The position numbers and the translations under genes were made by a program. Under the pieces are notes generated by a model. The model was not told where the DNA came from, searched no databases, and was given only the letters and a program-made list of their open reading frames with translations. A DNA stretch of 64,000 bases from an uncultured Amylibacter sp. (GTDB lineage: Bacteria; Pseudomonadota; Alphaproteobacteria; Rhodobacterales; Rhodobacteraceae). The stretch spans positions 806,001 to 870,000 of the forward strand of contig CANMGS010000002.1 of assembly GCA_947497475.1 (NCBI GenBank). The letters run 5' to 3'. How positions within the stretch are numbered: position 1 is the first letter of the stretch; every line of letters starts with the position of its first letter. Positions 1-64,000 of this stretch are shown here, in pieces.

Positions 1-218
1 TATAGGCGACGTTCTTGTGCGAACTCGTCCATAACTTTACCTTCAATCGAATAAACACGGCTGATTGTAGCAGGCTCATAACTTGCGAGGCGTTCATGGT
101 CAGGTAAATCGCGACCATACATAAAAAAGACAGCACCAATTAACAACGCGACTAGGACAACACCGATAGTAATCCAGCTGAAAATCCACCCAAAAAATGA
201 AACGATTGGTCGAAGCAC
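1..218 (-). CDS. mrcA: Class A penicillin-binding protein 1A, N-terminal part only (runs off the window)
   Basis: Seventy-two codons are visible before the window edge. They show a short cytoplasmic start, one membrane anchor (about residues 5-34), then LPDHERLASYEPATISRVYS and an EFAQERR segment, which is the typical junction leading into the transglycosylase domain of alphaproteobacterial PBP1A. The product would polymerise and cross-link peptidoglycan in the periplasm. The start is taken as GTG at 218 because GGGAGG lies just upstream at good spacing. It follows the amidase gene on the same strand, a common cell-wall pairing. The catalytic domains are outside the window, so activity cannot be judged. 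Confidence 0.85.
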   Translation of the reverse strand, partial: MLRPIVSFFGWIFSWITIGVVLVALLIGAVFFMYGRDLPDHERLASYEPATISRVYSIEGKVMDEFAQERRL

Positions 219-354
219 AAGTGGCCTCCCTTTTTTACACATTGGTTTGCTTATAGGCCGAGTGCCTTTGAAGGTCAAAAACACTTCTGGACTATTTGCG
301 CTCGTTTACGCCTGATATACTATATTAAATAGGTATGAAGGCTAATTTTGTAAC

Positions 355-1584
355 CTACTGACGTAATAATTGTCCTTGTGCCGCATCTTCAACAGACCAA
401 GTATCAAGTGCTAAAACGATTCCTTCTATAACTTTAATCCGCCATTCGCGGTTCAAAAGGTTATTCAAATCGCGTTCGTTTGACATAAATCCAAGCTCAA
501 CCAAGATAGAAGGGAAATCTGGGGCTTTCAAAACTGTAAATCCTGCTTGTAAATGCGGTCGTTTGCGTAAACGGCCAATTGATTGCGCAACTCCGGAAAC
601 AACCATGTCTGCCAACAAATCACTACGTGATTGTGTTTCCACACGCGCCATCTCCATAAGCACAGTCGCTACAGTATCTGATTGTTTAGATAAGTCTACA
701 CCAGCTAATAAATCAGCTCTATCATGATGCTCTGCTAGGTATTGCGATGCTTCATTCGAAGCCTCATCGGATAAAGAATAAACAGTCGTTCCTGTCGCCC
801 AACCACTTTCTAGAGCATCTGCATGAAGCGAAATAAACAAATCTGCTCCCAAAGCACGAGCACGTGTAATGCGTGCAGGCAAAGAAACAAATTCATCAGC
901 ATCACGTGTAAGATGGGCTTTGTACCGCCCCGTTAAGATCAAGCTTTCTTTTAATTCACGTGCAAATTTTAAAACCAAATCTTTCTCTAACTTACCACCA
1001 TTACGTGCCCCAGAGTCTATGCCTCCGTGCCCAGGATCTAAAACAACAACCAATGGCGCATCGCCAATTTGGCGCTTTTTAGGTGCAATAACATCTATAG
1101 GTTTGGGTAAATCCCAACCCGCCTCTTCGCGAATACCTGATTTGGCCGAGAACTCATCTTGGTTGCTTAATTTGAACTTCGCGACCATACGCGCACTACC
1201 TCGGTCAGGATCAGTGCGCATTTCCACCTCATCGAGGATCATAGGTTCTGTTAACTCTATAACCATGCGCGACCAGCCCGCTTGATAAGCACCAAAACGC
1301 AAACCATTTACTTTTTCAGTTTTTAAAGCTTTATCACCAGAAAAGCCCGCCCAGTCGATTTCTTTAAAATCGAACACAATACGGTTGGGCTCTGTAAGCG
1401 TAAATATACGATAGGGAATCGGTTGTGATAACTCTAACTCAACTTGCATTTCGCGATAAGACAGATCGGCAATGGTAGAATTATCATTATCAACGCGTGC
1501 CAAAGCGCGTAGTTCTTGCGCATAAGCGACATCATTAAACGCCAACACAATTAGACATACGAAAACCGTAATCTTCTTAAACAC
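355..1584 (-). CDS. amiC: N-acetylmuramoyl-L-alanine amidase, AMIN + Amidase_3 domains
   Basis: A periplasmic zinc amidase that cuts the amide bond between MurNAc and the stem peptide, used in septum splitting. A signal peptide ending near AYAQ is followed by an AMIN domain (about residues 35-140) that targets septal peptidoglycan, then a C-terminal Amidase_3 domain. That domain contains DPGHGGIDSGA, ISLHADA and the late catalytic-Glu segment VELGFMSN. I place the start at GTG 1584: it has GAGG upstream and gives a clean signal peptide (MFKKITVFVCL). An ATG at 1650 would add 22 basic residues in front of it. The gene is divergent from rne and lies just upstream of the PBP1A gene. Confidence 0.92.
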   Translation of the reverse strand: MFKKITVFVCLIVLAFNDVAYAQELRALARVDNDNSTIADLSYREMQVELELSQPIPYRIFTLTEPNRIVFDFKEIDWAGFSGDKALKTEKVNGLRFGAYQAGWSRMVIELTEPMILDEVEMRTDPDRGSARMVAKFKLSNQDEFSAKSGIREEAGWDLPKPIDVIAPKKRQIGDAPLVVVLDPGHGGIDSGARNGGKLEKDLVLKFARELKESLILTGRYKAHLTRDADEFVSLPARITRARALGADLFISLHADALESGWATGTTVYSLSDEASNEASQYLAEHHDRADLLAGVDLSKQSDTVATVLMEMARVETQSRSDLLADMVVSGVAQSIGRLRKRPHLQAGFTVLKAPDFPSILVELGFMSNERDLNNLLNREWRIKVIEGIVLALDTWSVEDAAQGQLLRQ

Positions 1585-2015
1585 TGCTCTGCCTCGTCTT
1601 TTTTGCCCTTTATACCCCAACGTTTTGAAAAATGCGATTGTATTTCGCAAATAAGGTGCCTAATGATGAAAGGGTAGCTGGCGAAAAAACCGCCGCACTC
1701 ACAAGTTTCGTCGATTGCGACCATGAGACAGGCCAAAAGCCAAAGTCATCCTCTGATCCGCTCGACAGGCCAAATGGCCACCGAATTGTCGTATGACCAA
1801 GCGAACGCTGACTGTACGACCCGAACTGAACGTCCATTTATAAGGACGTTGGAGAAAACCGCGATGCAACGCGTGTGGACATATTTTTTAGCGCTCTGTG
1901 ACGAATTTATATTCGCAGTATTCGCTCACCCACAGCCCATCGCCATAACATATAACGCCACTGACGAAGTTGACCCGCTTGGGATCAATACGCATGCGCG
2001 TTCAGAGTATACTAA
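1585..2015 (+). promoter_or_regulatory. Long amiC-rne intergenic region holding the rne 5' leader
   Basis: This 431-base stretch separates the divergent amiC and rne genes and must hold both promoters, though no convincing -35/-10 pair was found. It contains a perfect hairpin at 1829-1850 (7-bp stem AACGTCC/GGACGTT, 8-base loop). GGAG follows immediately at 1851 and an ATG at 1864 opens a frame that runs into rne. GACAGGCCAAA occurs twice, near 1729 and 1764. rne genes of other bacteria have long leaders used for autoregulation by RNase E, so a regulatory leader is expected here. The assignment to particular elements is inference. Confidence 0.5.
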
Positions 2016-4757
2016 ATGTCAAAGAAAATGCTTATCGATGCCACCCACCCAGAGGAAACTCGCGTGGTTGTGGTCGAAGGAAACAAAGTCGACGAATTCG
2101 ATTTTGAAAGTCTTAATAAACGCCAATTAGCTGGTAATATATACCTCGCAAAAGTAACGCGCGTTGAACCGTCTCTTCAGGCGGCCTTTGTTGATTATGG
2201 TGGAAACCGCCATGGTTTCTTGGCTTTCAATGAAATCCATCCTGATTACTATCAAATCCCTGTGGCAGACCGTGAAAAACTGCTAGCAGAAGAAGCTGCT
2301 TATGCAAAAGCAATGGCAGAAGAAGAGGCCCGCCGTGCAGAACAACCTGCAAAGTCACGCACACGCCGTCGCCGTAAATCATCAAAGACTGTAGCCGAGG
2401 TTGCAAAAGTAGAAGATGCTGTCGTTGTAAGTGATGTAATTGATGACGATATAATCGACGTTGATGCAACAGAATCTGATTTGGTCGATGTACCTGAAGC
2501 AAACGCTACAGAAAATATACCAGCTGTTGAGGTTGAAGAGACATCTGGTGTTGAAGATGCCGAAAAGTCAGAAACACCGAATTCAGAACCTCCTGTTGAA
2601 GTGGATGAACCACAAGTAGAAGAAGCTTCAGATGACGATGACGAAACTGATGAAGAAGCTGATATAAAAGACGATACACCAAAAGAAGGTATCGAATCTG
2701 TTGCCGACGATGACGTATCAGAAGAAGTGCGACCTCGTAAACCGCGCCTAAAACGATACAAAATTCAAGAAGTCATTAAAGTTCGCCAGATTCTATTGAT
2801 CCAAGTTGTCAAAGAAGAGCGAGGCAACAAAGGTGCTGCCCTTACAACATATTTGTCTCTGGCTGGTCGTTATTGTGTATTGATGCCAAACACAGCACGT
2901 GGTGGCGGTATCTCTCGAAAAATCACGAATGCTGCTGACCGCAAGAAAATCAAAGCTATCGCCAACAAACTGGTTGTGCCAGAAGGTGCAGGCTTGATTA
3001 TCAGAACTGCTGGGGCAAGTCGTAATGAAGCGGATATCAATCGCGACTATGAATTCTTATCGCGTCAGTGGGAACAGATCCGCGAACTAACGCTAAAATC
3101 AATTGCCCCTGCTCCGATTTACGAAGAAGGTAACCTAATCAAACGCTCAATACGCGACCTATATACACGTGATATCGATGAGATTCATGTTGAAGGTCAG
3201 CGTGGCTATGATGCTGCACGCGAATACATGACAATGTTCATGCCAAACCGCGTAGACAAGGTAAAATTATATAAAGAACAAATGCCGTTGTTCTCACGCT
3301 ACCAAGTGGAAAGTCATCTTGGTGCAATGTTCAATCCAACTGTTCAGTTAAAATCTGGCGGCTACTTAGTAATTGGGATCACCGAAGCACTTGTAGCTGT
3401 GGATGTTAACTCTGGTAAGGCAACCAAAGAAAACTCCATCGAAGCAACAGCATTAAAAACCAATCTGGAAGCAGCAGAAGAAGTTGCACGCCAAATGCGG
3501 TTGCGCGATTTAGCGGGTTTGATCGTAATCGACTTCATCGATATGGAAGAACGCCGCAACAACACAGCCGTTGAAAAGCGTCTGAAAGACAAACTAAAGA
3601 ATGATCGCGCACGCATCCAAGTTGGACGTATCTCTGGTTTCGGCCTTTTAGAGATGTCACGTCAACGTCTTCGCCCAGGTATGCTAGAGGCAACGACACA
3701 GGACTGCCCACATTGTCATGGTACAGGTTTACTGCGTTCTGATGACAGCCTTGCCCTTTCAATTCTACGCGAATTGGAAGAAGAAGGTGTCCGCAAACGT
3801 TCCCGCGAAGTATTAGTAAAGACACCAATCAATGTCGCAAACTACCTCTTAAACGAAAAGCGCGAACATATCAGTAAAATTGAAACACGTTACGGTCTAT
3901 CAGTACGTGTCGAGGCAGATGTGACATTGATAGGTACAGAATATTCTGTAGAAAAATTCAAAACAGCAACGCGCTTTATCCCACAACCCGAAAACGTACC
4001 AGTTTCTATGGAAAATGTATCTATGGAAGGTATGGATAACATTTCCACTGAAGTGACCAGTGAAAATGGCGATGAAGACAAGCCAAAGAAAAAATCACGT
4101 CGCCGCCGTGGTGGCCGTGGTCGTGGCCGCAATAAACAAGATACTGAAAACCAACAGAATTCAACAGCAGCAGAGAATACTGAAAATACGGAACAAGAAA
4201 CTGAGGTAGTAGCGGTTGTAGAACCATCTGTTGAAGATGCTCCTGCTGAGGAAAAACCGAAACGTAAACGGGCCCCACGCAAAACAGCAGCACAAAAAGC
4301 GGCGGAAGCAGAAGCCAAAACTGCTGAAACGCCTGCTGAAGATGCTCCTGCTGAGGAAAAACCAAAACGTAAACGGGCACCACGTAAAACAGCAGCGCAA
4401 AAAGCGGCGGAAGCAGAAGCCAAAACTGCTGAAATGCCTGCTGAAGATGCTCCTACTGAGGAAAAGCCAAAACGTAAACGGGCACCACGTAAAACAGCAG
4501 CGCAAAAAGCGGCTGAAGCAGAAGCCAAAACAGCAGAAACACCTGTTGAAGATGCTCCTGCTATGGAAAAGCCAAAACGCAAACGGGCGCCACGTAAAAC
4601 AGCAGCGCAAAAAGCGGCGGAAGCAGAAGCCAAAACAGAAGTAACCGAAGCAGTAGCGGAAGCGCCAGAAGCAACCCCATCTATTGCATCAGCAACGGTA
4701 GAGGTTGTGGCTGAAGAAACAAAACCAAAACGCCGAGGCTGGTGGTCTCGCGGTTAA
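2016..4757 (+). CDS. rne: Ribonuclease E/G family protein (RNase E)
   Basis: The main endoribonuclease of mRNA decay and rRNA processing and the scaffold of the degradosome. The N-terminal S1 region (from about residue 37) is split by a long acidic insert (about residues 95-245), as usual in alphaproteobacteria. It is followed by the RNase H-like and DNase I-like catalytic parts, including VDVNSGK and VIDFIDM, and the Zn-link CPHCHGTG. After about residue 680 the tail is low-complexity: an RRRRGGRGRGR basic patch, then almost four copies of a 35-residue Lys/Ala-rich repeat, ending RRGWWSRG. The start at 2016 gives MSKKMLIDATHPEE, matching the family; no strong Shine-Dalgarno site precedes it. 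The tail probably binds RNA and partner proteins. Confidence 0.96.
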   Translation: MSKKMLIDATHPEETRVVVVEGNKVDEFDFESLNKRQLAGNIYLAKVTRVEPSLQAAFVDYGGNRHGFLAFNEIHPDYYQIPVADREKLLAEEAAYAKAMAEEEARRAEQPAKSRTRRRRKSSKTVAEVAKVEDAVVVSDVIDDDIIDVDATESDLVDVPEANATENIPAVEVEETSGVEDAEKSETPNSEPPVEVDEPQVEEASDDDDETDEEADIKDDTPKEGIESVADDDVSEEVRPRKPRLKRYKIQEVIKVRQILLIQVVKEERGNKGAALTTYLSLAGRYCVLMPNTARGGGISRKITNAADRKKIKAIANKLVVPEGAGLIIRTAGASRNEADINRDYEFLSRQWEQIRELTLKSIAPAPIYEEGNLIKRSIRDLYTRDIDEIHVEGQRGYDAAREYMTMFMPNRVDKVKLYKEQMPLFSRYQVESHLGAMFNPTVQLKSGGYLVIGITEALVAVDVNSGKATKENSIEATALKTNLEAAEEVARQMRLRDLAGLIVIDFIDMEERRNNTAVEKRLKDKLKNDRARIQVGRISGFGLLEMSRQRLRPGMLEATTQDCPHCHGTGLLRSDDSLALSILRELEEEGVRKRSREVLVKTPINVANYLLNEKREHISKIETRYGLSVRVEADVTLIGTEYSVEKFKTATRFIPQPENVPVSMENVSMEGMDNISTEVTSENGDEDKPKKKSRRRRGGRGRGRNKQDTENQQNSTAAENTENTEQETEVVAVVEPSVEDAPAEEKPKRKRAPRKTAAQKAAEAEAKTAETPAEDAPAEEKPKRKRAPRKTAAQKAAEAEAKTAEMPAEDAPTEEKPKRKRAPRKTAAQKAAEAEAKTAETPVEDAPAMEKPKRKRAPRKTAAQKAAEAEAKTEVTEAVAEAPEATPSIASATVEVVAEETKPKRRGWWSRG
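4233..4640 (+). repeat. In-frame 105-bp tandem repeat in the RNase E tail, about 3.9 copies
   Basis: Copies begin at 4233, 4338, 4443 and 4548, exactly 105 bases apart; the last is cut short near 4640. Each encodes 35 residues of the pattern EDAPAEEKPKRKRAPRKT followed by an AAQKAAEAEAKTAE stretch. Copies differ at only a few bases, which points to recent duplication or ongoing homogenisation. The units alternate an acidic segment, a KRKRAPRK cluster and an Ala-rich helix-prone segment. A 247-residue open frame on the opposite strand here is a by-product of the repeat. Confidence 0.92.
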
Positions 4758-4780
4758 ACACAGTTCACTTTATCGGCAAC

Positions 4781-4819
4781 AGCGCGCTCAAACCTTGTGT
4801 TTAGCGCGCTTTTGTCTTT
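4781..4819 (+). terminator. Probable rho-independent terminator after rne
   Basis: AGCGCGCT at 4781-4788 pairs with AGCGCGCT at 4803-4810; an inner AAAC/GTTT pairing can extend the stem. It is followed by TTTTGTCTTTC. It lies 24 bases after the rne stop and before the M48 protease gene. The T-tract is interrupted, so efficiency is uncertain. Confidence 0.55.
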
Positions 4820-4863
4820 CTATTGACTTGTGTTTTTTTACTTTGGTGCTTTAACCTATCATT

Positions 4864-6207
4864 ATGATAAAATTACGTAATATCAGTCGATTGATTTTGG
4901 CTTTCGCTATAGCTTCATGGTCATCCATTGCTCATGCACAAGGTTTGATAAGAGACGCTGAAATAGAGCGTACATTACGTCTTATAGCCGAACCATTGGT
5001 AAAAGCTTCTGGCGTTGGCCAAGTAAATATTTTCATTTTAAATAGTAACAGTCCAAATGCTTTCGCAGCTGGCGGTAATAATATATTTTTAAGCTCTGGT
5101 TTAATCCGCCGCATGAAATCTGTTGAAATGCTTCAATCCGTGATTGGACATGAAATTGGGCATATCACAGGCGGCCATCTCGCCCAAAGAGCGGCAAACG
5201 TTGGTAGCGCTCGAACGGCTGCAGGTCTCGGTGTATTATTAGGCGTCTTAACTGCTGCCGCTGGTGGTGGTGGAGGTAGTTTGGGTGTTGCGGCGGCGGC
5301 TTCTTCAGTTGGACAACGTAGTTTTCTAGCCTTTTCGCGTGCACAAGAATCTGCAGCGGACCAATCTGGTGTTCGCTATATGGCACGCGCAGGAATAAAT
5401 CCTTCTGCTGCATTAGATGTCTTAAAATTATTCCAAGGCCAACAGGCCCTTAGTGTTAGTCGTCAAGATGCATATTCGTTAACTCACCCTCTTCACTCGC
5501 AACGTATTTCGGATCTTAAAACAGTTGTTGCTGGATATAGCGGTATCAAAACCACACAACCTTCGAATGTAGACTATTGGTATGCGCGTGCAGTTGCTAA
5601 GTTCAATGGGTTTACAACCAGCCCCAAAGGGGCATTGCGCAGAGTAAGTAAAACGGACAAAGGTGAAATAGCAACATTAACACGTGCTATTGCATATCAC
5701 CGCCTACCAAATAAGAAAAAGTCGATGGTAGAAATCAAACGCCTTTTAAAAATGCGGCCGGCAGATCCCTACTATCAAGAATTATATGGCCAAATGTTAT
5801 TAGAAAACGGAAATGCATCAGCCGCTGTTACCGCATACAATAACGCTGCGAAAAAATTGCCAAAAAATGCACATATTTTAGCAGGCCTAGGGCGCGCGCA
5901 ATTGGCTCAAAATACAAAAAGCTCTGCACAAACAGCTTTAAAAACATTAAAACGTTCATATGCACGTGACCCTCGTGATGGTCGTATGCTACGCGATCTT
6001 GGTGTTGCTTATGCAAAAACAGGAAATCCTGGTATGGCGTCTATTACCACTGCAGAGCGTTATGCTTTAGCTTCGAATTTCAAACTAGCTGCAGTACATG
6101 CAACCAGAGCAGAAAAACTATTACCACAAGGATCAACAGGTTGGCGTAAAGCCGTTGATATAATCAGTATTGCAAAGCGCAATTCAAATAGTCGAAAGAA
6201 AAAATAA
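4864..6207 (+). CDS. M48 family periplasmic metalloprotease with TPR repeats (BepA/YfgC type)
   Basis: A secreted zinc protease of the BepA type, which in other Gram-negatives handles outer-membrane protein assembly and degrades stalled substrates. A signal peptide ends at AHAQ (residue 26). The zinc motif is HEIGH at residues 96-100, with the third ligand expected in RAQESAADQ near residue 160. A Gly/Ala-rich loop lies between these two. The C-terminal half (about residues 270-445) has the helical pattern of TPR repeats, for example DPYYQELYGQMLLENGN. It overlaps the next gene by one base (TAATG), so the two are likely translated from one message. Confidence 0.9.
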   Translation: MIKLRNISRLILAFAIASWSSIAHAQGLIRDAEIERTLRLIAEPLVKASGVGQVNIFILNSNSPNAFAAGGNNIFLSSGLIRRMKSVEMLQSVIGHEIGHITGGHLAQRAANVGSARTAAGLGVLLGVLTAAAGGGGGSLGVAAAASSVGQRSFLAFSRAQESAADQSGVRYMARAGINPSAALDVLKLFQGQQALSVSRQDAYSLTHPLHSQRISDLKTVVAGYSGIKTTQPSNVDYWYARAVAKFNGFTTSPKGALRRVSKTDKGEIATLTRAIAYHRLPNKKKSMVEIKRLLKMRPADPYYQELYGQMLLENGNASAAVTAYNNAAKKLPKNAHILAGLGRAQLAQNTKSSAQTALKTLKRSYARDPRDGRMLRDLGVAYAKTGNPGMASITTAERYALASNFKLAAVHATRAEKLLPQGSTGWRKAVDIISIAKRNSNSRKKK

Positions 6208-6971
6208 TGACGTTTAACAACCCATTTAAAATTGCACTCGTTGCCAGCTTAATGACATTAAGCACACCAGCAACAGCACTTGATCTAGAAGCTATAAGCG
6301 AATCTGACCAAGCTTTGTTTGGCGAATTGGTGCGAGATTATTTAGTTAATAATCCTGAGGTTATTATGGAAGCAATTCAGGTATTGCAAAACCGACAAGC
6401 TATTGAAGAAGAGCAAAATGAGCTTGCATTGGTCTCTGCAAATCTTGAGGAAATCCAAAATGATGGTTTTTCTTGGGTTGGTGGCAACCCAGACGGCGAC
6501 GTAACTCTTGTAGAGTTTTTAGATTATAAATGTGGTTACTGCCGCAAAGCGCATGATGAGGTCGCAGAGTTAGTCAAGGCTGATGGCAACATCAAATTGG
6601 TCGTCAAAGAATACCCTATTCTAAGCGAAGAATCCCTACAATCATCACGCGCGGCAATCGCAACGCTACAAGCGTTAGGCCCAGATGCTTACAAAGCAAT
6701 GTATAATCAATTGATCAAACATGATGGCCCTGTGAACGATAAAAGTGTTGCTTTCTTAGCCAAAAAAGCAGGATTAGATGGTAAACGTATTGTTGAGGCT
6801 ATGGAGAACCCATCGGTTACGGAACATATCGCGCGCACACGTCAATTAGGCGAAATTTTGCAAGTATCGGGTACGCCAACTTTTATACTCAACGACCAAA
6901 TCGTTCGCGGGTATATTCCCCAAGATTCCATGGCGCAAATGGTTGCACAACTTCGCAGTGAAAAGCAGTAG
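6207..6971 (+). CDS. DsbA family thiol-disulfide oxidoreductase
   Basis: A periplasmic thioredoxin-fold protein with active-site CGYC at residues 109-112 (DYKCGYCRKAHDEV) and the cis-Pro loop SGTPTFIL. A signal peptide ends near ATA at residue 23, and a helical N-terminal extension (about residues 25-90) precedes the fold, as in Com1/ScsC-like DsbA proteins. It probably makes or isomerises disulfides in secreted proteins. The start overlaps the stop of the M48 protease gene, suggesting a joint role in envelope protein quality control (inference). The donor or partner DsbB/DsbD is not in the window. Confidence 0.9.
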   Translation: MTFNNPFKIALVASLMTLSTPATALDLEAISESDQALFGELVRDYLVNNPEVIMEAIQVLQNRQAIEEEQNELALVSANLEEIQNDGFSWVGGNPDGDVTLVEFLDYKCGYCRKAHDEVAELVKADGNIKLVVKEYPILSEESLQSSRAAIATLQALGPDAYKAMYNQLIKHDGPVNDKSVAFLAKKAGLDGKRIVEAMENPSVTEHIARTRQLGEILQVSGTPTFILNDQIVRGYIPQDSMAQMVAQLRSEKQ

Positions 6972-7068
6972 TTAAAGCGAAAAACATTACAACAACGCTT
7001 TAACCTAACGTCACGAACCTGTATAAGAAATAAAATGCCCGATGCGGGCGGTAACGGTTGAGGGGAAT

Positions 7069-7572
7069 ATGACCAAAAAAGATCAAGAAACAGACGTAGA
7101 ATTCATCCAGTCTTTGGCTGAGCTGCTACGTGAAAACGATCTGACTGAACTAGAAGTTCATCGCGATTATGGTGGCAATAAAGCATTAAACGTACGTGTA
7201 TCGCGCCAAGCTATGGTTGCTGCGGCTCCGCAACAAATTGCAGTTGCTGCATCCACTCCTGCTGCCGCACCTGCACCCGCGGCTGCAGCAGCCCCGACAC
7301 CAGAAGCGCCAACAGCTGCGGAAGACCCTTCTCAACACCCAGGCGCTGTGACATCCCCAATGGTTGGCACAGCATATCTATCACCAGAGCCAGGTGCAGC
7401 CGCATTCATCTCGGTTGGTTCAACAGTCAGTGAAGGTCAAACATTGCTGATTGTAGAAGCAATGAAAACTATGAACCAAATTCCTGCCCCAAAATCGGGT
7501 AAAGTTACTCGTATCTTGGTTGATGATGGTGTGCCTGTAGAGTTTGGCTCTCCGCTCGTCATTATCGAATAA
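7069..7572 (+). CDS. accB: Acetyl-CoA carboxylase biotin carboxyl carrier protein
   Basis: The biotin carrier of acetyl-CoA carboxylase, the first committed step of fatty-acid synthesis. The N-terminal helical part ([19 protein letters not shown]) leads to an Ala/Pro-rich linker (about residues 55-95). A C-terminal biotinyl domain follows, with the modified lysine in EAMKTMNQI. The start is ATG 7069, preceded by GAGGGG; the ATG at 7042 in the same frame lies ahead of that site and is unlikely. accC follows 25 bases after the stop, as in most bacteria, and the two should be co-transcribed. Confidence 0.96.
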
Positions 7573-7597
7573 TCGTTCAATTAAAGGAGCATCAGCC

Positions 7598-8947
7598 ATG
7601 TTTTCCAAGGTCCTGATCGCGAACCGTGGTGAAATTGCATTGCGTGTCATCCGTGCCTGTAAAGAATTGGGCGTTTCAACTGTTGCCGTACACTCAACCG
7701 CAGACAGCGATGCTATGCATGTCCGCATGGCAGACGAAAGTGTGTGCATTGGCCCACCCTCTGGTACAGACAGCTATCTGTCCGTCCCTGCTATTATTGC
7801 AGCTTGTGAAATTACAGGTGCCGAAGCTATCCATCCAGGATACGGCTTTTTATCTGAAAATGCTGAATTTGTTCAGATCGTTGAAGAACATGGCTTAAAA
7901 TTCATCGGGCCATCAGCAGAACATATTCGTATGATGGGCGACAAAATTACAGCGAAGCAAACAATGATAGACCTTGGTGTGCCTTGCGTACCCGGTTCTG
8001 ATGGTGGTGTCCCAACCATCGAAGAAGCCCATAAAATCGCTGATGAAATGGGTTTCCCTGTCATCGTGAAGGCCACAGCAGGCGGCGGTGGTCGTGGTAT
8101 GAAACTTGCTAAAACCAAAGCAGACTTGGATGAAGCATTCAGCACAGCGCGCGCAGAATCAAAATCCGCTTTTGGTAATGATGAAGTCTACATTGAAAAA
8201 TACCTGACATTACCACGTCATATCGAAGTCCAAGTGTTCGGCAATGGTAAAGGCCGCGCTGTTCACCTTGGTGAGCGTGATTGTTCTTTGCAACGTCGTC
8301 ACCAAAAAGTTTTCGAAGAAGCACCGGGGCCTTGTATCACACCAGAAATTCGCGAAAGAATTGGTAAAACATGTGCAGATGCTGTTGCAGCTATCGGGTA
8401 CGAAGGTGCCGGTACAATCGAATTCTTATATGAAAATGACGAATTCTATTTCATCGAAATGAACACACGTTTGCAGGTGGAACATCCTGTAACCGAAGCG
8501 ATCTTTGGTGTGGATTTGGTGAAACAACAACTACGTGTTGCTTCTGGTCAGGAAATGACCCTGAAGCAGGAAAACCTGTCTATCAAAGGTCACGCGATCG
8601 AAGTGCGGATTAATGCTGAAAAACTACCAAACTTCACACCATGCCCTGGTAAAATTTCGATGTATCACGCCCCGGGTGGTTTAGGTGTTCGTATGGATTC
8701 CGCTCTATACGACGGATATTCAATTCCGCCATATTATGACAGCTTGATTGGTAAGTTGATCGTAACTGGTTTAGACCGTGAGGGCGCTCTAGCACGCTTG
8801 AAACGGTCATTAGAAGAATTGATTATTGATGGTATCGACACAACTGTTCCTCTATTCCACGCTCTTTTAAAAGAAGAAGCCATCCAAACAGGTGATTATG
8901 ATATTCACTGGCTTGAAAAGTGGTTAGAAAACCAAACTTTCGAATAA
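7598..8947 (+). CDS. accC: Acetyl-CoA carboxylase biotin carboxylase subunit
   Basis: This subunit carboxylates the biotin on AccB using ATP and bicarbonate. At 449 residues it has the normal family length. It starts [20 protein letters not shown]. The ATP-grasp domain includes the glycine loop [12 protein letters not shown], the HIEVQVFG segment and [14 protein letters not shown] with its catalytic residues. The start is ATG 7598, preceded by AAAGGAG at good spacing; in-frame upstream codons overlap accB and are not supported. It is the second gene of the accBC pair, and aat follows 13 bases downstream. Confidence 0.97.
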
Positions 8948-8960
8948 GGATTGGCGGAAA

Positions 8961-9614
8961 ATGACCGCCGACCAAGAAATGAACATCACACCCGAGTTGT
9001 TACTGCAAGGTTATGCCTCGGGTGTTTTTCCTATGTCCGAAAGCATGGATGATCCCGACATATTCTGGGTAGACCCGCAAATGCGCGGCATCTTTCCCCT
9101 TGATGATTTTCATGTATCCCGCAGCTTAACTCGTAAAATTAAACGCGCAGGCTATCAAGTTACTATTGACCAACGCTTTGAAGAGGTTGTTCGCGCTTGT
9201 GCCGATCGCGATGAGACATGGATCAATGCAGAAATATTTGATCTCTATACACAATTACACCATTTAGGTTTCGCTCATTCTGTCGAAGTTATGGATGGGG
9301 ATGCACTCGTGGGGGGCTTGTACGGTGTCACATTGGCAAGTGCATTCTTTGGTGAAAGCATGTTCTCACATCGTACAGATGCTTCTAAAATCGCCCTCAC
9401 CTACCTTGTCGCACGCCTCAATTACGGGGGATTCACCTTGCTTGATACTCAGTTTCAAACAGATCATCTTGAAAGTTTAGGTGCACGGGAAATCACACGT
9501 GATGATTATCGTGATCTTTTAGCAAAGGCTTTGGAAGTATCAGCGGATTTCTACAAACTACCTTTAGATGTTCAGCCTTCAGAGGTTTTACATCTAAGTA
9601 GCCACACATCATAG
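8961..9614 (+). CDS. aat: Leucyl/phenylalanyl-tRNA--protein transferase
   Basis: Attaches Leu or Phe from aminoacyl-tRNA to proteins with N-terminal Arg or Lys, marking them for the N-end rule protease ClpAP. Family signatures are LLLQGYASGVFPMSE, WVDPQMRGIFPLDDFHVSRS, GLYGVTLASAFFGESMFS and the segment around TLLDTQFQTDHLESLGA. At 217 residues it has the usual length. It follows accC closely and may be read from the accBC promoter. Its last 43 bases overlap the end of the convergent DUF2155 gene. Confidence 0.95.
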   Translation: MTADQEMNITPELLLQGYASGVFPMSESMDDPDIFWVDPQMRGIFPLDDFHVSRSLTRKIKRAGYQVTIDQRFEEVVRACADRDETWINAEIFDLYTQLHHLGFAHSVEVMDGDALVGGLYGVTLASAFFGESMFSHRTDASKIALTYLVARLNYGGFTLLDTQFQTDHLESLGAREITRDDYRDLLAKALEVSADFYKLPLDVQPSEVLHLSSHTS

Positions 9615-9946
9615 CGTGGATGCTCTAGTGCAGATAAAGCTGGGCTAGAGGCAACCATCCACGCATTAAACCTCGGCTCTTCTTCGCGAATATCTTTGAT
9701 TGTTAAAAGCGCGAAAGCATCCCCATTTGGGTTACCTTGCGGGTAACGACATTCCTGAACGGTGATGGTTAAACGTTCATATGTGAGCATTTCACCAACA
9801 GTCGCATCAATATCTGTAACAGCACCGGTAAGTGTATCCAGCGCACGTAATTGAGCTACGTTGGCATTATCTGTTTTTACTTGGGTTTGCGCCCATGCTG
9901 TTCCAGCCAAACATACGCCTAGGAAAAAAACTATGGCGCGTTTCAT
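9572..9946 (-). CDS. DUF2155 domain-containing secreted protein
   Basis: A small periplasmic protein of the DUF2155 family, whose biochemical function is unknown. A signal peptide (KRAIVFFLGVCLAGTAWAQ) is followed by a globular domain with conserved features such as LTITVQECRYPQGNPNGDAFA and a late WLLRC. It is the last gene of a three-gene minus-strand set (NDUFA12-like, mlaD, DUF2155) and abuts mlaD by one base. This grouping is common in Rhodobacterales. Its 3' end overlaps the opposing aat by 43 bases. Confidence 0.85.
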   Translation of the reverse strand: MKRAIVFFLGVCLAGTAWAQTQVKTDNANVAQLRALDTLTGAVTDIDATVGEMLTYERLTITVQECRYPQGNPNGDAFALLTIKDIREEEPRFNAWMVASSPALSALEHPRYDVWLLRCKTSEG

Positions 9947-10392
9947 TATTCGCCACTTCCCGCAACAAATTTCATTAAAAGTGTCACAAGACTTACACTA
10001 CCTTGTGTATCTTCAATTTGGCCGCCGCGTTCCACCATAAATTCAGAACCACCAGGAATAATCTCGATGAAATTACCGCCCAATAAGCTTTCAGAAGCAA
10101 TTGATATTGATGAATCGTCTGGGATTTCAATACCTTCAATAACCGAAATCCCAAGTTCAGCACGGTATGTTGTGGGGTTTAATTCCATACTAGACACAGA
10201 GCCTATTTTCACGCCAGCCATACGCACATCTGTGCCAAGTGAAATGCCCTCAGCACTTCTAAAACTTGCATTCAATTCGTAATCATCTGTTGGACCAGAT
10301 ACACCAACTGCATTAGCTGCATATACTAAAAACCCAACGGCAGCAGCGACAACGACAGCACCAATAGTTGTTTCAATCAGGTTGTTTTTCAT
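9946..10392 (-). CDS. mlaD: MCE-domain phospholipid transport protein (MlaD type)
   Basis: The membrane-anchored substrate-binding subunit of the Mla system, which moves phospholipids between the outer and inner membranes. One N-terminal membrane helix (about residues 8-28) is followed by a single MCE domain (about residues 38-115) with the typical GLSLG-like stretch, here SAEGISLGTDVRMAGVKIG, and later SESLLGGNFIEIIPGG. At 148 residues it is a normal MlaD. The partner genes mlaE, mlaF, mlaC and mlaB are not next to it, as is usual in this order. Confidence 0.9.
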   Translation of the reverse strand: MKNNLIETTIGAVVVAAAVGFLVYAANAVGVSGPTDDYELNASFRSAEGISLGTDVRMAGVKIGSVSSMELNPTTYRAELGISVIEGIEIPDDSSISIASESLLGGNFIEIIPGGSEFMVERGGQIEDTQGSVSLVTLLMKFVAGSGE

Positions 10393-10404
10393 AATTTCAG
10401 GCCC

Positions 10405-10779
10405 TTATTCAGGTTGCCAAGCTTCGTAATCAGAACGGTCTGCGGGAGTTGCATTGCGCAAACTACCAGCAGGAGCATAAGCATTTACGGTCCCAGTCAG
10501 GTTTTCCTGATGTGGCTTTTCCCATGATTTATGTGCCAATGGTTTATCTGTCGGTGGTTGCTTATATGTATGGTGTAACCATCCATGCCAATCAGGGGAT
10601 ACACGACTTGCTTCAGCTTCCCCATTATAAATCACCCAACGGCGTTTACCGTCACGCGTTTCATAAAACACATTACCTTGTTCGTCTTCGCCAACACGTA
10701 CACCTTTTAACCAAGTGTGAATTTGTGTGTTCAACGTTTGACCATTCCACCATGTAAAAATGCGTTTTAGGAAGTCCAT
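10405..10779 (-). CDS. NDUFA12-family accessory subunit of NADH:ubiquinone oxidoreductase
   Basis: A homologue of the complex I accessory subunit NDUFA12 (B17.2), found in alphaproteobacteria and mitochondria. Visible family features are [14 protein letters not shown], a [19 protein letters not shown] stretch and the WHGWLHH segment. It probably helps assemble or stabilise complex I at the inner membrane. The start is uncertain: ATG 10779 gives the usual MDFLKRIF beginning, while in-frame codons at 10785 and 10791 add up to four residues. It is the first gene of the minus-strand set with mlaD and DUF2155. Confidence 0.88.
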
Positions 10780-10843
10780 GCTCATCACCATATTATCAAG
10801 TTGCTTGATCTATGCCTAATTTTTCATAAAAGGTCTAGCAAGA

Positions 10844-12115
10844 TTAAGACGCAGATGCGCTTTCATCCGCCGTTTCCGCTTCGCCATAGACAATCAAAGG
10901 TTCACCTTCGCCACGTGCGGCCTCTTCATTCACGACAACTTCGCTCACATTTTCAAGGCTAGGCAGTTCAAACATCGTATTTAATAGAATTTCTTCCAGA
11001 ATAGAACGAAGACCACGTGCGCCTGTTTTACGTTCAATCGCACGCTGAGCAATTGTGCGTAAGGCTTCTTCTGTAAATGTCAGCTTTGCGTCTTCTAGTT
11101 CAAACAAGCGTTGGTATTGCTTGACCAATGCGTTCTTTGGTTCGGACAAGATCGTTACAAGTGCATCCTCATCCAAATCCGTCAAAGTTGCCAAAACAGG
11201 TAAACGACCTACAAATTCTGGGATCAAACCAAATTTTAACAAATCTTCTGGTTCAAGATCGGTGAAAACCTCACCAACACCACGATTGTCTTCTTCTTTA
11301 ACATCAGCGCCAAAGCCAATTGATGATCCTTTACCACGCTGGGCAATAATACGATCAAGACCCGCAAAAGCACCGCCACAGATGAACAGAATGTTCGTTG
11401 TATCCACTTGAAGGAATTCTTGCTGAGGATGCTTACGGCCACCTTGTGGCGGAACAGAAGCAACAGTACCTTCCATAATCTTTAGAAGCGCTTGTTGAAC
11501 GCCCTCTCCTGATACATCGCGTGTAATAGAAGGGTTATCTGATTTGCGCGTGATCTTATCGACTTCATCAATGTAAACGATGCCACGCTGTGCACGTTCC
11601 ACATTATATTCCGAAGCTTGTAGAAGTTTTAAGATGATGTTTTCAACATCCTCACCAACATAACCTGCTTCTGTCAAAGTCGTTGCATCCGCCATAGTGA
11701 ATGGAACATCCAAAATACGTGCCAATGTTTGAGCAAGTAGAGTTTTACCACAACCCGTTGGACCAATCAGCATAATATTAGATTTCGACAATTCTATTTC
11801 AGAATTGTTATCAGCATGGTTCAAACGTTTATAGTGATTGTGCACTGCCACAGATAACACACGTTTTGCCATATCTTGGCCAATCACGTAGTCATCAAGA
11901 ACACCACAAATTTCCGCAGGTGCTGGAACACCTTCCGATGTCTTTAATGTCGATGACTTTGCTTCTTCACGGATAATATCCATACAAAGTTCAACACATT
12001 CATCACAGATAAAAACAGTTGGGCCAGCAATTAGCTTACGTACTTCATGTTGGCTTTTGCCACAAAAAGAACAGTAAAGCGTGTTTTTTGACTCGCTGTT
12101 ATCTGAATCTGCCAT
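10844..12115 (-). CDS. clpX: ATP-dependent Clp protease ATP-binding subunit ClpX
   Basis: The AAA+ unfoldase that feeds substrates to ClpP. The N-terminal zinc finger is present (CSFCGK ... CDECVELC, residues 10-43), followed by Walker A GPTGCGKT, Walker [11 protein letters not shown], the pore motif YVGEDVE and the ClpP-contacting IGFGADVK loop. At 423 residues it has the normal length. It lies downstream of clpP on the same strand with a 146-base gap, so it may have its own promoter as well as readthrough. In alphaproteobacteria ClpXP controls cell-cycle regulators. Confidence 0.97.
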
Positions 12116-12261
12116 ACTTTAACTCCGCTTACATTCTTTTATGGTCGCCAAAACACTGGCTAAACCGCATTTCCCTTGACAGTATTGCAGTTTATGAGCC
12201 TGCACAATGCCGATATTATGTATTCCAGATCACTTAAGATCCGTTAAAATTCACAAAGCGA

Positions 12262-12891
12262 TTACTTTGCTTCTTCTTCAGAGCTGCGTTGTTGAACGAT
12301 TTCATCAATCAAACCCCAATCCTTTGCTTCTTCCGCTGTCATAAAGTTATCGCGATCCAACGCCTCTTCAACGTTTTTCAGTTTTTGACCACAATGTTTG
12401 ACATAAATCTTATTCAAGCGATCTTTCAGCTCTAGAATCTCTTTGGCGTGCAGCGCTATATCAGATGCTTGACCTTGGAAACCACCAGAAGGTTGGTGCA
12501 CCATCACTCTGGAATTTGGCAATGAGAAACGCATCCCCTCTTCACCTGCAGCTAATAACAATGACCCCATAGAGGCTGCTTGACCAATGCAAAGTGTCGA
12601 TACTTTTGGGCGGATGTATTGCATTGTATCGTAAATAGACAAACCAGATGTCACAACGCCACCTGGGCTATTAATATACATCGCAATGTCTTTTGTTGGA
12701 TTTTCCGCTTCTAAAAACAACAACTGCGCCACAATCAGCGTAGACATGCCGTCATGAACAGGACCCGATACGAAAATAATCCGCTCCTTAAGCATACGCG
12801 AGAAAATATCGTAAGCGCGTTCACCACGGGATGTTTGTTCAACAACCATTGGCACAAGGGTATTCATATATACGTCTAAAGGATCTCTCAT
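12262..12891 (-). CDS. clpP: ATP-dependent Clp protease proteolytic subunit ClpP
   Basis: A serine protease that forms the 14-subunit Clp chamber. The catalytic Ser is in [14 protein letters not shown], the His in [13 protein letters not shown] and the Asp in [16 protein letters not shown] 12891 ([14 protein letters not shown]) is chosen as start because AGGCGAG precedes it. The same frame is open for 36 more codons upstream, but that extension has no ClpP-like sequence. The product is 209 residues, the usual size. It is transcribed ahead of clpX. Confidence 0.96.
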
Positions 12892-13175
12892 AGTCTCGCC
12901 TGTATTAAGTGTACTGCGCTTATCGCATCTAAATCTAACCAAAACATTAGTGCCGCGATCAAAGAGAGGCAAGAGCAGTTCAACCAAGTTTATCATCAAT
13001 GCTAAAATTAATTTATGAGCACTGTTAACCTATTTATCTCACAAATAATTGGTTGCAGATTTATCACGCAATAAATACGCACTAAATTATAACGTTAGGT
13101 CACATTTGACTGAACACAGTGTGATTAAATAGGGTGCAAACAGGGAAATGATTTATGATGAGGGAGCATCTTAAC

Positions 13176-14234
13176 ATGACACTAAAAAAAGTAGCCACTT
13201 CAGCAGCTATCCTGGCTGCAGGCACAAGCACAGCGTTTGCTGGCGGTCTTGACCGTTCAACATTTAGCTCAGCCATTCTTTTCGAAGAAGGTAACTATGC
13301 TGAAGTTGCATATGCTGTTACAACACCTAAAATTTCATCTGAGCAACTAGGGCCATTTGGTCCATCCGAAATTGCACAAAGCTTTAACACTGTTAAACTA
13401 GGCTTCAAGGCCGATATAGGCAAAAAGTTTGCAGTTGCAATTACATACAACAACCAACCAGTTGGCTCAGACATCAATTACTCAGGTACCCCATTAGGTA
13501 TCGCTACATCTAACTTGTCAGCAAATGTTCAAGCAGTGGCACTGAGTTTGCTTGGTAGATATAAGGCAACTGATAACTTCAGCGTTTACGGTGGCGTTAA
13601 CTACCAAACAGTTTCAGCAACTGCAAATATTGTCGCCGCAGGCTTAGCAACAAGTAACTTTGCATCAGAAAGCGAAGTTGGTTACATAATTGGTGCCGCA
13701 TATGAAAAGCCTGAAATCGCTTTGCGTGTGGCATTAACATATGAATCTGAAATCGATTATGAACTCAATACAACTGGCGGCGCAAGTACTGGCATTACAA
13801 CAGCAGCTACACCTGAAGCATGGACATTAGAGTTTCAAACAGGCGTAGCACCTAAAACATTGGTTTTCGGTAAAATCAGACATGCAGCTTGGGGAGATGC
13901 AAACATTATATCTCCAGCAGGTGTCGCTCTGACAGAATTTGAAGACACTACAGCTTACACACTGGGTGTAGGCCGTAAATTTACAGATAATGTATCTGGC
14001 TCATTCTCATTGTTCTATGAAGCAGCAGACGGCGGTACAAGCAGTGAGCTTGCTCCAACAGATGGTATTTTTGGCGGTACAATTGGCGTTTCTGTGAAAA
14101 TGGGTAAAGGTTTCAAAGTTTCAGGCGGTATTAGCCATTCAAACCGCGGTGATACAGTAGGAACAAATACTGGTGCTGTATTTTCAAACAACACTGTAAC
14201 AACTGTTGGCGTAAAACTATCTAAGAACTTCTAA
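13176..14234 (+). CDS. FadL/OmpP1-type outer membrane transport protein
   Basis: A beta-barrel outer membrane protein of the FadL/TodX class, which takes up long-chain fatty acids or other hydrophobic compounds. A signal peptide (MTLKKVATSAAILAAG, ending AFAGG) is followed by alternating amphipathic strands and a terminal Phe (KLSKNF) as expected for barrel insertion. At about 352 residues it is shorter than E. coli FadL, as many alphaproteobacterial relatives are. ATG 13176 begins the signal peptide properly; an ATG at 13155 adds MMREHLN. It is monocistronic and ends at a strong terminator. Confidence 0.82.
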   Translation: MTLKKVATSAAILAAGTSTAFAGGLDRSTFSSAILFEEGNYAEVAYAVTTPKISSEQLGPFGPSEIAQSFNTVKLGFKADIGKKFAVAITYNNQPVGSDINYSGTPLGIATSNLSANVQAVALSLLGRYKATDNFSVYGGVNYQTVSATANIVAAGLATSNFASESEVGYIIGAAYEKPEIALRVALTYESEIDYELNTTGGASTGITTAATPEAWTLEFQTGVAPKTLVFGKIRHAAWGDANIISPAGVALTEFEDTTAYTLGVGRKFTDNVSGSFSLFYEAADGGTSSELAPTDGIFGGTIGVSVKMGKGFKVSGGISHSNRGDTVGTNTGAVFSNNTVTTVGVKLSKNF

Positions 14235-14257
14235 GAAATTTTAAGACTACAAACTTT

Positions 14258-14285
14258 AAGGCCGCCTTTTTAGGCGGCCTTTTTT
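14258..14285 (+). terminator. Strong rho-independent terminator after the FadL-type gene
   Basis: AAGGCCGCC at 14258-14266 pairs perfectly with GGCGGCCTT at 14273-14281 across a six-base loop, followed by a T-run. It lies 23 bases after the stop codon. Confidence 0.92.
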
Positions 14286-14303
14286 GTGGGCATATAAAAC
14301 GGT

Positions 14304-14337
14304 ATAAAAAAAGAGCACCTAAAAGGCACTCTTTTCA
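14304..14337 (-). terminator. Rho-independent terminator after tig
   Basis: Read on the minus strand, AAAAGAGTGCC pairs with GGTGCTCTTTT and is followed by more Ts. Two of the pairs are G-U wobbles that only form in the minus-strand RNA; in plus-strand RNA they would be A-C mismatches. This fixes the direction and assigns the terminator to tig. Confidence 0.78.
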
Positions 14338-14356
14338 ATTTAGTTAAGTGAAAGAC

Positions 14357-15688
14357 TTATTTATCTTCTAATGCCTCAACAGCTTTTTGAAGATCATCTT
14401 TAGAGATTGATTTCTCTGTCACATTTGCTTGTTCCATGATGTGATCTACAACCTTATCTTCAAAGATTGGCGCACGAAGTTGCTGCAGCGCTTGCTCATT
14501 TTTCTGAATGAATTCAAAGAATTGCTTCTCTTGACCAGGGTACTGAGATGCTTGCTGCATTACAGCTTGCTGCATTTCCGCGTCTGTTACTGTGATCTCT
14601 TTTACAGAGCCAACTTCAGCCAACAACAAGCCTAAGCGCACACGGCGTACAGCAAGTTCTTTATGCTCATCTGTTGCTTCGATCTCTGGGTGATCGTGGC
14701 CCTGTACGTCAGGGTTTTCTTCATGCCACAACTGGTGTGCAATTTGATTTGCTTCTGCATCAACCATGCTTGGCGGCAGATCAAAATCAACCAACTTGTC
14801 CAAACCGTCCATCAAGTCACGCTTTGTCACCATACGTGCAGCACCTGCATATTCAGCTTCCAAACGCTCAGTGATTTGCTTTTTCAAATCGTCCAATGAT
14901 TCAGCGCCGAATTTCGTTGCCAACTCATCATTGATTTCAGCAGCAACAGCGCCCTGCACTGCATTCACTTTGCATTCAAACACAGCATCTTTGCCTGCTA
15001 GGTTTGGTGCGCCGTATTCATCAGGGAATTTCACGTTAACTTCAACGTCGTCACCAGCTTTAGCGCCAACCAACTGATCTTCGAAACCAGGGATAAAGCT
15101 GTTTGAACCAAGAACCAAAGGGTAATCATCAGCTTGACCACCATCAAAAGCTTCGCCGTCTACTTTACCTAAGAAGTTAATCACAACTTGGTCGCCGTCT
15201 TTTGCTTTAGAACCTTTTTTCTTGTCTTCGTAGTTTGTTGCAGTACCAGCCAAGTTCGCCAAAGCTTCGTCAACGTCAGCGTCTTCAACAGCTACAACCA
15301 ATTTTTCCAATTTCAATTTAGAAAAATCAGTTTCTGGGATCGGAGGAAGACATTCATAAGACAATGATACTTCAACATCATCGCCCTCTTTCCAATCTTG
15401 GTTTGTCATTTGGATGTCAGGTTGCGCAGCAGGTTTATCGCCAGATGTTTCGAAGTGATTTTTCATCGCTTCGTCAACGCTTTCTTGCATCGCTTCGCCC
15501 AATACAGATTGACCGAATTGCTTTTTCAGCATTGCCATTGGCACTTTGCCTTTGCGGAAACCTTTGATTTCTACGTTTGGCTGTGCTTCCAAAAGCTTTG
15601 CATTCACTTTTTCGTCCAGCTCAGCGGCTGTCACTGTGATCGCATATCCGCGCTTTAAGCCTTCATTTACGGTTTCTGATACCTGCAT
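14357..15688 (-). CDS. tig: Trigger factor, ribosome-associated chaperone and prolyl isomerase
   Basis: Binds near the ribosome exit tunnel and helps nascent chains fold. The N-terminal ribosome-docking signature GFRKGKVP is at about residues 43-50. An FKBP-type isomerase domain (about residues 155-245, [20 protein letters not shown]) and a long helical C-terminal domain follow. At 443 residues it has the normal length. It stands alone on the minus strand and ends at the terminator at 14304-14337. In many bacteria tig sits just before clpP; here it is a few genes away, with the FadL-type gene between. Confidence 0.97.
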
Positions 15689-15837
15689 TATGGCGTCCTT
15701 TTAAGTTTCAGGGGTGCAGGCATAGGCATACACCCACATACATGGGTAAAATCTGGTGCCCTTTTATGGGTGCTTTAGGGGGTATGCAAGGGCGTTTTAA
15801 CCATAGTACGCAACAGTTTCATGTATATTGTACAAAT

Positions 15838-16362
15838 CTATATTCTTGTACCTTTAACCCAAATCCGCATCTTGGTTTTATCCACGGTAAATTCAGGGTC
15901 ATTGATGTGTTCGTCATAAAACGTCGCATAGGCTTTCTTCGTTTCACGCGCCTGTGCCTCATACCACGGTGGATTATGCCCAATCCGTAGCTTTACAGCC
16001 TCTAATGCATCGCCAGAATATGAAATTGGTTGCACGGCCAGCTTGCGCGCCAATTCTAGATCACCATTACGCACCGAACGCGCAAATTGCATTTGAGGTT
16101 CTGCGAAACCCTCACCCAAATGGATACGTTGTGTAACCAATAGCCAAAACAGATGATCTGCATGTAACTTTAAGGCATCCAAACCACCATCCGACAAAAG
16201 CCGCTGCCCTAAGCAATGCACTATCAATTCATAATTGCTTTCGGGGCGGAATTCACCGATTTGAGCCAGATATGATCTTTTATTAACAGGGATATAGCCA
16301 TCGCGCTTAATCAACATGATGCGCGTACGGTTCAAAAACCATTGCATCAAACCATTTGCCAT
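15838..16362 (-). CDS. Protein of unknown function, about 174 residues
   Basis: I do not recognise a named family. The start at ATG 16362 has a strong GGGAGG five bases upstream; a GTG at 16368 would overlap that site. The protein has no signal peptide or membrane segment and looks cytoplasmic. It is mixed alpha/beta by eye, with QFARSVRNGDLELARKLAV and a tail rich in charged residues (DPEFTVDKTKMRIWVKGTRI). It lies between tig and tRNA-Leu, separated from tig by 149 bases, so it probably has its own transcript. Coding is supported by the ribosome-binding site and the open length. Confidence 0.7.
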   Translation of the reverse strand: MANGLMQWFLNRTRIMLIKRDGYIPVNKRSYLAQIGEFRPESNYELIVHCLGQRLLSDGGLDALKLHADHLFWLLVTQRIHLGEGFAEPQMQFARSVRNGDLELARKLAVQPISYSGDALEAVKLRIGHNPPWYEAQARETKKAYATFYDEHINDPEFTVDKTKMRIWVKGTRI

Positions 16363-16444
16363 AACCACCTCCCATAAAACCTAATCTTATCACCCTAAGC
16401 ATGTTCATACAGGATTTCTCTATTTGATCATATTCTTTGGAAAA

Positions 16445-16529
16445 TGGTACGGGTGAGAGGACTTGAACCTCCACGCCTCTCGGCGCCAGAACCTAAATCT
16501 GGTGCGTCTACCAATTCCGCCACACCCGC
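16445..16529 (-). tRNA. tRNA-Leu (anticodon UAG)
   Basis: The minus-strand sequence folds as a class II tRNA with a long variable arm (GCGCCGAGAGGCGT). The anticodon stem CCAGA/TCTGG closes loop TTTAGGT, giving anticodon TAG. The T-loop is TTCAAGT, and the 3' end, including an encoded CCA, is ACCCGTACCA. The acceptor stem GCGGGTG/CACCCGT has a G1-U72 wobble instead of the usual G-C. Length including CCA is 85 bases. Confidence 0.97.
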
Positions 16530-16648
16530 ACATTATTTCGAACAATCGGTTACATTGCTCGAATGAGGTGCCTTCTAGCCTAACTCTTTTCCATTGGCGA
16601 GAGGAAAAGTTACTTTTTTAGAATATTTTTTAAATGCAACAAAACAGG

Positions 16649-16668
16649 TTTAATTCAGAGGAATTAAA
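16649..16668 (-). terminator. AT-rich hairpin just after nnr, possible weak terminator
   Basis: TTTAATTC (16649-16656) and GAATTAAA (16661-16668) form a perfect 8-bp stem with a four-base loop, four bases beyond the nnr stop. The following minus-strand sequence has CCTGTTTTGTTG rather than a clean T-run, so this is at best a weak terminator. Confidence 0.3.
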
Positions 16669-16672
16669 GCCT

Positions 16673-18286
16673 TTATAGACCCAATTTTCGAAAAACCAGT
16701 GGCAACTGCTCTGGAATATCTTCTGCAATCAACCCGGGCCCAAATTGCAATGCGCATTCCACATGCAACCATGCCGCAGTTTCGGCTGCTTGCATCGGCG
16801 CAAATCCTCGCGCTAGCAAGCCTGTTACAAAGCCAGCCAAGACATCCCCAGATCCAGCCGTCGCCAACCACGGTGCAGATCGTTTATAGTGGGCTGAATT
16901 TATAGAACAGCTTCCGTCAGGGGCGGCAATCACAGTATCTGGTCCCTTGAACAAAACAACGCACCCTGCCCGTTTTGCAGCCGCTCTTGTAGCATCCACC
17001 TTAGAATAAACGGGTCCTTTGGTCGGTTTTGCACTTAACTTTTCTGAAATGTCTGGGAATAGACGTGCGAATTCTCCTCCATGTGGAGTAAGCACACATT
17101 TTTCATGAAGAAGGTCGAATAAGACTTTGTCTTTACTTATTAAAGTTAACGCATCAGCATCTATAGTAGTGGTGCGTTGGGATTGTAGAACCGCTTTCAA
17201 TAATTCAGCCTGATCCCGTTCAAGCCCTAAAGCAGGTCCAATACATACCGCATTGATCCGCCCATCCGATGCAATGTTATCCGTATAATCTTCTGCATCA
17301 GACACTTCGGCCAGCATAATGGCATTCAAGTGTGCTGCATGTTCATTCATTGCCGAAAGGGCAGCTCCTATCGTGACAAGCCCTGCCCCAATACGCAAAG
17401 CGCCTCGCGCGGCTAATCGTGCCGCTCCTGTTTTTGTAGAAGGCCCTGATATAACGTAAGCATGACCATGCGAATATTTATGCTGATGCAATGTTTTTTG
17501 CAGTCCACCACCAACAAGGCCACGTGCATCAACGTCAATATCCCATGTCTCTAACAGATTTACTTGTGTGGCTTCATGACTTGGCAGGTTCAAATCAACG
17601 CAATGTATCTTATCGATATCATACAGACATTCCCCAAGGTATTGCCCGACTTTAAGTGACCCAAAGCTCACAACGATCCTACAAAAAAACCAATTCCCAC
17701 CAATCGGATAGCCAGAGTCAGCACACAACCCTGATGGAATATCGACTGCAATTCCGTTTTCATAACAATAATCCGACCACTCCCTTGATATTTCAAGAAG
17801 ATCGCCATCAAAACGTCGGCAAAGCCCTGTTCCAAACAAAGCGTCCACAAATATTGTGCTTTGCCCTCTTTCAATAGATGCATTTCCGTAAATATCTGTT
17901 CCTTCTTTCTCAACGGCTATATCCGTTTGTTTTTCAATAACGCCTTTCGTTAAAGCCTGTACGCTTCCTATATTTATCCATCGCTCGTAATTTACGCGCG
18001 CATCTGGGGGCAACTTTTCTGCATTCCCATATAGGAAAAGTTCAACTTCCCAACCCCATTCTGTCAACAAGCGCGCAACAACAAAACCATCACCGCCATT
18101 ATTTCCAGGCCCGCATAAAATAACCGCACGGTGGCATGTTTGCGCCATCTTTGGCCATTCTTCAAAAATAGCCTCAACAACACCACGCCCAGCACATTCC
18201 ATCAATTCCAATCCTGTGACCTCGCCACTATCAATCGCAGCTTGCTCAGTGGCGCGCATTTGTGCAGATGTTACCAGTTCAATCAT
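16673..18286 (-). CDS. nnr: Bifunctional NAD(P)H-hydrate epimerase / ADP-dependent NAD(P)H-hydrate dehydratase
   Basis: A metabolite-repair enzyme that restores damaged NAD(P)H hydrates. The N-terminal YjeF_N epimerase domain (about residues 1-210) shows VILCGPGNNGGDGFVVARLL and FVDALFGTGL. The C-terminal ribokinase-like dehydratase domain (about residues 240-537) shows VISGPSTKTGAARLAARGAL, LTPHGGEFARL and ATAGSGDVLAGFVTGLLARG. The 537-residue fusion is the standard bacterial form. It starts at ATG 18286 and is divergent from glnB, a neighbourhood often seen in Rhodobacterales. Confidence 0.95.
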   Translation of the reverse strand: MIELVTSAQMRATEQAAIDSGEVTGLELMECAGRGVVEAIFEEWPKMAQTCHRAVILCGPGNNGGDGFVVARLLTEWGWEVELFLYGNAEKLPPDARVNYERWINIGSVQALTKGVIEKQTDIAVEKEGTDIYGNASIERGQSTIFVDALFGTGLCRRFDGDLLEISREWSDYCYENGIAVDIPSGLCADSGYPIGGNWFFCRIVVSFGSLKVGQYLGECLYDIDKIHCVDLNLPSHEATQVNLLETWDIDVDARGLVGGGLQKTLHQHKYSHGHAYVISGPSTKTGAARLAARGALRIGAGLVTIGAALSAMNEHAAHLNAIMLAEVSDAEDYTDNIASDGRINAVCIGPALGLERDQAELLKAVLQSQRTTTIDADALTLISKDKVLFDLLHEKCVLTPHGGEFARLFPDISEKLSAKPTKGPVYSKVDATRAAAKRAGCVVLFKGPDTVIAAPDGSCSINSAHYKRSAPWLATAGSGDVLAGFVTGLLARGFAPMQAAETAAWLHVECALQFGPGLIAEDIPEQLPLVFRKLGL

Positions 18287-18404
18287 GTCGTCGGATTCTC
18301 GTTTGTTTAATTATTGTGCACATTGCCTATTTTTTAATCAAAACAGTTTGAATCGTCTGAATTAAAACGCAGGAAGTAAGACACTCAATTGCACAACAAC
18401 ATAA

Positions 18405-18797
<393 letters not shown>

Positions 18798-18837
18798 TAC
18801 ATCAACCCCGTAACCTTATCTCAGAGGGAATTTTAAA

Positions 18838-20244
18838 ATGAGTGCAAAAGACCTAGTCAAACGCATTGCGGATGAAGATATCCAATATGTAGACATCCGT
18901 TTCACAGACCCACGCGGCAAGCTGCAGCACGTGACTGTAATCAACGACGAAGTTGATGAAGACTTTCTAGAAGGCGGCTTTATGTTCGACGGCTCTTCTA
19001 TCGCTGGTTGGAAATCAATCGACGAGTCAGACATGAAATTGATTCCAGATTGCGACAGCGCATACATCGATCCGTTCTACGCTGAAAAAACAATCTGTGT
19101 ACACTGCCACGTTGTAGAACCAGACACTGGTGAAACATACGAGCGTTGCCCGCGTTCAACAGCTATGCGCGCTGAAAACTACTTGATCGCATCAGGTATC
19201 GGAGATCAGTCTTTCTGGGGCCCAGAAGCTGAATTCTTCTTGTTTGACGATGTTCGTTACTCAAACGCAATCAACAAAGTATCTTACGAAGTTGATGCAG
19301 CTGACGCGTCATGGAATACAGACGCTGAATTTGAAATGGGCAACATGGGTCACCGCCCAGGCGTTAAAGGTGGTTACTTCCCAGTAAACCCAACAGACGC
19401 TGCACAAGATCTACGTGGTGAAATGCTTTCAACAATGAAGCGTATCGGCATGAAAGTTGACAAACACCACCACGAAGTGGCGTCATGTCAGCACGAGCTT
19501 GGCCTAGTGTTTGGTCCTTTGACAAAACAAGCTGATGATTTGCAAAAATACAAATACATCATCCACAACGTTGCACACGCATACGGCAAATCTGCTACAT
19601 TCATGCCAAAACCAATCGCTGGCGATAACGGCACAGGTATGCACGTGAACATGTCAATCTGGAAAGATGGTAAACCATTGTTCGCAGGCGACAAATACGC
19701 TGACCTATCACAAGAAGCTCTATACTTCATCGGTGGTATCTTGAAGCACGCTAAAGCGTTGAATGCGATTACAAACCCATCAACAAACTCTTACAAGCGT
19801 TTGATCCCAGGTTTCGAAGCACCAGTTCTTCGCGCTTACTCTGCACGTAACCGTTCAGGTTGTGTACGTATTCCTTGGGCTGAATCACCAAAAGCAAAAC
19901 GCGTAGAAGCGCGTTTCCCTGATCCAGCAGCAAACCCATACTTGTGTTTCTCTGCATTGTTGATGGCTGGCCTTGACGGCATCAAAAACAAAATCGATCC
20001 AGGTGAAGCATCAGACAAAGACTTGTACGATCTACCAGCAGAAGAGTTGGCAGCAATCCCAACTGTTTGTGGTTCTCTTCGTGAAGCTTTGGAAGAGCTT
20101 GAAGCAGACATGGACTTCTTATTGGCTGGCGACGTGTTCACTAAGTCACAATTGGATGGTTACATTGAGTTGAAAATGGAAGAAGTGCACGCATACGAGC
20201 ACACTCCACACCCAATGGAATTCCAAATGTACTACAGCTGCTAA
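18838..20244 (+). CDS. glnA: Type I glutamine synthetase
   Basis: Makes glutamine from glutamate and ammonia using ATP. At 468 residues it is a GSI-beta type enzyme. Signatures are FDGSSIAGW, the metal-site [38 protein letters not shown] and NRSGCVRIP. The adenylylation loop [11 protein letters not shown] carries the Tyr modified by GlnE. It follows glnB with an AGAGGGAA ribosome site and ends at a strong terminator. Activity should be controlled by P-II/GlnE adenylylation. Confidence 0.98.
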
Positions 20245-20266
20245 TAGCGTTTACATTGATAAATTT

Positions 20267-20296
20267 AAGGCCTCCGATTTTCGGGGGCCTTTTTTA
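20267..20296 (+). terminator. Rho-independent terminator of glnBA
   Basis: AAGGCCTCCG pairs with CGGGGGCCTT across an ATTTT loop, followed by Ts. One U-G pair fits plus-strand RNA. It runs up to the stop of the opposing methyltransferase gene at 20297. Confidence 0.9.
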
Positions 20297-21508
20297 TTAG
20301 ACGTCTTTATGTAAATCGGAATAAAGAAGTAAGCCATATCCACATAATAATGCGGATAATTGCCCCCAAATTGAAGAAAAGGCGATCCAATCCATACCAA
20401 GACTTTTTGAAATATCGCCTAAATTTTTATTGCCATCTACAGCGGCCAATAGCTTAGCTGCAATTGGCGGCATAGTTAACCCAATCTTTTGTCCATCAAT
20501 ATGAATCTGTAACATTCCAGTTTTTAAAATAACCTGAGCCGCTTGTTTTGCATCTGCTCCAATAAAGTGCGGGATCAAGGCGTGGTTACTTAAAGCTATT
20601 TTCTCGCCCTGCCCGATTTTGTGCGCATACCCAACATGCGTTTTTAATGTCCCACGTAATTTTTCTGCAATATGCATTTTATCTAACTCGGATAAGTTAT
20701 TGGGTATGTCATACCCATTCGGCAGGAAATCTTTCAGATTATATAACGCAGGTTGCGTAAAGCTGCTTAACTCCAGCCCAGCATTGGATAAATAACCAGC
20801 TAATTCCTTTACAGACGTAGCACGGTCTTGGTTATGTAAAAGCAAATCATAAAATCCAGCATCTCCATCCTTATGATCGCCAACAAGTTCATTCCGCTTA
20901 AAAGGATGGTTTTCAGGTACACGTTTGAAAATATCTTGCCCAAAGTGCAAGCGTTCTTCAGGTGCCATATGTACAGTCATTGCACCAAAAGCTTCTTGCA
21001 ATGGATAGACGCCACTACGCCCATAAGGGGCGTAAACCATAAATCCAAGCCCACCATGCGGTGCTAAAGCATTCGAAAGCGCAGTAAATCCTGCTTGTGT
21101 ATCCTCCAAATGATGAAGCACGCCACAACAATCGATATAATCGAACTCGCCATGATTAGCGGCATCAAGCAGGCTGCCTGTTACAAACTTAATATTTTTC
21201 AACCCACGGATTTTAGCCCGCTCTTCTGCTATTTTGCGTGTCGAAGTGGAGAGATCAATATATGTAATATGATATGGCCGTTTCGCGTCGGTTAAAAGTT
21301 GGGCAATTTGAATCAAACCGTCACCAGAGCCGCCGCCAGCAACCAGAACTTTTATAGATTTTGACCAATCTCGTTTGCCCCCAAAAAGATGGTGGTCAAT
21401 TTCCAATGGGTTTGAGGGAGATCCTGAAATTAGCCTTTTACGTTCATCACTTGGATCACGCTCAGGGTACGGGTAAGCATTATAATGATCTTCAATCGTC
21501 GCAGACAC
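20297..21508 (-). CDS. Class I SAM-dependent methyltransferase, with extra C-terminal domain
   Basis: A 403-residue cytoplasmic protein. It starts MSATIEDHYNAYPYPERDP; the YPYP start is shared by a group of methyltransferases. The nucleotide-binding motif I is VLVAGGGSGDGLIQIAQ at about residue 50, and post-motif DYIDCCGVLHHL follows at about 125. The C-terminal 150 residues are not part of the methyltransferase fold and end in a small helical region (LGDISKSLGMDWIAFSSIWGQL). The substrate is not evident. It is convergent with glnA and shares its terminator region; no partner gene lies on its strand. Confidence 0.82.
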   Translation of the reverse strand: MSATIEDHYNAYPYPERDPSDERKRLISGSPSNPLEIDHHLFGGKRDWSKSIKVLVAGGGSGDGLIQIAQLLTDAKRPYHITYIDLSTSTRKIAEERAKIRGLKNIKFVTGSLLDAANHGEFDYIDCCGVLHHLEDTQAGFTALSNALAPHGGLGFMVYAPYGRSGVYPLQEAFGAMTVHMAPEERLHFGQDIFKRVPENHPFKRNELVGDHKDGDAGFYDLLLHNQDRATSVKELAGYLSNAGLELSSFTQPALYNLKDFLPNGYDIPNNLSELDKMHIAEKLRGTLKTHVGYAHKIGQGEKIALSNHALIPHFIGADAKQAAQVILKTGMLQIHIDGQKIGLTMPPIAAKLLAAVDGNKNLGDISKSLGMDWIAFSSIWGQLSALLCGYGLLLYSDLHKDV

Positions 21509-21659
21509 TTGCGGGCTTCCTTAAAAAAATCTGTCTCAACACTGCCTACAATACTAATCCCAATTGCACCACTAAAGAGTATAAACGTACACAATCAAAA
21601 CAGTAGCTTTCAAAAGTAACATCTGTAGACTGGTATAAGACAAAATAAAAAGTGCGCAC

Positions 21660-23396
21660 GTGATTAGATCTTTTATTTCATTACTATTACAGCCTGACCA
21701 CAAAGGGCTGTATCATGTCAGCAAAGCGGCTATGGCTCGCATCAAAATCAGGACAATCATCATAGGTGGGCTCGCCGCCATCGTTTTAACAGTATATCCA
21801 ACACATATCGTTTTATCTTGGATCATTCCTTTGATCATAATTGATCGCATGAATGTTCCTGTCGAAAACCGATTAATAGCCGATTATGAACGCGATAAAA
21901 CATTCTCACGAAGATTACGGATATTCTACCTGTTTATATCATGGCTAGAGTCTGTGTTCATTGCAGGGCTCTTTATCCATATTTCTTTGTTGGAACATAA
22001 CCATGCGCATTTTATCCCCTACGTGGTTATTATGGCAGCAACAATCTATATTATTAGCACGATGTTCCACAGTGCCATATTCTTATTTGGACATCTCGTC
22101 ATTCATAATTCAGCTATTATCTTTACAGCATTATGGAATGTTTACATAAGCTCTCCAGATGAAAAAGGACTTGCATGGGCTGAGTTTTTCACAACCCTCG
22201 TCTTAATCTACTTCACAATAGATATTGCGCGATATTTCTACCGTAACTATCTGGAAAGCGATCGCAAACAAAATACACTCAATGCGGCCTTGAAACGCGC
22301 CCAAGAATTAACCCAAGTGAAAAGCGATCTTTTGTCCACTGTTGGACATGAGTTACGCACCCCACTGAATGGGATACTTGGCTTTTCTAAGGTTATGCAA
22401 ACAACAAAACTATCCCGCAAACAAAGTGAATATATCGACCTGATCGAAGGTGCCGGAAAAGATTTAAATATATTGTTATCAAACATCTTAGACAGTGAAG
22501 CAATCGAAGGAGGTCGTTTTGAACATAAGCCAACCGAAACGAACATTCCAAATCTTCTTTTCAGACTAAAGAAAACTTTTGAAGTTGTAGCACAGGACAA
22601 AGACTTAGATATTATCCTCGATGTTAGTGAAAATTTCCCCAGTAAAGTTATGATCGATGAAACACGCTTGGGGCAATGCATTTCTAATCTTCTATCAAAC
22701 GCTGTGCGCTTCACCAAAATAGGCAGGATAACAATACGTGCATTTATTATAGATGGTACACCAACGTCCACTTTACATATCAGTGTTGTTGATACTGGCG
22801 TCGGTATATCCCCCGCTCAGAAAAGTCAGATATTTGATAAATTTACCAAAGCAGATAATCAAATATCACAAGTACAAGGAACTGGCTTAGGACTTTGGCT
22901 GATAAGCAATATTGCAAAAGCAATGGATGGTGAATTAACCCTAACTGGCTCTTCATACGAAGGCAGCCAATTTGAATTAAAATTCAACGTAAAAAATACT
23001 GACATTAATACGCCGCAAAACATCGGAACATTAAAAAATACACGTATCTTACATATTGAAGATACACAAACAAACCTCATACTCGTGCGTATTCTACTCG
23101 AAGAAAAACACGCCAAGGTGATAGACGCTCAAACAGGTGAAAAAGCACTTAAACTTTTAGAGTCAGACGGTTTTGATATGATCTTATGCGATGTGCAATT
23201 GCCAGATTGCGATGGCAACACATTACTAAAAGATATCCGAAAACTAGACAATCAAAACGCGAACCTACCAGTCATTGCACTTACAGCCCAACCAGAAAAA
23301 ATTGAAAAGACTGATGAATGCGATGGATTTCACACGATTCTACCCAAACCAATTGATCCAAACCTTTTACTTTCGACACTAATTAAGTTGAATTGA
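21660..23396 (+). CDS. Membrane hybrid sensor histidine kinase with C-terminal receiver domain
   Basis: The N-terminal part (about residues 30-195) has several membrane helices and no large periplasmic domain. The HisKA phosphoacceptor is His230 in STVGHELRTPLNGIL. The ATPase domain shows SNLLSNAVRFT, VVDTGVGISP and GTGLGLWLI. A receiver domain at about residues 465-578 has ILCDVQLPDCDG with the phosphorylatable Asp. There is no separate response regulator beside it, so its output may run through a phosphotransfer protein elsewhere. GTG 21660 is used as start; an upstream ribosome site is weak, so the true start may be a few codons inside. The signal sensed is unknown. Confidence 0.88.
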   Translation: MIRSFISLLLQPDHKGLYHVSKAAMARIKIRTIIIGGLAAIVLTVYPTHIVLSWIIPLIIIDRMNVPVENRLIADYERDKTFSRRLRIFYLFISWLESVFIAGLFIHISLLEHNHAHFIPYVVIMAATIYIISTMFHSAIFLFGHLVIHNSAIIFTALWNVYISSPDEKGLAWAEFFTTLVLIYFTIDIARYFYRNYLESDRKQNTLNAALKRAQELTQVKSDLLSTVGHELRTPLNGILGFSKVMQTTKLSRKQSEYIDLIEGAGKDLNILLSNILDSEAIEGGRFEHKPTETNIPNLLFRLKKTFEVVAQDKDLDIILDVSENFPSKVMIDETRLGQCISNLLSNAVRFTKIGRITIRAFIIDGTPTSTLHISVVDTGVGISPAQKSQIFDKFTKADNQISQVQGTGLGLWLISNIAKAMDGELTLTGSSYEGSQFELKFNVKNTDINTPQNIGTLKNTRILHIEDTQTNLILVRILLEEKHAKVIDAQTGEKALKLLESDGFDMILCDVQLPDCDGNTLLKDIRKLDNQNANLPVIALTAQPEKIEKTDECDGFHTILPKPIDPNLLLSTLIKLN

Positions 23397-23476
23397 AGTC
23401 AACAAAAAACAAAATTAACTCATGACAAGAGTGCATATAATAGAGAAATTATATTGTTCTTAAAATATTAGACGTG

Positions 23477-23526
23477 AAAACGACACTTTACTTCAAATAA
23501 ACGATATCAAGTGTTCGTTTTTTCTT
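23477..23526 (+). terminator. Possible terminator after the histidine kinase gene
   Basis: AAAACGACACTT (23477-23488) pairs with AAGTGTTCGTTTT (one bulged T) across a 20-base loop, followed by further Ts. The loop is long, so strength is uncertain. Confidence 0.4.
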
Positions 23527-23556
23527 ATTTTAAAAAAAGTTGATGATTTTTTCTTA

Positions 23557-23593
23557 CGTCAAGCTTGACGGCAGAGTTTCAGCATCGCTTAAT
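23557..23593 (+). promoter_or_regulatory. Candidate promoter and palindromic operator of the betaine/DMSP-type transporter
   Basis: CGTCAAGCTTGACG at 23557-23570 is a perfect 14-bp palindrome. Its right half supplies a -35 box TTGACG (23565-23570). Seventeen bases later CTTAAT (23588-23593) fits a -10 box. A protein binding the palindrome would block or recruit RNA polymerase. Start codon of the substrate-binding protein gene is about 80 bases downstream. The regulator is unknown. Confidence 0.42.
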
Positions 23594-23673
23594 ACCGCCA
23601 GAGCTGCGGGGACTATGAAAACACCGACAGCCAGTATGTAAAAACATACAAAACAACATGGGAGACTAAATTA

Positions 23674-24681
23674 ATGATCAATCAAATTAAAGGTATCGCC
23701 GCATTCGCTGTTGGCGCTACGCTTATGTCATCTGCTGCTCACGCTGCTTGCGGTGACATTTCTATCGCTGAAATGAACTGGGCATCCGCTGAATTCATGG
23801 CAAACGTAGACGCAATCATCCTTGAAAAGGGCTACGGCTGTAACGTTGAGCTAGTACCAGGTGCTACAACAACAACATTCGCATCTATGAACGAAAAAGC
23901 ACAACCAGACGTAGCTCCAGAGCTATGGGCAAACGCTGTTGCCGAACCTCTAAACGCTGCTATCGACGAAGGTCGTATGTCTGTAGCAAACGAAGGTCCA
24001 ATCGTAGGTGCTGGTGACGGTTATTACATCAACCCAGTGGTTGCTAAAAACCACCCAGAGCTAAACACTCTAGAAAAAATCTTGGAGCGCCCTGACTTGT
24101 TCCCAGATGCAGAGGATCCATCAAAAGGCGCTATCATCGGTTGTCCTGCTGGTTGGGGTTGTCAGCTAATCAACGCAAACCTTTTCCGTGCTTTCGACAT
24201 GGAAGCAAAAGGCTGGAAATTAGTTGACCCAGGTTCTGCTGCTGGTCTTGACGGTTCTGTAACTAAAGCAACAGAGCGCGATCAAATGTGGCTTGGCTAC
24301 TACTGGTCACCAACAGCTCTTGCTGGTCGTCTAAACCTACAACCACTTGCTGTAGAACAAGAGTGGGCTGGCCGTGAGAACTGGGATGGCTGTATTTCTA
24401 AGCCAGAGCAAGAATGTGCTGATCCTAAGCCATCATCTTGGACTGTATCTGTTGTAAACACAGTGATCACAAAAGAAGCTGCTGAAAAAGGTGGCGAAGC
24501 TATGGATTACTTCGGTAAGCGTACTTTCCCAGCTGACGTAATGGGCGGCATGTTGGTATTCATGGCTGATGAGCAAGCTGCAGGTGAAGATGCTGCAATC
24601 GAATTCATGAGCAAGCACAAAGATCTATGGAAATCATGGGTTTCTGAAGAAGCTGCTGCAAAAATCGAAGCTTCACTTTAA
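23674..24681 (+). CDS. proX: Periplasmic substrate-binding protein of a betaine/DMSP-type ABC transporter (ProX/OpuAC family; candidate DmpX)
   Basis: A 335-residue secreted binding protein with a signal peptide ending at AHA before residue 25 (AACGDISIAEMNW). The OpuAC fold is recognised from MNWASAEF, the ELWANAV segment, GDGYYINPVVAK and LGYYWSPTALAG. These supply several Trp and Tyr residues of the kind that cage quaternary ammonium or sulfonium groups by cation-pi contacts. Four internal Cys could form disulfides. It is first in an operon with permease and ATPase genes, and the DMSP lyase gene follows. DmpXWV DMSP importers have been described in marine Rhodobacterales; assignment here rests on context, and glycine betaine remains possible. 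Confidence 0.88.
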   Translation: MINQIKGIAAFAVGATLMSSAAHAACGDISIAEMNWASAEFMANVDAIILEKGYGCNVELVPGATTTTFASMNEKAQPDVAPELWANAVAEPLNAAIDEGRMSVANEGPIVGAGDGYYINPVVAKNHPELNTLEKILERPDLFPDAEDPSKGAIIGCPAGWGCQLINANLFRAFDMEAKGWKLVDPGSAAGLDGSVTKATERDQMWLGYYWSPTALAGRLNLQPLAVEQEWAGRENWDGCISKPEQECADPKPSSWTVSVVNTVITKEAAEKGGEAMDYFGKRTFPADVMGGMLVFMADEQAAGEDAAIEFMSKHKDLWKSWVSEEAAAKIEASL

Positions 24682-24695
24682 GCTGTAATTAAATT

Positions 24696-24730
24696 GACCC
24701 ACCACTGGACGCCAGTGGTGGGTCTTTTTT
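24696..24730 (+). terminator. Perfect hairpin terminator between the binding-protein and permease genes
   Basis: GACCCACCACTGG and CCAGTGGTGGGTC form a flawless 13-bp stem with a three-base loop, followed by six Ts. It sits inside the operon, so it should let only part of transcription reach the permease and ATPase, giving an excess of binding protein. Confidence 0.92.
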
Positions 24731-24754
24731 ATATAAAAACCAGAGGGAAAAACA

Positions 24755-25675
24755 ATGGCAGAAGACAGTCTCATAGATTGGTCTAAGCTGACTTGGATAG
24801 AGCCCCCCGTTATGGGCCGCCAAGACTTACGAGATCTAAAAAAAGGTATTGATGGTTCATTCCGCGATTTCATCCGTGAAAATGGTGAATGGATCGAAAA
24901 TATCTTCGAACCACTAAAGTGGATACTTATTAAATTCGAACATGCAATGGTTGGGATGCCATGGCCACTATTCTTAGTGATCGTCGCAGGCCTATCATAT
25001 CTAGGCTCCCGAAGCTGGAAACTATCTTTAGGTGCTGTTCTTTCATTCATTCTAATCGGTTGGTTAGACATGTGGGAAGGCACAATGGCAACTGTTGCCA
25101 TGGTCTCGGTCGCCACATTCTTATGTATTGCCATTGGTATTCCCATCGGGGTTTGGATGTCGCGCTCAGATCGTGTTCAAGGTGCTATCGTTCCAGTTTT
25201 GGACATCATGCAAACAATCCCAAGCTTCGTTTACCTAATTCCGGTGGTTATGCTGCTCGGTATCGGTAAAGCACCAGCTTTGATCGCTGTGATGATCTAT
25301 GCGATCCCACCAATTGTGCGCCTAACTAATCTCGGTATTCGCCTTGTGGACAAAGAAACATTGGAAGCAGCTGACGCATTTGGTGCAAATAAAAAAGAAC
25401 GTCTCTTCGGTGTTCAAATTCCACTGGCTCTGCCAAACATCTTCGCAGGTGTGAACCAAACGATCATGATGGCTTTGGCCATGGTTGTGATTGCTGCGAT
25501 GATTGGTGCAGGTGGTCTGGGTACTCCAGTGCTACGCGCCGTGAACAACCAATACCTAGCACTTGGTGTATTTAACGGTATGGCAATTGTTGCGATTGCG
25601 ATCATCTTCGATCGTGTATCTCAAGCATATGGTAAGCGGTTGCAGAAACATCGCGAAGGAGGCCACGGTGTCTGA
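24755..25675 (+). CDS. proW: Betaine/DMSP-type ABC transporter permease (ProW/OpuAB family; candidate DmpW)
   Basis: A 306-residue inner membrane permease. A soluble N-terminal stretch of about 70 residues precedes the membrane helices, as in ProW. The ATPase-contacting EAA loop is EAADAFGANKKERLFGVQIP, followed by LALPNIFAGVNQTIMMALAMVVIAAMIG. GAGGG precedes the ATG. The ATPase gene overlaps its end by eight bases, so the two are translationally coupled. It is read through the terminator that follows the binding-protein gene. Confidence 0.93.
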   Translation: MAEDSLIDWSKLTWIEPPVMGRQDLRDLKKGIDGSFRDFIRENGEWIENIFEPLKWILIKFEHAMVGMPWPLFLVIVAGLSYLGSRSWKLSLGAVLSFILIGWLDMWEGTMATVAMVSVATFLCIAIGIPIGVWMSRSDRVQGAIVPVLDIMQTIPSFVYLIPVVMLLGIGKAPALIAVMIYAIPPIVRLTNLGIRLVDKETLEAADAFGANKKERLFGVQIPLALPNIFAGVNQTIMMALAMVVIAAMIGAGGLGTPVLRAVNNQYLALGVFNGMAIVAIAIIFDRVSQAYGKRLQKHREGGHGV

Positions 25676-26717
25676 TCTTAAAGTACAAATCAAAAACCTT
25701 TACAAAATCTTTGGTAAAAATCCTAAAAGCATGGTCAAACATGTTGAGGGCGGCATGTCTAAACCAGACTTGTTGAAAAACCACGGACACGTAATTGGCC
25801 TAAACAACATCAACCTAGATATCCCTGCAAAGGGTATCCAAGTGATCATGGGCTTGTCTGGTTCAGGTAAATCTACCCTGATCCGTCACATCAACCGCCT
25901 TATTGAACCAACTGCTGGTGAAATGATTGTTGATGGACAAGATGTTTTGACCATGTCACCCGATGCATTGCGCGACTTCCGTCGCTTCAACGCATCAATG
26001 GTGTTCCAAAAATTCGCACTTCTCCCACACCGTACGGTGATCAAGAACGTTCTTTACGGTCTTGAAATCCAAGGTATCGAAGAAAAAGAAGCAATGGAAC
26101 GCGGCCAAAAATGGTTGGAACGTGTGGGCCTAAAAGGGTTCGAAGAACACTACCCTGCGCAACTATCTGGCGGTATGCAACAACGTGTGGGCCTTGCCCG
26201 CGCTTTGGCAACAGATGCTGACATCCTACTGATGGACGAAGCTTTCTCTGCCCTTGACCCGTTGATCCGTACAGATATGCAGAACATCCTTTTGGAACTG
26301 CAAGAAGAGCTGCACAAAACGATCATCTTTATCACACACGATTTGGATGAGGCTTTGCGCATTGGTGACAACATCGCAATCTTGCGCGATGGTGCCATGG
26401 TTCAAACTGGCTCAGCTCAGGACATCGTTCTGAACCCAGCTGATGAATACGTCACGGACTTTATCCAAGACATCAACCGTGCACGCGTTCTGGAACTGAA
26501 CTCAATCATGGGTAAAAAGCCAGCTAAAGCGACTGCTTTGAAACTGGACAAATCCATGGTGATTGACGTTGCAATGCAAGAGCTTTCAAACGCAAAAGCA
26601 AAATCTGCAACAGTTGTCGATGGCAACAAAGTGGTTGGCTCTGTGACTATGGACTCAATGGTGCAAGCCATTGCACGTCCAGATGGCGAAGTAAAAGGCA
26701 TCGACTCTTACCGCTAA
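25668..26717 (+). CDS. proV: Betaine/DMSP-type ABC transporter ATP-binding protein (ProV/OpuAA family; candidate DmpV)
   Basis: A 349-residue ATPase with Walker A GLSGSGKST, signature LSGGMQQRVGLARAL and Walker B ILLMDEAFSALDP. The C-terminal segment SATVVDGNKVVGSVTMDSMV resembles part of a CBS domain, the osmosensing element of ProV/OpuAA, but is shorter than a full pair. The start is GTG 25668 (VSDLKVQIKNLYKIF), preceded by GAAGGAGG and overlapping the permease stop; codons further upstream lie inside the permease gene and are not ProV-like. Confidence 0.94.
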   Translation: MSDLKVQIKNLYKIFGKNPKSMVKHVEGGMSKPDLLKNHGHVIGLNNINLDIPAKGIQVIMGLSGSGKSTLIRHINRLIEPTAGEMIVDGQDVLTMSPDALRDFRRFNASMVFQKFALLPHRTVIKNVLYGLEIQGIEEKEAMERGQKWLERVGLKGFEEHYPAQLSGGMQQRVGLARALATDADILLMDEAFSALDPLIRTDMQNILLELQEELHKTIIFITHDLDEALRIGDNIAILRDGAMVQTGSAQDIVLNPADEYVTDFIQDINRARVLELNSIMGKKPAKATALKLDKSMVIDVAMQELSNAKAKSATVVDGNKVVGSVTMDSMVQAIARPDGEVKGIDSYR

Positions 26718-26740
26718 GATCACAACAAACATTACAATCA

Positions 26741-26765
26741 GGGCCTCCAATTGGGGGCCCTTTTT
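26741..26765 (+). terminator. Rho-independent terminator after the transporter operon
   Basis: GGGCCTCC pairs with GGGGGCCC (one U-G pair) across AATT, then TTTTT. It separates the transporter from the DUF4345-dddP genes. A TATAAT at 26797-26802, without a clear -35 box, could start a new transcript there. Confidence 0.85.
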
Positions 26766-26827
26766 ATATGGACAGCTGCTTTTAAAGTCGCCAAACTATA
26801 ATAATAGGGAAATAAGGGGATCCTAAG

Positions 26828-27262
26828 ATGTCATTTCATATCTTACGCGCACTGTTATTCTTATCTAGCATCTTGATTATGGTTATCGGCAGCTCATACT
26901 TTTTTCTAGGGCCAGACATGGCCTTCAACCTAATGTTAGATCTTATGAAACCCATCTTAGGCGAACAACCACCCATCGTAGAAATGTCACCAGCAAATGT
27001 TGATAGCGAAATCCGTACATTATCCCCAATGATGGTTGCATATGGTTTTATGGTATTTCTATGCGCCAAACACCTTAGAACACACCTATATTATGTCCCT
27101 CACTTACTTGGTCTCTTTATGATTGTGGGCAGTGGGCGCATCCTGTCATACATCTTTGTCGGCAACCCACATCCATTATTTCTGGTTCTAGCTGCTGTAG
27201 AACTTGGTGTGCCTATTTTCATATATCTGGTCTATCGTTTCACCATATCCAGAATGGCATAA
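26828..27262 (+). CDS. DUF4345 family small membrane protein
   Basis: A 144-residue inner membrane protein with four predicted helices (about residues 8-32, 68-82, 92-112 and 118-138). It contains a GSSYFFLGPD turn after the first helix and the RTLSPMMVAYGFMVFLCAK segment typical of DUF4345. Function is unknown. It lies 100 bases ahead of dddP on the same strand and after the transporter terminator, so it may share a transcript with dddP. A role in DMSP handling would be guesswork. Confidence 0.78.
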   Translation: MSFHILRALLFLSSILIMVIGSSYFFLGPDMAFNLMLDLMKPILGEQPPIVEMSPANVDSEIRTLSPMMVAYGFMVFLCAKHLRTHLYYVPHLLGLFMIVGSGRILSYIFVGNPHPLFLVLAAVELGVPIFIYLVYRFTISRMA

Positions 27263-27363
27263 GGCACGTCCTGTTCACGACATTTTTGCCCCATCAAAGA
27301 CGCAAACAGAATTGCCAAGAACACATCTGCATGCTCACCTAAACGAAAGGGAGTGTTGTACAG

Positions 27364-28692
27364 ATGAATACGCATTATTCAGACACACGTAAAATAGACC
27401 CAACACGTGGTGACACGCTAGCCGATGGTAGCCCAAATGACGGTGATCGCATTGAAATCGGCCCCACACTATTGGCTTTACGCGAATGGGAGACAGCAGG
27501 ATTAACGCCTCCCAATCTGGATGCAATGCGTAAATATCGTTGGGAACGCTTGACCAAACACATCGTTGATCGTGATTACGGCGGCTTGCTTATATTCGAC
27601 CCACTGAATATTCGTTATGCCACAGACAGCACAAATATGCAGTTGTGGAACACTCATAATCCGTTTCGCGCCGTCCTTTTATGTGCAGATGGATATATGG
27701 TGATTTGGGATTATAAAAACTCCCCTTTCCTATCAACATTCAATCCTTTGGTACGCGAACAACGTTCAGGTGCCGATCTCTTCTATTTTGATCGTGGCGA
27801 TAAAGTAGATGTCGCAGCGGATGTCTTTTCCAAAGAGGTTCGCGATCTGATTAATGAACATGGTGGCGGCAATAATCGCCTCGCCGTTGATAAAGCAATG
27901 CTCAATGGCATCCGTGCCTTAGAAGCCCAAGGTTTTGAGATTATGCCAGGTGAAGAAGTTACCGAAAAATCCCGCAGTATAAAAGGCCCAGATGAAATTC
28001 TCGCCATGCGCTGTGCGTCTCATGCCTGCGAAGCATCTATCCTAGAGATGTTTGAAGGGACACAGGTCGGTATGTCCGAAGATGAGATTTGGGCTGAGCT
28101 GCATAAATCCAACATCAAACGCGGCGGTGAATGGATTGAAACGCGCCTCCTTGCAACTGGCCCACGCACTAATCCATGGTTTCAAGAATGTGGCCCACGC
28201 CGTTTACAAAACAACGAAATTCTCGCCTTTGATACCGACTTAGTCGGGTGTTACGGCATTTGTATTGATATCAGTCGCACATGGTGGATCGGCGATCAAA
28301 AACCACGCCAAGATATGATTTATGCAATGCAACACGCCCATGAACACATCATGACCAATATGGCATTGATGAAACCTGGTGTGTCCATGCGTGATCTGAC
28401 ATTCAAAGGTCACCAACTGGATGATCAATACATCAAAGGCCAATATGGATGCCGTTTCCACGGTGTTGGCCTTTGCGATGAATGGCCGTTAATTGCATAT
28501 AAAGAAGGCTATGTCGAAGGCGCCTTTGATTATGAATTAGAGGCTGGAATGGTACTTTGTGCAGAAGCGCTGGTCAGCCCAGAAGGCGGAGATTTCTCGA
28601 TTAAACTCGAAGATCAGGTTCTGGTTACAGAAGACGGATTTGAAAATTTGACGAAATATCCGTTCTGCCCACACCTCATGGATGAAACATAA
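27364..28692 (+). CDS. dddP: DMSP lyase DddP (M24 metallopeptidase fold)
   Basis: Cleaves dimethylsulfoniopropionate to dimethyl sulfide and acrylate in the cytoplasm. The sequence follows known roseobacter DddP closely from the start (SDTRKIDPTRGDTL) through YATDSTNMQLWN and MVIWDYKNSPFLSTFNPLV to the end. The six metal ligands known for DddP are all present: Asp290, Asp292, Asp302, His366, Glu401 and Glu416, each five positions lower than the published numbering of a roseobacter enzyme as I recall it. At 442 residues it is full length, and GGGAG precedes the start. Being next to a betaine/DMSP-type importer strongly supports a DMSP role. Confidence 0.95.
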   Translation: MNTHYSDTRKIDPTRGDTLADGSPNDGDRIEIGPTLLALREWETAGLTPPNLDAMRKYRWERLTKHIVDRDYGGLLIFDPLNIRYATDSTNMQLWNTHNPFRAVLLCADGYMVIWDYKNSPFLSTFNPLVREQRSGADLFYFDRGDKVDVAADVFSKEVRDLINEHGGGNNRLAVDKAMLNGIRALEAQGFEIMPGEEVTEKSRSIKGPDEILAMRCASHACEASILEMFEGTQVGMSEDEIWAELHKSNIKRGGEWIETRLLATGPRTNPWFQECGPRRLQNNEILAFDTDLVGCYGICIDISRTWWIGDQKPRQDMIYAMQHAHEHIMTNMALMKPGVSMRDLTFKGHQLDDQYIKGQYGCRFHGVGLCDEWPLIAYKEGYVEGAFDYELEAGMVLCAEALVSPEGGDFSIKLEDQVLVTEDGFENLTKYPFCPHLMDET

Positions 28693-28790
28693 GGCGCCTA
28701 ACCCTCACAAGCACGTGAATTTCCCTTTCATTCCCTTGCTAACGCCCTGCTCTTGCTTAATTTGAAGACAAGCCACAGGAGTTCCCCTCT

Positions 28791-30011
28791 ATGTCAAAGG
28801 GTAAAATCACATTCACTGGTCATTCTGGTGAAGAACTAGCAGCGCGTTTAGATATGCCATCAGGCGAATTGCGCGCTACAGCCATCTTTGCGCATTGCTT
28901 TACATGCACCAAAGACATCCCAGCTGCACGTCGTATTGCACAACGTTTGGCCACAATGGGCATTGCAGTTTTGCGTTTCGATTTCACAGGTCTTGGGCAC
29001 TCCCAAGGCGAATTTGCAAACACAGACTTTACAAGCAATGTCGAAGATTTGGTACGTGCTGCAAATTATTTAACCAAAAACAACAGTGCACCAACATTAC
29101 TAATTGGTCACTCTTTAGGCGGTGCAGCAGTTTTAAAAGCCGCCAGCGAAATTCCTTCGATCAAAGCGGTTGTCACAATCGGCGCCCCAGCCGACCCAGG
29201 TCATGTCGTTCATAACTTTGGCAGCTCCTTGGAAGAGATCGCCCAAAAAGGTAAAGCCACAGTTCAATTGGCAGGCCGCCCTTTCAAAATCACCCAAGAT
29301 TTTGTCTCTGACGTATCCGAAGCCAATCTAACCCCAGCGATCGAAAACCTGAAACGCGCGTTACTGGTCTTGCATTCCCCAATTGACCAAACCGTTGGTA
29401 TTGAAAATGCAGCACAAATCTTTAGCACTGCAAAGCATCCGAAAAGCTTTATCACTTTGGATGACGCAGACCATTTGGTCACACGCAAAGAAGATGCCGA
29501 ATATGCTGCCGAAGTTATCGCCGCATGGTCAGCACGCTACCTTGGCCTAAAACAACCAGCAGCCCCAATCGGCGCCCCAGAAGGCGTGGTACGATCCACC
29601 GAAGCAGACCCAGATGGTTTTTTACAAGATATTTGCGCTGGTCCACTTCATCATGCACGTGCGGATGAACCCATTACATATGGCGGCACGAATAAAGGCA
29701 TGTCGCCATATCAATTCCTATCCGCAGGATTGGGCGCTTGTACATCTATGACAGTTCGCATGTATGCCCGCCGCAAGAAAATCCCATTGGATCATGTCCA
29801 AGTCAGCATTATCCATCACAAAGTCCATGCCCAAGATTGCGATACATGCATGACCACCGAAGGCCGCATTGATCAGTTTACCCGTAAAGTCAAACTCCAA
29901 GGTGATCTGACAGATGAACAAAGACAAAAGCTTTTAGAGATTGCGGACAAATGCCCAGTGCACCGCACATTAGAAGGTGAAATCAATATACAGACAGAAT
30001 TGGCAGATTAA
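28791..30011 (+). CDS. Alpha/beta hydrolase fused to an OsmC-family peroxiredoxin-like domain
   Basis: The N-terminal half (about residues 1-255) is a serine hydrolase: nucleophile elbow GHSLGGAAV, Asp in LLVLHSPIDQTVG and His in DADHLVTRKEDA. The C-terminal half (about residues 265-406) is OsmC-like, with two Cys of the peroxide-reducing type in GLGACTSMTVRMYA and DKCPVHRTLEG. This bifunctional architecture is known in bacteria, but its substrate is not. It lies 98 bases after dddP on the same strand. It could protect against peroxides or deal with reactive products, but no direct link to acrylate can be shown. Confidence 0.9.
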   Translation: MSKGKITFTGHSGEELAARLDMPSGELRATAIFAHCFTCTKDIPAARRIAQRLATMGIAVLRFDFTGLGHSQGEFANTDFTSNVEDLVRAANYLTKNNSAPTLLIGHSLGGAAVLKAASEIPSIKAVVTIGAPADPGHVVHNFGSSLEEIAQKGKATVQLAGRPFKITQDFVSDVSEANLTPAIENLKRALLVLHSPIDQTVGIENAAQIFSTAKHPKSFITLDDADHLVTRKEDAEYAAEVIAAWSARYLGLKQPAAPIGAPEGVVRSTEADPDGFLQDICAGPLHHARADEPITYGGTNKGMSPYQFLSAGLGACTSMTVRMYARRKKIPLDHVQVSIIHHKVHAQDCDTCMTTEGRIDQFTRKVKLQGDLTDEQRQKLLEIADKCPVHRTLEGEINIQTELAD

Positions 30012-30095
30012 CCCACTAAATCTGCCAACTTAATATACACCTCGCGGTCATTTTACTTTATGCTCATCCCATAAAACGAGCAAATAAGAATCAAA

Positions 30096-32081
30096 ATGGC
30101 CGCAACAGACCTATTCAAAGAAGACCCTGCACAAACAGATTACGACGCCTCTAGTATTGAAGTCCTAGAAGGCCTTGAACCCGTACGCCTGCGCCCTGGC
30201 ATGTATATTGGGGGCACAGATGACCGTGCATTGCACCATTTAATCGCCGAAGTGTTGGACAACTCCATGGACGAAGCCGTGGCTGGCCACGCCACGCGCA
30301 TTGATGTCGAATTGCACGCAGATTATGCCATCACCATTCGCGACAACGGCCGTGGTATCCCAATCGATCCGCATCCGAAATTCCCAGAAAAATCAGCATT
30401 AGAAGTCATCTTATGTACCCTCCACGCTGGTGGTAAATTCAACGGCAAAGCTTACCAAACATCTGGCGGTCTACATGGTGTTGGTGCATCCGTTGTAAAC
30501 GCCCTGTCCGATCACATGCGTGTCGAAGTAGCACGCAACAAAGAACTATATTGCCAAGAATTTTCACGCGGCATTCCAAAAGGCCCTGTTGAAAAAATAG
30601 GTGCGGCCCCAAACCGCCGCGGCACAGCCGTAACATTCCATCCAGACGCTGAAATCTTTGGTCCAAAAGCAAAGTTCAAACCAAAACGCGTCATGACAAT
30701 GGTACGCTCCAAAGCTTACCTTTTCTCTGGCGTCGAAATCCGCTGGAAATGCGATCCTGCATGCATCGAAAAAGACGATGAAACACCGCTAGAGGCAACA
30801 TTCCACTTCCCAGGTGGCTTGGCTGACTATTTGAACGAACGGCTCACAGGATCATCCACATATGCCGAAGCACCCTTTGCGGGCAAAGTAAATTTCACCG
30901 AAAAATTCGGCAACGACACACCCGGTTCCGTAGAATGGGCGATCAACTGGACACCTTCTCGCGATGCGTTCATGCAATCCTACTGTAACACCGTGCCAAC
31001 ACCCGAGGGCGGCACACATGAAAGCGGTTTTTGGGCAGCGGTTCTAAAAGGCATCAAAGCTTACGGTGAACTCGTCGGCAATAAAAAAGCCGCAACAATC
31101 ACACGCGAAGACGTGTTGGGCGGCGGCTGCGCCCTCGTTTCTTGCTTTATCCGCGAACCAGAATTTGTAGGTCAAACCAAAGACCGCTTAGCGACAGTCG
31201 CCGCGCAAAAAATGGTCGAAACATCTGTGCGCGATCACTTCGATAATTGGCTGGCAGCGAACAATAAATCCGCAGGTGCCATCCTAGATTTCATGGTGAT
31301 CAAGGCCGAAGAACGCCTGCGCCGTCGTCAGGAAAAAGAAACTGCGCGTAAGTCAGCCACGAAAAAGCTGCGCCTACCGGGCAAATTAACCGACTGCTCT
31401 ACCAATGTACGAGAAGGCACAGAGCTGTTCATCGTAGAGGGCGACAGTGCGGGCGGCTCTGCCAAAATGGCACGGGATCGTAAAACACAGGCGCTATTAC
31501 CTCTACGCGGTAAAATCCTAAACGTCCTTGGCGCTGCTTCCAATAAAATCGGTACTAACAACGAAATCAACGACTTGTGCCAAGCACTTGGCGTACAAAT
31601 GGGCACTAAATTCAACGTTGAAGACCTGCGATATGACAAAATCATCATCATGACCGATGCAGATGTCGATGGCGCCCACATCGCATCGCTCTTGATGACA
31701 TTCTTCTTCACACAAATGCGCCCCCTCATCGACAATGGCCATCTCTACATGGCATGCCCACCGCTTTACCGCTTAACCCAAGGCGCACGCCGCGAGTATT
31801 GTATGGACGACATTGAAAAAGACGCATTGATGGAAAAAGGCTTAGGCGGCCGCGCTAAAATCGAGGTTTCCCGCTTTAAGGGCTTGGGTGAAATGGACGC
31901 CAAAGACCTGAAAGAAACCACAATGAACCCTGCCACCCGCCAGTTGATCCGCATCAACATTGATGAAGATGAACCAGGTGAAACAGCCGACTTGGTTGAT
32001 CGCTTGATGGGTAAAAAGCCAGAACTACGGTTTGAATATATCCAGCAAAATGCGCAATTTGTTGAAGAGTTGGATGTATAA
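30096..32081 (+). CDS. parE: DNA topoisomerase IV subunit B
   Basis: The ATPase subunit of topoisomerase IV, which separates daughter chromosomes. The GHKL ATPase part shows EVLDNSMDEAVAGHA, DNGRGIPIDPHPK and GGLHGVGASVVNALS. The TOPRIM part shows FIVEGDSAGGSAKMARDR and IIMTDADVDGAHIASLL, and PLYRLTQG is the usual late motif. At 661 residues the size fits ParE rather than the longer GyrB. It has its own upstream gap of 84 bases. parC is not in the window. Confidence 0.95.
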   Translation: MAATDLFKEDPAQTDYDASSIEVLEGLEPVRLRPGMYIGGTDDRALHHLIAEVLDNSMDEAVAGHATRIDVELHADYAITIRDNGRGIPIDPHPKFPEKSALEVILCTLHAGGKFNGKAYQTSGGLHGVGASVVNALSDHMRVEVARNKELYCQEFSRGIPKGPVEKIGAAPNRRGTAVTFHPDAEIFGPKAKFKPKRVMTMVRSKAYLFSGVEIRWKCDPACIEKDDETPLEATFHFPGGLADYLNERLTGSSTYAEAPFAGKVNFTEKFGNDTPGSVEWAINWTPSRDAFMQSYCNTVPTPEGGTHESGFWAAVLKGIKAYGELVGNKKAATITREDVLGGGCALVSCFIREPEFVGQTKDRLATVAAQKMVETSVRDHFDNWLAANNKSAGAILDFMVIKAEERLRRRQEKETARKSATKKLRLPGKLTDCSTNVREGTELFIVEGDSAGGSAKMARDRKTQALLPLRGKILNVLGAASNKIGTNNEINDLCQALGVQMGTKFNVEDLRYDKIIIMTDADVDGAHIASLLMTFFFTQMRPLIDNGHLYMACPPLYRLTQGARREYCMDDIEKDALMEKGLGGRAKIEVSRFKGLGEMDAKDLKETTMNPATRQLIRINIDEDEPGETADLVDRLMGKKPELRFEYIQQNAQFVEELDV

Positions 32082-32160
32082 TAAATATCAAACCGTGATT
32101 TGCATCTTCAAAAAAACTCCCTAAATTAATGGGACCTTCCTTTTTGTGAGGATACTCTCA

Positions 32161-32568
32161 ATGTCTGTTTTTAAATTATTACTCCCAGCCACCCTATTTC
32201 TCACGGCCTGTACGGTTGAAACAACCGAAGAAAAAGTTGCGCGACTTGAACAATTCCAAGGCAAAACTGTCAACGAAACCATCGCCATAATCGGCCCCCC
32301 GATTTTGCACGAAGGAAACAAAGCTATTTGGCTGTTTGACCAAGTTCAAACCACATATGGCGGCTATTATGACCCGTATTTCCCCAGCCTGCATGGGCGC
32401 AGACACCGTATTGGTCATTTCCCAACCACATCTAATCACTATAATTGTAAATTCACAGCAGAGCTAAAACGCAATCGTATCGTTGCAGGGAAATACGAAG
32501 GTAATTCTTGTTTGCGGTTTGCACCTCGTCTGCCAAAAGAAAAGACTGATGCCAAGAAAGTCACCTAA
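32161..32568 (+). CDS. Small lipoprotein of unknown function
   Basis: A 135-residue protein with a lipoprotein signal: MSVFKLLLPATLFLTAC, where LTAC is the lipobox. After it come EEKVARLEQFQGKTVNETIAIIG and a Tyr-rich stretch (GGYYDPYFPSLHGRRHRIGH). The pattern of a domain beginning with a helix and ending CKFTAEL...GNSCLRF suggests a small envelope domain like those of OmlA/SmpA-type proteins, but this is only a resemblance. ATG 32161 is chosen over the GTG at 32146 because it starts the signal peptide cleanly. It overlaps the next gene by 20 bases. Confidence 0.75.
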   Translation: MSVFKLLLPATLFLTACTVETTEEKVARLEQFQGKTVNETIAIIGPPILHEGNKAIWLFDQVQTTYGGYYDPYFPSLHGRRHRIGHFPTTSNHYNCKFTAELKRNRIVAGKYEGNSCLRFAPRLPKEKTDAKKVT

Positions 32569-33196
32569 TTCCGTAGCTGCTTTAGATGACTTTGGCCGTA
32601 TTCGCCTGTCGGATACATTTTATATGCGGGAATTCCTCTACAGTGAAATCGCAAATATCCACGGGATGCAAAATATACCTGATGATCCAGAACTAGCTAT
32701 CCGTGCTGGCACACAATTGTGCGAACAACTTCTGGAACCTTTGCAAGAACGCTTTGGGCGGATTGCTGTGCGATCGGGTTACCGTGCTCCTGCAGTTAAT
32801 AAGCTGGGCAACGAACAACAGCGTGCAGGTAAACAGGGCTATTCTTGTGCAACCAACGAAACCACGTCTGGTTGTCATATCTGGGATCGTTTGGACAAAA
32901 ACGGACATATGGGGGCAACAGCCAGTATTGTAGTTCCTTCTTTTGCCAAGCTTTATAACGACGACGGTATATCATGGACACAGTTGGCATGGTGGATACA
33001 TGATCACCTACCTTATTGCCGCCTGTTCTTCTTTCCCAAGAATGCAGCATTTAACATCCGTTGGTCAGAAGCTCCTGAACGCAAAATCCAAAGCTATGTA
33101 GAGCCGCGCGGATATCTAACAAATTCTAAAATGAGTAATAACAAAGGCGATCATTCAACTGAATACGCGGAACTGATTTCAAAAATAAAGCCTTAA
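32549..33196 (+). CDS. Conserved roseobacter protein with resemblance to peptidase M15 (function unknown)
   Basis: About 215 residues without a signal peptide. VRSGYRAPAVNKLGNEQ resembles the SGYRSP block of M15 D-Ala-D-Ala peptidases, GCHIWDRLD lies where their zinc HxxxxxxD motif is expected, and FNIRWSE matches the late block. The spacing is one residue shorter than HxxxxxxD, so the metal site may be altered. ATG 32549 (MPRKSPNSV) is the likeliest start; it lies inside the end of the preceding lipoprotein gene (20-base overlap), implying coupled translation. Possibly a cell-wall or phage-derived domain, unproven. Confidence 0.68.
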   Translation: MPRKSPNSVAALDDFGRIRLSDTFYMREFLYSEIANIHGMQNIPDDPELAIRAGTQLCEQLLEPLQERFGRIAVRSGYRAPAVNKLGNEQQRAGKQGYSCATNETTSGCHIWDRLDKNGHMGATASIVVPSFAKLYNDDGISWTQLAWWIHDHLPYCRLFFFPKNAAFNIRWSEAPERKIQSYVEPRGYLTNSKMSNNKGDHSTEYAELISKIKP

Positions 33197-33197
33197 T

Positions 33198-33812
33198 TTA
33201 CTCGGCACTTGGATCTTCTGGTTTCTCGGGAGGTTGGTTAAAATTGCGAATGGCTGCTGCAGCAAAAGAATTGGCGATATTTTCAAATCTTTGCTCAGTG
33301 GTTTTCTTTCCTTGCACAGAGGTTTGTATCACACGAGCAGCAAGAGCACCAAAGCGCCCTGTTAATCGACCCAATGTTGTTGCAGCGCTGGTTTCTAATC
33401 CCGAAGCAAATACCTGCTTGTAAGTCAGCCCAGTATATGGATCGATCAAAGTAAGCCTTGCACGCACACTACCATGCACCCCAAGCAAGAGCTTAGAATT
33501 TGAATTACCGTAATTCGTATAGATAATCTCCGTTCTTAAAAGTGCGGGTATGTCCCCTGTAAAAGATCGCGCGATTTCAACATCTACCTTTTGCCGAATA
33601 TACGGCTTTATTGCAGTTGCCGCGCTGGTATCGATATCACTGAAAAATTCACGCACCCATGCTTTATCAGATATAGATGTATGAGTGCCCAAAACTTTAT
33701 AGATTTTCCCCGCTTCATGAGCTTCAAATGATTTGGATGTATTAATGTCGGGTAAACTACACGCTGTAACCCATAGAAGACAAAATAGAGCCCAGAGTCT
33801 TTTATAGATCAT
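33198..33812 (-). CDS. Lipoprotein of unknown function
   Basis: A 204-residue protein with a lipoprotein signal (LWALFCLLWVTAC, lipobox VTAC). The mature part is mixed alpha/beta and ends in a Pro-rich acidic tail (PPEKPEDPSAE). It contains a DPYTGLTYKQVFASG stretch and a helical segment GRLTGRFGALAARVIQTS. No family is recognised. It is convergent with the M15-like gene and stands alone on its strand. The 208 bases upstream, toward the DUF1194 gene, hold the 11-bp repeat array at 33934-33972, which could serve either gene. Confidence 0.72.
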   Translation of the reverse strand: MIYKRLWALFCLLWVTACSLPDINTSKSFEAHEAGKIYKVLGTHTSISDKAWVREFFSDIDTSAATAIKPYIRQKVDVEIARSFTGDIPALLRTEIIYTNYGNSNSKLLLGVHGSVRARLTLIDPYTGLTYKQVFASGLETSAATTLGRLTGRFGALAARVIQTSVQGKKTTEQRFENIANSFAAAAIRNFNQPPEKPEDPSAE

Positions 33813-33933
33813 TTATTATTGCCCTGCTCAAAATGGGATGCCTGCACATTTTTATAGTTATATGCCCTTCATTTTAAATCATACATACAACTGTTCAATA
33901 AAATACCTTCTATATTCCATAAAATTCCGCTCA

Positions 33934-33972
33934 CCATACAGTTTCCATACGCCTGCCATACACTTTCAATAC
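33934..33972. promoter_or_regulatory. Four direct repeats with an exact 11-bp period (PhoB/OmpR-like array)
   Basis: CCATAC occurs at 33934, 33945 and 33956, and CAATAC at 33967, each 11 bases after the last. Read as 7+4 units they are TCACCAT, TTTCCAT, CTGCCAT and TTTCAAT. Spacing of one helical turn is the geometry of PhoB/OmpR-family binding sites, and CTGCCAT is one base from the Pho-box half site CTGTCAT. The array lies 49-87 bases ahead of the DUF1194 start; TTAAAT at 33987 could be the -10 box. Confidence 0.42.
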
Positions 33973-34020
33973 CGCGGAACTCGTCATTAAATTGTTACAG
34001 CACAATATTACTGAAACTGT

Positions 34021-34740
34021 ATGATTATTCTGCGCCACATATTCATGCTGCTTTTCCTAACATCTCCAATCGCAGCCCAAGATGTCGATTTAGAACTTGT
34101 CTTGCTCGCTGATACGACAGGTTCCATCACCGATGAAGAAATCCAGTTCCAGCGCAAAGGTTATAGCGATGCGATCCTCTCCGGAGGCGTCCTGGACGCA
34201 ATAAAATACACATTCACAGGTAAGATTGCAGTCACTTACGTAGAATGGGGGGATTATCGCCGTCAGGAGGTGATTGTTCCTTGGACGATCATAGCTAATA
34301 AACAAGATGCTGAAAGCTTTAGCAAACAGCTGCATTCCGTACGCCGTTTTGCATATGGACGCAACGCGATCGGCTCAGCCTTGCTCAAAGGTAAGGAGTT
34401 GATTGAAAAGAATAATATATCCGCGATACGCCGTGTAATTGATATATCTGGCGACAGTGCAAAAAATTACAATGGCCCATCTATTACTCATGCCCGTCAA
34501 CAGGTTCTAGCCTCTAATATAACAATCAACGGATTACCTATTTTATGTAGAGATTGCAGCGACACCCCCCCAGAGAAAAATCTGGTTGAGAATTATACGG
34601 ATCACATCATAGGCGGATCAGGTGCATTTGTTGTAACAGTTGAGAACATGGAGCTGTTTTCCGCAGTAGTAGAACGAAAGCTTATCCTAGAAATTTCGGG
34701 AAAATTGCCATCAGAAATGTTTGCCAAGAACGCAAAATGA
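34021..34740 (+). CDS. DUF1194 secreted protein with von Willebrand A-like domain
   Basis: A 239-residue protein of the DUF1194 family, common in Rhodobacterales and of unknown function. A short signal peptide ends near IAAQ at residue 20. The vWA fold starts at DVDLELVLLADTTGSIT. The usual metal-ion site DxSxS is changed to DTTGS, so one ligand is Thr instead of Ser. RVIDISGDSAKNYNGPS is the second typical block. Two Cys in PILCRDCSD may pair. It stands alone and is preceded by the helically phased repeat array. Its last codons overlap the end of the candidate minus-strand RNA. Confidence 0.85.
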   Translation: MIILRHIFMLLFLTSPIAAQDVDLELVLLADTTGSITDEEIQFQRKGYSDAILSGGVLDAIKYTFTGKIAVTYVEWGDYRRQEVIVPWTIIANKQDAESFSKQLHSVRRFAYGRNAIGSALLKGKELIEKNNISAIRRVIDISGDSAKNYNGPSITHARQQVLASNITINGLPILCRDCSDTPPEKNLVENYTDHIIGGSGAFVVTVENMELFSAVVERKLILEISGKLPSEMFAKNAK

Positions 34741-34830
34741 AAAGAGAGCCCTCCGGGAGAATGGAAAGGGCCCTCTACACTACTGGCTCTGCAATCCAGT
34801 AGCAGATCATGCATATCGATTTGGCAAGTT
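34735..34830 (-). ncRNA. Candidate minus-strand small RNA with two hairpins
   Basis: On the minus strand CTACTGG/CCAGTAG (34780-34802) forms a perfect 7-bp hairpin. A second hairpin, GAGGGCCC/GGGCTCTC (34744-34775), follows and then TTTTCATTTT. The one imperfect pair is G-U on the minus strand but A-C on the plus strand, which supports minus-strand transcription. The terminal loop exposes TTCTCCC, complementary to a Shine-Dalgarno-like GGGAG. No protein gene lies upstream on that strand, so an independent transcript is needed. No clear promoter was found. Confidence 0.35.
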
Positions 34831-35289
34831 ACTGCTCGAAAACACAAAGAGCTTTGCCGATTTTAGTTACGCCAGAAAAAGGCATTAATCGATATTCACG
34901 ACCAAACTAATAAAGGGCAAAGATTCAAAATCACACTTCTGTACTAAAATTTATACAATAGGCCTTAGTCAACAATTGCAGGCCTGATTTTGCCATTCCC
35001 CTTAAACAAAATATACATTCCCTAAGGGAATTATCAGTCTAAATCATGTATCTGTCAAAAGAAAACCCACAATAAGTTGTGTGTGTTTTCAATATCATAG
35101 AATTTATTAAAAATAATCAGATACGATTTCAGGTGAAAATGTGTGATTTAAGGACAATGTCTAAAACTTTGGTATAGATGCCACAGTCATAAGATATTTG
35201 GCAATTTTCGATGCATCTTGTGAATTGTTACTATTCATTTTTCCCTTTTTCAGTAATTTGCCACAAACGATTATAAATGAGTTCCACAT
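34831..35289. other. Gene-free gap between the DUF1194 gene and the next secreted-protein gene
   Basis: About 460 AT-rich bases with no convincing reading frame on either strand. On the minus strand TTGACT (near 34970) followed by TATAAA is promoter-like, but the spacing of 11 bases is wrong. TTCCCTAAGGGAA near 35017 is a short palindrome. The promoter of the gene at 35290 should lie in the last 100 bases, but no good boxes were identified. Confidence 0.5.
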
Positions 35290-35958
35290 ATGGTTTTGCG
35301 AGCAACCGCCAGTTTGGCATTTTTGATTTTTTCGGCATCCTTTGCCTATTCTGAAACGATTAATTTACGTCAATCGTGCTCCCCGTGGGAACACATTCCA
35401 GCAAACGAACTCCTAGACACCCCATCATCCGCTTTATTACAATGCACTGATGATGAAGGAATTTGGCTCGCCGTTCAAATTATGTGTTTCACAGAAACAG
35501 CTGAATTAGAGTTTCGATACAAACCACGCCATGCAATTAATGCGCCAATTAAACCAAAACCAGAGGTGATAGAGGCCCCAGTATTGATCACGCTGTCAGA
35601 TGGCTCGACAATAGAGTTAATTTCATCACCAAATACAGAAAACTCTGATACAGAAGAAGATGAGGCGCGCTTGGGCGAAAGGGAAATGTTATTCTTTAAC
35701 TTTCCAAAAGTAGGTGTCACCAGTGTTGTCAATTATAACTACGATGCAAAAGACTGGAGTTATCGGGATAAAGAGCCGTTAGGCCCATTATTTAGAAATT
35801 TCATTGCTGGCAATTATGCAGACGTATCTTTAATTGCGACAGGCCTTACAGAACGCTTGCCATTGAAAGGGTCTACAAAAGCTTTACGCCCTGTTGTTGA
35901 AGCCTGCCGGATTGCCAAACGCAAAGTGGAAGCCGCTAAAAAACTGATACAAGATTAA
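35290..35958 (+). CDS. Secreted protein of unknown function
   Basis: A 222-residue protein with a signal peptide (LAFLIFSASFAYS). The mature part has four Cys (QSCSPW, LQCTD, IMCFT and EACRIA), a Pro-rich stretch (IKPKPEVIEAP), an acidic loop (NTENSDTEEDEARLGE) and a basic helical C-terminus (IAKRKVEAAKKLIQD). No family is recognised. It stands alone; its stop overlaps by a few bases the end of the convergent Ldh-family gene. It is one of several small envelope proteins of unknown function in this part of the window. Confidence 0.72.
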   Translation: MVLRATASLAFLIFSASFAYSETINLRQSCSPWEHIPANELLDTPSSALLQCTDDEGIWLAVQIMCFTETAELEFRYKPRHAINAPIKPKPEVIEAPVLITLSDGSTIELISSPNTENSDTEEDEARLGEREMLFFNFPKVGVTSVVNYNYDAKDWSYRDKEPLGPLFRNFIAGNYADVSLIATGLTERLPLKGSTKALRPVVEACRIAKRKVEAAKKLIQD

Positions 35959-36944
35959 CTTGCTAACTCTAACGTTTTATCCCAAACAGCTTTCGCAATC
36001 GTCACCTCTGATACATCAGGTTTCCCCGTACCAGGCAAACGTGCGCCCTCTTGTTCAATCACTGCATCAGATACACGTGCCAAACGATCCCAGAAAACAT
36101 CGCCAGAGAATGTCGTTGGATCAACGATAAAATAAAACTGACCTAAATCATGTGGTTTGCCATCTGGTAGTTTTAAACCCGAAACATCTAAAGAGTTTAC
36201 AGAACCCGTTACGGCTGCGGCGAGAATCTCGGTCATCAATCCAAAGCCCCAACCTTTATAACCCCCAGTTGAGACCAACGAACCTTTTAACGCTTCATTC
36301 GGATCTGTGGTTGGATTACCTTCTGAATCCACTGCCCAGCCCAAAGGAATACTTTCACCTGCACTTGCAGCCATAGTGATTTTACCCAGCGCGACCGCGG
36401 ATGTACTTTGGTCAAATTGGAATGCAACACCACCATCTTTTGCAGGAATAGACATTGCGATTGGGTTCGTACCAATCACCGCTTTATATCCATTGGGCGG
36501 AGACACCACTGGGGATGCATTTGTAAAGCCGATACCAATCATACCCGCATCAGCGATCTGTTCGGTAAAGTAACCAAGGGATGTACATGTATGCGAATGA
36601 CAAATTGCCAAAGCACATGTTCCTGCTTCTTGAGCAACCATAATAGCTTCAGGCAATCCTCGCGCAAAAGCTGGTTGCGCAAACCCAAGTTTTGCGTCCA
36701 CCTGAACGCTTGCTAATTTTGGTTTAGAAACAACCGCTTCAACAGTACCATTCACGCGCCCTGAACTCAGCTGTGTGCAATAACTTTCCAGATAATACAA
36801 TCCACAGATCAAGTTCCCAACAGATTCTGCTTTGCGCACAGCTTTTGCAACTTCTGTTGCAACGAATTCATTCGCTCCGTGGCGTATCAAAGCCGCTTTG
36901 GAACGGCCAAAAATATCATCTAAGCTTACTGTTACCTGTGTCAC
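35955..36944 (-). CDS. Ldh/MDH-family NAD(P)-dependent oxidoreductase
   Basis: A member of the YiaK/AllD-type malate/L-lactate/ureidoglycolate dehydrogenase family, which reduces 2-oxoacids or imines with NAD(P)H. Signatures are SHTCTSLGYFTEQIADAGM, GTNPIAMSIPA with the cofactor site, and KGWGFGLMTEILAAAVTGS. GTG 36944 is the start because GGGGAGAGG precedes it; upstream codons overlap the ABC-F gene. This gives 329 residues, the usual length. It follows the ABC-F gene by 16 bases on the same strand. The substrate cannot be fixed from sequence. Confidence 0.88.
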   Translation of the reverse strand: MTQVTVSLDDIFGRSKAALIRHGANEFVATEVAKAVRKAESVGNLICGLYYLESYCTQLSSGRVNGTVEAVVSKPKLASVQVDAKLGFAQPAFARGLPEAIMVAQEAGTCALAICHSHTCTSLGYFTEQIADAGMIGIGFTNASPVVSPPNGYKAVIGTNPIAMSIPAKDGGVAFQFDQSTSAVALGKITMAASAGESIPLGWAVDSEGNPTTDPNEALKGSLVSTGGYKGWGFGLMTEILAAAVTGSVNSLDVSGLKLPDGKPHDLGQFYFIVDPTTFSGDVFWDRLARVSDAVIEQEGARLPGTGKPDVSEVTIAKAVWDKTLELAS

Positions 36945-36960
36945 ACGCCTCTCCCCAAGC

Positions 36961-38778
36961 TTATGTTTCTTCAGCCAAAGCCTCCAGCTCCAGCCATTCT
37001 TCCTCTGCTGCATCTAAAGCAGATTGTCTTTCGATCAAGGCATCTGTCGCCTTTTGGAATTTTATTGGTTCTTTTGTAAACAATTCTGGGTCTGACATAA
37101 ACTCTTGCAGCTTGGCAATTTCAGCTTCTAACCGCTCTATGACGCTGGGTAATTCCTCTAAACGGTGTTTCTGCGTAAAACTCAAGCCTGATTGATCAGC
37201 TTCATATGCCTGTTGCACCTCAGCCTTAACACCTTTGTTTTTCTTAGATGTCTTAGCCGTTTTACCCAATACTTCCTTACGCTGAGACTGATAATCTGAC
37301 CAACCACCAGCATAAACAGTTGCATTTCCATCGCCTTCCATCGCAATCGTAGTAGTGGCTACAAGATCAAGAAAATCACGATCATGGCTAACAAGGATTA
37401 CAGAACCATCGTAACTGTCTAATATCTCTTGCAACAAATCCAATGTTTCAACATCCAGATCATTCGTAGGCTCATCTAGGATCAACAGATTACTCGGCTT
37501 AGCCATAATCCGTGCGAGCAACAAACGTGCCTTTTCCCCGCCAGATAGTGCAGATACAGGGCCACGCGCTTGGTTATCATCAAATAAGAATTCTTTCAGA
37601 TAGCCAACAACGTGTTTAGGATTTCCCCGCACCATGATTTGGTCATTCTTACCTGACACGCCCAGTTCTTTATCCATAGTCAGCGTATCCCACAGGCTGG
37701 CTGTTGGGTCTAATTGTGCACGGTTCTGATCAAATATCGCTGGTACAAGGTTTGTTCCCAGCTTGATCGTCCCACTATCTGGCTGTGTTTGCCCTGTTAG
37801 GATATTTAACAACGTGGTCTTACCCACTCCATTAGGTCCTACAAGGGCGATACGTTCCCCCCGCATAACACGCAGATCAAAGTTTTGGATAATCGGCTTA
37901 TCATAGGCTTTGCTTACCCCTATGGCCTCTACCACTAATTTCCCAGACTTTGGACCTGTATCCAGTGCCATAGCAGCTGTACCCGTGCGTTTGATCTGAC
38001 CTGCTTTTTCTGCACGCAGGTCAGCCAAACGGCGAACGCGCCCTTGGTTTCGTTTGCGGCGCGCCGAAATACCTTCAACAGCCCAACGCCCCTCTGCCTT
38101 GATCAGGCGGTTCAGCTTATGGCGTTGTTGGTCTTCTTCCTCAAACATCTTATCGCGCCAATCTTCAAAGGCCTCAAAACCTTTGGGGTGCTGGCGCACT
38201 AAGCCGCGGTCGACCCAGATGATACCTTTGGTCAATGTTCGCAGAAACGTTCTGTCGTGGCTGATCAACACAAAAGCTTTGCGTGTTGTACGCAAGTGAT
38301 CTTCTAACCAAGCAATCGCTTCGATATCTAGATGGTTTGTCGGCTCGTCCAGCAACATCAGGTCAGGGTCTTCGGCCACAATTTTTGTCAAAGCTGCACG
38401 TCTGCGTTCCCCGCCAGATGCAGTATCAGGGGCGCGGTCCAAATCCAGTTTCAAACCTTCGGCCACCATATCCACACGGTAAGCATCCGCTACATCCAAA
38501 GAAGCCATCGCATAATCGCGCAATGTCTCATACCCAGACAGATCAGGGTCTTGTTCCATATATCCAACAGATTGGCGCGGACTTAGAAACCGGTCGCCTT
38601 CATCGGCTTGTACTAATCCTGCAATCACTTTTAATAATGTCGATTTTCCCGATCCATTACGCCCAACAAGGCACAAACGCGCCCCTTCAGCGATCACAAG
38701 ATCAAGTCCTGTAAACAGTGGGTTTCCGCCAAAACCAAGGCGTATATCAGATAGGGTCAAAATCGGAGGTGCAGCCAT
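36961..38778 (-). CDS. uup: ABC-F family ATPase (Uup type)
   Basis: A soluble protein with two ABC domains and no membrane part. The first has GRNGSGKST, signature SGGERRRAAL and MLLDEPTNHLDIEAI; the second GPNGVGKTT, LSGGEKARLLLARI and LILDEPTNDLDVETL. A linker of about 80 charged residues joins them. The C-terminal 70 residues form a coiled coil (LPSVIERLEAEIAKLQEFM) as in Uup. At 605 residues it has normal length. ABC-F proteins act on ribosomes or, for Uup, on branched DNA; which applies here is inferred from the C-terminal domain. Confidence 0.88.
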   Translation of the reverse strand: MAAPPILTLSDIRLGFGGNPLFTGLDLVIAEGARLCLVGRNGSGKSTLLKVIAGLVQADEGDRFLSPRQSVGYMEQDPDLSGYETLRDYAMASLDVADAYRVDMVAEGLKLDLDRAPDTASGGERRRAALTKIVAEDPDLMLLDEPTNHLDIEAIAWLEDHLRTTRKAFVLISHDRTFLRTLTKGIIWVDRGLVRQHPKGFEAFEDWRDKMFEEEDQQRHKLNRLIKAEGRWAVEGISARRKRNQGRVRRLADLRAEKAGQIKRTGTAAMALDTGPKSGKLVVEAIGVSKAYDKPIIQNFDLRVMRGERIALVGPNGVGKTTLLNILTGQTQPDSGTIKLGTNLVPAIFDQNRAQLDPTASLWDTLTMDKELGVSGKNDQIMVRGNPKHVVGYLKEFLFDDNQARGPVSALSGGEKARLLLARIMAKPSNLLILDEPTNDLDVETLDLLQEILDSYDGSVILVSHDRDFLDLVATTTIAMEGDGNATVYAGGWSDYQSQRKEVLGKTAKTSKKNKGVKAEVQQAYEADQSGLSFTQKHRLEELPSVIERLEAEIAKLQEFMSDPELFTKEPIKFQKATDALIERQSALDAAEEEWLELEALAEET

Positions 38779-38950
38779 AAGTCTCCTATCGCGCTAGAAT
38801 AAGAATTGGTCAAGCCATCAATTCACTGTGTGATAGCCTATGATATCGCATATTTTAGCAAATAAGCTGCTTTTGATATCACTCCTCGCTTGCCAGTCCC
38901 CCGACATGCCCCTAAAAACCTTTGAAAGATTTTAATAGGGATAAACGGTT

Positions 38951-40831
38951 ATGCTAGGTTCAATGCGCACAAATAAGAAAAACCAAACCGCTGTTTGGGT
39001 CATCTTAGGCCTATTGGTCGTAGGTTTGATCGGTTTTGGTGGCGCAGGTGCTGGCGGTGGAACAATCCGTACGATTGCAACAGTTGGCGACGAAAAAGTA
39101 AGTGTTGATGCTTATGCCCAGGCAGTTAGCACATCCCTAAACAGTTTATCACAACAAGCAGGTCGCCAACTTACAGCATTAGAAGCAGAACAGTTAGGCT
39201 TACAACGCCAAGTTATGGAAGGCTTGCTAACAACCGCTGCATTGGATGATGAAACTCGTAAGATCGGTATCAGTGTTGGAGATGCAGCAGTTAAAACCGA
39301 ACTTCTATCAACAGCAGCATTCCAAGGCATTGATGGCAGCTTTGATAAAGAAGCCTATGAATTCTCTTTAGAGCGTGCACGTCTATCCACTAGTCAATAC
39401 GAAGATATCCTACGTAAACAAGCTTCACGTACATTTATGCAGACTGCTGTGACAACTGGCGTTCAATCACAAGGCACACAAACAAAAGCTCTTTTGTCAT
39501 ATGATCGCGAAACACGCGACTTTTCATGGGTGGAACTAAGTGCAGACGCATTAGATGCGCCTATTGCAGAGCCAACAGAAGAACAGATAAAGTCCCAGTA
39601 CGATGCGACACCAGATGCTTATACTGCACCACTGACGCGTGAAATCACATATGCATGGCTGAGCCCAGAAATGTTATCTGACCAAGTCGATATTTCAGAA
39701 GCACTTATTCAAGAGTCTTACGACCTACAACCAGAACGCTTCAACAAAGCCGAAAAACGGAACTTGGACCGTATTGTATTTGGGTCACTAGAAGAAGCAG
39801 AAACAGCGCGTTCTGAACTTGATGCAGGAACAAAAACATTCGAGGATATTCTGAACGAGCGCGAACTATCTGCGTCTGATGCTGACCTGGGTGATGTTGA
39901 AATTGGCGGCATTGCGAAAACAGCTGCTGATCTGATCTTTGGTAATACAGACACTGGCATTGTCGGTCCTGTTGAATCTTCACTTGGCCCCGCTCTTTTC
40001 CGTATCAATGCTGTTTTGGCAGAAGACGTCACACCATTAGAAGATGCTCGTGCTGAAATCGTAGGCGAGCTTGCAGGTGAAGCGGCCCGCCGTTTGGTAG
40101 GTGATCTTGTTGAAGAAATTGACGACCTGCTTGCAGGCGGTGCTACAATCGAGGAATTGGCAGCAGATACCGATATGGAAATTGGTAAAATTTCATTATC
40201 AGCGGAAACATCAGAAGGCATAGCAGCTTATGAAAATTTCCGAACGGTTGCTAATCAAACAACAGAAGGTGATTTTCCTGAAATCAATGACCTAGCAGAT
40301 GGTGGTATATTCGCTCTGCGTGTCGATACAATTAAACAACCAGCATTACGCCCAATAGATGAAGTTAAACCACAAGTTATTACGGATTGGAAAGCCGCTG
40401 AGACTGTGCGCCAACTGACAGAAAAAGCTGAAGATTTAAAAGATGGTTTAAATATCGGTGGCAGCTTTGGCATTCATGCTGTGAATAATGAAGCAACAGT
40501 GCGCCGCTCTGGTTTTATCGAAAACACACCATTCAGTCTTTTAAGCAATGTATTTGAGCTTGAGGAAAAGAAAGCAACTGTCGTTGGCGGTGAGGAAAGT
40601 GTTTTTGTCGTGCGCCTAGATAAGGTAAATGCGTTTGATGCATCCACAGATGAAAACAAAGCATTATCAGAAGCTATTCAACAACGTTTAGACGCGCAAA
40701 TCGCAAACGATTTGTTAAGCACATTCTCTAATGCACTGCGCGCAAATGCAGATGTATCTATAAATCAAGAAGCTATCAACCAAATCAACGCACAGCTATC
40801 AGGCGGCCATGGCGGCGGCTACGGAAACTAA
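38951..40831 (+). CDS. PpiD/SurA-like periplasmic chaperone with peptidyl-prolyl isomerase domain
   Basis: An inner-membrane-anchored periplasmic folding factor. One membrane helix (about residues 16-33) is followed by a SurA_N-like helical chaperone region (about residues 40-190). A parvulin-like domain at about 240-365 (FEDILNERELSASDADLGDVE) and further helical regions follow. It probably helps outer membrane proteins leave the inner membrane. At 626 residues it fits alphaproteobacterial PpiD. The trpE start lies two bases after its stop, so trpE is read from this gene's promoter. Confidence 0.88.
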   Translation: MLGSMRTNKKNQTAVWVILGLLVVGLIGFGGAGAGGGTIRTIATVGDEKVSVDAYAQAVSTSLNSLSQQAGRQLTALEAEQLGLQRQVMEGLLTTAALDDETRKIGISVGDAAVKTELLSTAAFQGIDGSFDKEAYEFSLERARLSTSQYEDILRKQASRTFMQTAVTTGVQSQGTQTKALLSYDRETRDFSWVELSADALDAPIAEPTEEQIKSQYDATPDAYTAPLTREITYAWLSPEMLSDQVDISEALIQESYDLQPERFNKAEKRNLDRIVFGSLEEAETARSELDAGTKTFEDILNERELSASDADLGDVEIGGIAKTAADLIFGNTDTGIVGPVESSLGPALFRINAVLAEDVTPLEDARAEIVGELAGEAARRLVGDLVEEIDDLLAGGATIEELAADTDMEIGKISLSAETSEGIAAYENFRTVANQTTEGDFPEINDLADGGIFALRVDTIKQPALRPIDEVKPQVITDWKAAETVRQLTEKAEDLKDGLNIGGSFGIHAVNNEATVRRSGFIENTPFSLLSNVFELEEKKATVVGGEESVFVVRLDKVNAFDASTDENKALSEAIQQRLDAQIANDLLSTFSNALRANADVSINQEAINQINAQLSGGHGGGYGN

Positions 40832-40833
40832 GA

Positions 40834-42348
40834 ATGAATTTATCGCCAGAATTTCCCGCTTTTGAAGCTAACTTCAAAGCTGGCCAAAATCAGGTCGTAT
40901 ATACACGTCTGGTTGCCGACCTAGATACGCCTGTATCACTTATGATGAAGCTTTCTCAGGCTGGCAAAAACAGTTTTATGCTGGAATCCGTCACAGGTGG
41001 CGAAATCAAAGGGCGCTATTCCATTATCGGAATGAAGCCTGACTTGATCTGGGACTGTAATGGCACAACATCCCGCGTGAATCGCTCTGCACGATTTGAT
41101 GAAGATGCTTTTAAAGAGCTATCAGGCGACCCTTTAACGACACTTCGAACATTGATAGCAGAAAGTCACATCGACTTACCCGCTGATCTACCACCTATGG
41201 CATCAGGCCTGTTTGGTTATCTTGGTTATGATATGATCCGTTTGGTTGAAAACCTTCCAGATGTGAACCCTGACCCGATTGAACTTCCAGATGCAGTTAT
41301 GATCCGCCCTTCTGTCGTTGTAATTATCGATGGTGTTAAAGGCGAGATCACAGTCATATCCCCAGTTTGGGCGGATGCAAATCAGAATGCACGTGCTGCG
41401 TACAACCAAGCAGCAGAACGTGTTATGGATGCCGTTGCAGATCTTGACCGCCCAGTTGCCGCAGAAACACGCGACTTTGGTGATATGGACACAACAGATA
41501 CCTCTGTATCAAACACAACCAAGGAAGAATACTTTAAGGTTGTTGAGAAGGCCAAAGATTACATTCGCGCTGGAGACATTTTTCAAGTGGTTCCATCTCA
41601 ACGTTGGACACAAGATTTTAAGCTCCCCCCTTTCTCTTTATATCGTGCTTTACGTCGAACGAACCCATCTCCTTATATGTTTTATTTCAACTTCGGCGAT
41701 TTCCAAGTGATCGGAGCCAGCCCAGAAATACTTGTTAAGGTTCAAGATGGCGAGGTTACTATTCGACCAATCGCTGGTACCCGCATGCGTGGGAAAACCC
41801 CCGAAGAAGATAAAGCACTGGAACTTGACTTATTAGCTGATCCTAAAGAATTGGCGGAACATCTGATGCTGTTAGATCTAGGACGTAATGATGTTGGGCG
41901 GGTTGCAAAAATAGGCACAGTGAACCCAAATGAGCAGTTCATCATAGAGCGTTATAGCCATGTAATGCATATTGTATCGAATGTTGTGGGTGAATTATCT
42001 GATGACCACGATGCTATCTCTGCCCTTTTGGCCGGTTTGCCTGCAGGAACTGTATCTGGTGCTCCAAAAGTACGAGCTATGGAAATCATTGACGAGCTAG
42101 AAACCGAAAAGCGCGGCGTTTATGGCGGTGGTGTTGGTTATTTCTCAGCAGGCGGTGATATGGATATCTGTATTGCTCTGCGAACTGCAGTTACTAAAAA
42201 CGAGAAACTGTATATCCAAGCTGGTGGTGGCGTCGTGTATGACAGTGATCCAGAAGCAGAATTTCAAGAGACCGTAAATAAGTCCAACGCATTGCGCCAA
42301 GCAGCAAAAGATGCTGGCCTGTTTGTAGACTTCAAAACTGGTAATTAA
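40834..42348 (+). CDS. trpE: Anthranilate synthase component I
   Basis: Makes anthranilate from chorismate with ammonia supplied by TrpG, the first step to tryptophan. Family blocks are KGRYSIIGMKPD, RAGDIFQVVPSQRW, PSPYMFYFNFGDFQVIGASPE, IRPIAGTRMRGKTPEEDKALE and GTVSGAPKVRAMEIID. At 504 residues it has usual size. It begins two bases after the PpiD-like gene, leaving no room for a leader peptide or attenuator between them. trpGDC follows about 2.2 kb downstream, separated by two unrelated genes. Confidence 0.97.
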   Translation: MNLSPEFPAFEANFKAGQNQVVYTRLVADLDTPVSLMMKLSQAGKNSFMLESVTGGEIKGRYSIIGMKPDLIWDCNGTTSRVNRSARFDEDAFKELSGDPLTTLRTLIAESHIDLPADLPPMASGLFGYLGYDMIRLVENLPDVNPDPIELPDAVMIRPSVVVIIDGVKGEITVISPVWADANQNARAAYNQAAERVMDAVADLDRPVAAETRDFGDMDTTDTSVSNTTKEEYFKVVEKAKDYIRAGDIFQVVPSQRWTQDFKLPPFSLYRALRRTNPSPYMFYFNFGDFQVIGASPEILVKVQDGEVTIRPIAGTRMRGKTPEEDKALELDLLADPKELAEHLMLLDLGRNDVGRVAKIGTVNPNEQFIIERYSHVMHIVSNVVGELSDDHDAISALLAGLPAGTVSGAPKVRAMEIIDELETEKRGVYGGGVGYFSAGGDMDICIALRTAVTKNEKLYIQAGGGVVYDSDPEAEFQETVNKSNALRQAAKDAGLFVDFKTGN

Positions 42349-42441
42349 GATAACAGCCAAACCCTATTTATAGTACAAAACCTGCATAGCAGCGCAATTT
42401 TAACAAGAAATAATATATAAATTTATCTTTTCCGCACTAAA

Positions 42442-42470
42442 ATTTCACAAACCTGCCATAGAGCTGCCTC
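42442..42470. promoter_or_regulatory. Three 7-base units at an 11-bp period (Pho-box-like array)
   Basis: ATTTCAC (42442), CTGCCAT (42453) and CTGCCTC (42464) are spaced 11 bases apart, and match the Pho-box half site CTGTCA(T/C) at 5, 6 and 5 of 7 positions. The array lies about 87 bases ahead of the unknown gene at 42557. Together with the array at 33934 it suggests control by a PhoB/OmpR-type regulator. Confidence 0.35.
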
Positions 42471-42493
42471 AAACCAAAACTTATACTTTAGTT

Positions 42494-42523
42494 AGTATTT
42501 AGTTACCCCAGTATTAGTTCCCC
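42494..42523 (+). repeat. Abutting imperfect direct repeat upstream of an unknown gene
   Basis: AGTATTTAGTTACCCC (42494-42509) is followed directly by AGTATTAGTTCCCC (42510-42523), the same word with two deletions. It lies in the leader or promoter zone of the gene at 42557. Confidence 0.5.
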
Positions 42524-42556
42524 AATCATCCGAAGCTGCCCCAAAGGATTGAACTA

Positions 42557-43168
42557 ATGAGCTTAAACTATGATTTTGATGTCTATTCTGAAGTTCCACG
42601 CGAATTGTTTATAGACACTGCCCCCGCTAAAACTTCTGCTAACCAAGTTGTATTATTCCGTGACCCAAAAACAGTTGCAGCATTTAATGCTGCCCCGAAG
42701 AAAATTCGTAAGATTTTTTGCGATTCAAGATTTGGACCACGCGTATCTCCAAGCCGTATGCCAAAAGGCTATTTTGCTCCATCAGAAGAAGATTTCCGTA
42801 CATTTGTTTTCCATGAATTGGAAAAAAACCTTATGCAACAATTGTCTGAGGGCGAGCTTGAAGAAACATTAAACAGCAAGCCTAAAAAAGCAAAACGCTA
42901 CTGTTTCGCAAAACGTCTTAAGAAATCTACTAAATCTGCAGATATTGAACTGCGCCAAGAGTTTAATGTAAAAGAATTCATCGAAGCCGCGACAAGTGCT
43001 GTATCGTTCGAAATTCCTGAAGAAATCGTTGAAAATCTAAAACGTCCTATCGGATCACTTAGCATAAAAGACGGTATGGTGACATTCTTTGCAGCACTTG
43101 CTCCGCGCTTGTTTATCCTGTTCTACGCATTCATATATGCAATGACACAAGTGAGTGCCTTCGCATAA
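42557..43168 (+). CDS. Tail-anchored membrane protein of unknown function
   Basis: A 203-residue protein. It lacks a signal peptide; a basic central region (KPKKAKRYCFAKRLKKSTKS, about residues 114-133) is followed by one hydrophobic segment near the C-terminus (about residues 178-199, APRLFILFYAFIYAMTQV). This would leave most of the chain in the cytoplasm. No family is recognised. It stands alone between trpE and the convergent deacetylase gene. Its 208-base upstream region carries an 11-bp-phased array and a tandem repeat, which suggests regulated expression. Confidence 0.7.
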   Translation: MSLNYDFDVYSEVPRELFIDTAPAKTSANQVVLFRDPKTVAAFNAAPKKIRKIFCDSRFGPRVSPSRMPKGYFAPSEEDFRTFVFHELEKNLMQQLSEGELEETLNSKPKKAKRYCFAKRLKKSTKSADIELRQEFNVKEFIEAATSAVSFEIPEEIVENLKRPIGSLSIKDGMVTFFAALAPRLFILFYAFIYAMTQVSAFA

Positions 43169-43171
43169 TGC

Positions 43172-44458
43172 TTACTTACCAAGTAACACTGCAGATGCAG
43201 GGGCAATAGCAACGCTTTGCCCCTTAGAGCTGAATATCCAACCAGCCAAGACAGCGACTGTTTCCTTTGAAGTTGTTCCAAGAATAATAACTTCACCGTC
43301 ACGGCCTGCATCAAGGGATACACGGTCAAGGTAACGTAACATCAAGGCTTTGTTTTCACGATTTGCATCCAATATGCGTGATACTTTAGATGCTTTGACA
43401 CCTTTTGACTTCGCAGAGCGATCAACAGAATTCAAACCTTTGGCATATGTAATTAAACCGTGTCCCGTCTCCACGAAATTGTCGACCACGACATCAGACG
43501 TCCGACTATTTTTTTGTAACTTAGCCAATGGATTATCAATCATACCAATCGCATTAGGAACAGATGTAAACAGAACATCCAAAGCATCATTCACTTCTTG
43601 TGAATTACGCGCAATATTCAACGCAGCAGTTCGGTCTGATGGTGCCATTGCAACAACTTCAAAACCAGCTGCCTTATAGGCCAATGCCCGCTCAGACGCA
43701 TTCTGCATATCCGCATCAATAGCAATTGTAATCGGTGCGTTTAGCTTTTTAAGGTCTTCGATCTTCAACCCCTTATCACCGATATCTTGTAAAATAACGC
43801 CCATCAAAGGACGATCACTGCCTTCAAATGCAGTTGCATTAAACTCTAATGCATTTCCATCTTGAACTTCTTCTTTTGCATCAGGCGTAGTAACCTCTGG
43901 CTCTTCTGGAGTTATAGATGGCAATGAAGATGATGGTTTTTGACCAATTTTGATCCCTTCATCTTCAACAGCTTCTTCGACAACCTCTTCTACTGGTGCT
44001 TCTGGTTCTTCAGGTTCAATTGTAGGTAGCTTAAACTTCTTTTCTTCTTCAGGATTTACATCAGGTGCATTTTCTGTGGGTTCTGGTGTAAGAATTGCCA
44101 CTTCATCTTCTGAAGCGGTTTCTTCCGTAGCAACTTCTTCTGTCTTTACTGTATCATCAGCAGGTTCTTCGTTTTTTTCGGTTACATCAGTAACGGCTTC
44201 ATCGTTCTTAGGCTCGACCTGGTCAACTGTTTCTGCCTTTTCTACAGCAGCATCTTCTTCAATAGCGACTTCAGGCGTATCAGAATCATCGACCTCTACA
44301 ACCTGTTCTGTTTCAACATCAGTTGTTTCTTCAGCTTCTGATGGCTGTAAAAAAGCTAGTTCTTCAATTTGAGGAACAACACTTGCAGTACCTATCAATG
44401 CAGCGCCACCTATCCCCAACCCTACAACGAATCCAGATAATCCTTTTATTGCTGACAT
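43172..44458 (-). CDS. Divergent polysaccharide deacetylase family protein with long acidic linker
   Basis: An N-terminal membrane anchor (GLSGFVVGLGIGGAALIGTA) is followed by about 200 residues rich in Glu, Val, Thr and Asp, then a C-terminal domain of the divergent polysaccharide deacetylase (YibQ-like) family. That domain shows PLMGVILQDIGDKGL, ITIAIDADMQNAS and EVVAMAPSDR. The linker is low-complexity and probably spans the periplasm. ATG 44458 (MSAIKGLSG) is the start, with AAGGAG upstream; the 30 codons before it look non-coding. This gives 428 residues. YibQ-type proteins are envelope-associated but their reaction is unsettled. The gene is divergent from trpG. Confidence 0.85.
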   Translation of the reverse strand: MSAIKGLSGFVVGLGIGGAALIGTASVVPQIEELAFLQPSEAEETTDVETEQVVEVDDSDTPEVAIEEDAAVEKAETVDQVEPKNDEAVTDVTEKNEEPADDTVKTEEVATEETASEDEVAILTPEPTENAPDVNPEEEKKFKLPTIEPEEPEAPVEEVVEEAVEDEGIKIGQKPSSSLPSITPEEPEVTTPDAKEEVQDGNALEFNATAFEGSDRPLMGVILQDIGDKGLKIEDLKKLNAPITIAIDADMQNASERALAYKAAGFEVVAMAPSDRTAALNIARNSQEVNDALDVLFTSVPNAIGMIDNPLAKLQKNSRTSDVVVDNFVETGHGLITYAKGLNSVDRSAKSKGVKASKVSRILDANRENKALMLRYLDRVSLDAGRDGEVIILGTTSKETVAVLAGWIFSSKGQSVAIAPASAVLLGK

Positions 44459-44578
44459 ATTACCCTGCTCCTTATAAAACACTGGTCTGTCTATTGACCA
44501 TTGTCGCCCACTCGGGGCATGTATAGCGCAGAATTTCACAGGGTTCACCCCTGTTTTACGTGTAACTGGAATAAACTA

Positions 44579-45160
44579 ATGCTGCTTTTAATCGATAACT
44601 ACGACAGCTTTACATATAACCTTGTTCACTATGTTGGTGAATTGGGTGCTGATGTCGTTGTAAAACGCAATGATGAACTGAATGTGCAAGAGGCTATGGC
44701 CCTGAACCCATCAGCAATCATGCTATCTCCTGGCCCATGTGACCCAGATCAAGCAGGCATATGTTTGGCTATAACAGAAGCGGCTGCTGAAACCAAAACA
44801 CCATTGATTGGCGTGTGTTTGGGACATCAAACAATTGGTCAGGCTTTTGGCGGAAAAGTTGTGCGCCACACGAATATTGTTCACGGTAAAATGGGCACTA
44901 TGCACCATAATAACACATCATTATTTGCAGGTTTGCCCAGCCCATTTGAAGCAACACGCTATCATTCATTGGTTGTTGATCGCGAAACACTGCCAGACAG
45001 CCTAGAAATCACCGCATGGTTAGAAGACGGCACAATTATGGGCCTTAAACATAAAGAGCTGCCAATTCATGGCTGCCAATTCCATCCAGAAAGCATTGCG
45101 TCTGAGCACGGTCATGCCATGTTAAAAAACTTCCTTGATGAAGCAAAGGAAATGGCATGA
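44579..45160 (+). CDS. trpG: Anthranilate synthase component II, glutamine amidotransferase
   Basis: Releases ammonia from glutamine for TrpE. It starts [20 protein letters not shown]. The catalytic Cys is in [15 protein letters not shown], and the His-Glu pair in [17 protein letters not shown] 44579 is the conserved start; upstream in-frame codons overlap the divergent promoter region. At 193 residues it has normal size. It is the first gene of trpG-trpD-trpC-moaC-moeA, with a four-base overlap into trpD. Confidence 0.96.
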
Positions 45161-46176
45161 GTGATGCGCTAAAACCTTTAATCGGCAAAGCCGCTGATGG
45201 CCCTTTGACGCGTTCAGAGGCAGAAACCGCTTTTGATATCATCATGGAAGGTGACGCGACACCGTCCCAAACGGGCGGTTTATTGATGGCTATGCGCACA
45301 CGCGGTGAAACTGTCGAAGAATATGCAGCAGCAGCAGCCGTGATGCGCGCTAAATGTAACCCAGTGAAAGCCCCTGCTGGTGCAATTGATATCGTTGGAA
45401 CAGGTGGCGATGGCAAATCCACGCTGAACATTTCTACAGCCACTGCAATTGTCACTGCCGGTACAGGTGTTGTTGTCGCCAAACACGGCAATAAAAACCT
45501 AACTTCGAAATCAGGCACAGCGGATGCACTTTCCGTTTCAGGCGTAAACGTCATGGTTGGCCCTGATGTGGTCGAGCGTGCAATCAATGAAGCTGGTATC
45601 GGCTTTATGATGGCACCAATGCACCATCCTGCCGTGCGGCATGTGATGCCAACACGTATGGAATTAGGTACACGCACGATTTTTAACATTCTTGGCCCTT
45701 TAACAAATCCTGCTGGTGTGAAACGCCAATTAACAGGCGCCTTTGCACGCGAAATGATCCGCCCTATGGCAGAAGTCTTGCTGGAGCTTGGCTCTGAAAA
45801 AGCATGGTTGGTACATGGCTCTGATGGCACCGATGAAATATCCATCGCAGGTGTCACATGGTTGGCCGCTCTTGAAGATGGCAAAGTCACAGACCGTGAG
45901 ATTAATCCAGAAGATGCAGGTCTGCCTGTTCACCCTTTCGAAACGATTAAAGGCGGCGATCCTGAATTCAATGCAGCAGCAATGGCAGCCCTATTAGATG
46001 GCGAAGCCTCTGCTTACCGTGATGCGGTTCTGTTGAACACAGCCGCAGCTTTGGTTGTGGCCGATAAGGCCAGTAATTTGAAAGCAGGCGTTGAGATTGC
46101 CGCTGAAAGCATCGATAGCGGCAAAGCAAAAGAAAAGCTGGCTCTGTTGGCCAAGATTACATCAGAGGCATCTTAA
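45157..46176 (+). CDS. trpD: Anthranilate phosphoribosyltransferase
   Basis: Transfers phosphoribose from PRPP to anthranilate. Signatures are [17 protein letters not shown] (PRPP site), [17 protein letters not shown], and [19 protein letters not shown]. At 339 residues it is full length. It overlaps trpG by ATGA, and trpC begins at the next base after its stop. A 281-residue open frame on the other strand is a by-product of codon use. Confidence 0.97.
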
Positions 46177-46980
46177 ATGGCTGATATCTTAGATAAAATC
46201 AAAGAATACAAACTCGAAGAAGTGGTGAAGCAAAAGCGCGCTTTACCTTTTCACGACCTTGAATTTATGGCGAAAGAAGCCAGTCCAACACGTGGCTTTG
46301 CCGCTGCTTTGGAAAAGGCGTGTGAAACAGGCTACGGTTTGATCGCAGAAATTAAAAAAGCCAGCCCATCCAAAGGTTTAATCCGCCCTGATTTTAACCC
46401 ACCAGCCTTAGCAGAAGCTTATCAAGAAGGTGGTGCAACATGCTTGTCTGTTCTAACGGACACACCAAGCTTTCAAGGCGCGCCAGAGTTTTTAACGCAA
46501 GCGCGTTCTGCCTGTGACCTGCCCGCTTTACGCAAAGACTTTATGTACGACACCTACCAAGTCGCCCAAGCTCGCGCATGGGGTGGTGACTGTATCCTAA
46601 TCATCATGGCATCCGTTTCTGATGGCCAAGCAAATGAACTTGAAGCCTGCGCTTTTGAATGGGGCATGGATGTATTACTGGAAGTGCATGATGGCGAAGA
46701 GCTTGATCGTGCATTGAACCTTAAGTCCCCTCTTTTGGGTATAAACAACCGCAATCTGAAAACATTTGATGTCACTTTGGATACAACTCGAGGCTTATCA
46801 AAAAATGTGCCTTCAGATCGCCATATGGTCACCGAAAGTGGTATCTTTACACCAGAAGACATGGCCGAAATGGCTGCTGTTGGTGCCCGCAGCTTCTTGA
46901 TCGGAGAAAGCTTGATGCGTCAGGACAATGTCGCAGAGGCCACAAAAACACTGTTGGCCAATCCGGTGAAAGCAGCATGA
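46177..46980 (+). CDS. trpC: Indole-3-glycerol phosphate synthase
   Basis: Closes the indole ring in tryptophan synthesis. Blocks seen are [20 protein letters not shown] with the catalytic Glu and Lys, [46 protein letters not shown] and [15 protein letters not shown]. At 267 residues it is a stand-alone TrpC, not fused to TrpF. It starts immediately after the trpD stop and overlaps moaC by four bases, so the three trp genes and the moa/moe pair form one tight operon. Confidence 0.97.
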
Positions 46981-47456
46981 GCGATAAATTAACCCATTTC
47001 GACGACCAAGGTGCAGCACATATGGTTGATGTGTCGGACAAAGACATCACAGCCCGTATTGCAACGGCCAAGGGCCGCATCATTATGGAGCCAAGCACAT
47101 TGGCCATGATCTCAAGTGGCACCGCCAAAAAAGGTGACGTTTTGGGTATCGCACGTTTGGCGGGTATTATGGCCGCAAAGAAAACACCTGATTTAATCCC
47201 TTTGTGCCATCCATTACCGATTACAAAAGTCTCTGTTGATTTGGATGTAAATGAAGCAAACAATTGCGTTGAGATTGAAGCAACCGTTAAAACCACAGGT
47301 CAAACAGGGGTTGAGATGGAAGCATTAACAGCTGTTAATGTAGCAGCACTTACAGTCTATGACATGGTGAAAGCCGTCGATAAATCCATGCAGATCAGTG
47401 ATATACGCGTCGTCCTTAAAGACGGCGGTAAGTCTGGATTATACAAAGGTCAATAA
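46977..47456 (+). CDS. moaC: Cyclic pyranopterin monophosphate synthase
   Basis: Second step of molybdenum cofactor synthesis. The 159-residue sequence shows [20 protein letters not shown], the catalytic [13 protein letters not shown] and [20 protein letters not shown] with KAVDKSM. The start overlaps the trpC stop (ATGA) and its stop overlaps the moeA start by one base. Its position after trpC is typical for Rhodobacterales; there is no direct biochemical link to tryptophan. Confidence 0.97.
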
Positions 47457-48643
47457 TGATAAGTGTCGAAGAAGCTCTCGCCAAAGTCCTAGACCTCTTT
47501 TCTCCATTAAACGAAGAAATCGTTCCCATATCTAAGGCTGCTGGGCGTATATTGGCCCGCAATGTTGCCGCCACACATAACCAACCACCTTTTGCCAGTT
47601 CTGCTATGGATGGGTATGCGATTAAGGCTGATGATATTCATACAGGTGCTACACTAGCTGTCATTGGCGAAAGCGCTGCTGGCTCTCGTTTCGATGGTGA
47701 CATCAAATCAGGTGAAGCCGTACGCATCTTCACTGGTGCGCCAGTTCCGCCAAGTGCAGATAAAATCTTAATCCAAGAAGACTGTGCGCGTGATGGCGAT
47801 ACAATCACAGTTTCAGACAATGTTGATAAAGCCGCCTATATCCGTCCAGCGGGCGGTGATTTTGCTATAGGCGATACTCTATCAGCCCCCCTTCACCTTG
47901 GGCCAAACGAGATATCTTTGCTGGCAGCAATGAATATTCACGATATTCCTGTGCGCCGTAAACCCGTAATTGCATTGGTCGCAACTGGCGATGAACTTGT
48001 TTATCCGGGTAATGTACTTGGCCCAGATAATATCGTCAGCTCCAATAACTTTGGGCTTAAGGCAATGGTAGAAGCCGCAGGTGCCGAAGCGCGCTTGTTA
48101 CCAATCGCACGTGATAACGAAGCCTCGCTGCGTACTGTACTTGATCTATGCGAAGGGGCTGATGTGATTGTCACATTGGGGGGCGCCTCTGTTGGCGACC
48201 ATGATCTGATTGGTCAAATGGCGCAAGGCCCTGATATGGAAACCAGCTTTTACAAAGTTGCTATGCGTCCAGGAAAACCGCTTATGGCGGGGCAATATAA
48301 CGACATTCCATTGATTGGCTTGCCAGGCAACCCTGTCAGTTCCATCGTTTGCGGGCATGTGTTCTTACGCCCAGCAATCAACGCAATGCTAGGGTTAGAG
48401 GCAAAAGCGCTGCGGCGCGAAATCGCTACATTGGGTCAAGATATCGGCAAAAACGGCCCTCGTGCTCATTACATGCGCGCCTGCCTAGAATTGGTAAATG
48501 GCATCCAGACATGCTCCCCTTTTGATCGCCAAGACAGCTCATTATTATCAGTATTGGCTAAAGCAAATTGCTTGATGGTTCGCGATCCCAATGAAAATGC
48601 GAAAAAGGTTGGGGATAAAGTGCAGTTTATCCGCTTATCATAA
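47456..48643 (+). CDS. moeA: Molybdopterin molybdenumtransferase
   Basis: Inserts molybdate into adenylylated molybdopterin. At 395 residues it has the family blocks SSAMDGYAIKADDI, RIFTGAPVPPSADKILIQED, ALVATGDELVYPG, VIVTLGGASVGDHD and GLPGNPVSSIVCG. It is last in the trpGDC-moaC-moeA operon. lexA follows with its own promoter 130 bases downstream. No clear terminator was found between the two. Confidence 0.96.
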   Translation: MISVEEALAKVLDLFSPLNEEIVPISKAAGRILARNVAATHNQPPFASSAMDGYAIKADDIHTGATLAVIGESAAGSRFDGDIKSGEAVRIFTGAPVPPSADKILIQEDCARDGDTITVSDNVDKAAYIRPAGGDFAIGDTLSAPLHLGPNEISLLAAMNIHDIPVRRKPVIALVATGDELVYPGNVLGPDNIVSSNNFGLKAMVEAAGAEARLLPIARDNEASLRTVLDLCEGADVIVTLGGASVGDHDLIGQMAQGPDMETSFYKVAMRPGKPLMAGQYNDIPLIGLPGNPVSSIVCGHVFLRPAINAMLGLEAKALRREIATLGQDIGKNGPRAHYMRACLELVNGIQTCSPFDRQDSSLLSVLAKANCLMVRDPNENAKKVGDKVQFIRLS

Positions 48644-48770
48644 GTAGGCCACGACATATGACTCAGTAAACCTTAGAGGTACCTATAAAACCTCCAGAAA
48701 CACCACTGCGTGCAAATATATACTTTAAATAGAATGAAATAAGAACATTACTCTCCTTAAGGTAAAGCAG

Positions 48771-48799
48771 TTGACACAAAAAGAGAACATCGGTAGAAC
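48771..48799 (+). promoter_or_regulatory. lexA promoter with overlapping LexA (SOS) box
   Basis: TTGACA at 48771-48776 and TAGAAC at 48794-48799 form a promoter with a 17-base spacer. GAAC-N7-GAAC at 48785-48799, the alphaproteobacterial LexA box form, covers the -10 box. LexA bound here would block its own gene, the standard SOS autoregulation. Confidence 0.88.
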
Positions 48800-48840
48800 A
48801 AAGAGGAAATATAACGAAACTTTGTGACAGGAGCGGCTTC

Positions 48841-49533
48841 ATGTTAACCCGTAAACAACTCGATCTTCTTGAATTTATTCATACAAGAATGGAAAAAGAA
48901 GGCGTGCCTCCGTCATTTGATGAAATGAAGGAAGCTTTAGATCTACGCTCAAAATCTGGCATTCACCGTTTGATCACAGCTTTAGAGGAACGCGGTTTTA
49001 TTCGCCGTCTTCCGCACCGCGCACGCGCATTGGAAATTATAAAATTGCCTGACAGTATGGGAAAAAGTGGTTTCAATCCTCGTGTTATTGAAGGTTCAGC
49101 TCCTCCACCACAGCCTCGAGAAGCATTGCCCGTAGAAACGGCTAGCCATTCTTTGGAGTTACCTGTTATGGGCCGCATCGCAGCAGGTACCCCTATTGAA
49201 GCGATCCAAGAGCCCTCCCATAATGTAGCCGTTCCAGGTGAGATGCTCGCCAGCGGTGGCAAACATTATGCACTAGAAGTAAAAGGCGACAGTATGATTG
49301 ACGCGGGCATCAACGATGGAGACATCGTTGTGATCCACGAACAATCAGATGCAGATAATGGTGAAATCGTTGTGGCTTTGGTTGAGGGCCAAGAAGCAAC
49401 GCTTAAACGTTTGCGTAAACGCGGTTCTGCTATAGCGCTTGAAGCCGCGAACGAAGCTTATGAAACACGTGTTTACCGCGATGACCAAGTTAAAGTTCAA
49501 GGCAGGTTGGTTGGATTAATTCGAACATACTAA
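48841..49533 (+). CDS. lexA: SOS repressor LexA
   Basis: Represses DNA-damage genes and cuts itself when RecA is activated. The N-terminal winged helix includes [23 protein letters not shown]. The self-cleavage Ala-Gly bond is in GRIAAGTP. The catalytic Ser is in [12 protein letters not shown] and the Lys in GQEATLKRL. At 230 residues it has the alphaproteobacterial length. GACAGGAG precedes the start. Its 3' end overlaps the stop of the convergent comEC gene. Confidence 0.97.
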
Positions 49534-51632
49534 TCACTCCTGTTACGTGACCGTAACCACCAAGTATTCCAAAGCCGCTCGCCAGTTTCTTGTCGGGCGG
49601 TTTTTATTTGAACAGAACCAGCAGACTGGAACACAGCCACTGCACCGTGATACCGCAAATACGGCTTTGTAATATGTAAGCATTTTGTCGAAATGCTATC
49701 CTTCCAATTTGGCGATATCAATATCTCCACTTGCCTACATATGCTTTCTATATCTGTAGGCTTTGCTTTCTTCGACCAAATATATCCAATTGGGGCATCC
49801 ATGACCTTAAAAACCATTTTATCGGCAAAGATATTTGACCGCTTTGATGCGTCTTCTTGATTGCTTTGATCACCATCATTTTCCAACCAAACGCGCGCGG
49901 CAAACCCGCTTCCTCTATCGCGGTTTAAAGCACGCTTTCCGTTTTCTAAAACTCCCAATAGACGACCAGTATCAGAAATCAAAACATCAGGCCTTTGAAC
50001 TTGCCACCACGAGAGAAATGCAATGAAACACATAATTACGCCTCCCCATCGCATCCACCCTTTCCAAACTATAAAATGCACCCCGCCTAAAGCTATTAGC
50101 GGCAACACCCAGTTTTGCGCTTGAGGTACAGAAATAACAGCACCACCTAAGTTTGAGACCCAGTTCGCAACATTTAATATCCAATCTATGCCTGCCCCCA
50201 TTATCCAAAAAGGCACCGCATCTAATCCTACAAACGAAAAAGCGCCTGCAATAACTGCGGCAGGCATGACAACTATTCCCATCATAGGAACCGATGTCAG
50301 GTTTGCTAATAAACCATACTGAGCAATCTGATTAAAATGATACGCCGCAAAAGGCGCAGTAGCAGCACCAGCGATAAAGGATGACATAAACAAAGCAACA
50401 ATAGGTTGTACAAAACGATTGCTGCCAAATTGTAATTTCTGCCACGCGGTTTGATGCTTTAAAAACTCAAAACTCGCAACCAAAGCTGTTGTGGCTGCAA
50501 ATGACATTTGAAATCCAGGGTGCAGAAGACTTTCAGGATGCAAAATTAATAATATCGTCGCTGCAAGGGCGACAGCACGCAAAGTAATTGCTGGTTTATC
50601 TAATATAACCCCCACCAACATAACACTGACCATTATAAAGGCACGTTCTGTGGCAACGGCAGCACCAGAGATTTGCAAATATGCCAAGCCAGCGCATATG
50701 GCCACGACAGCCCCTATTTTTTTAATAGGCCAATGCAATCCGATATAAGGGATTAAAGCCAGCCCATAGCGAATTAACCCAAAGCAAAACCCGACCAATA
50801 GCCCCATATGCAATCCAGAGATTGCTAAGAGATGCGCTAAGTTCGAAGATCGTAAATCCTCAAGCATGATTGGATCAATCGCTGATCTGTCCCCTGTTAA
50901 AATAGCAGCAGCAAAAGCACCCGTCTGCCCTTCAATACGACTTCGGATGTGGTCTGCAATTCCCATACGAGTATCAAACAGCCATAAAGCATAGCTATCT
51001 AGCTTAGGTGGCGCCAATAATTCTACAGGTTTTCGGCTATATCCGACTGCGCCTAACCGTTTGAACCAAGCGTACATTTGAAAATCAAATGCTCCAGGTT
51101 CCACAGGCCCTGATGGCGGTGAGACACTCCCAATCGTACGAATATGTGCCCCAGGTTTCAAATTCTCTAATCCAATATCTGAATGAAGTGAAACTCGCAC
51201 ATACGTTGGTGTGCGCGGCTCGGATATTTTTCCTAGTGAAACATCAATTAAAGTCACACGAGGTTTATTACTGTGCGACCGATCCATCGCAACAATACGG
51301 CCTTCTATCGGGCCATAGTAACGCCATCCCAATACAGGCTCTGCAACCGAATGCGTTCGAAACACAGCCAATAGAAATCCAATAAATATTAAGAGAACTC
51401 CTCGTAAAACAATCGTGGATGGCTGCGACCACTTCCATATGATAATCAGCATTAATAAAACACTGACAGTTCCGGCGATTTGTAAAACACCATAAGCAGG
51501 TTCAAATTTGATTTTGAAATATAGACCAATGCCAATAGAGAGACAGACAGGCACCCAAAGAAACAACCTCCCATGCTGTGTATTCACCGCATTTATTAGA
51601 CTTGAAAACACCACGTCTCTTGCTCTTCCCAT
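49530..51632 (-). CDS. comEC: ComEC/Rec2 family membrane protein
   Basis: A 700-residue polytopic membrane protein related to the DNA uptake channel. Several helices and a DUF4131-type domain at the start precede the Competence domain, with [19 protein letters not shown] and [15 protein letters not shown]. The C-terminal 150 residues lack the HxHxDH metal motif of the beta-lactamase-like nuclease domain found in full ComEC. It may therefore transport single-stranded DNA without degrading the other strand, or act otherwise. It is convergent with lexA and divergent from gltX, 60 bases apart. Confidence 0.88.
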
Positions 51633-51692
51633 ATCAAATGCCTAAACGAAGACAACATTATCTTTATTATGGTTTCTAAGAGGTTAAGGCTT

Positions 51693-53102
51693 ATGTCTGT
51701 CGTCACCCGTTTTGCCCCATCCCCAACAGGTTATTTGCACATTGGAGGTGCACGCACCGCTCTATTCAACTGGCTATATGCCCGTGCTAATGGCGGTAAA
51801 TTCTTATTGCGGATCGAAGATACAGATCGTGAGCGCTCAACAGATGCGGCTACACAAGCCATATTCGAAGGCATGAAATGGTTAGGTCTTGATTGGGACG
51901 GCGATGCTTATAGCCAATTCGAGCGCCGCGATCGTCACGCAGAAGTGGCTAACGAAATGCTTGCAAACGGTCATGCATATAAATGCTATGCCACCAAAGA
52001 AGAAATAGAAGCGTTCCGTGCCACACCAGAAGGCAAACATGGTGCATTCCAAAGTCCATGGCGTAATGCAGATCCATCAACTGCACCAGATGCACCTTAC
52101 GCAGTACGCCTAAAAGCACCACGCGAAGGTGGTTTGACAATTCGTGACGAAGTCCAAGGCAAAGTCTCATGGAAAAATACTGAATTCGACGACATGATCC
52201 TGTTACGTTCAGACGGTAATCCAACCTATATGTTGGCAGTAGTCGTAGATGACCATGATATGGGTGTGACACACATTATTCGCGGGGATGACCACCTGAT
52301 CAATGCAGGTCGCCAAACCCTGATCTATACGGCTATGGGTTGGGATGTACCTGTCTTTGCACATATCCCGCTTATTTTTGGAGATGACGGTAAGAAGCTT
52401 TCTAAACGTCACGGAGCGACAGGTGCCGAAGAATATCGCGCAATGGGCTATTTGGCAGAAGCCATGCGCAACTATCTGGCGCGTCTTGGCTGGAGCCATG
52501 GAGATGACGAGCTGTTTTCAACAGAGCAAGCAATTGAATGGTTCAATCTAAACGGCATTAACAAAGCGCCTGCCCGCTTTGATTTCAAAAAACTGGATAA
52601 CGTCAGCAAACACCACATTGAAAACGCGCCAGCAGAGATCGTTTTGCAAGGTTTAACAGATTACATTGCGTCACAAGGCCGAGAGCCATTGTCGCAGGCA
52701 GAGATGGAAAAAATCGCTATTTCTTTACCTATTTTACGCGAAAGATCTAAAAAACTACCTGAAATCTTAGATAAAGCACGTTTCCTATTGGGAACACGAC
52801 CATTCACACCTGATGAAAATGATAAGAAATTCGTCGATACGGTATTCAATGGTATACTGAAACGATTGACCCCACTGCTATCAGAGGCTAAAAGCTGGAC
52901 GAAAGAGGACCTTGAAGCATTATTTCGGAATTTTGCCGAAGCAGAAGGTCTAGGGCTTGGAAAGGTTGCGCAACCTATGAAGGTTGTCCTTTCAGGCACG
53001 ACGAAGTCGCCGTCCACATTTGATATGATGGTAGCGATTGGGAGAGATGAAACGCTTGCACGGATCCAAGACACGATCGCAAGCACGGCAAACCCAGACT
53101 AA
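51693..53102 (+). CDS. gltX: Glutamate--tRNA ligase
   Basis: A class I synthetase charging tRNA-Glu. The HIGH-type motif is in [17 protein letters not shown] and the KMSKS-type motif is [23 protein letters not shown] block and the long C-terminal anticodon-binding part are present. ATG 51693 ([13 protein letters not shown]) is chosen; an in-frame ATG at 51669 adds eight residues not usual for the family. The product has 469 residues. Alphaproteobacteria often carry two gltX copies; whether this one is the Glu or Glu/Gln form is not decided. Confidence 0.95.
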
Positions 53103-53203
53103 TCTGGACTGCTCATCGAACATGGCACGGGGCCACTTCGGATGCATTTAGGGTGTCCGAGAATTATTGAAGGGGCTTATGCCCAGAATGGAATGAGGAC
53201 GAT

Positions 53204-54499
53204 ATGACAGACGCACCACGTACAGCGAAACTTACATTTGACGATAAAGAACTAGAATTGCCAATGTATTCACCAACAGCGGGCCCTGATGTAATCGACA
53301 TCACAAAGCTTTATGCTCAAGGTGGTGTATTCACATACGATCCTGGCTTTACATCAACAGCATCATGTGATTCAGCAATTACATATATTGATGGTGGTAA
53401 AGGCGAATTGCTTTATCGCGGGTATTCAATCGACGAGTTGGCTGAAAGCTCAAACTACATCGAAGTTTGCTACATCTTACTATTCGGAGAATTGCCAACA
53501 AAAGCGCAACTGAAAAAGTTCTCTGACAGAATTACCAAGCACACAATGGTGCATGACCAAATGCAACAAATGTTCCGCGGTTTCCGCCGTGACGCACACC
53601 CAATGGCCATCATGTGTGGTGTAGTTGGTGCTTTGTCTGCATTCTACCATGACAGCACAGATATCTCAGACCCAGAACAGCGCGAGCATGCTTCTGTACG
53701 TATGATTGCTAAAATCCCAACGATTGCTGCCATGGCGTATAAATACTCTGTCGGTCAGCCATTCGTTTACCCAGATAACAAACTAGATTACGCATCAAAC
53801 TTCTTGCGCATGTGTTTCGCTGTTCCTGCAGAAGAATATGTTGTTGATCCAATCCTAGCAAAAGCAATGGACCGTATCTTTACACTACACGCTGATCACG
53901 AGCAAAACGCATCGACATCAACAGTGCGTTTGGCTGGTTCTTCTGGCGCAAACCCATTCGCATGTATCGCAGCCGGTATCGCATGTTTGTGGGGCCCTGC
54001 ACACGGTGGTGCAAACCAAGCTTGTTTGGAAATGCTACGTGAAATTGGTACAGTTGACCGTATTCCAGAATTCGTTGCACGCGCAAAAGACAAAAACGAC
54101 CCATTCCGTTTGATGGGCTTTGGCCACCGCGTTTACAAAAACTTCGACCCACGTGCGAAAGTGATGAAAGAAAGCGCTGACGAAGTGCTTGAATTGATGG
54201 GTATTGAAAATAACGAAACTTTGAAAGTTGCAAAAGAGCTTGAAAAGATCGCTTTGGAAGACCCTTACTTCAAAGAAAAGAAACTATACCCGAACGTAGA
54301 CTTCTACTCTGGTATCATTCTTGACGCGATGGGCTTCCCAACATCAATGTTCACACCGATCTTTGCATTGTCACGTACAGTGGGTTGGATCACACAATGG
54401 CAAGAAATGTTGAACGATCCATCACAAAAAATCGGTCGTCCACGTCAGCTATACAAAGGTGCTACACAGCGCCCATATGTTGAACTGGATAAACGCTAA
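53204..54499 (+). CDS. gltA: Citrate synthase
   Basis: Condenses oxaloacetate and acetyl-CoA to citrate, the entry of the TCA cycle. At 431 residues it is of the hexameric, NADH-sensitive type. Catalytic His residues are in [15 protein letters not shown] and [14 protein letters not shown], and the Asp lies in [17 protein letters not shown]. It has a 101-base upstream gap after gltX and ends at a strong terminator. The gltX-gltA pair is common in roseobacters. Confidence 0.97.
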
Positions 54500-54521
54500 T
54501 ATCTTAGCTGATAGAATTATG

Positions 54522-54552
54522 AAGGCCGCTGTTACTACAGCGGCCTTTTTTA
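54522..54552 (+). terminator. Rho-independent terminator after gltA
   Basis: AAGGCCGCTGT pairs perfectly with ACAGCGGCCTT across TACT, followed by six or seven Ts. It lies 22 bases after the gltA stop. Confidence 0.93.
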
Positions 54553-54571
54553 TTGTGAAAATATCGATTTA

Positions 54572-55825
54572 TTATGCGCGTCGTTTTTTAAACGCAGCTT
54601 TGCCCAATGCCAAACTGCTTTCAAAAACCGTTTTCCATGCAGACATCTTAGGCTTTGGATTTTTCCCCTTCCCCATACGTCTTATCTGAGTTTCGTAATA
54701 TGAAATTGCGATCATAAACATCATATCCAAAGCCTTAATGCCTGTACTTGGTCGCCCTACATCCTGAACATATAATGGATCAGCGGCAGCGTTTCTCGGT
54801 AAATCAGGATCAAGCGCCAGTGCACGAGCAATACCAACGAAATCAGTAGCATTACTCGCTAATGCTTCTTCCATAGCTTTCACAGAGCGAAACCCACCTG
54901 TCACAGCAAGTGGCACATCTGTTCGTGTGCGTGCTTCTGCTGCAAAATCCAGAAAGTAAGCTTCTCTTTCATTTGTAGATTGCTTGTATCCTGTCATGGC
55001 TGGGCTTTCATAATTCCCGCCGGATATCTCGATCAAATCGATACCCTCTTTTGACAAGGCAATAATCAAATCATAGGCTTCATCCCCATCGAAACCACCT
55101 TTTTGGAAATCCGCACTGTTCATCTTAATCGAAACTGGATAATCGGCGCCAACTTCTTTTCGTATTGCTCGATAAACCTCTAAAGCAAAGCGACGGCGGT
55201 TCTCAGAACTACCACCCCATTCATCTTCGCGGCGATTGTGATGTGGGGACAAAAATTGGCTGACCAGATATCCATGCGCACCATGTATCTGCACACCATC
55301 AAAACCAGCTTGTTTGGCCAAACGCGCAGTCGTTGCATAACGTTGTATTACATCGTTGATCTCATTGGCTTTAAGGGCACGCGGTTCTGCAAAAGTTGCA
55401 TCAAATTTCTTACCCAAAGGAATGGAACTGGGTGCTACTGGATTTGGTGTTAAAAATTTAGGGCTTTGTTTCCCTGGGTGATTTATTTGCATCCAAAACT
55501 GTGCCTCTGGGTTGCCAGAATGCACAGCATCGGCCCAAGCTTTAAACCGGTCCAGATGCGCATCATTTTCCAAAACAACATTTCCAGGTTCACCCAATGC
55601 AGCTGGGTCAATCATAACATTGCCAGAAATAATAATACCTGTACCGCCTTCAGCCCAACGCTTGTAAACACGGTAATGCTCTTCGGTGGGAACATGTTTA
55701 CCTTGCACAGCCAATACTTCGCTCATAGCCGATTTCAGTATCCTATTTGGAGCGTTCACCTTACCCTTTATATCGAATGAGCTGAATAAATTAGGAGCAT
55801 GCTTGTTCTTGTTTTCCAAAGTCAT
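54572..55825 (-). CDS. NADH:flavin oxidoreductase, old yellow enzyme family
   Basis: An FMN-dependent oxidoreductase with a TIM-barrel fold, reducing activated double bonds. Seen are NRILKSAMSEVLAVQG, WMQINHPGKQSPKF, the active-site GVQIHGAHGYLVSQFLSP, NRREDEWGGS and PLAVTGGFRS. ATG 55825 is the start, one base after the stop of the hydratase gene upstream, so translation is coupled; in-frame codons before it lie inside that gene. This gives 417 residues. The substrate is unknown. A Lys/Arg-rich C-terminus (KAAFKKRRA) is unusual but small. Confidence 0.88.
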   Translation of the reverse strand: MTLENKNKHAPNLFSSFDIKGKVNAPNRILKSAMSEVLAVQGKHVPTEEHYRVYKRWAEGGTGIIISGNVMIDPAALGEPGNVVLENDAHLDRFKAWADAVHSGNPEAQFWMQINHPGKQSPKFLTPNPVAPSSIPLGKKFDATFAEPRALKANEINDVIQRYATTARLAKQAGFDGVQIHGAHGYLVSQFLSPHHNRREDEWGGSSENRRRFALEVYRAIRKEVGADYPVSIKMNSADFQKGGFDGDEAYDLIIALSKEGIDLIEISGGNYESPAMTGYKQSTNEREAYFLDFAAEARTRTDVPLAVTGGFRSVKAMEEALASNATDFVGIARALALDPDLPRNAAADPLYVQDVGRPSTGIKALDMMFMIAISYYETQIRRMGKGKNPKPKMSAWKTVFESSLALGKAAFKKRRA

Positions 55826-55826
55826 C

Positions 55827-56603
55827 TCAGCGCCCTTTGTAATCAGGCTTACGCTTTTGCATAAACGCCATAACACCTTCTCGGAAATCTTCAGATTTAC
55901 CAGCTTCGCCTTGCAACTTTGCTTCTAATGTCAGTTGATCTGTAACGTTATTATCGTAACTCTCACGCAAAGCACGCTTTACAAGATTATACGCGCCAGT
56001 CGGTCCCTTAGCCAAATGCCCTGCTCGCTTGGCGATATGCGCTGAAAACTCATCATCGGCGACCGCTTCCCAAATCATCCCCCAATCAGCCGCTTGTTGT
56101 GCTGTGACGGGTTCTGCAAACAAAGCTGCCCCCATTGCGCGCGGAAAGCCCATTTGGCGTGGCAACCAATATGTACCACCAGCATCAGGTATTAAACCGA
56201 TCCGTGTAAACGCTTGTAAGAATACAGCAGTCTCCGTCGCAATAACAACATCACAAGCCAATGCGATATTGGCACCTGCGCCTGCTGCAGCACCATTTAC
56301 GGCTGCAATCGTTGGCAATCTGCAATTATATATCTTTTTCAGAAGTGGCTCATATTCGTCCCGCAAAGTGCCTTCCAAATCGAGATCATCAAAGCTCGTA
56401 GCATCTGCAAGATCTTGTCCAGAACAAAACCCTTTGCCAGCTCCAGTCAGAACAATCACACGCGCTTCATCTTCAGCTTTCAAAAAAGCATCCAACAATT
56501 CTTCGCGGCATTTCGAATTTAACCCATTGCGAACATCAGGGCGGTTGATCGTGATCGTCGCGACATCATCAGTCAGATCATAAAGAATGGTTTCATAAGT
56601 CAT
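55827..56603 (-). CDS. Enoyl-CoA hydratase/isomerase, PaaG-like
   Basis: A crotonase-fold enzyme of 258 residues. The oxyanion-hole blocks are GAGKGFCSGQDLAD and AAVNGAAAGAGANIALACD, and LIPDAGGTYWLPRQMG follows. These sequences fit 2-(1,2-epoxyphenyl)acetyl-CoA isomerase (PaaG) and related hydratases. No other phenylacetate genes are next to it. It is in an operon with the flavin oxidoreductase, one base apart, suggesting joint breakdown of an unsaturated or aromatic CoA compound; the substrate is inferred only by family. Confidence 0.85.
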   Translation of the reverse strand: MTYETILYDLTDDVATITINRPDVRNGLNSKCREELLDAFLKAEDEARVIVLTGAGKGFCSGQDLADATSFDDLDLEGTLRDEYEPLLKKIYNCRLPTIAAVNGAAAGAGANIALACDVVIATETAVFLQAFTRIGLIPDAGGTYWLPRQMGFPRAMGAALFAEPVTAQQAADWGMIWEAVADDEFSAHIAKRAGHLAKGPTGAYNLVKRALRESYDNNVTDQLTLEAKLQGEAGKSEDFREGVMAFMQKRKPDYKGR

Positions 56604-56651
56604 GCATTAACCATGCGCATTGATCACAGCTTTGCAAAGTTTTTCGTGGCG

Positions 56652-57095
56652 TCACTTATCTAAAAGATCGTTCAGGCGCTTTTCTTCTTCATTTGTAAGC
56701 TCTGCTAATCGTTCTGCACGCGGGCGCGCTATGAATTTAATTGCAAAGAATAATCCCAAGATAAATAGGATTGGCCCAGCCAACCATGGGATCGCGTTTT
56801 TAAAACTAAATCGGGGCTTTAGCAGAACATATTCACCGTAACGATCAACCACATAATCAATAACTTGCTCATCATCATCGCCTGCAACCAAGCGTTCGCG
56901 TACAAGCACACGCAAATCTTTGGCTATTCCTGCATTAGAACTGTCGATATTTTCATTACGGCAGACCAAACACCGCAATTCTTTGGAAATCTCGCGTGCA
57001 CGGCTTTCTAACCCTGCATCCGCCAATATTTCATCAGGCTCCACTGCGAATATAGGTGTCGCAAATAATAACACTGTCAGAACAATCCGTATCAT
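56652..57095 (-). CDS. ccmH: Cytochrome c maturation protein CcmH
   Basis: A thiol-reducing protein that prepares apocytochrome c for haem attachment. A signal peptide (MIRIVLTVLLFATPIFA) is followed by the active-site block LRCLVCRNENI with its two Cys. A three-helix domain and one C-terminal membrane anchor (IPWLAGPILFILGLFFAI) complete it. ATG 57095 lies four bases after the ccmF stop and is the start; 17 upstream codons lie within ccmF. At about 147 residues it is the short CcmH without the TPR part. Confidence 0.93.
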   Translation of the reverse strand: MIRIVLTVLLFATPIFAVEPDEILADAGLESRAREISKELRCLVCRNENIDSSNAGIAKDLRVLVRERLVAGDDDEQVIDYVVDRYGEYVLLKPRFSFKNAIPWLAGPILFILGLFFAIKFIARPRAERLAELTNEEEKRLNDLLDK

Positions 57096-57099
57096 CACC

Positions 57100-59070
57100 C
57101 TACTCCGCTGGAACCGCTTGCATCTTGCGCACACCTGCCGCCACACGGTAACGTCTATCTGTCAGGCTTAAAAGTCCGCCCAAAGCCATGACAATGCTGC
57201 CAATCCATATCCAATTGGCAAATGGTTTTACATAGGTCCGCACAGCCCAACCACCGTTTTGCTGATCTCCCAAAGCAACATACAAATCACGCGTTAAACT
57301 TTGATCAATCGCAGCCTCTGTCGTTGGCATTTGCTGAACAGGATAAAACCGTTTTTCAGGCTGCAGATTGGCAACTTCTCTACCGTCTTTAAATGCCGTG
57401 ATTGCACCGCGATCTACGCTGTAATTTGCGCCATTGTCTTTGGTAACACCGTGGAACACAAACTCGTATCCACCAACTTCAAACCGATCACCCGCATTGG
57501 CAACGCGGATATCCTCGACTTCCCAAGCTGTGATTGCTGAAATTCCAAAAATCGTCAGCCCAAGCCCCGCATGAGCAACCGATTTACCCCAATCAGAGCG
57601 TGGTAAATTACGCAAACGACGCAAATTTTCTGCAACCGTAGCTTTACCAATCTTAGCACGCGACCCAAGTTCAGCAGTTGCACCCATAACCAACCAAGCA
57701 GCCAATGTAATCCCTATAGGCCCCAACATACGTCCACCCGTTTGCATCGTCCAAACCAAGGCCCCCAAGGCCACTGATAGCGCTAATACGCCCCATAACG
57801 GCTGCATAGACTTCTTAAGCTGCGCCCGTTTCCAAGGGATAATTGCGCCAATCGGCAATATCATTGCCAAAGCCACCATAAACGGTGTGAACGCCAAATC
57901 AAAAAATGGCGCACCGATAGACAGTTTCCGCCCTGTTGTGATCTCTGCCACCAAAGGCCAGATCGTTCCGCAAAACACAACAGCCGTCGCAACAACCAAC
58001 AATAAGTTATTGATAACCAAACCAGATTCACGGCTGACTACATTAAACGCAGACGTCGCTTTCATCTGTCCTGCGCGTGCTGCGTAAAGCGTTAACGCAC
58101 CACCAATCGCAACCACAAGGATCGCTAAAATAAACACACCGCGCTCAGGATCATTCGCAAAAGCATGAACAGAAGTAATCACACCAGAACGCACAATGAA
58201 TGTACCTATCAAAGAGAATGAGAATGCGAGGATCGCTAAAAGAATCGTCCAGCTTTTTAGCGTATCGCGTTTTTCCACAACGATTGCCGAGTGTAGCAAT
58301 GCAGCAGAAATCAACCAAGGCATAAAGGATGCGTTTTCTACAGGGTCCCAGAACCACCAACCTCCCCAGCCGAGTTCGTAATACGCCCACCAAGAGCCAA
58401 GGGCGATGCCAATGGTCAGGTTCACCCACGCCAAAAGCGTCCACGGACGCACCCAACGTGCCCAAGCCGCATCAACACGGCCTTCAATTAATGCTGCAAT
58501 AGCAAAACTAAAGCTCATAGAAAGGCCAACATAACCCAAATACAAAAATGGTGGATGGAACGCCAAACCAGGGTCTTGTAGTAATGGATTCAAATCATTG
58601 CCATCAATTGGTGGTACAGCCAGTCGTTCGAACGGATTTGATGTGAAAATCAAGAACGCCAAAAAAGCGACCGAGATCATAGCCTGAACGGACAATACTC
58701 GTGCTTTTAAGCGATCAGGTAAATTACCCCCAAACCAAGCAACCAAAGCACCATAAAGTGTCAGGATTAATATCCATAACAGCATCGATCCTTCGTGGTT
58801 TCCCCAAACACCCGATACTTTGTACAACATGGGTTTAAGCGAATGCGAATTATGCGCAACCAAAGCTACCGAGAAATCGGACGTCACAAAGGCAACTGTC
58901 AGCATAACAAAGGCAAACCCAGTTAACAGAAACTGTGTGATTGCCATTGGAATCCCCGCCGCCATCCAACTGGCTTGGTTACGTTGTGCACCAACCAACG
59001 GGATAACCGACTGTAAAAGCGCTATTACAAACGCCAAAAGCGTTGCGAAATGTCCGAGTTCTGCTGTCAT
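57100..59070 (-). CDS. ccmF: Haem lyase CcmF
   Basis: The inner membrane protein that transfers haem from CcmE to apocytochrome c. At 656 residues it has about 15 membrane helices. Blocks seen are SGVWGNHEGSMLLWI, the tryptophan-rich haem-binding motif GWGGWWFWDPVENASFMPWL and NNLLLVVATAVVFCGTIWPL. It is followed closely by ccmH. It should be cotranscribed with ccmE upstream if the two GTA lysis genes between them are read through; a 66-base gap separates it from the holin gene. Confidence 0.96.
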   Translation of the reverse strand: MTAELGHFATLLAFVIALLQSVIPLVGAQRNQASWMAAGIPMAITQFLLTGFAFVMLTVAFVTSDFSVALVAHNSHSLKPMLYKVSGVWGNHEGSMLLWILILTLYGALVAWFGGNLPDRLKARVLSVQAMISVAFLAFLIFTSNPFERLAVPPIDGNDLNPLLQDPGLAFHPPFLYLGYVGLSMSFSFAIAALIEGRVDAAWARWVRPWTLLAWVNLTIGIALGSWWAYYELGWGGWWFWDPVENASFMPWLISAALLHSAIVVEKRDTLKSWTILLAILAFSFSLIGTFIVRSGVITSVHAFANDPERGVFILAILVVAIGGALTLYAARAGQMKATSAFNVVSRESGLVINNLLLVVATAVVFCGTIWPLVAEITTGRKLSIGAPFFDLAFTPFMVALAMILPIGAIIPWKRAQLKKSMQPLWGVLALSVALGALVWTMQTGGRMLGPIGITLAAWLVMGATAELGSRAKIGKATVAENLRRLRNLPRSDWGKSVAHAGLGLTIFGISAITAWEVEDIRVANAGDRFEVGGYEFVFHGVTKDNGANYSVDRGAITAFKDGREVANLQPEKRFYPVQQMPTTEAAIDQSLTRDLYVALGDQQNGGWAVRTYVKPFANWIWIGSIVMALGGLLSLTDRRYRVAAGVRKMQAVPAE

Positions 59071-59136
59071 AAGGGGACTATAGTTCGTCCATTGGCAGCT
59101 ACAAATGAAATTTACGTAAGTGGACAGACTGCCGCG

Positions 59137-59610
59137 TTAACGGTTCAATCTACGCCATTCATCAAGTGCTGCATTGTCACTAACCTTATCAGTGACAGCA
59201 GAAAAACCTAATGGCTCAATCCTGCGCTGCTGTTTTCGACGACGTGCATGGTGCAATTCACGCGCCCCAAAATAAAATGATACAATTGCTCCCAACAACC
59301 ACCACAATTGATCTGGCACAGTGTCCAACCCCTGCATACGAATTGAAAATGCATAAGGGTCGATCATGGCATATATAAATAACCCAACGGTTCCCAACGC
59401 CAATACCGGCCGTGGTAAACGGTTCAAACCATTGACAAAATCATCAAACTGCCCCCGCGATGCCCCACCAAACTCTGATGCATATTGCCCATGTGCAGCT
59501 TCTAATGCCTTCGTTCGGTTTGATACGAACACCTCTGCTACGCTTTCAACAGCACCGCCCACATGATCGGCTGCTTTGCCAATACCTAATATTTTACCAA
59601 TCACGCCCAT
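59137..59610 (-). CDS. Holin for GTA (gene transfer agent) release
   Basis: A 157-residue protein of the three-helix GTA holin family. A Gly-rich start (MGVIGKILGIGKAADHVGGA) is followed by RPVLALGTVGLFIYAMIDPYAFS and LWWLLGAIVSFYFGARELHHAR, then a basic tail. It permeabilises the inner membrane so that the endolysin can reach the wall. Its start overlaps the endolysin gene by ten bases. In Rhodobacter capsulatus GTA the holin/endolysin pair is also apart from the main capsid cluster. No capsid or terminase gene is in this window. Confidence 0.88.
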   Translation of the reverse strand: MGVIGKILGIGKAADHVGGAVESVAEVFVSNRTKALEAAHGQYASEFGGASRGQFDDFVNGLNRLPRPVLALGTVGLFIYAMIDPYAFSIRMQGLDTVPDQLWWLLGAIVSFYFGARELHHARRRKQQRRIEPLGFSAVTDKVSDNAALDEWRRLNR

Positions 59611-60212
59611 TGTGCTGTCCTTTCTAAATGCTCTGCTTGTGTCAAATGAAACCGTTCTGCAATGAACTCTTCGGCGCGCCTAATCCAACCGCCTTTACTC
59701 CCATCGCGACGGCGCGCATATTTTCGTGACTTAGGACGTTTATCCGCCAACCGATAATAAAAGTTACGCCGTTCAATCCCATAAGCATCCACCAAATGAT
59801 CGGGTGCTTTATGCCACACACGATCAACAGCAGCCAAAGTAACGGGCCCTAAGGCTCCATCATCCGCAACGGTTTCACCAAAAGCATTCAGCAACCGCTG
59901 CAACACTTTAATGGCAGCACCACCTGCATTCACCTGCAAGTCAAACACACTGGCCTGCAACGCATCTGGTAATTGATCAATCTTTGGTTTGTGAAAATAA
60001 TGTTTCTTAAAGATATCAACCGCTTGTTGAACGCTTAACATCTTCACATCTTGCTCATTCACATGACCGTCGCGGTTTAAATCCAACCCCAAACGACGCA
60101 TGGTATGAATGGTAACACCGTATTTCGTTGCACCACCTGGATCATCAGGATCATTTACAAAACCGCCTTCACGGCGGACAATTTCTGCGGCAATCGTATC
60201 AACACTATCCAT
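59601..60212 (-). CDS. GTA endolysin, N-acetylmuramidase (GH108 family)
   Basis: A 203-residue peptidoglycan hydrolase that lyses the cell to release GTA particles. The catalytic Glu is in IVRREGGFVNDPDDPGGATKYG, a GH108 signature (cited here only by its key part EGGF). The C-terminal peptidoglycan-binding part includes LQRLLNAFGETVADDGALGP. A LDLNRDGHVNEQDVKML stretch resembles a calcium-binding loop. There is no signal peptide, so it needs the holin. It overlaps the holin gene by ten bases and lies 58 bases after ccmE on the same strand. Confidence 0.9.
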   Translation of the reverse strand: MDSVDTIAAEIVRREGGFVNDPDDPGGATKYGVTIHTMRRLGLDLNRDGHVNEQDVKMLSVQQAVDIFKKHYFHKPKIDQLPDALQASVFDLQVNAGGAAIKVLQRLLNAFGETVADDGALGPVTLAAVDRVWHKAPDHLVDAYGIERRNFYYRLADKRPKSRKYARRRDGSKGGWIRRAEEFIAERFHLTQAEHLERTAQWA

Positions 60213-60270
60213 AATCTTACCCCACTTCTAAACATAGAATAAGACTTCGATAAAATGCTTACGGATTGAT

Positions 60271-60714
60271 TTACTCAGCGTTCTCTTTGAAAACACCTTG
60301 TTCTTTTAAGGCGTCTGCAACTTCTTTTGGCAGATAGTTTTCATCGTGCTTAGCTAAAATCTCACGCGCTTCAAATGTACCCGCGATCAATTTTCCAGTT
60401 CCGATCATACCAGTACCTTCACTGAACAGATCAGGCAGAATTCCTGTAAACGTTACAGGAATAGACGCACCACCATCGGTCACAACAAAACTTGCATTCT
60501 CGCCATTACGCACCAAACTGCCCTCTTCCACCAATCCACCAATACGAAAGGTTTCCGTTTCAGGCGGCGTGTTTTCTACAACCTGACTTGGACTGCGGAA
60601 AAACTCGATACCATCCTTGGCGGCATAACCGATTAAAGCTGTAGCAATCGCCAAAAAAACAAAGCCGATGATAATCAGCTGAATACGACGTTTTTTCTTA
60701 AGCCCAACCGCCAT
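60271..60714 (-). CDS. ccmE: Cytochrome c maturation haem chaperone CcmE
   Basis: Carries haem covalently through the periplasm to CcmF. A basic start (VGLKKKRRIQ) and one membrane anchor (about residues 12-30) are followed by an OB-fold. The haem-binding His is in AKHDENYLPKE with the conserved Tyr. At 147 residues it has normal length. Its start overlaps the argC stop by one base. It is split from ccmF and ccmH by the GTA holin and endolysin genes. Confidence 0.95.
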   Translation of the reverse strand: MAVGLKKKRRIQLIIIGFVFLAIATALIGYAAKDGIEFFRSPSQVVENTPPETETFRIGGLVEEGSLVRNGENASFVVTDGGASIPVTFTGILPDLFSEGTGMIGTGKLIAGTFEAREILAKHDENYLPKEVADALKEQGVFKENAE

Positions 60715-61748
60715 TATGGAAATACAGGAGCAAGCTCCAGCCCCATTGCTTCAGGCAAACCCAACATCAAATTGGCATTTTGTAATGCTTGACCAGAGGA
60801 TCCCTTGGTTAAGTTGTCCAAAGCGGCAATCACCATCGCGCGACCCAAAATACGATCAGACGTCACACCGATATGACAATAATTCGAACCACGTACATGA
60901 CGTGTGCTTGGCGCCTCACCAAATGGCAGCATCTCAATGAATGGCTCATCTGCATAAGCAGCTGACAATGCATCATAAATAGCCTGCGCATCGCCCTTTA
61001 CATAAACATTCGCAATGATCCCACGGTTTGCAGGCAGCAATGTTGGCGTAAACTGAACTTTCACAGGGCGCCCAGCGATCGCACTGAATTCCTGATCAAA
61101 CTCTGCCAAATGGCGGTGTGTACCTCCAATTGCATAAGGATGCGCCCCTTCAGACAATTCCGCATGTAACAGGTTCTCTTTCAATGCACGTCCAGCACCG
61201 CTGACACCAGTTTTCAGATCAATGATAATCTCATCCAGATCAATCACATCCGCCGCAATCAAAGGACGCAACGCATATTGACCAGTCGCTGCATTACAAC
61301 CTGTGCCCGCCACCAAACGCGCAGCCTTGATATCATCACGGTAAAATTCTGTCAGACCATAAACTGCCTCTGCCTGACACTCTAACGCATCATGCTGACC
61401 ACCATACCATTTGGCGTATTCCTCTGGATCACGCAGTCTGAAATCTGCTGATAAATCAACGACTTTCAATGTCTTTGGCAGCGCAGAAATCACCTTTTGA
61501 CTGGTCGCATGCGGCAATGCACAGAAACACAAATCCACATCCGCAAAATCAACCTCGTCGATTTTCACCAAAGACGGCAAATCTAAGTGGCGCAAATGCG
61601 GGAACACTGCCCCCATTTCCAAACCAGCTTTACGTTCAGCTGTCAGCGCAACAATACGCATCATAGGATGTGTCGCAATCAAGCGCACCAATTCAGCGCC
61701 AGTATAGCCAGAAGCCCCTAGGATCGCGATGTTTTTTGGTGCAGACAT
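60714..61748 (-). CDS. argC: N-acetyl-gamma-glutamyl-phosphate reductase
   Basis: Third step of arginine synthesis. The NADP site is [21 protein letters not shown], the catalytic Cys is in [18 protein letters not shown] and the His in [18 protein letters not shown]. At 344 residues it is full length. GGAGAATT precedes the start. It overlaps ccmE by one base, so the argC promoter probably drives ccmE as well. Confidence 0.96.
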
Positions 61749-61801
61749 GATAATTCTCCTTAAGTCAGTAGTGACTTAAGAGATTAATTTACAAATGACA
61801 A

Positions 61802-62614
61802 TCAGGCTGCTTCAAATCGTAGCGACTTTGACAAGAACCGTGTCGCCGCATCACTAACCGCTTGAGGGTCCCCAGTCGTTAGAAAACGCCCTGTCTTGTC
61901 TTCTCCAATCATATCAGGATGGCGTTTCAGGTAATCTTCCAAAGACGCTGCAACGATATTCGCTTGCGAAAACACTTTCACGTCATCACCCAAGGCACTT
62001 TGGAAAATATGCTCCAAAATCGGATAATGCGTACAGCCAAGGATCGCCGATTGCGGGTTCGGCATACGGCGTTTCAATGCTGTGACATGACTGCGCACCA
62101 TCGCTTCGGCCAGCTCCAAATCATTGTCCTCCAATGCATCAACTAAGCCAGCACAGGGTTGCGCCTCTACATCCACACCAACAGCGCGAAACGCTAATTC
62201 ACGCTGAAACGCACGACTGGCAACAGTTGCAGGTGTCGCAAACAACGCCACTTGTTTCACAGCAACCTCGCGCGGCGCAGAATTATCCCCCCAATCCCGT
62301 TCTGTTAATGCTTCGATCAATGGAACAAAAACCCCAAGCACGCGCTTATCCCTAGGCACCCACTCTTCTTGCATACGCCGACAAGCCACAGCCGTTGCCG
62401 TGTTACAGGCTAGGATCGCAAGGTTACATCCTTCGTCCCATAAACGCTCCACGCTTTTACAAGTCAGATTATAAATATCATCCGCATCACGCACACCGTA
62501 TGGCGCATGCATATTGTCCCCAATATAGGAAAGGTTCAGATCGGGCATCCGCTCTTGAATGCCTCGGTAAACCGTCAGTCCACCTAAACCACTATCGAAA
62601 ACACCTACGGGCAT
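61802..62614 (-). CDS. murI: Glutamate racemase
   Basis: Makes D-glutamate for peptidoglycan. The two catalytic Cys are in [18 protein letters not shown] and [14 protein letters not shown], and [16 protein letters not shown] is the start signature. At 270 residues it has normal length. A 53-base gap separates it from argC on the same strand. Its upstream region is unusually AT-rich with several -10-like words. Confidence 0.95.
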
Positions 62615-62871
62615 ATTTTATCCTAACTCACGAGTTCTCTCACCTTTAGAAGCAATACAAGATAGAAGTCTAGTAGTGATTTTCACCGTTAATTCGCGTA
62701 ATACAGAAAGTAAATTTTAATATAATATCAATTAAAACCATAAATTCGAATAATATTCTAATTTTATTATTTTTATTAAGTTTTATTCTAAGCCACAGTT
62801 AAGCATTCGAAGCATACACTCTGCACCAAAGTCATTGATAATGAAAGGCAGCGGCGTTTTGTCATTCCCAA
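62615..62871. other. AT-rich gene-free gap between rpsI and murI
   Basis: No coding frame is supported. The part from about 62690 to 62790 is almost all A and T, with stretches such as TAATATAATATCAATTAAAA, and should hold the murI promoter on the minus strand (several TATAAT-like words, none with a definite -35 box). Confidence 0.6.
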
Positions 62872-62904
62872 AAAGTAAAAAGGCCAGCGAAACGCCAGCC
62901 TTTT
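62872..62904 (-). terminator. Rho-independent terminator after rpsI
   Basis: On the minus strand AAAAGGCTGGCG pairs with CGCTGGCCTTTT across TTT and is followed by Ts. Two pairs are G-U only in minus-strand RNA, which fixes the direction. It lies 22 bases after the rpsI stop. Confidence 0.78.
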
Positions 62905-62926
62905 CGAAATTCGTATAGTGTAAAGC

Positions 62927-63421
62927 TTAACGCTTTGAGAACTGGAAGCTACGACGCGCTTTGCGGCGACCGTATTTCTTACGTTCAACAACACGTGCGT
63001 CACGTGTTAGGAAGCCAGCAGCTTTCAATGCACCACGCAATGATGGTTCATAAAGTTGCAATGCTTTTGAAATACCGTGCTTAACCGCACCAGCTTGGCC
63101 TGACAGACCGCCACCTTTTACAGTTGCCATCACGTCGAATTCGCCTTCAACGCCAGCAACTTCGAAAGGCTGTGCTAGAACCATTTGCAACACTGGGCGT
63201 GCAAAATAAACAGCTTGGTCACGACCGTTTACGACCACTTTACCTGAACCAGGTTTGATCCAAACACGTGCAACAGCGTCTTTACGTTTACCAGTTGCGT
63301 ATGAACGGCCCAATTCGTCACGAACTGGCTCACGTGTTACTGCAGCTGCAACAGCTTCTGCGGCTGTAACTTCGCCAACGGCTTCTTTCAAGTCGTCCAA
63401 TGATTTGATGTCGTCGCTCAT
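62927..63421 (-). CDS. rpsI: 30S ribosomal protein S9
   Basis: A small-subunit protein whose C-terminal tail reaches the P-site tRNA. Visible are [56 protein letters not shown] and the [17 protein letters not shown] tail. A 35-residue N-terminal extension ([20 protein letters not shown]) is usual in alphaproteobacteria. Its start overlaps the rplM stop by four bases, the standard rplM-rpsI operon. Confidence 0.97.
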
Positions 63422-63885
63422 GATTGGCTCCGTGTGTTTTTAGGGTTCATAGCTTTTACGTCTAGAACTTCTGGGTTTTGTGCCTCATGTGGGTGCTCTG
63501 CACCTGCATAGATGCGTAGGTTACGCATTTGCTCACGTGACAATGGACCGCCTGGCAACATACGTTGTACGGCTTTTTCCAATAGGCGCTCTGGGAATTG
63601 ACCTTCCAAGATTTGGCCAGCAGTGCGGGATTTGATCCCACCTGGGTAACCAGTGTGCCAGTAGTGAATTTTGTCTGTACGTTTTTTACCTGTCATCTGC
63701 ACTTTATCTGCATTGATAACAATAACGTTGTCGCCCATATCCATTGAAGGCGTGAACGAAGGCTTGTGCTTACCGCGCAAGCGCATTGCGATGATTGATG
63801 CCAAACGACCAAGTACAACGCCTTCAGCGTCGATGATAAGCCATTTTTTCTCAATATCAGCAGGAGTAGCTGAAAAAGTTTTCAT
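63418..63885 (-). CDS. rplM: 50S ribosomal protein L13
   Basis: A large-subunit assembly protein of 155 residues. Blocks are [72 protein letters not shown] and the GMLP-type segment [13 protein letters not shown]. It is first in the rplM-rpsI operon, with a promoter recognised about 55-80 bases upstream. Confidence 0.97.
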
Positions 63886-63938
63886 TGTTTTCTTCCCATA
63901 GGGTTGATGGCACGGGATGTGCCGAAACTGATATGGGG

Positions 63939-63966
63939 GTTCTAAGGGTTTATGAGGCTAAGTCAA
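63939..63966 (-). promoter_or_regulatory. Probable rplM-rpsI promoter
   Basis: On the minus strand TTGACT (63966-63961) and TAGAAC (63944-63939) are separated by 16 bases, a good housekeeping promoter. The start codon is about 54 bases downstream of the -10 box, leaving a leader long enough for L13-type autoregulation, though none is evident. Confidence 0.6.
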
Positions 63967-64000
63967 CACAGATGAAACCGTATTTATTCATTAAAAACAA

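Follow-up and report, generated by a model that had tools for sequence, protein, structure and literature searches.

A three-gene OpuAC-type transporter related to DmpXWV adjoins dddP in one Amylibacter sublineage

The closest described systems are the DMSP importers of the DmpXWV type, found in Ruegeria pomeroyi (SPO2441-2443) and in Roseovarius nubinhibens, whose binding protein RnDmpX has been solved with DMSP (7YLE). A further member, DmpX7211 from Pelagibacter HTCC7211, shares about 35% identity with the DSS-3 protein (PMC10030565). At least one marine survey uses dmpX as a DMSP-specific marker and assigns it where identity to a ratified DmpX protein is 40% or higher (excerpt of PMC13310141). 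The dmpXWV genes of R. pomeroyi are located away from known DMSP catabolic genes (PMC10030565), whereas in the 64,000-nucleotide stretch of an uncultured Amylibacter sp. analyzed here (the window), an X-W-V gene set lies beside dddP. In our judgement the evidence is evenly poised on whether XWV imports zwitterionic onium solutes, with DMSP as the favoured cargo and carnitine-type betaines as a live rival, in a unit that adjoins an ordinary DddP gene.

An earlier note had placed a ProXWV/OpuA-type transporter, a DUF4345 protein and a DddP lyase in this order, and the open reading frames and their families agree with it; all features of the window given below are on the plus strand. The binding protein X (23674-24681) belongs to the OpuAC family (PF04069, 153 bits, cut-off 21.2) and does not reach the NCBIfam cut-offs for ProX (38.4 vs 215 bits) or choline-binding proteins (31.9 vs 379 bits). 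The permease W (24755-25675) matches BPD_transp_1 (94.5 bits, cut-off 26.4), and its top NCBIfam match is a choline-type permease (265.9 bits, under the cut-off of 363). The ATPase V (25668-26717) matches proV (TIGR01186, 350.8 bits, cut-off 326.6); its listed frame begins with TTG at 25563, and the GTG at 25668, overlapping the permease stop, was taken as the start from the sequence. The OpuAC domain and its W and V partners are thus all present within 23674-26717. Upstream lies a hybrid histidine kinase (21660-23396; HisKA, HATPase_c and Response_reg) that belongs to the arrangement of the sublineage. Downstream, the DUF4345 gene (26828-27262; PF14248, 60 bits, cut-off 26.5) directly precedes dddP (27364-28692), which is followed by an alpha/beta-hydrolase fused to an OsmC domain (28791-30011; PF12146, PF02566). 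The OpuAC, BPD_transp_1, proV, DUF4345 and DddP scores are all far beyond chance.

In a profile search, the product of dddP scored 858 bits against the DddP equivalog NF043017 (curated cut-off 600) and it is 77% identical to the solved DddP 4rzy (E 2e-237). All six metal-ligand positions are identical, as the earlier note had read from the letters; we take them to be Asp295, Asp297, Asp307, His371, Glu406 and Glu421 in 4rzy numbering. Tyr366 and Asp377, presumably catalytic, are also present. With no notable difference from DddP of the PDB 4RZY type, the product is by sequence an ordinary member of the family and is predicted to cleave DMSP to DMS and acrylate.

We then compared X with characterized binding proteins. 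RnDmpX with DMSP (7YLE) is its closest solved relative by sequence (5e-48) and ranked first in a Foldseek search with the predicted structure, used for fold ranking only (1.4e-26, followed by TmoX at 2.6e-16). TmoX (4XZ6), ProX (1R9L), ChoX (2REG) and OpuAC have in common with X the fold and the aromatic-box principle, with far lower scores, so that X was not seen to fall among binders confined to choline or betaine, the outcome that the earlier note named as refuting. The claim of a DmpXWV-type importer held in these respects, as well as in the OpuAC-type X and the X-W-V gene order, but not in lineage. X shares 31-32% identity with RnDmpX and 36% with L152, a protein of probable SAR11 origin, in comparisons made without the DSS-3 and HTCC7211 DmpX proteins. 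In the tree, from which HTCC7211 is also absent, X falls outside the RnDmpX clade (support 100/100), which rules out its membership, and groups with probable SAR11 DmpX-type proteins (98/96) as the sister group of that clade. Any likeness to DmpX7211 would be of the same kind, the probable SAR11 proteins being on the side of X and not of RnDmpX.

The pocket of X consists of W36, T65, W85, D115, W161, G162, Y209 and W211. Six of the eight published DMSP contacts are identical, namely the Trp35/84/152/202 cage of RnDmpX, Thr64 and Tyr200; the aromatic cage that the earlier note proposed to compare is therefore conserved, but two contacts around it are not. Glu113 of RnDmpX is replaced by Asp115, the position being Glu in 93 of the 94 other rows of clade A, to which X belongs, and Ala153 by Gly162, a residue also found in 6/15 RnDmpX-clade rows. 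Among 98 clade-conserved positions X is changed at five, and four of these sit in one loop, LGEGWW having become AGDGYY, a change common only to X and to the copy of a sister species, likewise beside dddP. The alignment comprised 118 rows, of which 94 are clade A besides the window and sister pair, all distinct in the core; L043, L053, L156, L158 and six rows judged duplicates (L054, L055, L057, L063, L072, L074) were left out. We read XWV as an ABC importer of three genes whose lineage is sister to DmpXWV, with a zwitterionic onium carboxylate probably bound in the aromatic cage of X.

Distance also bears on a broad osmolyte importer, which would take glycine betaine, proline betaine and DMSP alike for stress protection rather than catabolism. 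Many OpuAC-family importers are promiscuous, which fits this reading, and synonymous divergence between the sister species is lower in X (0.52), W (0.58) and V (0.28) than in DddP (1.08), a pattern that would fit high expression. However, ProX, OpuAC and ChoX are much more distant from X than DmpX is, and the genome holds a BCCT carrier and two further OpuAC-type systems (the one binding protein scanned falls below the ProX cut-off) for such a role. We regard this explanation as distinctly unlikely.

The linkage of the transporter to dddP is narrowly distributed. Only two sister species, both in one Amylibacter sublineage, were found to have XWV beside an above-cut-off dddP. Eleven other dddP loci of the genus (L034, L147 and L209-L217, drawn from the other 22 dddP-bearing genus genomes) included one with XWV adjoining dddP and one with V alone; DUF4345 was detected upstream of dddP in six of them and the hydrolase-OsmC fusion adjoined it in four. 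This comparison rules out an ancient linkage of XWV and dddP. Other relatives have glnA-dddP-parE with no transporter between, and the ordinary dddP, often between glnA and parE in the genus, has an adjoining XWV in this sublineage. A chance neighbourhood without functional link, whatever the cargo, is consistent with this restriction, with the presence of V and dddP without X or W in one genome (G025), with the 71 kb that separate the two sets in A. kogurei, and with a hairpin between the units. On the other hand, the dddP neighbourhood is retained in identical order in the sister species despite diverged neighbours (kinase 71%, methyltransferase 79%). This explanation, which overlaps the others so that their likelihoods do not sum to one, appears to us somewhat doubtful. 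Proximity to DMSP genes was also found farther away: a same-clade transporter lies 11.7 kb from DddP in G227 (617.7 bits, cut-off 600), and in one of two probable SAR11 loci dmdA (514.6 bits, cut-off 410) follows X 7.2 kb downstream. A DmdA-like neighbour in L140 (366 bits) is under the same cut-off and was not counted.

Gene adjacency, as claimed earlier, is real, but was found in this sublineage only, and a single operon of transporter and lyase is not supported because a strong terminator-like hairpin intervenes 3' of XWV and before DUF4345-dddP (26740-26761, -18.3 kcal/mol, z -4.8); the sister species retains it, with a single change in its loop. XWV would be transcribed as a separate unit. 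A second hairpin followed by a T-run lies between X and W (24696-24724, -26.9 kcal/mol, z -7.2); its stem is altered in the sister species, with pairing retained by eye, and through this hairpin X may be expressed above W and V.

Some relatives of the transporter adjoin carnitine-breakdown genes, so that its cargo may be other than DMSP. Canonical carnitine-cluster genes (carnitine 3-dehydrogenase, BKACE, acyl-CoA dehydrogenase, ADP-forming acyl-CoA synthetase and crotonobetainyl-CoA-hydratase type) adjoin it in 5/80 named loci, from Aliiroseovarius, Thalassovita and SAR116 (L061 being counted on two genes, where its contig ends), and a variant cluster in 3/80. This label requires four changes on the tree, with L138 standing for L074. 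A suspected stop in the carnitine dehydrogenase of G018 was ruled out, its 475-aa frame being open. On a rival reading, XWV imports carnitine or one of its trimethylammonium carboxylate relatives (gamma-butyrobetaine, crotonobetaine) for the carnitine cluster elsewhere in the host genome, the dddP adjacency being incidental. That canonical cluster (G000:C2:494637-501997) has no matched OpuAC-type or BCCT gene in the 19 kb examined, and an excerpt of PMC12421898 describes a SAR11 region with a glycine betaine ABC system (by description), carnitine dehydrogenase, BKACE and butyrobetaine dioxygenase. Against this, the cluster might be supplied by an MFS_2 carrier, whose gene lies 1.3 kb away from the carnitine regulator of the host, neither cluster form was found in 72/80 named loci (flanks of varying extent), and R. 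pomeroyi DmpX showed little carnitine binding (PMC10030565). Taken as the explanation of the locus, carnitine import is rather unlikely; carnitine or gamma-butyrobetaine may still be an alternative or additional cargo.

Co-occurrence was assessed in 198 family genomes split by identity into clade A (at least 41%) and the other clade, RnDmpX's relatives (about 30-38%), leaving out three weaker rows (a second copy in G073, a fragment in G102, and G249). In counts uncorrected for relatedness, DddP was rarer with clade A (5/19 vs 111/179 other genomes), and so was carnitine 3-dehydrogenase (9/19 vs 132/179), which does not track clade A as carnitine import would lead one to expect. The other clade, as a control equally uncorrected, was associated neither with DddP (19/37 vs 97/161, p 0.36) nor with carnitine 3-dehydrogenase (27/37 vs 114/161, p 0.84). 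Since both genes are under-represented with clade A and the other clade is tied to neither, co-occurrence decides nothing on cargo.

The host genome also carries dmdA (500 bits, cut-off 410), an acuI-family gene (451 bits, cut-off 297) and a PF16867 cupin, a cupin-lyase homologue (63 bits, cut-off 27). We counted these genes in favour of DMSP, together with 7YLE as closest relative, the conserved cage, the grouping with probable SAR11 proteins, dmdA near the X of one probable SAR11 locus, the dddP order conserved in the sister species and the proximity of transporter and DddP in G227. Against DMSP we counted Asp in place of Glu113, the AGDGYY loop, carnitine linkage in the same clade, the rarity of DddP with clade A, linkage in two sister species only, and the hairpin between units. 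A BCCT carrier gene adjoining the acuI-family gene could be an alternative supplier of DMSP, which also weighs against DMSP import by XWV. On this balance, the main cargo in this organism is most likely DMSP, which, once imported, would reach both DmdA and DddP, the latter yielding DMS plus acrylate, with AcuI acting at acrylyl-CoA.

A wider proposal, speculative and on balance unlikely, is that DmpX is sister to a large importer family whose cargo, DMSP or carnitine-type, switches with the adjoining catabolic genes, and that in Amylibacter the dddP adjacency was accompanied by a change from LGEGWW to AGDGYY that tuned X to DMSP, giving a DmpX-type importer physically tied to DddP. This widespread clade combines a near-complete published pocket with carnitine neighbours in several lineages, a warning that the cargo may be misjudged from the residues of the pocket or from loose homology. 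The two dddP-linked copies, with their altered loop, form a small system for finding the residues that decide between DMSP and carnitine. Should DMSP be the cargo, the locus would be an import-and-cleavage neighbourhood of a kind not found for R. pomeroyi dmpXWV by the paper that described it.

The observation made in the earlier note, that a transporter stands beside a DddP lyase gene, was correct. All five genes that it claimed were found: X (23674-24681), encoding the binding protein, W (24755-25675) and V (ending at 26717) of the transporter, the DUF4345 gene (26828-27262) and dddP (27364-28692), in a host genome of 3.02 Mb. V most likely starts at the GTG at 25668, overlapping the W stop codon, and not at the listed TTG at 25563. 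The lyase scored 858 bits (cut-off 600). It shares 77% identity with 4rzy and has all six metal ligands in place, at what we take to be the ligand positions of 4rzy. The DUF4345 protein also matched its family. An alpha/beta-hydrolase-OsmC fusion gene (28791-30011) adjoins dddP here, and of 11 further dddP loci inspected in the genus, 4 likewise have one next to dddP. Upstream of the transporter lies a hybrid histidine kinase gene (21660-23396) that diverges fast between the sister species (71% identity, versus 99.8% for glnA).

Hairpins followed by T-runs were detected between X and W (24696-24724, -26.9 kcal/mol, z -7.2) and between V and the DUF4345 gene (26740-26761, -18.3 kcal/mol, z -4.8). 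Both are also present in the sister species (genome G018), the first with a changed stem that on visual inspection still pairs, and the second altered once in its loop. The transporter and dddP therefore most likely form separate transcription units. A sigma-70 scan was uninformative, with 4 promoter-like sites, fewer than the shuffled mean of 10.1.

Window X matched the OpuAC domain family and scored far below the curated cut-offs for both ProX and choline. Its best solved match by sequence was 7YLE (5e-48; 7.6e-125 with a profile), and a Foldseek search with its predicted model (mean pLDDT 88) also placed 7YLE first (1.4e-26), followed by TmoX (2.6e-16). According to the available text of PMC10030565, 7YLE is RnDmpX with DMSP, held by Trp35, Thr64, Trp84, Glu113, Trp152, Ala153, Tyr200 and Trp202. 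The equivalents in window X are W, T, W, D, W, G, Y and W. The two proteins are 31-32% identical.

Relatives of these proteins split into an RnDmpX clade (14 rows of a 73-row tree, support 100/100, 55-62% identical to RnDmpX) and clade A, which contains window X. In the same tree, clade A falls within a 54-row group (98/96) that includes proteins of two genomes of one genus, probably SAR11 judging by their size of 1.4 Mb. Named relatives were taken as the best 80 of at least 497 confirmed; by their titles, clade A spans Rhodobacteraceae, SAR116, and gammaproteobacterial and SAR324 bins. The nearest named record is that of Amylibacter sp. SFDW26 (L054, 85% identity to window X), on which basis we regard the host as an Amylibacter. 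The sister species encodes members of both clades.

Conservation was evaluated in 94 clade-A proteins, leaving out the dddP-linked pair formed by window X and its counterpart in the sister species. Of 98 positions at which at least 95% of these proteins share one residue, window X differs at five, four of which lie in one loop (residues 113-118) that reads LGEGWW in clade A and AGDGYY in window X. The sister species has all four changes, and none of the new residues occurs in the 94 rows (91 L and 3 G at position 113; 93 E and 1 N at 115; 94 W at 117; 92 W and 2 F at 118). Glu113 of RnDmpX, a published DMSP contact, falls inside the changed loop. Between the sister species, dN/dS was 0.159 for X, 0.049 and 0.065 for W and V, and 0.013 for DddP. 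This pattern would fit a change of ligand, but faster evolution than that of the partner subunits is common among binding proteins.

We then considered the history of the neighborhood. DddP exceeded its cut-off in 23 of 33 genomes of the genus. At the 11 further dddP loci inspected, glnA was detected nearby in nine and DUF4345 in six, while the complete transporter was present in one (the sister species) and V alone in one (G025). This orphan V (L212, G025:C28, 11224-12270) is an intact 349-aa frame directly 3' of the kinase gene, 82% identical to window V, and groups with V of the window and of the sister species (97/95); neither X nor W was found at that locus. A. kogurei (G021) has DUF4345-dddP flanked by glnA and parE with no transporter there, and its clade-A transporter is located 71 kb from dddP. 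The transporter was thus gained or retained here in one sublineage, so that its linkage to dddP is a local trait and not a conserved system. In another genome (G031; L036, L210), dddP and a clade-A transporter share one contig, more than 1 Mb apart.

Clustering of 1,179 neighboring ORFs from the 80 named loci, some of them spurious antisense frames, and family scans of chosen cluster representatives brought out carnitine catabolism genes. Among these best 80 of at least 497 loci, canonical carnitine-cluster genes adjoin the transporter in five: L074 of Thalassovita mediterranea, L073 and L079 of Aliiroseovarius, and two SAR116 loci, L098 and L061, the latter on a contig that breaks off after two such genes. 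Carnitine 3-dehydrogenase exceeded its cut-off of 592 in both loci scanned (L074, 700.6; L098, 763.0). Three further loci of the same 80 (L080, L087, L119) carry a variant cluster with a shorter dehydrogenase, which in L080 and L119 scored 303 and 307 bits, below the L-carnitine dehydrogenase cut-off of 414. Outside the named loci, L169 has BKACE and acyl-CoA dehydrogenase. On the 73-row tree, the carnitine-link label requires four changes. DddP-like genes were found near the transporter in two of the best 80, L054 (97%) and L099 (SAR324; 430 bits, under the cut-off of 600). Most of the 80 thus show neither link.

The host itself has a full carnitine cluster (L171, G000:C2:488000-507000, 6638-16070) ending in an OYE-like oxidoreductase gene, with carnitine 3-dehydrogenase at 743 bits (cut-off 592). 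Within 19 kb around it, no OpuAC-type or BCCT gene was matched; an MFS_2 carrier gene (L171, 4122-5363) lies 1.3 kb from the cluster's regulator gene.

The host also encodes dmdA (500 bits, cut-off 410), an acuI-family gene (451, cut-off 297) and a PF16867 cupin (63, cut-off 27). A BCCT carrier gene 0.2-0.3 kb downstream of the acuI-family gene (the two together at L221, G000:C2, 233-3075) encodes a further candidate DMSP importer; its best model is the glycine betaine BCCT (422 bits, below the cut-off of 650). The probable SAR11 genomes contributed two loci; in one of them, L152 (G258, 8037-17421), dmdA lies 7.2 kb downstream of the DmpX-type gene, after genes for the transporter, an aldehyde dehydrogenase, an M19 dipeptidase-family protein, a 551-aa protein matching no Pfam or NCBIfam model, and a short ORF. 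The M19 and 551-aa genes also occur near transporters of the same group in L077, L102, L105, L127, L161, L165 and L167 (L105 and L165 are possibly one record). In genome G227, a clade-A transporter lies 11.7 kb from DddP (617.7 bits, cut-off 600). Across 198 family genomes, DddP was rarer with clade A (5/19 versus 111/179 in the others, Fisher p 0.006), as was carnitine 3-dehydrogenase (9/19 versus 132/179, p 0.03), and the RnDmpX-side clade was associated with neither. Because these counts take no account of relatedness, gene presence cannot decide the cargo.

As far as the available texts go, dmpXWV of R. pomeroyi is not colocalized with known DMSP catabolic genes, and transporters are often linked to dddD and dddX but not to most other catabolic genes (PMC10030565); BCCT importers that cluster with dddD or dddX are the topic of PMC13270143. 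For R. pomeroyi, a different carnitine transporter (SPO2995-2998) is described, which among the strains compared there is present only in close relatives (PMC10130141). DmpX has been assigned by a 40% identity rule and is the only one termed highly DMSP-specific in the text available (PMC13310141). PMC12421898 describes a SAR11 region where carnitine dehydrogenase, BKACE and butyrobetaine dioxygenase accompany an ABC system for glycine betaine, so a link between betaine ABC importers and carnitine genes is already published. No description of a DmpX-type importer beside dddP was found in the titles and abstract openings listed from open-licence literature. The evidence gives partial support to the plausible proposal that the locus is a DMSP import-and-cleavage block, but the linkage was found in one sublineage and is not conserved. 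Most useful among the new points is the altered loop of the dddP-linked pair, seen beside a sister clade that is carnitine-linked elsewhere.
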